From a virus: 32,888 nt of DNA. The notes below the pieces were generated by a model. The model was not told the DNA's origin, made no database searches, and saw only the letters and a list, made by a program, of their open reading frames with translations. A program made the translations under genes and the position numbers. Location of the stretch: IMG/VR virus record IMGVR_UViG_3300034418_005493, positions 1-32,888 of that record; one strand, 5' to 3'. How positions within the stretch are numbered: the stretch's first letter is position 1; each line of letters opens with the position of its first letter. Positions 1 to 32,888 of the stretch are shown one piece after another.

Positions 1-1833
1 CCAGGTACTTCAGGTCAAGTATTATCTTCTACAGCAACAGGTACTGACTGGGTATCGCTGTCTGAAATATCAGGTGTAGATGGCACAGGTACTACAAACT
101 ATGTAGCTAAGTGGTCGGATACAGATACTATAACAGATTCTGTTATTTATGATGATGGTACAAACGTAGGAATTGGAACTACTAACCCCTTAGAGTTGTT
201 TCACGTGCATCAAGGTAACAGCGGTGGAAGTGCGAACATTGCTGCTGATGAAATTCTCGTTGAGGGCGATGGAGATACAGGTATTACAATATCTTCACCG
301 TCTTCAAATATTGGTACTCTCGCATTTGGAGATGAAAGTGTTTCTTTAAGGGGAGCTTTAAGATATGACCATAGCGATGACAGCATGATCTTTAGGGTGT
401 CAAGCGCTGAAAAAATGCGTATTACTTCCACCGGTAACGTCGGGATTGGGACTACTAGTCCTACTGAAAAGTTAGAGGTTTCGGGCAATATACTTATTGA
501 CTCAATAGGACAAGAATTACAGTTTTCAAATCACAGTGTAGGGGCTTACCGAGATGGAAGTAATAGATTGATGATTAGTGGCTATGGAGGTATACGTTTT
601 CAAGCAGAAGCCGTAGGTGGTATGGAAAACCAAGCTACAAGAATGGTTATTAACCCCTCAGGTAACGTTGGTATAGGAGTTAATAGTCCTAGTTCTAAGC
701 TTCACGTTAATTCAGGTGCAGAAAATACAGTTGCATTATTTGAATCTGCAGACGCAAGATCAAGAATTGTTTTGAAAGACAATTCAGGTGAAGGTCAATT
801 AAATGCATTAGGTGACAATATTACATTTGCTACTAGTAGTTCTGCCACAGAAAGAATGCGTATAACTTCTAACGGCAACGTCGGGATTGGAACTACTAGC
901 CCTAATGCTGCGTTACAAATAAATGGAGGAACTTCCAATAATAGTAATCGTTCAAATGTTGCTTTATTTACAGGTAATAACGCGGGCGGTTTAGTGGATG
1001 CTTTAGGTCTCATTAATGGCGCTACTGCAACATTTGGTAATGCTGTTGCTTTAAACTTTCATAATGCTTCTAGTTATTCGCCAACTGGTGCAATTCGTGT
1101 TTATCAAGTTTCTAGTGGTACTATAACTGACGCGTCAATGCGTTTTTATACTTACCAAGGTGGCTTGACAGAAAAAATGCGTATAACACCTGCTGGAAAC
1201 ATTGGTATTGGAACTGATAGTCCTGTGAATAAATTAAATGTAAATGGGGATATAGGGTACATTGGTGTTATTGGTCAAGGAAGTATTTATGGAAACACAG
1301 GTAATAGTTCTTATGCTAATATGCAGTTATATAATCCTTCAACTGGATATTCTACTTTTAACAATCAATCATACGGGTATTATTTTCAAACAGCCGGAAG
1401 TACTAAGGTAACTATTCTCAATAACGGCGATGTCGGGATTGGAACGACTAGTCCAAATTACAAACTTGAAGTTAATGGCGGTGCACGAGCTGGAGGTGTA
1501 GTTACTTACTCAAAAAACTATGGCTCGTTAAACACGACTGGTAACGCTGTAGCAGGGTTAACAACTTCGTTTAACGGCGCTTCTGCAGGATTTACTTTTA
1601 CATGTTTTGGACACGGAGGATATCAAAAAGTAGTTTATAGTTGTTATAACGTATCTGGAACATGGAATACTATTAAAGTTATAGACGAAGGAACAAATGC
1701 TTTTGATGTTGAAGCTTCAGCTAACGCTACAACTATTACATTTACATTTAAATCAACATCAGGCACAAAATCCTACACACCTAGAGTAACAGTAGAAGCA
1801 ACAGGGAGCGCAATAAATTCAACTTACGCATAA
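1..1833 (+). CDS. Tail fibre protein with GNVGIGTTSP repeats, 5' end missing
   Basis: The reading frame is open from base 1, so the gene begins left of the window; a TTG at 196 lies in mid-repeat and is not a credible start. The visible part (611 residues) opens with a linker ending in GTDWV, also seen near the start of the next gene (GVDWV), so the two are paralogues. Six copies of a GNVGIGTTSP-type repeat follow, most preceded by an (E)RMRIT segment and followed by a KLxV strand; such repeats build trimeric beta-rich phage fibre shafts. The C-terminal ~130 residues (from about nt 1450) are a different beta-rich domain with CFGHGGYQKV and TPRVTVEATG, without an S74 chaperone. It probably acts in host adsorption. 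The receptor is unknown. Confidence 0.85.
   Translation, partial: PGTSGQVLSSTATGTDWVSLSEISGVDGTGTTNYVAKWSDTDTITDSVIYDDGTNVGIGTTNPLELFHVHQGNSGGSANIAADEILVEGDGDTGITISSPSSNIGTLAFGDESVSLRGALRYDHSDDSMIFRVSSAEKMRITSTGNVGIGTTSPTEKLEVSGNILIDSIGQELQFSNHSVGAYRDGSNRLMISGYGGIRFQAEAVGGMENQATRMVINPSGNVGIGVNSPSSKLHVNSGAENTVALFESADARSRIVLKDNSGEGQLNALGDNITFATSSSATERMRITSNGNVGIGTTSPNAALQINGGTSNNSNRSNVALFTGNNAGGLVDALGLINGATATFGNAVALNFHNASSYSPTGAIRVYQVSSGTITDASMRFYTYQGGLTEKMRITPAGNIGIGTDSPVNKLNVNGDIGYIGVIGQGSIYGNTGNSSYANMQLYNPSTGYSTFNNQSYGYYFQTAGSTKVTILNNGDVGIGTTSPNYKLEVNGGARAGGVVTYSKNYGSLNTTGNAVAGLTTSFNGASAGFTFTCFGHGGYQKVVYSCYNVSGTWNTIKVIDEGTNAFDVEASANATTITFTFKSTSGTKSYTPRVTVEATGSAINSTYA
163..1455 (+). repeat. 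Six GNVGIGTTSP-type coding repeats in fibre gene 1
   Basis: Copies of the 27-nt core start at 163, 436, 664, 877, 1198 and 1429. The best-conserved form begins AACGTCGGGATTGG and ends ACTACTAGTCCT. The copy at 436-462 is identical over 27 nt to one in the next gene at 2296-2322. Spacing is 213-321 nt. They are coding repeats in a fibre shaft, not CRISPR or integration sites. Confidence 0.9.
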
Positions 1834-1836
1834 GAT

Positions 1837-4800
1837 ATGGCAATTAAAAAAATAAATACTGATTTACAAATTGAAGCTGGATTATTAGACGGCGATGGAA
1901 ATTCAGGTACAGCTAATCAAATACTGATTTCAACTGGCACCGGCGTTGACTGGGTTGACGGCTCAGGGTCGGGTATAATTGGTGGTCCTTACTTGCCACT
2001 TTCAGCTGGATCAAGTTATCCTTTGACAGATACTTTATACGGAACAAAAGCAACTTTTGGAGATACCAATATTGACGTAGCTACGGTAACAATTGAAGGA
2101 GGGCTAGCAGGTATTTTAGATATTTGGAGAAATGGAACAAACGCAAGTTATCAAGCAATAAGATTTAGAGATGACACAAACGCTAATACAGAAGCAAGTA
2201 TAGGATGGGGTTCTAATCAATTAAGATTAAACGGAACGAGTACTATTGTTGCAACAACTGGAGGCAGCGAAAGAATCCGTATTGATTCATCGGGCAACGT
2301 CGGGATTGGGACTACTAGTCCTTCACAAAAACTTGAGGTAGCTGGAAAGTTGTTAGTAGATAACGGAAACTTAGGAAGTATTGCGGGTGATACTATTTAC
2401 CATGCAGAAATAACCGGACAAAGACACCATTTAGATTTTAAAGAAGTTCGCACTGCAAATGGCTCGGATTGGCCTAATACCACTTATAAGCTTCAAATGC
2501 GAGTTGATTCTACAAATCATCAATCTATTGATTTTGTAAGTGACGCAAACGCTCAAGAGCACATTGATATATATACAAATAATCAAGTTTTTAATACTAG
2601 GTTTGACGCTAACGGCAACGTAGGGATCGGCACGACGGCACCTTTAGAGCCTCTGTCTGTATTTGCAGGTACTAATGAAAGCGTTTATGATGTTTTAGGT
2701 GTTTACAATTCCGTAACTGGAACAAGCGCTGTTGGCAAAGGAGCTGCTATAAGAATAGGCAAAGATGTTGATGGCGATTACTCCACAAAAATAGCTACAA
2801 TATACGAAGGTAATAATCCTAGTTTTTTACAACCTGCAATGGCTTTTTTTACAATGCGCGACACGTATTTAAAAGGCAGCGAAGTAGAAAGAATGCGTAT
2901 TACTTCAGGCGGTAACGTCGGGATCGGTACGGATAGTCCTAGTAGTTTACTACATATTAAAGGAGCAGACCCTATATTAACAATACAAGATACTTCTACT
3001 AGCACAACAAATGCAAGTTCTACTTTGCGTTTAGGAGAGTCAGGAGCTGGAGGAGTATTAGACGTTTATTGGGATATAAAACAAGCGTCGGATAGTCTTA
3101 ATACTCATTTAGAAATAAATCACAGCTCTAACGGAAATCGTTTTACAATACTTGACAGTGGTAACGTCGGGATCGGGACTACTAGTCCTAGTGCTAAGTT
3201 GCAGGTAGCGGGCACTGTAAGATACAATACACAGTTAAGTACTTCTAATTACTCGGGTCAAAAAGCTTTTATAGGTATTTCATCAGGTCAAGGCGCTCAA
3301 AAGTTTAAAATTTACAAAAATACAAATACATCTGACGGGTACGCAAGATTTAAAATAGACAGAGCCTTTGATTATGGTAATAATGAACAAATGGTTCAAG
3401 AAGCTATATTTCAAAGAAGGAATACAATTAAAAACTTTGTGTTTAAGTATGATGGAGATATAGCTACTCCAGATGACGTTTATTTAGAGGTATATGAATT
3501 AAGTAATGATCAAGTAGAAATATGGTTATGCGTTGATGATTATGCTCAACCTGTAGTTGAAGTTATATCAAATCCAGGTACATCTGAGATATTTACATCT
3601 CCATCAGCTGGAACACCCACTGGTACTTTAATTTATTCATCAAACCCTGATACTGAAACCCCTAATTGGAATAGTCATCAAGGCGTGATAACCGCTACAA
3701 CGTTTTTAGGTGACCTAAACGGTACAATAAACACAACAACTACAGGTGTAACTCAAACAGCTGGTAATAACTCTACGTTAATAGCAACAACTGCTTATGC
3801 AGATGCAGCAGCAGCAGCGGTAGATCCTTCAGGGGTTTATCTACCCCTTATTGGTGGTACTATGACTGGAGACTTGCTAATGGATGGTAAAGCAGGAGTT
3901 GGAAATGTTATTGGTCTTGCGACGGGAACTTCTTCTAATGCTATGTCTTTAAAGTTATATACTTACAACAATATAGACCCAGGCGGAGGATTAGGTACGA
4001 GTACTGGCAATATGATTCAAGCTGATTTAGGTTCAAATTTAGTTTTAAGACAGACAGCAAATGACGGTGATATTACATTTCAATCAGACGATGGAGCTGG
4101 CGGAATAGCTACATATTTAACTTTAGACGGAAGCAGTACTGACGCTTATTTTTCAAACCCAGGTAACGTCGGGATCGGAGTGACTAGTCCTGGAGCTAGG
4201 CTTGATGTTGCAGGTAACGGAAACGCAATACAGATAAGAAGGTCTAATGGATTTGCTTCTATAAAAGCACATTCTGACAATGGAGGTAATTTAGTTTTAG
4301 ATTCTTTATCAACAGCGGGAGCTGTTTTTCTAAACCATTACGTTAATAGACCTGTTTATATTGCTAGTGGAGGCGGCAACGTTGGTATCGGAACGACTAG
4401 TCCTGTCAGAAAGTTAACTGTTAATGGTAGCGCTAATGTATTTGACAGTTTGCTTATTAATTCTAACACACCTACAACTGGCACAACTACTGATGCAGAG
4501 CTAGTGATTCAAGCCAAAGGAAATCAAGCGGGAACAATAAGATCAAGTCAATGGTATTTTCAGACAATTCCTGATAGTATATATGGTAATTCAGCTTTTA
4601 GAATAGCTAAGAATTACGATGGAGGCGCTACAAGTGAGTTTATGCGCATAACCTCAGCAGGAAACGTCGGGATTGGGACTACAAGTTCTGATTACAAATT
4701 AGAAGTAAATGGCTCTTTAGGTGTTTCAAGAACAGACGGAATTGTTTTTGCTGGAAGCGCCGGCGCGGGCACTGGAAGTAAAATACTTTCAAATACATCT

Positions 4801-6849
4801 AATGATTTAATTTTTAGTACTGCTTTAACATCTATACCATATACCACAACTGAAAGAGTTCGTATTTTAAACAACGGCAACGTTGGGATCGGAACTACTT
4901 CACCAAGTGCTAAACTTGAAGTTAAAGATGGCTCTATAAGGCTAAATAATACTTCATCATATCCTTCAACAAATAAAATTACGGCAACTTGGAACGGCGA
5001 TACAAGTCCACCAATGGGTTCTATAGGGTGGGAACAAAATCCCGGGTTTATTGGGTCTGAATGGAGTCATTACAAGCAAACATCCCCTTACACTCAGGCT
5101 AGAATAAGGCTAATTGGTGATGCTAGTTCCGGCGGAATGTTTGTAAATCTTAATGGTTCAGATGTTTTTACAATCCAAACCTCATCAGGAAACGTCGGAA
5201 TTGGAACTACTAGTCCTAGTCAAAAACTTAGTGTTAGTGGAGACGCAACATTTACAGGTAGAATATACACGAACACTGGAGGGCTTGCTTCTGTAGGTAT
5301 ATTAGGAAAAGCTAAGACAGACGGATGGGCTGCTAGATATGACTCTAATAACGCAAATTTTTCTGGATTTTATTTCGATTCAGGTAACGATGCTAGTCTA
5401 ATTTTAAGAGATGACGCTGGTGGTGCAAATGTATATTTACAATCTGATTCTACTTCATACATAAATGGAGGTAATGTAGGAATTGGAACCATTAATCCTA
5501 GCACTACGTTAGAAGTTGTTGATACTTTTTCTGTACAAAGAACATCAAACGACAATGAAGGTTTCTATGTAACAGTTAGTGGTACTGATGCTAATGGAAT
5601 TGTAGAAACTTTTTACCAAGAAGATAGTGCCTCTAATTATGGCTATAGAAAAAGATATGATGGAAGTACTAACCTATACCAAGAGTTTATACATAACAAT
5701 AGTGCTACAGGAACAGAGGTATATAGAGTAGATAGAGGTACTAAAAATACGAGTATAGCAAACGGCAACGTTGGCATTGGGACTACCAGTCCTAGTTATA
5801 AATTAGATGTTGATGGTGAGGTTAGAGTTGGAGATAACCAAAAGCTAAAACTATGGGACAATGCATTTAGCGCAATTATAACTCCTTTAGACGCTCATTT
5901 AGCACTAACAACAACTAGAGCGCAAGATAATATATATTTTGATCCTGGCAACTCTACCAAAGTGGTTATGGAAGCTGGAGGTAACGTCGGGATTGGGACG
6001 ACTAGTCCTAATGCAAGACTACAAGTTAATAGCGGTGGAAGTGGTAACATTTCTAGTTTTCAAAGCAGTGCTACAGCTGTAGGCGAATATGCTGGAATAA
6101 CATTACACACTCAAACAAACAGTGGCGCCGATTGGTATGGTTCTGAAATAAGAAGTATTAACACACAAGGTACACCTAGCTCTTTAAATCCACGTCTTGG
6201 ATTTTTTACTCAAGATGATAATACGTATCTACCTGCAAATAGAACTGAAAAATTATCTATTTTAGGAAGCGGCAACGTCGGGATCGGGACGACAAGTCCT
6301 AGTTCTAAATTACACGTAAAAGATACGTCGCTGTCTGGAACACTTGCGTATTTCGAAGCTAGCGCTAGCGCTCAAGGAACTACAAATGTAAGAGTTGATT
6401 GTTTACAATATGGAATCGGTATAGCTTTTTTTAGAGATGGATCTGTTGGAGGTGGAGCTTGTTCTTTTAGAAATGATTCAGGGACACAAGTTGGTAGTAT
6501 AACTATAGGAACATCTAGCACATCTTATAATACAATTTCAGATTATAGATTAAAAGAAAACTTAATATCAATAACAGATGGTATTAATAGATTAAAACAA
6601 CTCAAACCAAAAAGGTTTAACTTTATAGGTGAAACACAAATCGTAGACGGATTTGTCGCGCATGAGGCTAAAGAAGTTGTTCCAGAATCTGTTACTGGAG
6701 AAAAAGATGGAGTTTTACCAAATGGAGACCCTGTTTATCAAGGTATAGATCAATCAAAAATAGTACCTTTATTAACAGCTGCTCTTCAAGAGGCTATAGC
6801 AAAAATAGAAGATTTAGAAAATAGAATACAAACATTAGAAAACAAATAA
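1837..6849 (+). CDS. Giant tail fibre/tailspike with C-terminal S74 intramolecular chaperone
   Basis: A 1670-residue protein starting three bases after the first fibre gene stops. The N-terminal ~60 residues hold GVDWVDGSGSG and YLPLSAG, typical of phage fibre attachment regions. The rest carries 13 GNVGIGTTSP-type repeats, with a long non-repeat block between those at 3163 and 4165. The C-terminus (residues 1568-1670) is a Peptidase_S74 domain: SDYRLKEN at the cleavage point, then KPKRFNF, DGFVAHEAKEVVPE, and a final coiled coil. In this family the domain trimerises and folds the fibre, then cuts itself off before the Ser. It is probably the main receptor-binding fibre, encoded next to a paralogue lacking the chaperone. 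Fibre identity is firm; host target is unknown. Confidence 0.92.
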   Translation: MAIKKINTDLQIEAGLLDGDGNSGTANQILISTGTGVDWVDGSGSGIIGGPYLPLSAGSSYPLTDTLYGTKATFGDTNIDVATVTIEGGLAGILDIWRNGTNASYQAIRFRDDTNANTEASIGWGSNQLRLNGTSTIVATTGGSERIRIDSSGNVGIGTTSPSQKLEVAGKLLVDNGNLGSIAGDTIYHAEITGQRHHLDFKEVRTANGSDWPNTTYKLQMRVDSTNHQSIDFVSDANAQEHIDIYTNNQVFNTRFDANGNVGIGTTAPLEPLSVFAGTNESVYDVLGVYNSVTGTSAVGKGAAIRIGKDVDGDYSTKIATIYEGNNPSFLQPAMAFFTMRDTYLKGSEVERMRITSGGNVGIGTDSPSSLLHIKGADPILTIQDTSTSTTNASSTLRLGESGAGGVLDVYWDIKQASDSLNTHLEINHSSNGNRFTILDSGNVGIGTTSPSAKLQVAGTVRYNTQLSTSNYSGQKAFIGISSGQGAQKFKIYKNTNTSDGYARFKIDRAFDYGNNEQMVQEAIFQRRNTIKNFVFKYDGDIATPDDVYLEVYELSNDQVEIWLCVDDYAQPVVEVISNPGTSEIFTSPSAGTPTGTLIYSSNPDTETPNWNSHQGVITATTFLGDLNGTINTTTTGVTQTAGNNSTLIATTAYADAAAAAVDPSGVYLPLIGGTMTGDLLMDGKAGVGNVIGLATGTSSNAMSLKLYTYNNIDPGGGLGTSTGNMIQADLGSNLVLRQTANDGDITFQSDDGAGGIATYLTLDGSSTDAYFSNPGNVGIGVTSPGARLDVAGNGNAIQIRRSNGFASIKAHSDNGGNLVLDSLSTAGAVFLNHYVNRPVYIASGGGNVGIGTTSPVRKLTVNGSANVFDSLLINSNTPTTGTTTDAELVIQAKGNQAGTIRSSQWYFQTIPDSIYGNSAFRIAKNYDGGATSEFMRITSAGNVGIGTTSSDYKLEVNGSLGVSRTDGIVFAGSAGAGTGSKILSNTSNDLIFSTALTSIPYTTTERVRILNNGNVGIGTTSPSAKLEVKDGSIRLNNTSSYPSTNKITATWNGDTSPPMGSIGWEQNPGFIGSEWSHYKQTSPYTQARIRLIGDASSGGMFVNLNGSDVFTIQTSSGNVGIGTTSPSQKLSVSGDATFTGRIYTNTGGLASVGILGKAKTDGWAARYDSNNANFSGFYFDSGNDASLILRDDAGGANVYLQSDSTSYINGGNVGIGTINPSTTLEVVDTFSVQRTSNDNEGFYVTVSGTDANGIVETFYQEDSASNYGYRKRYDGSTNLYQEFIHNNSATGTEVYRVDRGTKNTSIANGNVGIGTTSPSYKLDVDGEVRVGDNQKLKLWDNAFSAIITPLDAHLALTTTRAQDNIYFDPGNSTKVVMEAGGNVGIGTTSPNARLQVNSGGSGNISSFQSSATAVGEYAGITLHTQTNSGADWYGSEIRSINTQGTPSSLNPRLGFFTQDDNTYLPANRTEKLSILGSGNVGIGTTSPSSKLHVKDTSLSGTLAYFEASASAQGTTNVRVDCLQYGIGIAFFRDGSVGGGACSFRNDSGTQVGSITIGTSSTSYNTISDYRLKENLISITDGINRLKQLKPKRFNFIGETQIVDGFVAHEAKEVVPESVTGEKDGVLPNGDPVYQGIDQSKIVPLLTAALQEAIAKIEDLENRIQTLENK
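2296..6300 (+). repeat. Thirteen GNVGIGTTSP-type coding repeats in fibre gene 2
   Basis: 27-nt cores start at 2296, 2617, 2914, 3163, 4165, 4378, 4663, 4879, 5191, 5473, 5767, 5983 and 6274. Many keep GTC for Val and GGG for Gly, codons otherwise uncommon here, so conservation extends to DNA and not only protein. Some copies contain GGACT-ACT-AGTCC, a short inverted repeat. Spacing is mostly 210-320 nt, with one gap of about 1 kb after 3163. Confidence 0.9.
3238..3888 (+). other. Non-repeat block inside fibre 2 with an internal fibre-start-like module
   Basis: The usual repeat spacing is broken here. The first part encodes a beta-rich domain (AFIGISSG, ARFKIDRAFDYG, VYLEVYELSND, VEIWLCVDDYAQP). 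It is followed by TTTTGVTQTAGNNSTLIATT, an Ala-rich stretch (AYADAAAAAVD) and YLPLIGGTMTGDLLM, a phrase common near the start or joints of phage tail fibres. It resembles YLPLSAG near the N-terminus of the same protein, so fibre 2 may be a fusion of two fibres or an internal duplication. Boundaries are approximate. Confidence 0.55.
6538..6846 (+). other. Peptidase_S74 chaperone domain and predicted self-cleavage site
   Basis: The TCA codon at 6538-6540 encodes Ser1568 of SDYRLK, matching the S-D-x-R-x-K cleavage signature of endosialidase-type C-terminal chaperones, where the peptide bond before Ser is cut after trimer folding. The released piece would be 103 residues, ending in a heptad-like helix (LQEAIAKIEDLENRIQTLE). 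Confidence 0.85.
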
Positions 6850-6870
6850 AAACAAACAAAAACAAAAATT

Positions 6871-7242
6871 ATGATAACTTACGATTGGAATTGTAAAACA
6901 GTAGACGTACACCCTCAAGAAGAAGGTGAAACAGATGTAGTGTATAACGTGCATTGGATTGTAACAGGTGTATCAGATCAACTTGATGCGCAAGGTAATC
7001 CTTATTCAGCAACAAACATCGGAACTCAAGTAGTGCCTTTAGACCCTGAAACACCTTTTATACCTTTTGACGAACTAACTAATGAAATAGTTGTTGGTTG
7101 GACAAAAGATGCAATGGGTGAAGAGCAGGTTCAGAGTATTGAAGACAGTATAGCTTCTCAAATAGCTGAGCTAGAAAACCCTACGTCTATAACTATGACA
7201 ATAGGTGAACAACCTGAGCCACCAGTGACAATAGAGGAATAA
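6871..7242 (+). CDS. Conserved small protein downstream of fibres, function unknown
   Basis: A 123-residue acidic protein. The ATG follows an A-rich leader (AAAAATTATG) 21 bases after the fibre 2 stop. The N-terminal half looks like a small beta fold (YDWNCKTVDVHPQ, TDVVYNVHWIVTGV, YSATNIGTQVVPL); the C-terminal half has an amphipathic helix (EEQVQSIEDSIASQIAELE) and an acidic, Pro-rich tail. Similar short proteins beginning with a Y-W strand and containing a V-x-W strand are, as I recall, frequent beside fibre genes in marine phages and are annotated only as domains of unknown function. A fibre accessory or virion role is a guess from position. No enzyme motif is seen. Confidence 0.7.
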   Translation: MITYDWNCKTVDVHPQEEGETDVVYNVHWIVTGVSDQLDAQGNPYSATNIGTQVVPLDPETPFIPFDELTNEIVVGWTKDAMGEEQVQSIEDSIASQIAELENPTSITMTIGEQPEPPVTIEE

Positions 7243-7258
7243 GTAAATATTTCTTTTT

Positions 7259-7276
7259 ACAAGTGATGATATAAAC
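7259..7276 (+). promoter_or_regulatory. ACAAGTGAT intergenic motif, copy 1
   Basis: ACAAGTGATGATATAAAC lies in the 86-base gap between 7242 and 7329, one of the largest gaps in the window. Close matches occur in three other gaps (11331, 21572, 28980). It may be a phage promoter or processing element; the role is inferred only from recurrence. Nothing else clear is in this gap apart from a weak 4-bp GCAC/GTGC stem. Confidence 0.3.
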
Positions 7277-7328
7277 ATACCTGGCACGGGAAAGTGCATA
7301 ACCAAAATTAACATAATACCAAAACCAA

Positions 7329-7619
7329 ATGACTTTTTTTTACGAGACTACTTCTTGGAGTAGTCAACAACAACCAGATGAAAACCGTTTAAAATTGTGG
7401 AAGCATATTGCTGATAAAAAAAACTGGCGTATAGTGCAACTACCAAACGGTTATTACCAAACAGAATATCAAGACATTCGAAATGAAAACGAATGGAAAG
7501 ATGTTACAAGGCGTGAAACAATTGAAGCGGCTGAAACATCTATTGATAAGACTGTTGAACACTACAATAAGAAAGTTGAATTTATCAACGGACCAAAGGT
7601 AGTTAAAACCTTTAAATAA
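7329..7619 (+). CDS. Small hypothetical protein
   Basis: A 96-residue protein rich in charged and aromatic residues. It starts at ATG after AAAACCAA and begins MTFFYETTSWSSQQQPDENR. The middle (LWKHIADKKNWRIVQLPNGYYQTEYQD) looks like a helix followed by strands; the end is a helix (TIEAAETSIDKTVEHYNKK) and a strand (KVVKTFK). It has no signal peptide, membrane segment or catalytic motif. It sits alone between the fibre cluster and groEL, preceded by an 86-base gap that carries a possible regulatory motif, so it may be the first gene of the transcript that includes the chaperonins. I do not recognise the family. Confidence 0.65.
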   Translation: MTFFYETTSWSSQQQPDENRLKLWKHIADKKNWRIVQLPNGYYQTEYQDIRNENEWKDVTRRETIEAAETSIDKTVEHYNKKVEFINGPKVVKTFK

Positions 7620-7636
7620 ACCAACCATTTAAATAA

Positions 7637-7650
7637 AATTTAATTAAATT
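7637..7650 (+). promoter_or_regulatory. A/T leader without Shine-Dalgarno before groEL
   Basis: The 14 bases directly before the groEL ATG form a perfect A/T palindrome (AATTTAATTAAATT). Near-identical leaders (TTAATTAAATG) precede the genes at 22423 and 32595. This fits Bacteroidetes-type initiation that does not use a GGAGG site. Base composition alone makes A/T palindromes likely, so only the recurrence is notable. Confidence 0.4.
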
Positions 7651-9207
7651 ATGTCAGACGCAATTGTCAAGAATCTTAACTTTGGTGAAGAAGCCAGGGT
7701 TGAGGTATTTAAAGGAATAGAAAAACTCACAAAAGCTGTTAGCTCCACATTAGGGGCTAGCGGCAGATGTGTAATGCTAGAAGACGGATCAGGAAGACCA
7801 ATAATCACTAAAGACGGTGTAACGGTGGCTGATTCAATAATCTTACTAGATCCTGTAGAAAATATGGGTGCAACACTTTTAAAAGAAGCTGCACGCAAAA
7901 CAGTTCAAGAAGCAGGTGATGGGACTACAACAGCAACAGTGTTAGCTCACTCTATATTAAAAGAAGCTTACAAAGTAGCTGATAAAACAAACTCAAGAGA
8001 GTTAAAAAACGGTATCAACAAAGCTGTTAAAAATGTAGTTAAGTTTTTACAGCTAGCGTCTGTAGACGTTAAAGGTGATATGATAGATCAAATCGCTACA
8101 ATATCTACAAATAACGATGCTAAGCTTGGTAAAATCATAGCTGATGCTTTTAGAGCAGTTGATAACACGGGTGTGGTTATGATGGAAACAGCTTCAGATG
8201 GTAAAACATATGTTGAGGTTGTTGACGGTGTACAATATGAAAAAGGGCTTAAGAACTCACATTTTATAACTAACAAGGCTAGTAAAACAGCTGAGTTGGA
8301 TAAACCGCTAGTGCTTTTATTAGAATCACCAGTGGACACAATTAGGCAAATACAATCAGTGCTAGAGTATGTAATAAAAAACAACAAACCTTTGCTTATT
8401 ATAGGCGATTTAGAACAAGGTGTTTTATCGGCTCTGGCAATGAACAAGATGAAAGGTGCTATCAAAGTAAATGTAATTGATGCTCCAACATACGGCATTA
8501 ATAAACAACAAATGCTTCAAGACCTTTCACTTTTAACTGGCGCTACTATCATTAACGAAGACCTTGGAGATGATATGGACATGATACAGCCAGAAAACTT
8601 AGGAACTTGTATAAAAAGTGTAACATCACACGAGGATACAGTCTTACAAGTCGAAGAACCTTCTGAAGAAATTTTAAGTGTTATAGAAGAATTAAAGCAA
8701 CAAGTATTAGAAGAAAAAAACCCTAATAAAGTTGTAAAGCTGGAAAAAAGATTAGCAATGCTGTCAGCTAAAATAGCTATTGTAAAAGTAGGTGCTAACT
8801 CAGAAATAGAATTAAAAGAAAAAACAGATAGGGTTGAAGATGCTATCTGTGCTACTAAAGCTGCTATTAAAGAAGGGATTGTTCCTGGTGGTGGTATTGC
8901 TCTATTAAATGCCGCAACAAATTTAAAAGCTAAGTCTATTGGTGAGACAGTTTTACTAGAAGCGATAAAAGCGCCTTTTAAAACTATTTTAGAAAACGCT
9001 GGTGTCGAAGATTTTAAGATACCAACTAGAAAAGGACAAGGCTATAACGTGGTTACGGGAAAAATGGTAAATATGACAAAGTCAGGTATTATAGACCCAT
9101 TACTTGTCACCAAGAGCGCTCTTCAAAATGCAGCTTCCGTAGCAACAACGATTTTATCTACAGATTGTGTAATTAATAATTTAAGAATTAATGAAGGCAA
9201 TAGGTAG
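7651..9207 (+). CDS. groEL: Phage-encoded chaperonin GroEL (Hsp60)
   Basis: A 518-residue group I chaperonin, recognisable along its whole length. The equatorial ATP site is intact: KDGVTV with Asp55 (E. coli D52), AGDGTTTATV with Asp90 (D87), RVEDAICATKAAI with Asp397 (D398), and GIVPGGG at 409-415. Apical and intermediate segments follow the E. coli order (KPLLIIGD, LEKRLAMLSAKIAIVKVG). The C-terminus stops at ...INNLRINEGNR, without the GGM tail, which explains much of the shorter length (E. coli 548). By-eye alignment puts Leu200, His204, Phe205, Ala263 and Met264 at E. coli Y199, Y203, F204, V263 and V264, so the substrate and co-chaperonin rim has changed. GroES overlaps its 3' end. It probably forms a ring folding phage virion proteins; the client is unknown. 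Confidence 0.96.
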   Translation: MSDAIVKNLNFGEEARVEVFKGIEKLTKAVSSTLGASGRCVMLEDGSGRPIITKDGVTVADSIILLDPVENMGATLLKEAARKTVQEAGDGTTTATVLAHSILKEAYKVADKTNSRELKNGINKAVKNVVKFLQLASVDVKGDMIDQIATISTNNDAKLGKIIADAFRAVDNTGVVMMETASDGKTYVEVVDGVQYEKGLKNSHFITNKASKTAELDKPLVLLLESPVDTIRQIQSVLEYVIKNNKPLLIIGDLEQGVLSALAMNKMKGAIKVNVIDAPTYGINKQQMLQDLSLLTGATIINEDLGDDMDMIQPENLGTCIKSVTSHEDTVLQVEEPSEEILSVIEELKQQVLEEKNPNKVVKLEKRLAMLSAKIAIVKVGANSEIELKEKTDRVEDAICATKAAIKEGIVPGGGIALLNAATNLKAKSIGETVLLEAIKAPFKTILENAGVEDFKIPTRKGQGYNVVTGKMVNMTKSGIIDPLLVTKSALQNAASVATTILSTDCVINNLRINEGNR

Positions 9208-9451
9208 AAACATTATTATAAAAAAAGCTAAAGAAGGTACCACTAAAACAAAAGGTGGTCTTCTTTTAGCTGAGAATCACAGAGACGATATTAGATACGT
9301 TCAAGCAACAGTTTATTCTGTTGGTGATGAGATACAAGGTTTGAAGCAAAATGATATTATTCTATATGACCGACACGCTGGGCATAAAATAGAAGTTGAA
9401 AAAGAGGCTTACCATGTTATTAAAGTAGGTGACGTTGTAGTTGTTTTATGA
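9191..9451 (+). CDS. groES: Phage co-chaperonin GroES
   Basis: An 86-residue GroES-like protein starting 17 bases inside the groEL 3' end, so the two are translationally linked. Recognisable parts: first strand (AIGRNIIIKKA), a mobile loop around TKTKGGLLLAEN (compare the GGIVL of E. coli GroES that docks into GroEL), the core VQATVYSVGDE, KQNDIILYDRHAG and a last strand VIKVGDVVVVL. The loop forming the roof of the dome in E. coli seems shortened at DEIQGLKQ. It should cap the neighbouring GroEL ring, in the manner of T4 gp31. The order groEL then groES is the reverse of bacterial groESL operons. The next gene starts on its stop (ATGA). Confidence 0.92.
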   Translation: MKAIGRNIIIKKAKEGTTKTKGGLLLAENHRDDIRYVQATVYSVGDEIQGLKQNDIILYDRHAGHKIEVEKEAYHVIKVGDVVVVL

Positions 9452-9891
9452 GAAGACTAGAGGCTGATGATATAAAAGACCTCAACCTTATGAAGCACTA
9501 TCGCATTATAAGAAAATGGGCTTGCAGAAACAACAATCTAAACGATGCAGATCTAGAGTTATTAATATACTTAGACTGCATAGACATGTTTAGAAAGAAA
9601 GACTTTCAAGATGGAAGTTACTCTTACAGTTGGGACAATCGTCGGTGGAATAGACTATTAAAAGAAGGTTGGATAGTTGTGTGGAGACATAGAAATAGAA
9701 CCACGCAAAAATACCATATATATAAAACATCTATTAAATGTAAGCAACTTATAAAGCGTGTTTACAGAATGATGCTAGGTAAAGAAGATATACCAACCTC
9801 AGATGCTAATAGTATTATACGTGGTAATACATATACTGACAAGGTTTTAACAAAAGCAATATATAACGTCAACAAAGACAAATACAGATAA
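9448..9891 (+). CDS. Putative winged-helix (MarR-like) DNA-binding protein
   Basis: A 147-residue basic protein whose ATG overlaps the groES TGA by four bases, so it is probably co-translated with the chaperonin pair. Layout: a helix (DIKDLNLMKHYRIIRKWACR), a Leu-rich helix (NDADLELLIYLDCIDMF), a likely recognition segment (YSWDNRRWNRLLKEGWI), then a strand-turn-strand wing (VVWRHRNRTTQKYHIYKTS) and a basic C-terminal helix (KCKQLIKRVYRMML). This helix and wing order resembles MarR-type winged helices, where the fourth helix is followed by 'GWI'-like text and a wing of R/N/T residues. It could be a phage transcription regulator or a virion DNA-binding protein. The fold is inferred by eye; no target site is identified. 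Confidence 0.6.
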   Translation: MRRLEADDIKDLNLMKHYRIIRKWACRNNNLNDADLELLIYLDCIDMFRKKDFQDGSYSYSWDNRRWNRLLKEGWIVVWRHRNRTTQKYHIYKTSIKCKQLIKRVYRMMLGKEDIPTSDANSIIRGNTYTDKVLTKAIYNVNKDKYR

Positions 9892-9892
9892 A

Positions 9893-10321
9893 ATGAAAGG
9901 TAAACAATACGATTACAAAGAGGCGTACAATAAAAATCTAACGCCTAAAGCTAGATTACACTATCTAGAAAACGCTAGGCATGATCAGGACGCACCTACA
10001 AATATGTGTTCACCAAATCATTATGATTCACCGGCTAAACAAGTGGTGGATCCATTGGCCCAACAGCAGATGGTTCAACCAATGACTAATGTAACTCCAG
10101 TTGGTTCTAGTTTGGTAAATCCATTTCCACCACAAGCACAAGCAAACGCTCAAGGTATTTTTGGTGATCAAAAAATGATGCAAAATGCTGCTGGAGCTCC
10201 ATTTATGTACAAAGATGGTAGCCCATTAGAAGGCAACGCTTTTATTGGCGCTAAAATGGCAGCTGAAAAAGCAGGTAAAGACACGTTTGAAGTAGGAGGT
10301 AAAACATTTCAAGTAAAATAA
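9893..10321 (+). CDS. Small low-complexity protein with SPLEGNAF motif, possibly virion-associated
   Basis: A 142-residue protein starting two bases after the previous stop. The N-terminus is charged (KGKQYDYKEAYNKNLTPKARLHYLENARHDQ). The middle is poorly structured and rich in Pro, Gln, Asn and Met. The C-terminus has GAPFMYKDGSPLEGNAFIGA followed by AEKAGKDTFEVGGKTFQVK, a helix and beta hairpin. As I recall, similar C-terminal texts (GNAF...AkeAGkd.FeVgGk) occur in small proteins of marine phages. It may be a minor virion or assembly protein. Neighbouring small genes share SPL-like peptides (see 10328 and 10528). No function can be assigned. Confidence 0.6.
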   Translation: MKGKQYDYKEAYNKNLTPKARLHYLENARHDQDAPTNMCSPNHYDSPAKQVVDPLAQQQMVQPMTNVTPVGSSLVNPFPPQAQANAQGIFGDQKMMQNAAGAPFMYKDGSPLEGNAFIGAKMAAEKAGKDTFEVGGKTFQVK

Positions 10322-10327
10322 TAAGAT

Positions 10328-10528
10328 ATGAAAGATATTAAACAACTAAAAGCTGACCTAGCGGGTCAAGTAGGTGAAAACGCTATATGGGACGGTCCAT
10401 TAAGTAAAGAAGGTTTTCCAATGGGTAAAGGTTCTAGCTCAGGTAAAAATGGACTAGAAGTGTCTAAAGCACCATTTGAGTGTGGGCACGGAACACCGAT
10501 TACTTCACGAGCTAAAGCATTTAAATAA
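10328..10528 (+). CDS. Very small hypothetical protein (66 aa)
   Basis: It begins MKDIKQLKADLAGQ and ends ECGHGTPITSRAKAFK, with a Gly/Ser/Lys-rich centre including WDGPLSKEGFPMGKG. The stop overlaps the next ATG by one base (TAATG), indicating coupled translation. Size, composition and the GPLSKEG phrase link it to its two neighbours, which contain SPLEG and SPLKG. A single Cys next to a His (ECGHG) is not enough to propose a metal site. The coding call rests on tight packing between real genes and its typical leader (AATAAGATATG). Confidence 0.55.
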   Translation: MKDIKQLKADLAGQVGENAIWDGPLSKEGFPMGKGSSSGKNGLEVSKAPFECGHGTPITSRAKAFK

Positions 10529-11007
10529 TGAGTTCTCCATTTGCATTTAAGTTTTTAGGTAAAAAACCTTTTACTAGCAAAACTGTAAACCCAGAAGCTG
10601 GTGGTAAAGACTATGAAGCTATGGGTGATGCTGCTAGAAAAAGAGAGCAAAAGCTTAGTGCTGAAACAGGCGGTGTTGATTACGAAGCTAAATTAAAAGT
10701 TCAAAAAGAAATGTCACCACTTAAAGGTGCTTATTCTTCTGGAGCTGGCGGGTCTGTATACGTGTCTACGGCTGGAGCTTTTCAAAATCTTCAAAACAAA
10801 ATATCAGCAGGTATTCAAGCTGATTTAGCTAATAGAAAAGCTAAAGCCGCTGCTAAAGCTAAAGCCGCGAAAAAATCAGCTAAGAAAAAGAAAAAATTTC
10901 AAAAAGAATCCTCTAAAGTTAGTGGCGATATGAAAAAGTTTGAATCTTTTACTTTTGATACTAGCAACATGTTAAACTACGACCCAAGCAAAGGTTTAGA
11001 CCAATAA
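10528..11007 (+). CDS. Basic Ala/Lys-rich protein with SPLKG motif
   Basis: A 159-residue protein. The N-terminus SSPFAFKFLGKKPF is followed by two similar phrases, EAGGKDYEA and ETGGVDYEA, a small internal repeat about 30 residues apart. Next comes QKEMSPLKGAYSSGAGG, then a long Ala/Lys-rich helix (residues about 98-130: KAKAAAKAKAAKKSAKKKKK) that could bind DNA or the inner capsid surface, and a C-terminal segment ending SNMLNYDPSKGLDQ. It starts on the stop of the previous gene and ends three bases before the next. A minor virion protein or DNA-condensing cargo protein is plausible from composition only. I do not recognise a family. Confidence 0.6.
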   Translation: MSSPFAFKFLGKKPFTSKTVNPEAGGKDYEAMGDAARKREQKLSAETGGVDYEAKLKVQKEMSPLKGAYSSGAGGSVYVSTAGAFQNLQNKISAGIQADLANRKAKAAAKAKAAKKSAKKKKKFQKESSKVSGDMKKFESFTFDTSNMLNYDPSKGLDQ

Positions 11008-11009
11008 AT

Positions 11010-11318
11010 ATGGCATTTAAAATAACTCCACCTTACTCTATGGATAATACTCCAATTTACAATGTAAATATGGAAGATGGCGTTATGGGTAAAGCTAATA
11101 AAAATGGTACTATAATTTTAAATAAAGATTTAGACGCCTCACAGTGTAATAAAGTTATTGCACACGAGAAAGTTCATATAGACCAAATGAAACGTGGAGA
11201 CCTTGATTACGACGATAAATACGTATATTGGAAAGGTAAAAAATACTCAAGAGCACAAATGCAAGAAGGTGCTAAAAACCTGCCTTGGGAGGCTGAGGCT
11301 TATAGAAAAGTAAAGTAA
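11010..11318 (+). CDS. Small putative HExxH zinc metallopeptidase
   Basis: A 102-residue protein. A short beta region (NGTIILNKDL) precedes a helix with the zinc motif IAHEKVHIDQMKRGDL: His52 and His56 as ligands and Glu53 as catalytic base. A second helix near the end, LPWEAEAYRK, offers Glu94 or Glu96 as third ligand; an HExxHxxQ helix followed by a Pro-x-E-x-EA helix is a layout seen in small gluzincin-like phage and eCIS-associated domains. It has no signal peptide or membrane segment. Clustered with small probable virion proteins, it could trim a virion protein or act during entry or release; it is not a recognisable peptidoglycan hydrolase. The motif is clear, the activity is inferred. 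Confidence 0.65.
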   Translation: MAFKITPPYSMDNTPIYNVNMEDGVMGKANKNGTIILNKDLDASQCNKVIAHEKVHIDQMKRGDLDYDDKYVYWKGKKYSRAQMQEGAKNLPWEAEAYRKVK

Positions 11319-11330
11319 CAAATAATATAA

Positions 11331-11344
11331 ACAAGTAATAATAA
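11331..11344 (+). promoter_or_regulatory. ACAAGTAAT intergenic motif, copy 2
   Basis: ACAAGTAATAATAA lies in the 30-base gap before the gene at 11349 and resembles ACAAGTGATNNTA at 7259 and 21572. A TATAAAC hexamer-like string occurs just before it and just after the copy at 7259. Role unknown; possible promoter or processing site. Confidence 0.25.
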
Positions 11345-11348
11345 GAAA

Positions 11349-11642
11349 ATGTACAAACAAGCACCAGGCAGAATGAATATGCCTAAAACAGGAAGAGGAA
11401 TACCAACAAATATGGTTAACCCTATAAAGCAAGATGATAAGGTTAATAATAAAACTAAAGAAAAAGTTAGCGCTAGAAACAACCAAGCTGCTTCTGATAG
11501 AGTAGTAGAAAAAGCAGCTGCGAAAAAACTTAAACAAAAAGTTAAAGACGTTGCTGGGGCTGGAGAACACTCAAGACAACGAAGCTTAGCTAGAGGGTCT
11601 CAACGAGGAACTTTCTTTGGTTTAGAAAAACTTTTTGATTAA
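11349..11642 (+). CDS. Small basic hypothetical protein
   Basis: A 97-residue basic protein. The N-terminus is Pro/Gly/Met-rich and probably unfolded (YKQAPGRMNMPKTGRGIP). It is followed by a Lys/Ala-rich amphipathic helix (DRVVEKAAAKKLKQKVKDVA) and an Arg/Ser-rich stretch (HSRQRSLARGSQRG) before FFGLEKLFD. It has no catalytic motif or membrane segment. It lies 30 bases after the metallopeptidase gene and 12 bases before the holin. Composition suggests nucleic-acid or capsid interior contact, like the other small genes in this cluster, but this is only inference. An overlapping minus-strand frame is hydrophobic because it is the antisense of this Lys-rich gene and is not a gene. Confidence 0.55.
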   Translation: MYKQAPGRMNMPKTGRGIPTNMVNPIKQDDKVNNKTKEKVSARNNQAASDRVVEKAAAKKLKQKVKDVAGAGEHSRQRSLARGSQRGTFFGLEKLFD

Positions 11643-11654
11643 TAATAGTTTTAA

Positions 11655-12056
11655 ATGAAAAAAATTTGGCAATGGCTTACGGGTTCCGTCATAAAAGAAG
11701 TTGGCGAGGTTTTAGATAATCTTACAACTACTAAAGAAGAGAAACTAGAAGCACAGCGTCTTATTACAGAGATTCTTGAGAAAGCTGACAAAGAAGCTCA
11801 AGAGCAAGTTACAAAAAGATGGGAGTCAGATATGCAGTCTGATTCCTTCTTGTCTAAAAATATACGCCCATTAGTACTTATATACTTAACAGTTATATTT
11901 ACTATATGTGCGTTTTTCGATGGAAACATCGGAGAATTTAAAATAGCAGAAGAGTATATCCCAATATTCCAAACTCTTCTTGTTACAGTTTATGGAGCTT
12001 ACTTTGTAGGTAGAACTTGGGAAAAAGCAAAATCAATAACAAATAACAAAAATTAA
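11655..12056 (+). CDS. Holin of the 3TM / gene-transfer-agent type
   Basis: A 133-residue membrane protein. Residues 1-20 can form an amphipathic helix (MKKIWQWLTG...), followed by a charged coiled segment (TTKEEKLEAQRLITEILEKADKEAQEQ). Then comes the family phrase KRWESDMQSDSFLSKNIRP, a membrane helix at about 70-88 (LVLIYLTVIFTICAFF) and another at about 101-119, ending YGAYFVGRTWEKAK. The W-x-S-D...S-x-NIRP...YGxYFxGRT-EK pattern is characteristic of 3TM-type holins. It should sit in the host inner membrane and time lysis. No endolysin is seen in the window, so the partner lies elsewhere or is unrecognised. Confidence 0.88.
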   Translation: MKKIWQWLTGSVIKEVGEVLDNLTTTKEEKLEAQRLITEILEKADKEAQEQVTKRWESDMQSDSFLSKNIRPLVLIYLTVIFTICAFFDGNIGEFKIAEEYIPIFQTLLVTVYGAYFVGRTWEKAKSITNNKN

Positions 12057-12066
12057 ATTAAATCAA

Positions 12067-12315
12067 ATGGCAAAAATTAAAGAAGAACAGTTAAAAGAAA
12101 TCGTTGAATTACAAGGTAAACTTGGTCAAATTATTTCTAACATTGGTGTTTTAGAATCCCAAAAACATGGTTTACTACACGATGTAGCTGCAGCAAACAA
12201 AGAATTAGAAGACTTTAAAGCAAAACTAGAAGAAGAGTACGGAGCTATTTCTGTAGATCTTTCAACTGGTGAGTATACTGAAGTTAAAGAAGAAGAAGCT
12301 AAAGCAGAGGAATAA
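12067..12315 (+). CDS. Coiled-coil protein downstream of holin
   Basis: An 82-residue acidic protein, almost entirely one helix pair: residues 3-55 have heptad-like spacing (LKEIVELQGKLGQIISNIGVLESQKHGLLHDVAAANKELEDFKAKLEEE), then a short beta-like phrase (YGAISVDLSTGEY) and an acidic tail. This helix plus 'YG.isiDl.tGey' layout recurs, as I recall, in small phage proteins annotated as prefoldin-like or hypothetical. It has no signal peptide or lipobox, so a spanin role is not supported despite its place after the holin. Its stop overlaps the next ATG by one base (TAATGG). Function unknown. Confidence 0.65.
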   Translation: MAKIKEEQLKEIVELQGKLGQIISNIGVLESQKHGLLHDVAAANKELEDFKAKLEEEYGAISVDLSTGEYTEVKEEEAKAEE

Positions 12316-12542
12316 TGGATTCAGTCATTAGAAAAATCAGCATTGGATCTGATTACAAAAATGACGCCATGCACTATTCTGTAGGCCAACAGGTTTACGG
12401 AGGTCACGAGATAGCTTATATTTTATTTAACGAAAAAGATTCGTCATATAATATACATATTAAAAAAAATAACGAGGTTTTACCTTGGAAAAAGTTTAAT
12501 AAGAATATGGCGGTATCTATAGAGTACGATTTAGAGTATTAA
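12315..12542 (+). CDS. Small conserved hypothetical protein
   Basis: A 75-residue protein coupled by one-base overlaps to both neighbours (TAATG at each end). It begins DSVIRKISIGSDYKNDAMHYSVGQQVYGGHEIAYILF, then a charged turn (NEKDSSYNIHIKKNNEVLPWKKFNKNM) and a last strand AVSIEYDLEY. The all-beta look and the W-K-x-F-N-x-N-M...SIEYD ending match, from memory, a family of small marine-phage proteins of unknown function. The tight coupling to the double-GroES gene suggests co-expression with it. No catalytic or binding motif is visible. Confidence 0.65.
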   Translation: MDSVIRKISIGSDYKNDAMHYSVGQQVYGGHEIAYILFNEKDSSYNIHIKKNNEVLPWKKFNKNMAVSIEYDLEY

Positions 12543-13147
12543 TGAATTCTTTATATGACTTTATAGTAAAGCCAGTTGGAGATAAATACAGTAATACAAT
12601 TAAAGTTGGTGATAAAGACTTAGTTGTTAATACTAAAATTGAAAACTGGAAATTTGTAAACAGAATAGCAGAGGTGGTTCAAGTGCCTTTAGCTTTTAAA
12701 TCTGTTATTAGCAAAGGTGATGAAGTTGTAATACATCAAAATGTATTTAGAACTTTTTATGATATGAGAGGCGAAAAGAAAAAGAGTAGGTCGTTTTTAA
12801 AAGACGATCTACATCTTTGCGCCCTTGACCAAATATATCTTTGTAAGAACAATGGTGTTTGGCGTACTTTAAACGATAGATGTTTTATTTCACCTATAAA
12901 AGAAAAAGACAATCTAAAAGGTGATAAAGAACGCAGCCTTGTTGGTATACTAAAATATAGTAATAGCTCGCTAGAAGCGCTAGGAATAAACCCAGGAGAT
13001 GTTGTAGGCTTCAAGCCTAATAGCGAATGGGAATTTTTAGTTGATGGTGAGCGTCTTTACTGTATGAAATCTAATGATATTGTAATTAAGTATGAACGTA
13101 AAGGAGACGAAGAAAAATATAATCCAAGCTGGGCGCAAGGCGGTTGA
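12542..13147 (+). CDS. Tandem double GroES-like protein (putative second co-chaperonin)
   Basis: A 201-residue protein in which I read two GroES-like beta modules. Module 1 (about 4-103): first strand LYDFIVKPVG, a flexible VGDKDLVVNTK loop where the mobile loop would sit, RIAEVVQVPL, SKGDEVVIHQNVF, and LHLCALDQIYLCK. Module 2 (about 108-187): RTLNDRCFISPIKEK, RSLVGILKYS, NPGDVVGFKPNSE, and VDGERLYCMKSNDIVIKYE. These match, in order, E. coli GroES PLHDRVIVKRKE, RGEVLAVG, KVGDIVIFNDG and IDNEEVLIMSESDILAIVE. No obvious GGIVL-type loop is present in module 2, so it may be structural or a specialised cap. The 3' end overlaps the next gene by 56 bases. The homology is a by-eye inference. Confidence 0.65.
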   Translation: MNSLYDFIVKPVGDKYSNTIKVGDKDLVVNTKIENWKFVNRIAEVVQVPLAFKSVISKGDEVVIHQNVFRTFYDMRGEKKKSRSFLKDDLHLCALDQIYLCKNNGVWRTLNDRCFISPIKEKDNLKGDKERSLVGILKYSNSSLEALGINPGDVVGFKPNSEWEFLVDGERLYCMKSNDIVIKYERKGDEEKYNPSWAQGG

Positions 13148-13367
13148 AGAGCTAATTAAAGTAGCTAAAGAACCAATTGTAGATTCAGATGATGATATTT
13201 CAGCGGACAGACTTAAAAATGCTGCAGCTACAAAAAAACTCGCTATATTCGATGCTTTTGAAATATTAACTAGAATAGAAAACGAGCAAGAGCTGTTAGA
13301 AGATAAGCCTAAAGAAGTTAAAAAAGAAAAAACTTTTAAAGGGTTTGCAGAAGGGAGGTCTAAATAA
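13092..13367 (+). CDS. Probable terminase small subunit
   Basis: A 91-residue protein immediately upstream of terL, whose ATG overlaps its stop by one base. It is mostly helical: NIIQAGRKAVEELIKVAKEPI, then an acidic turn (DSDDDISADRLKNAAATKKLAIFDAFEILTRIENEQELLE) and a basic, Lys/Glu-rich tail ending FKGFAEGRSK. The 'AGRKAVEELI...aAdrlknAAatKKlAifDAfeIl.RI' text resembles small proteins next to terL in marine podoviruses and myoviruses that are taken as small terminases. In that role it would recognise viral DNA and load TerL. The start lies 56 bases inside the double-GroES gene; no later in-frame ATG would remove the overlap. Function is mainly inferred from position. Confidence 0.65.
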   Translation: MNVKETKKNIIQAGRKAVEELIKVAKEPIVDSDDDISADRLKNAAATKKLAIFDAFEILTRIENEQELLEDKPKEVKKEKTFKGFAEGRSK

Positions 13368-15577
13368 TGTACGAGCAAACGTTATATAAAGTAATAGATG
13401 ACTATATAAAACCACATACTGTAGCTAAAATGAATAAAGCTAAAAAGTGGGAGTATGGTTATAATGAAGATTACGATGTTGTTGTCATCAGTAAGACTGG
13501 TGAGATAGGTGAGATATACGAAATACAAAATCTTAAAATAGCTTTACCTAAAGCTAATAATGTAAAAAAATTTGAAGGTAATAGGTGGAAATATACAGAA
13601 TATCCTAAAGAACTTAAGAAAATAAAGTCTGTGTTTGATTGGGAGGAATACCCAGTAGACTTTAAAGAAAAATGGTATGATTACATCGATAGTGAATTTA
13701 ATAAAAGAGAACAAGGGTTTTGGTTCTATAATAAAAGTGTGGCTACTTACATTACTGGCTCTCATTATATGTACTTGCAGTGGAGCAAAATTGACGTTGG
13801 GCAGCCAGACTTTAGGGAATCAAACAGATTATTCTTTATATTCTGGGAGGCTTGTAAAGCCGACCCACGCTCTTACGGAATGTGCTATCTTAAAAACCGT
13901 CGGTCAGGATTTTCGTTTATGTCTTCGGCAGAAACCGTTAACGTGGCGACAATTACGTCAGATGCACGGTACGGTATCTTGTCAAAGTCTGGCCCTGATG
14001 CTAAGAAGATGTTCACGGATAAAGTCGTACCGATATCTGTCAACTACCCGTTCTTTTTCAAACCCATCCAGGACGGTATGGACAGGCCAAAAACCGAGCT
14101 TGCCTACAGAGTTCCTGCGACCAAATACACAAGGAAAAAACTTGAAACCAACGAAAAGCTTCAAGAACTTGACGGGCTCGACACAACGATCGACTGGAAG
14201 AACACAGGGGACAACTCGTACGATGGGGAGAAATTAAAGCTATTAGTACACGATGAAAGTGGAAAGTGGGAGAGACCTAATAATATATTAAATAACTGGC
14301 GAGTTACAAAAACTTGTTTAAGATTAGGTAGTAGAATTATTGGTAGATGCATGATGGGAAGTACATCAAACGCTCACGATAAAGGAGGTAAAAACTTTAA
14401 AAAACTTTATGATGACTCAGATGTTACTCAAAGAAACGCCAATGGACAGACTCGCAGCGGATTATATTCTTTGTTCATACCTATGGAATGGAACTACGAG
14501 GGATACATTGACGCTTATGGGTTACCTGTATTCGACACACCAAGTAAACCGGTTGAAGGACCTCAAGGTGAAAAGATAAAAATAGGTGTAATAGAATACT
14601 GGGAGAACGAAGTAGAGGGATTAAAGCAAGATCAAGATGGTCTTAATGAATTTTATAGACAGTTTCCACGCACGGAAAAACACGCTTTTAGAGATGAAAC
14701 AAAACAATCTTTGTTTAATCTAACTAAAATATACGAGCAAATAGATTTTAATGAAGACATGCGTAACTCTATAAATGTTACAAAAGGTAGTTTTCAATGG
14801 GAAAATGGCGAGCAAGACAGTAGAGTTGTATTTGCCCCAAATAAAAACGGTAGGTTTTTAATATCTTGGATACCACCTCTTCATTTGCAAAATAAAAAAT
14901 ATAGCAAGAACGGTAGGTTTTACCCCGGTAATGAACATATAGGCGCGTTTGGCTGTGACCCTTATGATATATCAGGTACAGTAGATAAAAGAGGTTCTAA
15001 CGGATCTCTTCACGGTTTAACTAAGTTTTCAATGGAAGACGCGCCGCCAAATCATTTTTTCTTAGAATATATAGCAAGACCACAAACAGCTGAAATATTT
15101 TTTGAAGATGTTTTAATGGCTTGTGTTTTTTACGGTATGCCAATACTTGCTGAAAATAATAAACCAAGACTTTTATATTACTTTAAAAAAAGAGGTTATA
15201 GAGGTTTTGCAATGAACAGACCAGATAGAAGTAGAAATAAACTATCTGTAACAGAAAGAGAGATAGGTGGAATACCAAACTCTAGTGAAGACATTAAACA
15301 GGCACACGCCGCGGCTATAGAATCTTACATAGAAAACTTTGTTGGATTAAAAGAAACAGGCTATGGTGATATGTACTTTCAAAGAACGCTTGAAGATTGG
15401 GCTAAATTTAATATTAATAATAGAACATCGCATGATGCTTCTATTAGCTCTGGTTTAGCACTAATGGCTTGTAACAAACATAGGTATACACCTATAAACA
15501 AAAGAAAAACGGAACCTGTTGACATAGGTATCAAAAGATACGACAACAGTGGATATACATCAAAAATAATAAGTTAA
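13367..15577 (+). CDS. terL: Terminase large subunit
   Basis: A 736-residue packaging motor. ATPase half: a degenerate Walker A KNRRSGFS (176-183), Walker B KLLVHDE with Asp296/Glu297, and coupling motif GSTSN (331-335). Nuclease half (RNase H-like): Asp531 in FGCDPYD, Glu595 in ILAENN and Asp690 in SHDASIS form the expected acidic triad. It cuts concatemers and pumps DNA through the portal encoded next door (zero-base spacing). Unusually for this window, a Shine-Dalgarno-like GGAGG lies 8 bases before the ATG, inside the terS 3' end. Residues about 165-288 are encoded by a markedly GC-richer stretch (13861-14230) with different codon choice, although the protein stays in frame. Confidence 0.95.
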   Translation: MYEQTLYKVIDDYIKPHTVAKMNKAKKWEYGYNEDYDVVVISKTGEIGEIYEIQNLKIALPKANNVKKFEGNRWKYTEYPKELKKIKSVFDWEEYPVDFKEKWYDYIDSEFNKREQGFWFYNKSVATYITGSHYMYLQWSKIDVGQPDFRESNRLFFIFWEACKADPRSYGMCYLKNRRSGFSFMSSAETVNVATITSDARYGILSKSGPDAKKMFTDKVVPISVNYPFFFKPIQDGMDRPKTELAYRVPATKYTRKKLETNEKLQELDGLDTTIDWKNTGDNSYDGEKLKLLVHDESGKWERPNNILNNWRVTKTCLRLGSRIIGRCMMGSTSNAHDKGGKNFKKLYDDSDVTQRNANGQTRSGLYSLFIPMEWNYEGYIDAYGLPVFDTPSKPVEGPQGEKIKIGVIEYWENEVEGLKQDQDGLNEFYRQFPRTEKHAFRDETKQSLFNLTKIYEQIDFNEDMRNSINVTKGSFQWENGEQDSRVVFAPNKNGRFLISWIPPLHLQNKKYSKNGRFYPGNEHIGAFGCDPYDISGTVDKRGSNGSLHGLTKFSMEDAPPNHFFLEYIARPQTAEIFFEDVLMACVFYGMPILAENNKPRLLYYFKKRGYRGFAMNRPDRSRNKLSVTEREIGGIPNSSEDIKQAHAAAIESYIENFVGLKETGYGDMYFQRTLEDWAKFNINNRTSHDASISSGLALMACNKHRYTPINKRKTEPVDIGIKRYDNSGYTSKIIS
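13861..14230 (+). other. GC-rich compositional island inside terL
   Basis: Hand counts give 170 G+C in 360 bases (47%) for 13861-14220, against 14/60 at 14281-14340, 16/60 at 13681-13740 and 15/60 at 13561-13620. Codons such as CCG, CGG, ACG, TCG, GAC and AAG become frequent, then vanish after about 14230. The edges fall just before Walker A and just before Walker B. A long second-frame opening here is a by-product of the raised GC. Confidence 0.8.
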
Positions 15578-17965
15578 ATGAACGTTTACACTAATAACAA
15601 CAGTTCTTTTCCTAGTCAAGTTGTAAGTAACGAAGAAAAAGGCACTTTTGAATATGGAAGGCAAGTTGCTCAAGCTATAGAGTATGAGTGGTTTAGACAA
15701 GGTAGAACTAATGGAAATAGATATTTAACTAATTGGAACAACTTTCATAATCTAAGATTATATGCTCGAGGTGAGCAATCAATACAAAAATATAAAGATG
15801 AATTATCTATTAACGGTGATTTGTCTTATCTTAATTTAGACTGGAAGCCAGTACCAATTTTATCTAAGTTCGTAGATATCGTAGTAAACGGTATATCTCA
15901 AAAAGCTTACGATATTAAAGCTTATGCTCAAGATCCTCAGTCAGTAAAGAAAAGAACAGACTACGCTTCTAAGCTTTACGAGGATATGATAGCTAAAGAT
16001 TACATTGAAACTGTTAAGCAAACTTTAGGTATAGACTTATATCAATCACCTAGCATTGATGTTATACCTGAATCAAAAGAAGAGCTAGAGCTTAAAATGC
16101 AATTAAGCTACAAGCAGTCAATTGAAATAGCTGAAGAAGAGAGTATTAACACTGTATTTGCACAAAACAAATACGACTTAGTTAGACGTAGACTTAATAT
16201 GGATTTAACTGTATTAGGTATTGCGGCTGCAAAAACTAGTTTCAATATAGCTGAAGGTGTTAAGGTTGATTATGTTGACCCTTCTTATATGGTTTATTCT
16301 TACACAGAAGATCCAAACTTTGAAGACATATACTATGTCGGTGAAGTTAAATCAATAACAATACCAGAGCTTAAAAAAGAGTTTCCTAATATATCTGAAA
16401 AAGAGCTAGAGCGTATACAGAATATGCCAGGTAATAAATCATATATAACTGGCTGGGGACAATACGACGAAAATACAGTTCAAGTTTTGTATTTTGATTA
16501 TAAAACATACCATAATCAAGTATTTAAAATAAAGCAAACTGATCAAGGGTTAATGAAGGCTATCGAGAAGCCAGATACATTTAATCCACCAGAAAATGAT
16601 AACTTTGAAAGAGTATCAAGAACTATAGAAGTTCTTTACAATGGCGCTGTAGTTTTGGGAACAGATACAATGCTTAAGTGGGAGTTAGCTGAAAATATGT
16701 CAAGACCATACGCTGACACAACTAAAGTTGCTATGAATTATGCCATATGTGCGCCTAGAATGTACAAAGGTAGAATAGAGTCTATTGTTAGTAAGTGTAT
16801 TGGGTTTGCTGATATGATTCAAATAACTCATTTAAAACTACAACAAGTGTTGTCAAGAATGGTGCCAGACGGTGTTTATCTTGATATGGACGGTTTAGCA
16901 GAAGTTGATTTAGGCAATGGAACAAACTACAACCCGGCTGAAGCATTAAATATGTATTTTCAAACCGGTAGTATCGTTGGTAGATCTTTAACGCAAGATG
17001 GCGAATTAAACCACGGTAAAGTACCTATTCAAGAACTTAGCAGCTCAAGTGGTGGTGCTAAAATACAAAGTCTTATACAGACATATCAATACTATTTACA
17101 GATGATACGTGATGTGACAGGGCTAAACGAAGCTAGAGACGGTAGTGTTCCTGATAAATCTACGCTTGTAGGGTTACAGAAGCTAGCTGCTAACGCGTCA
17201 AACGTAGCAACTAGACACATTGTTCAGTCTAGTTTGTATTTAACTCTTAAACTAGCAGAAAATGTATCGCTTAAAATAGCTGATGCATTGCGCTTTCCGC
17301 TCACAAGAGCATCGTTACAAAACTCTATATCTACTTATAACATAAAATCACTAGACGAAGTTATAAACTTAAACCTACATGATTTTGGTATATTCTTAGA
17401 ATTAGAACCGGATGAAGAAGAGAGAGCTCAGTTAGAGCAAAACATACAGGTTGCATTGCAGTCAGGTGGTATTGATCTAGAAGATGCTATTGATATACGT
17501 CAAATTAAAAACCTTAAGTTAGCTAATCAAATGCTAAAGATTAAGCGTAAGGTTAAAATGGAACGTGATCAAAAAACACAACAAGCTAATATTGCTGCTC
17601 AAGCAGATGCTCAAGCTCAAACAGCTGAAAGAACAGCTATGGCAGAAGTGCAGAAACAAGAAGCTGTAGCATCAACTAAAGTTGATATTGAAAAAGCTAA
17701 GCAAGAAATGGAAATGCAGAAAATGCAAGTTGCAGCTCAGATAAAGCAAGCTGAGATGGAGAGACAGTTCCAGTATGACATGCAGCTAAAGCAGATGGAT
17801 ATTCAAGTAGAAAGAAACAAAGAGCAATTTATAGAAGATCGCAAAGATAAAAGAACAAAAATACAAGCGACACAACAAAGTGAAATGATAAGCCAAAGGA
17901 AAAACGATGGTTTACCTATAGACTTTGAAAATCAACCAGACCAAGGTCTTGGTGCCTTTATGTAG
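15578..17965 (+). CDS. Portal protein
   Basis: A 795-residue protein starting at the first base after the terL stop. It has the size and context of a podovirus or crAss-like portal. The N-terminal half has mixed alpha/beta text with WxxFxNLRLYARGEQ and DWKPVPILSKFVDIVVNG, common in portals. A conserved helix region, MIRDVTGLNEARDGSVPDKSTL followed by VGLQKLAANASN, lies around residues 510-545. The last ~130 residues (about 660-780) are a long Gln/Ala/Lys/Glu-rich coiled helix (QQANIAAQADAQAQTAERTAM, KQAEMERQFQYDMQLKQMD), which would form the barrel projecting into the capsid. It makes the dodecameric vertex that docks terminase and later the tail adaptors. Confidence 0.92.
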   Translation: MNVYTNNNSSFPSQVVSNEEKGTFEYGRQVAQAIEYEWFRQGRTNGNRYLTNWNNFHNLRLYARGEQSIQKYKDELSINGDLSYLNLDWKPVPILSKFVDIVVNGISQKAYDIKAYAQDPQSVKKRTDYASKLYEDMIAKDYIETVKQTLGIDLYQSPSIDVIPESKEELELKMQLSYKQSIEIAEEESINTVFAQNKYDLVRRRLNMDLTVLGIAAAKTSFNIAEGVKVDYVDPSYMVYSYTEDPNFEDIYYVGEVKSITIPELKKEFPNISEKELERIQNMPGNKSYITGWGQYDENTVQVLYFDYKTYHNQVFKIKQTDQGLMKAIEKPDTFNPPENDNFERVSRTIEVLYNGAVVLGTDTMLKWELAENMSRPYADTTKVAMNYAICAPRMYKGRIESIVSKCIGFADMIQITHLKLQQVLSRMVPDGVYLDMDGLAEVDLGNGTNYNPAEALNMYFQTGSIVGRSLTQDGELNHGKVPIQELSSSSGGAKIQSLIQTYQYYLQMIRDVTGLNEARDGSVPDKSTLVGLQKLAANASNVATRHIVQSSLYLTLKLAENVSLKIADALRFPLTRASLQNSISTYNIKSLDEVINLNLHDFGIFLELEPDEEERAQLEQNIQVALQSGGIDLEDAIDIRQIKNLKLANQMLKIKRKVKMERDQKTQQANIAAQADAQAQTAERTAMAEVQKQEAVASTKVDIEKAKQEMEMQKMQVAAQIKQAEMERQFQYDMQLKQMDIQVERNKEQFIEDRKDKRTKIQATQQSEMISQRKNDGLPIDFENQPDQGLGAFM

Positions 17966-17995
17966 GCAAAACAATTTTTTAAATTATATTATATT

Positions 17996-19186
17996 ATGTC
18001 AGAAGTAAAAAAAGAAGGTGAATTTACTTTAAAAGGTAAAAAGAAAACTACACCTAAAAAACTAGTTAAAAAAAACGAAGTAACTAAAGTTGATCTTAAA
18101 AAGCCGGTAGAAGAGCAAAAGGTTGAGCAAGATGTTACAAAAGTGGTTATACCAAAAGAAAAACAAGAAGATGCCGTTCAAACACAAGAGACAGATGATA
18201 GCAATGTTATTATCGAAGAGCCCAAAGACAGTGGCGACAGCAAAGAAGTGGTTGAAGAAGTACGGGCCACCGAAGAAACAGTAGAGTCTCCTATAGAAAT
18301 TATAGAAGAAACAGCTGAAATAGAAAAAGAATTAAAAGAAGCCGTAAGAGATGAAAAGGTTTTAGGCAAGCAATTACCTGAAAACATTGAAAAACTAGTT
18401 TCTTTTATGGAAGAAACCGGAGGTAGCGTAGAAGATTACGTAAGGTTAAACGCTGATTACTCTAGCGTAGACGATACTACATTGTTAAAAGAGTATTACA
18501 AAAAAGAAAAACCATATCTTGATAGTTCAGATATTGATTTGTTATTAGAAGATTTTCAATATGACGAAGATTTAGATGAAGACAGAGATATACGCAAGAA
18601 AAAACTTGCATTTAAAGAAGAAGTTGCAAAAGCCAAAAACTTTTTGGAAAGCACAAAGGAAAAATACTACGCTGATATCAAGTTGAAATCAAACGTAAAT
18701 CCTGAAGCTCAAAAAGCTATGGACTTTTTCAATCGATATAATAAGCAGCAAGAACAAGCTGAGCAAAACCGTAAAGTGGTTCAAGAAAATACTAAAAAAC
18801 TTTTTACTGAAGATTTCGAAGGTTTCGATATTAGTGTAGGTGAAAAGAAATATAGGTATAAATTACAAAACACTGACGGAATTGCTGATAAACAATCAGA
18901 CATTAACAATCTAATCGGGAAGTTCCTTGATAAAAACGGGTCTGTTAGTGACTACAAAGGTTATCATAAAGCAATGTATGCTGCTGAAAATGTAGATAAA
19001 ATAGCATCACATTTCTACGAGCAAGGTAAAGCCGATGCGGTCAAACAGGTTGTAGATACTTCTAAAAACCTAAGTGACACAAAAGCTAGACCTTCTGGCG
19101 GTGATGTATTTATTAATGGTTTAAAAGTTAAAGCTATTAGCGGTGCTGATTCTACAAAACTTAGAATTAAAAAATTTAAAAATTAA
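17996..19186 (+). CDS. Capsid scaffold-like protein
   Basis: A 396-residue, strongly charged protein between portal and major capsid protein. It starts after an A/T leader (TATATTATG). Residues 1-125 are low complexity, Lys-rich then Glu/Asp/Thr/Val-rich (EEPKDSGDSKEVVEEVRATE). The middle is helical and coiled (EKLVSFMEETGGSVEDYVRLNADY; DIRKKKLAFKEEVAKAKNFLESTKEKYY). The C-terminus is basic (KLRIKKFKN), as expected for the capsid-binding end of scaffolds. The 'GGSVEDYVRLNADY...YL....I..LLE' region is typical of phage scaffold-like proteins. It would organise the procapsid and leave or be degraded on maturation. No protease motif is seen in it. Confidence 0.8.
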   Translation: MSEVKKEGEFTLKGKKKTTPKKLVKKNEVTKVDLKKPVEEQKVEQDVTKVVIPKEKQEDAVQTQETDDSNVIIEEPKDSGDSKEVVEEVRATEETVESPIEIIEETAEIEKELKEAVRDEKVLGKQLPENIEKLVSFMEETGGSVEDYVRLNADYSSVDDTTLLKEYYKKEKPYLDSSDIDLLLEDFQYDEDLDEDRDIRKKKLAFKEEVAKAKNFLESTKEKYYADIKLKSNVNPEAQKAMDFFNRYNKQQEQAEQNRKVVQENTKKLFTEDFEGFDISVGEKKYRYKLQNTDGIADKQSDINNLIGKFLDKNGSVSDYKGYHKAMYAAENVDKIASHFYEQGKADAVKQVVDTSKNLSDTKARPSGGDVFINGLKVKAISGADSTKLRIKKFKN

Positions 19187-19199
19187 AAACTAAAAAATT

Positions 19200-20663
19200 A
19201 TGGCTAATGTAAGTCCTGTGTTTGGAAGTATTATTCCATCACAAAAACAACAAGCGCTAGAAACAAACTACCTTAACTTTACAGATGGTACTAGTGACTT
19301 CGCTCAGCAATATTTACCAGAAATCTACGAAGCTGAAGTAGAGCGTTATGGAAACAGAACGTTATCTGGATTTTTACGAATGGTAGGCGCTGAAATGCCT
19401 ATGACATCTGATCAAGTAGTTTGGTCTGAGCAGAACCGTTTACACATTTCTTATAACGGAGTAACAGCTGCTATCTCTGGAACAACACCTAACATCGTGT
19501 CAACATTGACTATCCCTGTTGGTGGATCTGGTGCTACTTTAGTAGAAAACGTAGTATCTCCTGGTTCAACTATCGTTGTAACTAATGGAGCAAACGGAGA
19601 TGAGCTAAAGTGTTACGTTGTTGCTTCTGGCGCGACTCCAGGATCTGGACTAGCTGCTGGCGAGTTAACTGTAAAACCTTACACTCAAGAAGCTCTTGAT
19701 GGAGCTGGTGCAGGTGAAGTTGATTTAGTAACTGGTTCTCCAGCTTTAAAAATCTTTGTATACGGTTCTGAATATGGAAAAGGAACAACAGATTCTAACA
19801 GAATTTCTGTAGACCCTTCTTTTACTCAATATTCTAATTCACCTATCATCATCAAAGATAAATTTGCTATCAATGGTTCTGACACTGCTCAGATCGGTTG
19901 GGTAGAAGTTGCTACTGAAGACGGAACTGGAGGATTCTTGTGGTACTTAAAAGCTGAGTCTGAAACTAGACTACGTTTTGAGGATTACTTAGAAATGTCT
20001 GTAGTTGAAGGAGAATTAAAATCTGGAACATCTACTGCTTCTGTTAAAGGTACTGAAGGTCTTTTTGCTGCTATCAAAGATAGAGGTAATGTATTGGCTG
20101 GATTCTCTGCAACACCTGCAAACGCTTTAAGTGAATTTGATTCAATTCTTAAAAACTTAGACACTCAAGGTGCTATTGAAGAAAACATGTTATTCTTAAA
20201 CAGAAACACTGCTTTAGAATTTGACGATATGCTAGCTGGTATTTCTGCTGGAAACAACGGTGGTACTGCTTACGGTTTGTTTGAAAACTCTGAAGAAATG
20301 GCTTTAAATCTTGGATTTAGCGGTTTCCGTAGAGGATCTTACGATTTCTACAAAACTGATTGGAAATATTTGAACGATGCTTCTACTCGTGGTGGTTTAG
20401 CAACATCTAGTATTGATGGTGTTTTAGTACCAGCTGGAACTTCAACTGTTTACGATCAAATCCTAGGAACTAACATCCGTCGTCCTTTCTTACACGTTCG
20501 TTACAGAGCTTCACAAGCCGACGATCGTAGAATGAAAAACTGGATTACTGGTTCTGTAGGAGGAGCTTTCACTTCAGATCTTGATGCAATGGAAGTACAC
20601 TTCCTTTCTGAAAGATGTCTAGTGGTTCAAGGAGCAAACAACTTTGTATTGTTTACTGCCTAA
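19200..20663 (+). CDS. Major capsid protein
   Basis: A 487-residue protein 13 bases after the scaffold gene. The N-terminus (GSIIPSQKQQALETNYLNFTDG) is followed by a helix and loop (YLPEIYEAEVERYGNRTLSGFLRMVGAEMPMTSDQVVW, about 38-75) and a beta-rich region that looks like an inserted surface domain (about 85-240). The C-terminal 65 residues are dense in hydrophobic strands (FLHVRYRASQADDRRMKNW, AMEVHFLSERCLVVQGANNFVLF), as in HK97-fold capsids. Codon choice differs from neighbours: about half of its Arg codons are CGT where others use AGA, and Phe is often TTC, fitting very high expression. A strong hairpin follows the stop. Confidence 0.9.
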   Translation: MANVSPVFGSIIPSQKQQALETNYLNFTDGTSDFAQQYLPEIYEAEVERYGNRTLSGFLRMVGAEMPMTSDQVVWSEQNRLHISYNGVTAAISGTTPNIVSTLTIPVGGSGATLVENVVSPGSTIVVTNGANGDELKCYVVASGATPGSGLAAGELTVKPYTQEALDGAGAGEVDLVTGSPALKIFVYGSEYGKGTTDSNRISVDPSFTQYSNSPIIIKDKFAINGSDTAQIGWVEVATEDGTGGFLWYLKAESETRLRFEDYLEMSVVEGELKSGTSTASVKGTEGLFAAIKDRGNVLAGFSATPANALSEFDSILKNLDTQGAIEENMLFLNRNTALEFDDMLAGISAGNNGGTAYGLFENSEEMALNLGFSGFRRGSYDFYKTDWKYLNDASTRGGLATSSIDGVLVPAGTSTVYDQILGTNIRRPFLHVRYRASQADDRRMKNWITGSVGGAFTSDLDAMEVHFLSERCLVVQGANNFVLFTA

Positions 20664-20670
20664 TAACACA

Positions 20671-20713
20671 GGTAATGTTTACCCCTGATGTAATTTCAGG
20701 GGTAACTATTACC
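20671..20713 (+). terminator. Long stem-loop after the capsid gene
   Basis: A perfect 10-bp stem TTACCCCTGA / TCAGGGGTAA (20679-20688 with 20696-20705) closes a 7-base loop. After a 2x2 internal loop it continues as a second 6-bp stem GGTAAT / ATTACC (20671-20676 with 20708-20713). It starts 7 bases after the MCP stop. No immediate run of T follows, only CTTATTAACTATTTAATTTT, so it may be a partial terminator or an mRNA-stabilising structure for the MCP message. Confidence 0.7.
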
Positions 20714-20741
20714 CTTATTAACTATTTAATTTTATTATATT

Positions 20742-21569
20742 ATGGCTAAAAAAGCTAAAGCAGAAGAAACTGTTGAGGTTGCACCTCAAGAAACTGTTGT
20801 CAAGGCAACTAAAAAAGAAAATACAACACCGCAAAAACCTCAATGGGAAATAAAAGATAGAACTTATATACTAAAAGGCAAGTCACCGTTAACTTACACA
20901 ATACCTTGCAGACATAGTTCTAAATACCCGCTATTATGGTTTGATAAAGAAACAGGTGTTCAAAAAGAATTAAGATACGCTACTAATCAAAACTCTGTTT
21001 TTGTAAGTGAACAAAAAGGTGAATCAACACTCGGGCATATAATGTTTAAAGACGGTGCGCTTTTTGTTCCAAAAGAAAAACAGAATCTTCAAAAATTATT
21101 ATCTTTGTATCACCCTTATAAAAATCAAAGATACTATGAATATAGCTCTGTTGCTATAGCTGAAGATGAATTAGACGTATTAGAAATACAAATTGATGCT
21201 ATGAACTTAGCTAGAGAAATTGACATCGATCAAGCAGAAGCTATACTAAGAGTCGAGCTAGGATCTAAAGTTTCTAACATGAGTTCAAAAGAATTAAAAA
21301 GAGATTTATTGTTGTTTGCTAAAAACAATCCGCAAACATTTGTTGCATTGGCTAATGATGATAATGTGCAACTTAGAAACATAGCTATTAGAGCTACAGA
21401 AGCTAAGATAATAAATCTTTCAGGTGATCAAAGAACTTTCACGTGGGCTTCAAATGGTAGAAAACTAATGAACGTTCCATTTGATGAAAACCCATACTCA
21501 GCCTTTGCTGCTTTCTTGAAAACAGACGAGGGTGTTGAAGTTTTTAGATCTATCGAGAAAAAACTATAA
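20742..21569 (+). CDS. Conserved phage structural-region protein, function unknown
   Basis: A 275-residue protein flanked on both sides by strong stem-loops. Residues 1-35 are a Lys/Glu/Thr/Val-rich disordered head. Next comes WEIKDRTYILKGKSPLTYTIPCRHSSKYPLLWFDKETGVQKELRYATNQ, then SVFVSEQKGESTLGHIMFKDGALFVPKEKQNLQKLLSLYHPY, a beta-rich segment. The second half is helical (EDELDVLEIQIDAMNLAREIDIDQAEAILRVELGS) and ends AAFLKTDEGVEVFRSIEKKL. The text is familiar from marine phage structural regions as a conserved unknown beside the capsid gene; a capsid decoration, completion or neck role is possible. No catalytic motif is seen. Confidence 0.75.
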   Translation: MAKKAKAEETVEVAPQETVVKATKKENTTPQKPQWEIKDRTYILKGKSPLTYTIPCRHSSKYPLLWFDKETGVQKELRYATNQNSVFVSEQKGESTLGHIMFKDGALFVPKEKQNLQKLLSLYHPYKNQRYYEYSSVAIAEDELDVLEIQIDAMNLAREIDIDQAEAILRVELGSKVSNMSSKELKRDLLLFAKNNPQTFVALANDDNVQLRNIAIRATEAKIINLSGDQRTFTWASNGRKLMNVPFDENPYSAFAAFLKTDEGVEVFRSIEKKL

Positions 21570-21571
21570 AA

Positions 21572-21588
21572 ACAAGTGATACTAATAT
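21572..21588 (+). promoter_or_regulatory. ACAAGTGAT intergenic motif, copy 3
   Basis: ACAAGTGATACTAATAT lies between 21569 and 21639, immediately before a stem-loop. It shares ACAAGTGAT with the copy at 7259 and is close to those at 11331 and 28980. Function unknown. Confidence 0.3.
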
Positions 21589-21590
21589 GA

Positions 21591-21614
21591 TGGGGACTAC
21601 GAAAGTAGTCTCCA
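21591..21614 (+). terminator. GNRA-tetraloop hairpin before the first connector gene
   Basis: TGGGGACTAC and GTAGTCTCCA pair over 10 bp (one G-U) around a GAAA tetraloop, a very stable RNA hairpin. It is followed by TGTATTATAATAAAAA rather than a clean T run. It could be an inefficient terminator, a processing site or a 5' protective structure for the gene at 21639. Confidence 0.65.
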
Positions 21615-21638
21615 CTGTATTATAATAAAAATATAAAA

Positions 21639-22418
21639 ATGGCAGTAAGCGTAAATACGGTATATCAAACAGTCTTGTATATATTAAACAAAGAGCAAAG
21701 AGGTTATATAACGCCTGCTGAATTTAATAGTCTAGCCGAACAAGTTCAAGACGAAATATTTAATTCTTATTTTCCAGATGGAAATCAAATAAACAGATTA
21801 AATCAAAACAACTCCCAAAACGATACTGAGTTTTTTGATATTTTTAAAAACATATCTTACAAGCTTTATCCTTTTGAGCGTGAAGCGTCTTTTACGTACA
21901 ACGCAACAAACGATGGCTGGGTTTATAGCGGTACTGGTGTTTTGTATACTATAGGTGAAATAGAGGCTACATATACAGGTAATAGAACTAATAATACTTC
22001 AATAGTTCAACTAGCTAGTAAAAAAGATTATTCAAAAATAACTAGATCAAAACTAACTTCACCAACAGAGAGTTACCCAATGTGTTTAACAACTCAAACT
22101 ACAACTCCTATTTTTCCTCAAACAACAAACCAGTTGTTAATAAAAGTTAGTCCTCAACCAAGCGCGCTTTCTGTAAATTCTTTATTTAAACCATCTTCTC
22201 CAAGCTGGGGCTTTACTATTGGAGCTCTTGGCCAATACCTATTTAGTCCTTCAGGAACGTCTGGTTCTTCTACTGTTAATTTTGAATTAGATATTTCAGA
22301 AAAAAACAATATAATAATTAATATATTAAAATATTGCGGAATTATAGTTAAAGATCCTACTATAATACAAGTAGCTGAACAAGAAGCTCAAAAAATTGAA
22401 ACAAACGAAAAATCTTAA
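21639..22418 (+). CDS. Putative head-tail adaptor / neck protein
   Basis: A 259-residue protein. The N-terminal helix pair VYQTVLYILNKEQRGYITPAEFNSLAEQVQDEIFNSYF (8-46) is a recurrent opening in phage structural proteins located between the capsid and tail tube genes. The middle is beta-rich (KLYPFEREASFTYNATNDGWVY, GEIEATYTGNRTNN, QLASKKDYSKITRSKLTSPTESYPMC), and the C-terminus has a helix (NNIIINILKYCGIIVKDPTIIQVAEQEAQKIE). The position just upstream of a second connector-like gene and the muzzle suggests a ring protein at the portal exit. Exact ring assignment is not possible from sequence alone. Confidence 0.65.
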   Translation: MAVSVNTVYQTVLYILNKEQRGYITPAEFNSLAEQVQDEIFNSYFPDGNQINRLNQNNSQNDTEFFDIFKNISYKLYPFEREASFTYNATNDGWVYSGTGVLYTIGEIEATYTGNRTNNTSIVQLASKKDYSKITRSKLTSPTESYPMCLTTQTTTPIFPQTTNQLLIKVSPQPSALSVNSLFKPSSPSWGFTIGALGQYLFSPSGTSGSSTVNFELDISEKNNIIINILKYCGIIVKDPTIIQVAEQEAQKIETNEKS

Positions 22419-22422
22419 TTAA

Positions 22423-23649
22423 ATGAGTTTAATAACAGAAACAAACCAACAATATTATCAAGGCGCTCAAGGCTTTAGAGGTACATCAACAGCTCCTTTT
22501 GATGGTCAATCTTTTACAACTACATTTGACACTAATTTAGTTTTTGGATCTTACGATCCTAACGACATAAATTATACTTTAAACAACTTCAAGATATATA
22601 CCAGTACAACTGGCTTACCAGGCTCTTGGAGTGAATACACTTCTGCTTATACAGTACAAAACAACGTTATAACCGTAACAGGTGCTTTAAGTACTGATAT
22701 ATTTTTAGTTGTACAACTTAAAAAATTAGATGGAGGTAACTACGCTAGCACACCTTCTGAAGAGGCGATAGGTGATACAGTAGAAGATAACTACGGAGGA
22801 TATCAATACATAACCCTTAACGATGCTATAGATAACTTTATGGTTGGCTATGTTGGTGATGGTAAAATAATTCAAACAGCTAAAAAATCTGACGTATTAT
22901 TTTTTGCTAAAAGATCTTTACAAGAATTTAGTTATGATACTTTAAAAAGCATACACTCTCAAGAATTAACAATACCAGCCAGCTTAAATATTATACTACC
23001 TCAAGACTATGTTAACTATGTTAATGTCTCTTGGATAGATAAATACGGTGTAAAAAGACCTATATTTCCAACTAACAACTTAACAACTATACCCTATAAC
23101 ACACCTATTCAAGACAACAAAGGTGTTCCAACTCAAGATAATTTTGGAGAGAATATAGAGGGTACTTCAATAACTAAGGAGCGTTTTGATAATATGAACA
23201 TCGATATATTAAACAATGATTTTAATATGGACGACTGGGCGTATTTTAGCAATGCTTATGGTTACAACGGAAATTGGAATTTAGGTCAGTTTTATGGAGC
23301 TGATCCTCAATACTCAAACGTAAACGGATATTTCACTATAGACGAAAGAGAAGGTAAAATGTCTTTTTCAAGTGATTTAGTTGACAAGTTAATTGTTTTA
23401 GAATACATATCTGACGGCTTAGCTTATGATAAGGACACTAAAGTACCTAAGTTAGCAGAAGAAGCTTTATACGCTTCTATACTTCATTACATAGTATCTA
23501 CTAGAGCTAATCAACCTGAGTATTTAGTTCAAAGACTTAGAAAAGATAAAAGCTCTAAATTAAGAAATGCCAAGATTAGATTATCAAACATTAAGTTGAC
23601 TGAATTTGTCCAAGTTATGAGAGGTAAATCTAAATGGTTAAAACACTAA
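22423..23649 (+). CDS. Putative tail adaptor (gatekeeper) with N-terminal beta domain
   Basis: A 408-residue protein. Residues about 22-108 (FDGQSFTTTFDT, INYTLNNFKIYTSTTG, YTVQNNVITVTGALSTDIFLVVQL) resemble the small beta domain at the N-terminus of T7 gp17-type fibre proteins. The rest has adaptor-like text: IDNFMVGYVGDGKIIQTAKKSDVLFFAKRSLQEFSYDTLKS, then LPQDYVNYVNVSWIDKYGVKRPI, and a helical C-terminus (AEEALYASILHYIVSTRA, YLVQRLRKDKSSKLRNAKIRLS) as in tail-tubular-A-type and crAss-like ring proteins. It would join the portal ring to the muzzle. The fused beta domain might dock a fibre, which is inference. The gene starts four bases after the previous stop. Confidence 0.7.
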   Translation: MSLITETNQQYYQGAQGFRGTSTAPFDGQSFTTTFDTNLVFGSYDPNDINYTLNNFKIYTSTTGLPGSWSEYTSAYTVQNNVITVTGALSTDIFLVVQLKKLDGGNYASTPSEEAIGDTVEDNYGGYQYITLNDAIDNFMVGYVGDGKIIQTAKKSDVLFFAKRSLQEFSYDTLKSIHSQELTIPASLNIILPQDYVNYVNVSWIDKYGVKRPIFPTNNLTTIPYNTPIQDNKGVPTQDNFGENIEGTSITKERFDNMNIDILNNDFNMDDWAYFSNAYGYNGNWNLGQFYGADPQYSNVNGYFTIDEREGKMSFSSDLVDKLIVLEYISDGLAYDKDTKVPKLAEEALYASILHYIVSTRANQPEYLVQRLRKDKSSKLRNAKIRLSNIKLTEFVQVMRGKSKWLKH

Positions 23650-23655
23650 AATTAA

Positions 23656-26600
23656 ATGGCTAAATCTAAAAATACTTTTTTAAAGTCCAAAATGAATAAA
23701 GATTTGGACGCTCGTATAATTGGCTCTAATGAATATAGAAACGCAGTTAATGTACAGGTAAATAAATCTGAAGGTGAACAAGTTGGCTCTTTAGAAAATG
23801 TTTTAGGTAATACAAATGTTGGAGACGTTGGTGCTCATACTGGTGTTTCTAACTTAACGTGTATAGGCTACGTTGTTGATGACTCGAAAGCAGTGGCTTA
23901 TTTATTTTTTACAGATCAAAATGGCGGAGTAAATGATTATAGTCCTAGTGGAAATAATTTTATAATAACTTTTAATTCAAGTGACAACTCATTAACCACT
24001 CTAGTTCAAGGTGCTTTTCTAAATTTTTCTACACAATTTCCTATATATGGTGCTAATGTTTTAGAAAACTTACTTTTCTGGACTGACAATAAAAATCAAC
24101 CTAGAAAAATAAATATAGACAGTGCCACTAATATATCTAATTACTACACAACAGAAGATCAAATATCTGTAGCTAAATACAATCCTCACTCAGCTATAGA
24201 ACTTTATGCTGAAAGCACTTTATCTACATCTTCGACTGATGAGTATGAAAGTACAATGAAAGATACAACAAGCTTTTACTTGCCAAATGGAGGTAAAGGT
24301 AATATTCAAAATAATGTATCCGCTGGAGCAAGTCAAGTAAATTTAAGAACTTTAGAAGGAGATATAATTGAAGCAGGCGGCGCATATGGTTCTGTCGGCG
24401 CTAAAGTTTATTACACAACAAGCTCTGTACCGCCGTCAATTGTAGACACAGGAACTACAGTTAGTAGTTTAAATTATAATAGCTCTGCTAATCCACCGGT
24501 GTGGGAAATAACAGTAACTGGCGGAACTTTACCAACCTTAAGCGCGTTTACTCAAGATATAGTTTTTAATGCTAATCCTTACTATGATAAAGATTATGCA
24601 GGTGATCCAACTTACTTAGAAGATAAATTTGTTAGATTTGCTTACAGGTTTAAATTTGATGATGACGAGTATTCATTGTTTTCTACATTTACACAAGCTG
24701 CATTTATACCTAAACAAGACGGGTATTTTATGTATGTTAACAAACCTTCAGCTGATAACATAGACAGCGTTAATGATCAAGATGAAGCTTATAGAAGTAC
24801 AATAGTTTCTTTTGTTGAAAACAAAGTAGACAATATAAAGCTTAGAATACCTTTGCCTTTTAATAATTATGAGTTAGAAAATTTATTAAAAGTTAAATCT
24901 ATGGAGCTGCTCTATAAAGAGTCAGACCAATTACCTGTTAAAGTTATTGATACTGTAGATATTGACACTATTTTTAACTCAGCAGCGAAATGCCAAGCTT
25001 CTGCTAGTACGACAACAACATCGCTTACCGTGGACAATGTCCAAGGCGGTATAAACGTTGGTGACAGGGTAACAGGTTTTGGTATATTGGGAACTTCAAT
25101 TGTAACTGTTAGTTCTTACGCGCCGGATGATCCCAACGAAAATCCAAGCACTTCTGGCACAATAACTTTAAGCAGTGCTCAAAATATAGCAGATGATACA
25201 GTTTTAACTATAGGTGAGCCAGACTACTACACATACAACTACAACTCTAAAAAGCCAATAAAAACACTTCCAGAAAGAGACTTAATAAGAGTTTATGATA
25301 AAGTGCCAGTTAGAGCTTTTGCTCAGGAGGTTTCTGGCAATAGAGTTATATATGGTAATTTTCAAGACAAGCACAATGCTCCCGATAGTTTAAATTATAA
25401 CGTAGCTATTTCTCCTAAAAGTGAATTAGCTTTAAATGAAGTCACTGTAGACGCTGACGCAATAGCAACAGGTTCTACTACTATAACTTTTACTAATTAC
25501 ACGCCAAAAGGTGGTTCAACTATACAGATTGGTTATATTGTTATATGTCCAGGTATACCCGAAGGAACAATGGTGACTGCTGTTACTGCTGGAGCCGGAA
25601 ACACAGGCACAATAACTATAGATAACGCCACTACGGCGCCTATAAATTTAGGTCAAATTATAATAATAAAACCGGGTAACGATGTACAAAACACAACTAG
25701 CATTATAGAATACCCTAATCATAGCGTTAAAACTAACAGAAATTATCAAGTTGGAGTTGTTTTGTCTGATCGATACGGAAGACAGTCTGGTGTAATACTT
25801 TCTAACAACAAAGAGCTTATAACTGTTGGTCAAGATACATTTATAGGATCTACTGTTTACTCGCCATACAACAACGAATCTATTGATCCAGATGAATGGC
25901 CTGGTAATTCAATAAAATTATTGTTTAATGAAACAATAGCAACCACAGGCGCTCCAGGTGTTTACAATGGAGATTCAACGTCTAGCGATTACAATCCACT
26001 AGGTTGGTATTCTTTTAAAATCGTTGTAAAACAAACAGAGCAGGATTATTACAATGTTTATTTACCTGGTATAATGGCTGCTTATCCAGATAGTACTACA
26101 TTGGAAATAGGTGAAACGTCTCATGCTGTTCTTATAAGCGATAACATAAACAAGGTGCCTAGAGATTTAGCAGAGGTTGGTCCAGTTCAAAATCAATTTA
26201 GAAGTTCTGTTAAACTTTATGGTAGAGTAGAAAACTCTAATAGCACAATAGATGTTACGCCTGGATCTTCAAACGTAGGTCTTAGTAATTTACAGTATTA
26301 TCCGGGTAGAACGTCTGATTTCGCGTCAACAATTGCAACTGTTAAAGATTTATTTGATTTCGATCCTAATGATCCACCAAATCCAAACTTTTTTCCACAG
26401 TTTTATTCTTTAGAGTCAGATCCTTATATAGCTAGAATAAATACAGCTAGTAAAATAGGTCAAGTAGCTAATGTAAACTTTAACGCGGTAAGCGCTACTG
26501 TAGCTGTAACAGCTACCACCGACACGCTTCAAATAACATCAATATCAGGTGACGAAGCTGAAATAGAAATTGGTGATAGTGTTGTTGGGCCGGGGTTTCC

Positions 26601-28959
26601 AACAGATTTAGTTGTTGCAGGTTCAGGTTTTACAGGTAGCAATGTTGCTAAACAAAACGCTGAAGTTGCTTCTTCTGGTTTTACTGGAACAACTTTCCAG
26701 CTATCTACAGCGGGAACGGGCAGCATTCCTATTGCCGCTGGTCAAGTTGTGGAAACTACTACAGGTGTTCCTGAGGGAACTGTTGTTTTAAACGTTTCAG
26801 GATCTATAGCGAGTCCTCCATTGGAAATTGAAGTTAATAATGTTGTACAGGTTACTGGAGGTCAATTATTAAACTTTATTGTACCGGCACAACTAGTTGT
26901 TTCTTCAGCAGTTTCAGTAGCTTTAGGTGATGAGATAAACGTTTATAGCGCAGATGCTCCTGGGATACAGCATTTAGCAGTTTATGAAACCGAGCCAGTA
27001 GAAAGTTTATTAGATATATTTTGGGAAACATCTACCACTGGAATAGTTAAAGATATAAATGATATTATAATAAATGAAAACCTAACTGGCACAGGCGCCG
27101 CAGGTTTTTCACCTTGGAATGACAACCCATTTAATGAAAGCTTAAGGTCCGGTGAAGACTGTTTGCAATCTCCAATTTATCTAGTAGATAACTTCGGTTC
27201 ACCTATAGCTGTTTCAGATCAAACACCTTTAGTTTTAGAAAGCGTAATAGACGGCAACGGGTTAAACGTTCAAACAGCTTACACTGCGCTTGGAGTTTCC
27301 AACCCTGTATTTTCTTTATCAGAAACAACATTAGGAAGCCGTCAATATATGATAAAAACTGCCCCTGGTTTTGTAGCTGAAATATGGTATGGTGCGGATG
27401 TCAATGCTAGAAACTTTACTTTTAATTTTTCAGCGACTGTAAACGGCTTGCCTTTCACTAAATCAGAACAATTAAACCTAGGCAACACTCAACCACATAT
27501 ACCGACAGCTGGTGAAAATTCAGCTGATGTTAAAGTTTTAAAAAATCAAACAGGCGTTACGGTTGTAAAAGTTTATTCTGGATCAAGCGCTAGTAATATT
27601 AGTTCTGGTTGGAATGTTACTACTACAGATACTTCTAACCCATTACCATCTGGCTTGCAAACGAGTGGAAACTCATACTCTCCGCCTGGAAATCCTATTG
27701 TTCCTTTTGGTGTTATAAACGACGTTTCTAACAACAACACTTTTGTAGCCTATAACTGGCCTTTTGCTTCTGGAGCTATAAATGTAGATGATATGTGTTA
27801 TTTAACAACCCAAGGTTTTTCTGGAAACGTGCCAGAAGGTACTTGTGTTTTATCTATTCAAGACAATACACCAGTCAATGGCCAAATGACTGTAACCTTA
27901 AGCAACAATATAACTATAAACGCGTTTGGTCCTTCTTCTAATTCTAAGTTAGAATTTGGCTCTCCAGCTACGCTAGAGGTTTCGCAAGCTGTTACAGTTG
28001 TAAAGGATCAACCTTTGTCATGTGTAGACGCTTCTGAGCTCTGGGACGATTGCCCACTGCCTCCGTTTGAACCTGGATCAACTAGCGTTAGATACATAGG
28101 TGAATTAAAAGCTGTTAATGGAGCTGGTTGGAAATCAACAGATTTACTAGGAAATACTAATAGATATAAAGATTTAACTTTTACTAAAATAAGTGAGGTC
28201 AGAGGAGCTGGAACCCCAGGAGAACAAACTATAGCGCCTCCAGGTTATTTTGGATTTGAAAACCCAGGTCCAGCGCTATTTAACTCAGCAGCTAAAGTAG
28301 ATTTAGTTAACAATGGGTATCAAGATTCTAACATGCCTTCAGACGTGTATACTATAACTTACGAAGTTTCTGATCCGGGAGGTACTACGCAGTGTAAAGC
28401 TATAGTTAAAACAGGACTTCAAATATGTGAACTACAAGAGTGGACTGTTGATGGTTACTATGCTACATCATGTAGCTCTAACACTAGCACGGGACAAGCT
28501 TATCAAGGTAAGTTTATAATTGTTAAGGTTTGCGATCCAGGTGGTGACAATCTTTTTGGAACAGGAATAAATGGATATTATGCTTGGGTGAGTGGATCTA
28601 ACACGGCTGAGAACTCCGGAGATTTTCCTAGTTGGCAAAATTTAATATCAAGCAATGGCAGTAGCAACATACTTTTGGATCCTTATGCTTATTTACAGAA
28701 TTATAGTCCTCCAATTGCTTGGGATAGAGAAGGTTGGAGTAGACAGTTTTTTCAATTATATGATTTTTTCAACGACTATGGAGGTAGTAATACGGAACAA
28801 GGAATATTAAATAATCTTGCTAGACAAGAAGAAATTACAGGAGGCTGCTTGGTGTATGCTGGTCCAGACGCACCTTCATGGACTTTAACAGCAGGCACTG
28901 GCACGTCAACACCTTTAAGTCCTTCTACAAGCAATTACCAATTCTCTTTTGTTTACTAG
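23656..28959 (+). CDS. Giant tail muzzle/nozzle-like protein, N-terminal part
   Basis: A 1767-residue protein. The N-terminus (FLKSKMNKDLDARIIGSNEYRNAVNVQVNKSEG, GSLENVLGNTNV, IGYVVDDSKAVAYLFFTDQ, NLLFWTDNKNQPRKINID at about 135-152) has the opening logic of nozzle proteins such as T7 gp12 and of crAss-like tail muzzles: a source-list phrase, then beta-propeller strands. Further propeller-like text (KFVRFAYRFKFDDDEYSLFSTFTQAAFIP; YQVGVVLSDRYGRQSG) follows. At least four insertions carry a recurrent 'GDxVxGxGIPxGTxVxxV' beta module. It ends in a Cys-rich region (CSSNTSTG, GGCLVYAG). It would form the distal tail tube. The next ORF, in the same frame, appears to hold the C-terminal propeller part. 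Confidence 0.75.
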   Translation: MAKSKNTFLKSKMNKDLDARIIGSNEYRNAVNVQVNKSEGEQVGSLENVLGNTNVGDVGAHTGVSNLTCIGYVVDDSKAVAYLFFTDQNGGVNDYSPSGNNFIITFNSSDNSLTTLVQGAFLNFSTQFPIYGANVLENLLFWTDNKNQPRKINIDSATNISNYYTTEDQISVAKYNPHSAIELYAESTLSTSSTDEYESTMKDTTSFYLPNGGKGNIQNNVSAGASQVNLRTLEGDIIEAGGAYGSVGAKVYYTTSSVPPSIVDTGTTVSSLNYNSSANPPVWEITVTGGTLPTLSAFTQDIVFNANPYYDKDYAGDPTYLEDKFVRFAYRFKFDDDEYSLFSTFTQAAFIPKQDGYFMYVNKPSADNIDSVNDQDEAYRSTIVSFVENKVDNIKLRIPLPFNNYELENLLKVKSMELLYKESDQLPVKVIDTVDIDTIFNSAAKCQASASTTTTSLTVDNVQGGINVGDRVTGFGILGTSIVTVSSYAPDDPNENPSTSGTITLSSAQNIADDTVLTIGEPDYYTYNYNSKKPIKTLPERDLIRVYDKVPVRAFAQEVSGNRVIYGNFQDKHNAPDSLNYNVAISPKSELALNEVTVDADAIATGSTTITFTNYTPKGGSTIQIGYIVICPGIPEGTMVTAVTAGAGNTGTITIDNATTAPINLGQIIIIKPGNDVQNTTSIIEYPNHSVKTNRNYQVGVVLSDRYGRQSGVILSNNKELITVGQDTFIGSTVYSPYNNESIDPDEWPGNSIKLLFNETIATTGAPGVYNGDSTSSDYNPLGWYSFKIVVKQTEQDYYNVYLPGIMAAYPDSTTLEIGETSHAVLISDNINKVPRDLAEVGPVQNQFRSSVKLYGRVENSNSTIDVTPGSSNVGLSNLQYYPGRTSDFASTIATVKDLFDFDPNDPPNPNFFPQFYSLESDPYIARINTASKIGQVANVNFNAVSATVAVTATTDTLQITSISGDEAEIEIGDSVVGPGFPTDLVVAGSGFTGSNVAKQNAEVASSGFTGTTFQLSTAGTGSIPIAAGQVVETTTGVPEGTVVLNVSGSIASPPLEIEVNNVVQVTGGQLLNFIVPAQLVVSSAVSVALGDEINVYSADAPGIQHLAVYETEPVESLLDIFWETSTTGIVKDINDIIINENLTGTGAAGFSPWNDNPFNESLRSGEDCLQSPIYLVDNFGSPIAVSDQTPLVLESVIDGNGLNVQTAYTALGVSNPVFSLSETTLGSRQYMIKTAPGFVAEIWYGADVNARNFTFNFSATVNGLPFTKSEQLNLGNTQPHIPTAGENSADVKVLKNQTGVTVVKVYSGSSASNISSGWNVTTTDTSNPLPSGLQTSGNSYSPPGNPIVPFGVINDVSNNNTFVAYNWPFASGAINVDDMCYLTTQGFSGNVPEGTCVLSIQDNTPVNGQMTVTLSNNITINAFGPSSNSKLEFGSPATLEVSQAVTVVKDQPLSCVDASELWDDCPLPPFEPGSTSVRYIGELKAVNGAGWKSTDLLGNTNRYKDLTFTKISEVRGAGTPGEQTIAPPGYFGFENPGPALFNSAAKVDLVNNGYQDSNMPSDVYTITYEVSDPGGTTQCKAIVKTGLQICELQEWTVDGYYATSCSSNTSTGQAYQGKFIIVKVCDPGGDNLFGTGINGYYAWVSGSNTAENSGDFPSWQNLISSNGSSNILLDPYAYLQNYSPPIAWDREGWSRQFFQLYDFFNDYGGSNTEQGILNNLARQEEITGGCLVYAGPDAPSWTLTAGTGTSTPLSPSTSNYQFSFVY
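24988..27960 (+). repeat. Recurrent beta-module insertions in muzzle ORF 1
   Basis: Four areas encode the same style of ~75-residue module: 24988-25218 (TTTTSLTVDNVQGGINVGDRVTG, then GILGTSIVTVSS), 25447-25677 (STTITF...GYIVICPGIPEGTMVTAV), 26488-26900 (two partial copies, with GDSVVGPGFP and TGVPEGTVVLNV) and 27742-27960 (INVDDMCYLTTQGFSGNVPEGTCVLSI). Each has T/S-rich strands, G-D-x-V-x-G, then (G/V)(I/V)PxGTxVxxV and a T-L-S strand. This matches a small beta domain often inserted in phage tail proteins. Confidence 0.6.
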
Positions 28960-28979
28960 TTGTAATTTAAAATTTAAAT

Positions 28980-28986
28980 AAGTGAT
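28980..28986 (+). promoter_or_regulatory. AAGTGAT intergenic motif, copy 4
   Basis: AAGTGAT followed by AATTAAAATATG occupies the 36-base gap between the two muzzle ORFs. It is shorter than the other copies (lacking the leading AC), so it is the weakest member of the set. Confidence 0.2.
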
Positions 28987-28995
28987 AATTAAAAT

Positions 28996-30846
28996 ATGGG
29001 AGCAGTAGTAGAAGTAAAATACTTTAACACTTTTATTCTTAAAAAGACAAACCTATCAAGCAATCCTGTTTGGAATGGTTCTTTTGGTATACCTGAAGAT
29101 TTAGGTGGATATCCAGTTGTATCTTCTACTGATGATAAAAATTGGGCTATAGAAGAATCTAGAATTAGAGGCGGATACAATAACACTACTGTAGATTTTG
29201 GAGTAAAAGCTTATATAGTTGAAGACAAAAACTCCGCATCCCGTAGACATAGTTCTTTAATATATTCTGGTATATTTAATTCAAGAACTGGTATTAATCA
29301 AACAAATGTATTTTCTGTCGGCGAAGATATAACTAAAACTGCAGACCCTGCAAATGCCTCAATACAAAGGTTATACGCTGAAGACACTAACTTGATAATA
29401 TTTCAAGAAGAAAAAGTATCGAGAGCTTTAATAGATAAAGACGCTATATATAATGCAGAAGGCGGTGGCGCGGTAACTTCATCTAATTTAGTTATAGGTG
29501 TAATACAACCTTACTCTGGAGAATACGGTATAAGCAAAAACCCTGAAAGTTTTGCTGTATATGGTTACGCTAAGTATTTTTCAGATACAAACAACAACTG
29601 TGTTTTAAGGTTATCTAATAACGGTATAGAAGAAATATCTTCATACGGAATGAGAGATTACTTTAGAGATGAAGTAAATAGAATATATACCGCATCAAGC
29701 GACGGCCTAATAATAGGTGGCTACGACATGCATAACGACCAATATGTTGTGTCTACGCAAGGAGCAAACCTTAAATTTGATTATAACACAACAGCTTTCG
29801 ATGAAGGCGCTAAGGGTTGGATTAGCTTTTTTACTTTTAGACCTAATCAAATGTTTAGTATAGCTAATAATTTTTACACAACAGAATCTGATAATATATA
29901 CAAACATTATTCTAACAATAATAGAGGTAATTTTTATGGCGTAGACAATCAAAGTAAAGTTACTGTTTCCTTTAACGCTGCGCCTTCTAATTCAAAAACA
30001 TTCAACACTGTTGCATATGAAGGTAGTAACGGTTGGATGCTAGATTCTTTTGTATCTGACCCGACAGGAACAGATACACAGCCTACTATAAATTGGATAT
30101 CAAATTTTGACGAGACAAGTGGTATATATAGCTACTATGAAGGTGAATATGTTGAAGCGGCTTCATCTGCTTTAACAAACCAATCGATAGTAGGAACATC
30201 AACTATTGTAACTACCAACACAAGCCCAGTGGTTAATTCTAACGTGTCTGGAGTTGGAGTCCCAGCAAACACTGTAGTTTCTTCTATAGACAACATAGAA
30301 GCTCAAGTTATATTATCTGCCACTAATAGTAACACGCTAACAATAACTGCTACTAGTGGAATAATACCGCCTGGAACAATTGTTACTGGAGCAAATATAC
30401 CTACTGGTGTTATTGTTGTTTCTTTTAACAACTCTACAGGTGCTTTAGTTTTAAACACTAATATTACAGTACCTGCTGGTATTGAAATATTTTTTACTAA
30501 TATATTTAGACTAAACACAAGTTTAAGTTGTAATTTTGTTGAAAATGAAATTTTAAACTTTAGCAGTATTACAAATAGATCTAACTATGAAAGTGTTTTT
30601 GGAACAGGTAACCCTCAGTTTCCAGTTCATCATGCAGGCTTTGAAAGAAAAGAAAATAAATATGTAGCTAACATAGTTAACAATAGTGCCGCAAACGACA
30701 GTGAAGTTATTTGGGGTAATTCAATAAGTGGTATAAAAGGCTTTTACGGTTTAGCAACATTTTCTACAGATACAACAACAGATCCAGGGGGTGAGAAACA
30801 ATTGTTCTCTGTTGAAAGTAATTTTATAATAAACAATGGATATTAA
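28996..30846 (+). CDS. Tail muzzle/nozzle-like protein, C-terminal part
   Basis: A 616-residue protein. Residues about 60-290 read as the C-terminal propeller of muzzle-type proteins: RRHSSLIYSGIFNSRTGINQTN, SIQRLYAEDTNLIIFQEEKVSRALIDKDAIYNAEGG, GEYGISKNPESFAVYGYAKYFSD and CVLRLSNNGIEEISSYGMRDYF. A second beta region follows (KTFNTVAYEGSNGWMLDSF), then two copies of the 'GxGxPxxTxV' module, and a C-terminal domain (HHAGFERKENKYVANIVN; GIKGFYGLATFST). It is in the same frame as the preceding 1767-residue ORF, with four in-frame stops in the short gap, so it looks like the separated back half of one ancestral protein. It is likely assembled with ORF 1 in the tail tip. Confidence 0.75.
   Translation: MGAVVEVKYFNTFILKKTNLSSNPVWNGSFGIPEDLGGYPVVSSTDDKNWAIEESRIRGGYNNTTVDFGVKAYIVEDKNSASRRHSSLIYSGIFNSRTGINQTNVFSVGEDITKTADPANASIQRLYAEDTNLIIFQEEKVSRALIDKDAIYNAEGGGAVTSSNLVIGVIQPYSGEYGISKNPESFAVYGYAKYFSDTNNNCVLRLSNNGIEEISSYGMRDYFRDEVNRIYTASSDGLIIGGYDMHNDQYVVSTQGANLKFDYNTTAFDEGAKGWISFFTFRPNQMFSIANNFYTTESDNIYKHYSNNNRGNFYGVDNQSKVTVSFNAAPSNSKTFNTVAYEGSNGWMLDSFVSDPTGTDTQPTINWISNFDETSGIYSYYEGEYVEAASSALTNQSIVGTSTIVTTNTSPVVNSNVSGVGVPANTVVSSIDNIEAQVILSATNSNTLTITATSGIIPPGTIVTGANIPTGVIVVSFNNSTGALVLNTNITVPAGIEIFFTNIFRLNTSLSCNFVENEILNFSSITNRSNYESVFGTGNPQFPVHHAGFERKENKYVANIVNNSAANDSEVIWGNSISGIKGFYGLATFSTDTTTDPGGEKQLFSVESNFIINNGY
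30172..30507 (+). repeat. Two beta modules in muzzle ORF 2
   Basis: Copy A (about 30172-30327) reads NQSIVGTSTIVTTN, VSGVGVPANTVVSSI; copy B (about 30328-30507) reads SNTLTITATSGIIPPGTIV, TGANIPTGVIVVSF and ALVLNTNITV. They match the modules in the upstream giant ORF, so both parts of the tail tip carry the same recurrent domain. Confidence 0.6.
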
Positions 30847-30864
30847 TAATAAAAATAAAAAACT

Positions 30865-31530
30865 ATGCCTTTAGGAGCAATAATAGGAGCAGGCGCTAGT
30901 ATAGTAGGCGGACTTATTGGTAGTAACTCGGCTAAGAAAGCAGCTAGAGCAGCTGCTAGAGAAAAAAGAAGACTTCAAAAAAAATTAGACACTTTAGAGG
31001 CTAATAGACAGGAGATTATAAACCCTTACCAAGGCTTTGAGAATTTAACTAGCACAATGTCTAATCCATTTGCTAACCTAGGTGTCGCTACACAAGCCGC
31101 TGAAATGCAAGCTGAAGAAGCTGATATATCTCTAGCAAATACTTTAGACACACTTAGAGCTACAGGTGCTTCAGCTGGTGGAGCAACAGCATTAGCCCAA
31201 GCGGCGCTTAGAAGTAAGAAGAATGTTTCAGCTAGTATAGAACAGCAAGAAGCACAAAACGAAAAACTAAAAGCACAAGGCGAGCAGCAACTACAACAAC
31301 AGAAAGTAGCTGAAGAAAGACGTATGCAACAAGCTGGTGCGGCAGGAAAACAATTTGTTTTTGGAGCTACAGAACAAAGAGAACAACAGGTTTTAGATAG
31401 AACAGCTGCAATGCTAGGTCAGCAACAAGCGGCTCAAGCTCAAGCTAAAGCAGATCAAACATCGGCATTAACTGGTATGTTTGGAACCGTTGCTCAAGCT
31501 GGATTATCTGGAGCGTTTAACAAACCATAA
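30865..31530 (+). CDS. Putative internal virion (ejection/pilot-like) protein
   Basis: A 221-residue protein with the plan of DNA-ejection and pilot proteins. The N-terminus is a glycine-zipper helix (LGAIIGAGASIVGGLIGSNSAKKAARAA, residues 3-30) able to insert in a membrane. A basic linker and helix follow (REKRRLQKKLDTLEANRQ), then a conserved-looking NPYQGFENLTSTMSNPFANLGV with MQAEEADISLANTLDTLRATGASAGGATALAQAAL. The rest is a Gln/Ala/Glu-rich coiled coil. T7 gp14, P22 gp7 and microvirus pilot proteins show a comparable Gly-rich helix plus Q-rich helical tail. It would be packed in the virion and help DNA cross the host envelope. Confidence 0.78.
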   Translation: MPLGAIIGAGASIVGGLIGSNSAKKAARAAAREKRRLQKKLDTLEANRQEIINPYQGFENLTSTMSNPFANLGVATQAAEMQAEEADISLANTLDTLRATGASAGGATALAQAALRSKKNVSASIEQQEAQNEKLKAQGEQQLQQQKVAEERRMQQAGAAGKQFVFGATEQREQQVLDRTAAMLGQQQAAQAQAKADQTSALTGMFGTVAQAGLSGAFNKP

Positions 31531-31537
31531 CAAGGAT

Positions 31538-32584
31538 ATGAGTAATAAAAATGTAATTACAAATCTCACTATAAAGCAAATGGCAGATAGTAGTGCTATG
31601 GGCTTTAATAAAGACTATATAGCTAGATCATCTGATGTTAACTTTGATATTTTAGGTAAAGCTTTTAGAGACACAGGTAAGGTATATGCTAAACTTAAAA
31701 TAGCTATAGAAACTAATAATTGCGTATCTGATTATTGTGAGTATGAAATGAACAAAGTAAAGCAACTAGAGCAAGCGCCTCAAGCTGCTTTAGATTTTTT
31801 AGCTATGCTTATTTCTAATGTTGAAATAACAGAAGAGCCAAACTTTGATCCTAATAATAATTACGAGTACACTGTAGTTAACTCTATATTAAAAGAACGA
31901 CCAGGTTTTTCTAAAACTGACGGTTATGATATTGCTTTACATTTGTTAGAAGATGGTACTCAAGATATTGTTTTCATTGGGCCAGCATTTGAAAAGCCGT
32001 TAGTTATAAACAATTCTGCGTTAAACTCTTTGAATGAATCAGGTACTACAATAGTAGCATCGACGCCTGATATAACTAAAGATATGGTTAAGCTATTAAC
32101 TGAGGTTAATATATTTTCACCAGAAGATGTTAATGAGGCTGGTCAATTAAAATCAGGTGCAAAAATAAAAGAAGAGTTTATACTTAAAACTGCAGACGGT
32201 AATTTCGATTATGAAATAATAGAAATAGGTAACGGTAAAGGTAGAAACATATTAAAATACGATATGGATAGAATAAAAAGAGTTTCTAATCCTTTCGTAG
32301 ACGCCGAAATAGCCGCTACAATGGCTTCTGAAGAAGAAACTATAGCTGCTTGGAACGTTTACCTGTCTGAAGGTAAATACTGGTCTTATACAGAGGATTT
32401 ACCATTAGATCAATCTAAGCGAGATGAGTTTTCTAAAAAATATAAAGATTACTTTATGAATAATTATTTGTTGCAATTTACTAAAAATCAATTGCCAACA
32501 ATACCTGAAGATGCTGTAGTATTTGATTTGCAAGAAGCTAAAATGGCTAAAGCACAAGCGTTTATCGAAGCTAATAACCTATAA
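31538..32584 (+). CDS. Hypothetical protein, probable virion/cargo
   Basis: A 348-residue protein. I use the ATG at 31538 (AAGGATATG, MSNKNVITNLTIKQMADSSAMG), seven bases after the previous stop. An in-frame ATG at 31481 would overlap the previous gene by 50 bases and add unrelated residues. Text: a helical N-terminal third (DILGKAFRDTGKVYAKLKIAIE; CVSDYCEYEMNKVKQLEQAPQAALDFLAML), a beta-rich middle (DGYDIALHLLEDGTQDIVFIG; EEFILKTADGNFDYEIIEIGNGKGRNILKYD), and a helical C-terminus. It lies between an ejection-protein candidate and a probable large cargo gene, so a virion role is likely. I do not recognise the family. Confidence 0.65.
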   Translation: MSNKNVITNLTIKQMADSSAMGFNKDYIARSSDVNFDILGKAFRDTGKVYAKLKIAIETNNCVSDYCEYEMNKVKQLEQAPQAALDFLAMLISNVEITEEPNFDPNNNYEYTVVNSILKERPGFSKTDGYDIALHLLEDGTQDIVFIGPAFEKPLVINNSALNSLNESGTTIVASTPDITKDMVKLLTEVNIFSPEDVNEAGQLKSGAKIKEEFILKTADGNFDYEIIEIGNGKGRNILKYDMDRIKRVSNPFVDAEIAATMASEEETIAAWNVYLSEGKYWSYTEDLPLDQSKRDEFSKKYKDYFMNNYLLQFTKNQLPTIPEDAVVFDLQEAKMAKAQAFIEANNL

Positions 32585-32594
32585 ATTTAATTAA

Positions 32595-32888
32595 ATGCAA
32601 CTAGTAGAATACGTTAATTCTTTATTTGAACAAGGTTTATCTGGAGAAGAAGTTATTGCTAAAACTCAAGAGTGGAAAAAGAAAAACCAACCTGAAGAAG
32701 AAGTAAAGATAGAGGGTGTTGTAGAACAGACGGATGCAACTGCACCACCCACGGAAACACCGGAAGCGTCCGAGAATTTAGAATCTGGAAATGGAGAATA
32801 TCAATTCACGCCAACACTCGATGAAAATGTTTTAGCTGAGTATAATTTAGATTTAATAAATCAAAGAGCTGATAGAGCTATAGCTATG
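32595..32888 (+). CDS. Start of a probable large virion cargo protein, cut by window end
   Basis: 98 codons from ATG after a TTAATTAAATG leader, open to the last base. It begins MQLVEYVNSLFEQGLSGEEVIAKTQEWKKK, a helical opening. An acidic, disordered linker follows with GVVEQTDATAPPTETPEASENLESGNGEYQ, written in three familiar pieces (GVVEQTDATAPP, ETPEASEN, GEYQFTP). From memory, the 'DATAPP' linker occurs at the start of large internal or virion-associated proteins of marine Bacteroidetes-type phages. The segment then turns helical (ENVLAEYNLDLINQRADRAIA). The complete product may be an internal protein carrying enzyme domains, but nothing here shows which. Confidence 0.65.
   Translation, partial: MQLVEYVNSLFEQGLSGEEVIAKTQEWKKKNQPEEEVKIEGVVEQTDATAPPTETPEASENLESGNGEYQFTPTLDENVLAEYNLDLINQRADRAIAM

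Follow-up and report, generated by a model that had tools for sequence, protein, structure and literature searches.

A phage-owned group I chaperonin set with a cognate lid, folding late virion proteins, is the likely explanation of a pair of overlapping genes for GroEL and GroES that were found in a 32,888-base IMG/VR record (here called the window). The record is probably a genome fragment, and its source is a marine phage, probably with a host among the Flavobacteria. The coding sequences are intact and under purifying selection, the catalytic site is conserved, the synteny is fixed and the folds are predicted; hydrolysis of ATP, assembly into rings, pairing with the lids, the time of expression and the clients are inferred.

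The groEL gene (7651-9207, plus strand, ATG start) encodes a 518-residue protein that was matched by Pfam PF00118 over residues 26-509 (6e-59), by PHROG 5725 (3e-134) and by the NCBIfam model NF000592 at 475 bits, above the cut-off of 397, and the NCBIfam subfamily model NF009487 was also passed. The cut-off of the stricter NCBIfam GroEL equivalog TIGR02348, which is a naming threshold for bacterial orthologues and no functional criterion, was not reached (464.8 versus 582.1 bits). Residues Asp55, Asp90 and Asp397 align with D52, D87 and D398 (E. coli numbering) and are invariant in 79 of 79 clade GroELs, as are nearly all of the other nucleotide-site residues examined. Scanning of IMG/VR with GroEL gave 437 relatives, the top match being 97% identical, and the median dN/dS of the gene was 0.14. 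The protein is a full-length three-domain Cpn60 with its ATP-site aspartates, and the intact phage GroEL described in the initial annotation was borne out by the family matches and by the conservation of all three aspartates. Judged by sequence, the subunits would form an ATP-driven ring with ATPase activity that folds client proteins.

The groES gene (9191-9451, plus strand, ATG start) encodes 86 residues and scored 48 bits against PF00166 (gathering score 21.1). Its mobile-loop motif is GGLLL, in which the GG pair, L24 and L26 are invariant in the clade, and its median dN/dS was 0.22. The AF2 model has a pLDDT of 85 and its top Foldseek matches were all GroES/Cpn10 (up to 8e-6), so that the product is, by predicted fold, a Cpn10 with a GG-hydrophobic mobile loop; through this loop it would cap the GroEL ring. 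The roof hairpin segment, typical of most but not all GroES/Cpn10 proteins, was not found in the alignment of the phage GroES, and a short bacterial GroES (L226) is likewise without it. Phage T4 is not known to encode a GroEL, and its gp31 works with host GroEL. Like the GroES of the window, gp31 is a phage co-chaperonin without roof loops (PMC6318259).

The end of groEL and the start of groES, both on the plus strand, overlap by 17 nt (9191-9207), in agreement with the initial annotation, and the overlap is kept across the clade. Where the two genes are neighbours in related virus contigs, GroEL comes first in 98 of 98 pairs, almost all of them overlapping, with lengths of 17 nt (62 pairs), 20 nt (25), 1 nt (5), 23 nt (3) and others. 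Overlaps of this kind are nothing unusual in so compact a genome, other overlapping neighbours in the window being found at 9451/9448, 10528/10528, 12315/12315, 12542/12542, 13147/13092 and 13367/13367. The coupled translation that had been deduced from the overlap was dropped as a special feature, since overlaps are general in this genome and the neighbouring genes overlap too. Scans for sigma-70 promoters and terminators over 6800-13400 gave no more hits than did shuffles. In one related contig (L012), groES and the 201-aa gene described below are almost identical to those of the window (dS ~0.1) and groEL has diverged much further (dN 0.06, dS 0.67), a contrast that suggests recombination within the chaperonin region.

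A second co-chaperonin-like gene, overlooked in the initial annotation, was found at 12542-13147 (plus strand). Its 201-aa product was matched by PHROG 13932 'co-chaperonin GroES' (4e-22); it fell under the Pfam Cpn10 gathering score (14.3 versus 21.1), which its relatives in phi38:1 and phi13:2 pass. In profile comparison with bacterial GroES, the C half matched at an E value of 9e-7 and the N half was not significant. No PDB sequence was matched significantly when searched with a profile of the protein, and the assignment was therefore made on PHROG, hhalign and fold. The top PDB match of the AF2 model (pLDDT 87) was the Chlamydomonas tandem Cpn20 7ekq_R (204 columns, E 2e-5, TM 0.53, 14% identity), followed by single GroES structures; among viral models its best match was the 200-aa cpn10 of phi18:3. 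Two GroES-like barrels are thus predicted, the C domain by sequence and fold and the N domain by predicted structure only, in the likeness of chloroplast Cpn20, which carries two GroES-like domains in tandem and is the best fold match, albeit at about 14% identity (PMC5780408).

The 201-aa gene is present in 18 of 18 long contigs of the clade, with a median dN/dS of 0.21. The gene or its homologue directly precedes the terminase gene in phi38:1, Elemovirus and Panino; a single gene separates the two in the window, in the Manatee Spring podovirus and in phi13:2. The last of these (Pachyviridae) has the TerL-adjacent cpn10 homologue, yet no GroEL was detectable in its genome; therefore the tandem protein does not need a GroEL from the phage in order to act, and presumably works with that of the host or has a structural role. 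A strict co-occurrence of GroEL and tandem cpn10 was dropped on the same observation and on Gundel, which has neither. The protein beside the terminase is the more widely shared component of the system, and would probably serve as an alternative lid for phage or host GroEL. It is somewhat unlikely that it is no co-chaperonin but a structural protein of the virion or of packaging in which the GroES barrel has been put to another use. Such a role would fit the constant site beside the terminase across families, the lack of a clear GGIVL-type loop and an N half unlike GroES by sequence, but the best structural match over the full length is a tandem co-chaperonin, and the Pfam Cpn10 matches of the phi38:1 and phi13:2 relatives also speak against it.

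In Flavobacterium phage MaF61, a 187-aa ORF at 2412-2975 has two Pfam Cpn10 stretches and lies directly upstream of a divergent GroEL; by sequence it is another putative tandem phage co-chaperonin, and the profile of the 201-aa family did not detect it. No report of a tandem GroES in phages was found in the literature searched, the coverage of which was incomplete.

The apical GroES/substrate face of the phage GroEL is replaced at seven usual positions (Y199L/I, S201N, Y203H, L234Q, V263A, V264M and E257G, E. coli numbering), six of the replacements being invariant across the clade and position 199 always being Leu or Ile, and F204, L237, L259 and N265 are kept. Taken with the invariant GroES loop, this changed face is what one would expect if GroEL and GroES were a matched pair serving clients of their own. 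At the inter-ring interface, with gap placement in the alignment uncertain by a few residues, the E434 and S463/V464 positions are gapped in 79 of 79 clade members, E461 is retained in 25 of 79 and R452 is mostly Lys. The GGM tail is absent from the clade GroELs in the same alignment of 79 sequences. The shortened inter-ring region possibly reflects weak or absent inter-ring contact, and because of it a double ring is uncertain. Positions R452, E461, S463 and V464 are altered in the single-ring mutant SR1, and their being changed or gapped in the clade would suit a chaperonin that works as a single ring or as an open holdase, like that of phage EL, while host GroEL would be the main partner of GroES and of the tandem protein. 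We consider this unlikely. It gains from the phage EL chaperonin, which forms single rings with ATP and makes no use of E. coli GroES (PMC7185714), and from the phi13:2 tandem protein without a phage GroEL; the constant adjacency of groEL and groES and the invariant mobile loop argue instead for a cognate lid. Quite unlikely, too, is a three-part system with one GroEL, which may be a single ring, and two lids for it, the roofless GroES and a Cpn20-type double barrel linked to head assembly, of which the double barrel would have come first, on host GroEL, and the phage GroEL-GroES would have been gained later.

In the initial annotation, the reversed order of the two genes was taken to argue against recent capture of a host operon. 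The absence of recent capture is upheld by identity and tree, but gene order was dropped as evidence of origin because it flips among annotated phages, being EL-ES in Elemovirus, the Manatee Spring podovirus and Panino and ES-EL in Calle, DAC16 and MaF61. In 80 bacterial loci examined, the order was ES-EL wherever both genes were present, and EL-ES was seen in none. Reversal of the order characterises the lineage and by itself says little on origin.

Phylogeny was computed for 45 GroELs, 26 bacteria among them, with long branches limiting placement; the GroES alignment had too few columns to place that protein. The window clade formed its own long-branched group (100/99) with a stem of 1.31 changes per column, outside all 26 bacteria sampled, and grouped with Elemovirus and Panino (97/95), so that the nesting in one bacterial groESL clade that had been named as a refutation was not what the GroEL tree gave. 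In the same tree the GroEL of DAC16 nests inside Bacteroidales and that of the Vibrio phage KT1024 in gammaproteobacteria. AU tests did not reject grouping of the clade with Bacteroidota (p 0.54), with Flavobacteriia (p 0.26) or with a narrower pair (p 0.16), and an old capture from a Bacteroidota host is compatible with them. Recent host capture was set aside because the distance to bacterial GroELs is large (about 40-44% identity of the window GroEL to the closest ones, with the long branch). Capture of a flavobacterial groESL operon in recent times, followed by re-ordering, is in particular very unlikely: close relatives infect Flavobacteriia, and the AU tests did not reject the Bacteroidota and Flavobacteriia groupings, but at such an identity, and with such a stem and a well-supported clade outside the sampled bacteria, only an old capture fits. 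The chaperonin set would be an old, vertically kept trait of marine phages related to Elemovirus/Pervagoviridae, which probably infect Flavobacteria.

Several phage relatives share parts of this arrangement. Elemovirus (Flavobacterium phage, MT497071) has groEL then groES adjacent, and cpn10 directly before the terminase; unlike in the window, its EL-ES pair is on the strand opposite the structural genes and its GroEL is only about 40% identical. The Manatee Spring podovirus (MW202828) has the closest terminase (64%) and portal (52%), a groEL followed by an overlapping cpn10 and a homologue of the 201-aa protein near the terminase, but its GroEL is 34% identical and lies ~9 kb from the terminase. 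Maribacter phage Panino and the Cellulophaga phages phi38:1/Calle (Pervagoviridae) have GroEL and the TerL-adjacent cpn10, and in Panino and Calle GroES is near GroEL; they differ from the window in that Calle has ES-EL with a gene between and Panino a small ORF between. GroEL and GroES of Panino have been reported (PMC11590407), cpn10 is a core Pervagoviridae protein (Bartlau 2021, PMC8776804) and the joint presence of GroEL and GroES in phages has been noted (PMC7185714). Nishimura 2017 (PMC5332604) described GroEL in 36 environmental flavophage genomes ('group 2'), related to the Cellulophaga phage GroELs; we found neither GroES nor gene order nor the tandem protein discussed there. In the 'phages' collection, GroEL was matched in 282 of 50,697 records, some of them plainly bacterial contigs. 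Phage GroEL had been called uncommon outside large phages and virioplankton sequences in the initial annotation; given these records and the 36 flavophage genomes, rarity was overstated for this lineage. The pair is not unique, close phage relatives with the same set being already known, and it illustrates a known arrangement well; of the parts found, those least described are the tandem co-chaperonin and the remodelled apical domain surface of GroEL.

The bacterial contigs among the matches in the 'phages' collection are exemplified by H1 and H136 (Salmonella, 500 kb), so that phage GroEL counts there are inflated. GroEL was also seen a few kb upstream of the terminase in the Crassvirales phage cr108_1, and between two glycosyltransferase genes in a Manatee Spring siphovirus.

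The placement of the pair in a packaging/fibre cluster was confirmed, with fibres upstream and terminase and portal downstream, all on the plus strand. The 1670-aa tail fibre (1837-6849; PHROG 18345) contains numerous repeats of the GNVGIGTTSP type and, at its C terminus, an S74 endosialidase-chaperone domain (PF13884, above the gathering score), an intramolecular chaperone. Downstream are the large terminase subunit (13367-15577, 736 aa; PHROG 6681, 3e-164), the portal protein (15578-17965, 795 aa; PHROG 6547, 1e-146) and a virion structural protein (19200-20663, 487 aa; PHROG 13704, 3e-93), which by position is the probable major capsid protein. Between fibre and groEL, a DUF7936/PHROG 7802 protein is encoded at 6871-7242. 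A small putative metallopeptidase-like protein with weak DUF6782 and PHROG 87 matches is encoded at 11010-11318.

Lying among structural genes, the chaperonin genes would probably be co-expressed with them. Dedicated folding of virion proteins, as had been proposed, is plausible, but not for the fibres, because the 1670-aa chain exceeds the cage and the complete fibre has its own S74 domain; terminase and portal are likewise disfavoured as encapsulated clients because they are too big for the GroEL cage. By size and location, the 487-aa structural protein is the best-sized candidate client. The chaperonin would fold phage late proteins, most plausibly this ~54 kDa capsid-like protein, by analogy with T4 gp23, which is 56 kDa (PMC6318259).

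With cultured relatives in Elemovirus and Calle/phi38:1, the system offers a tractable case of what a chaperonin of its own gives a phage whose host already has one, and the clade-wide changes of the GroEL client face, together with the Cpn20-like double lid, are concrete and testable features.
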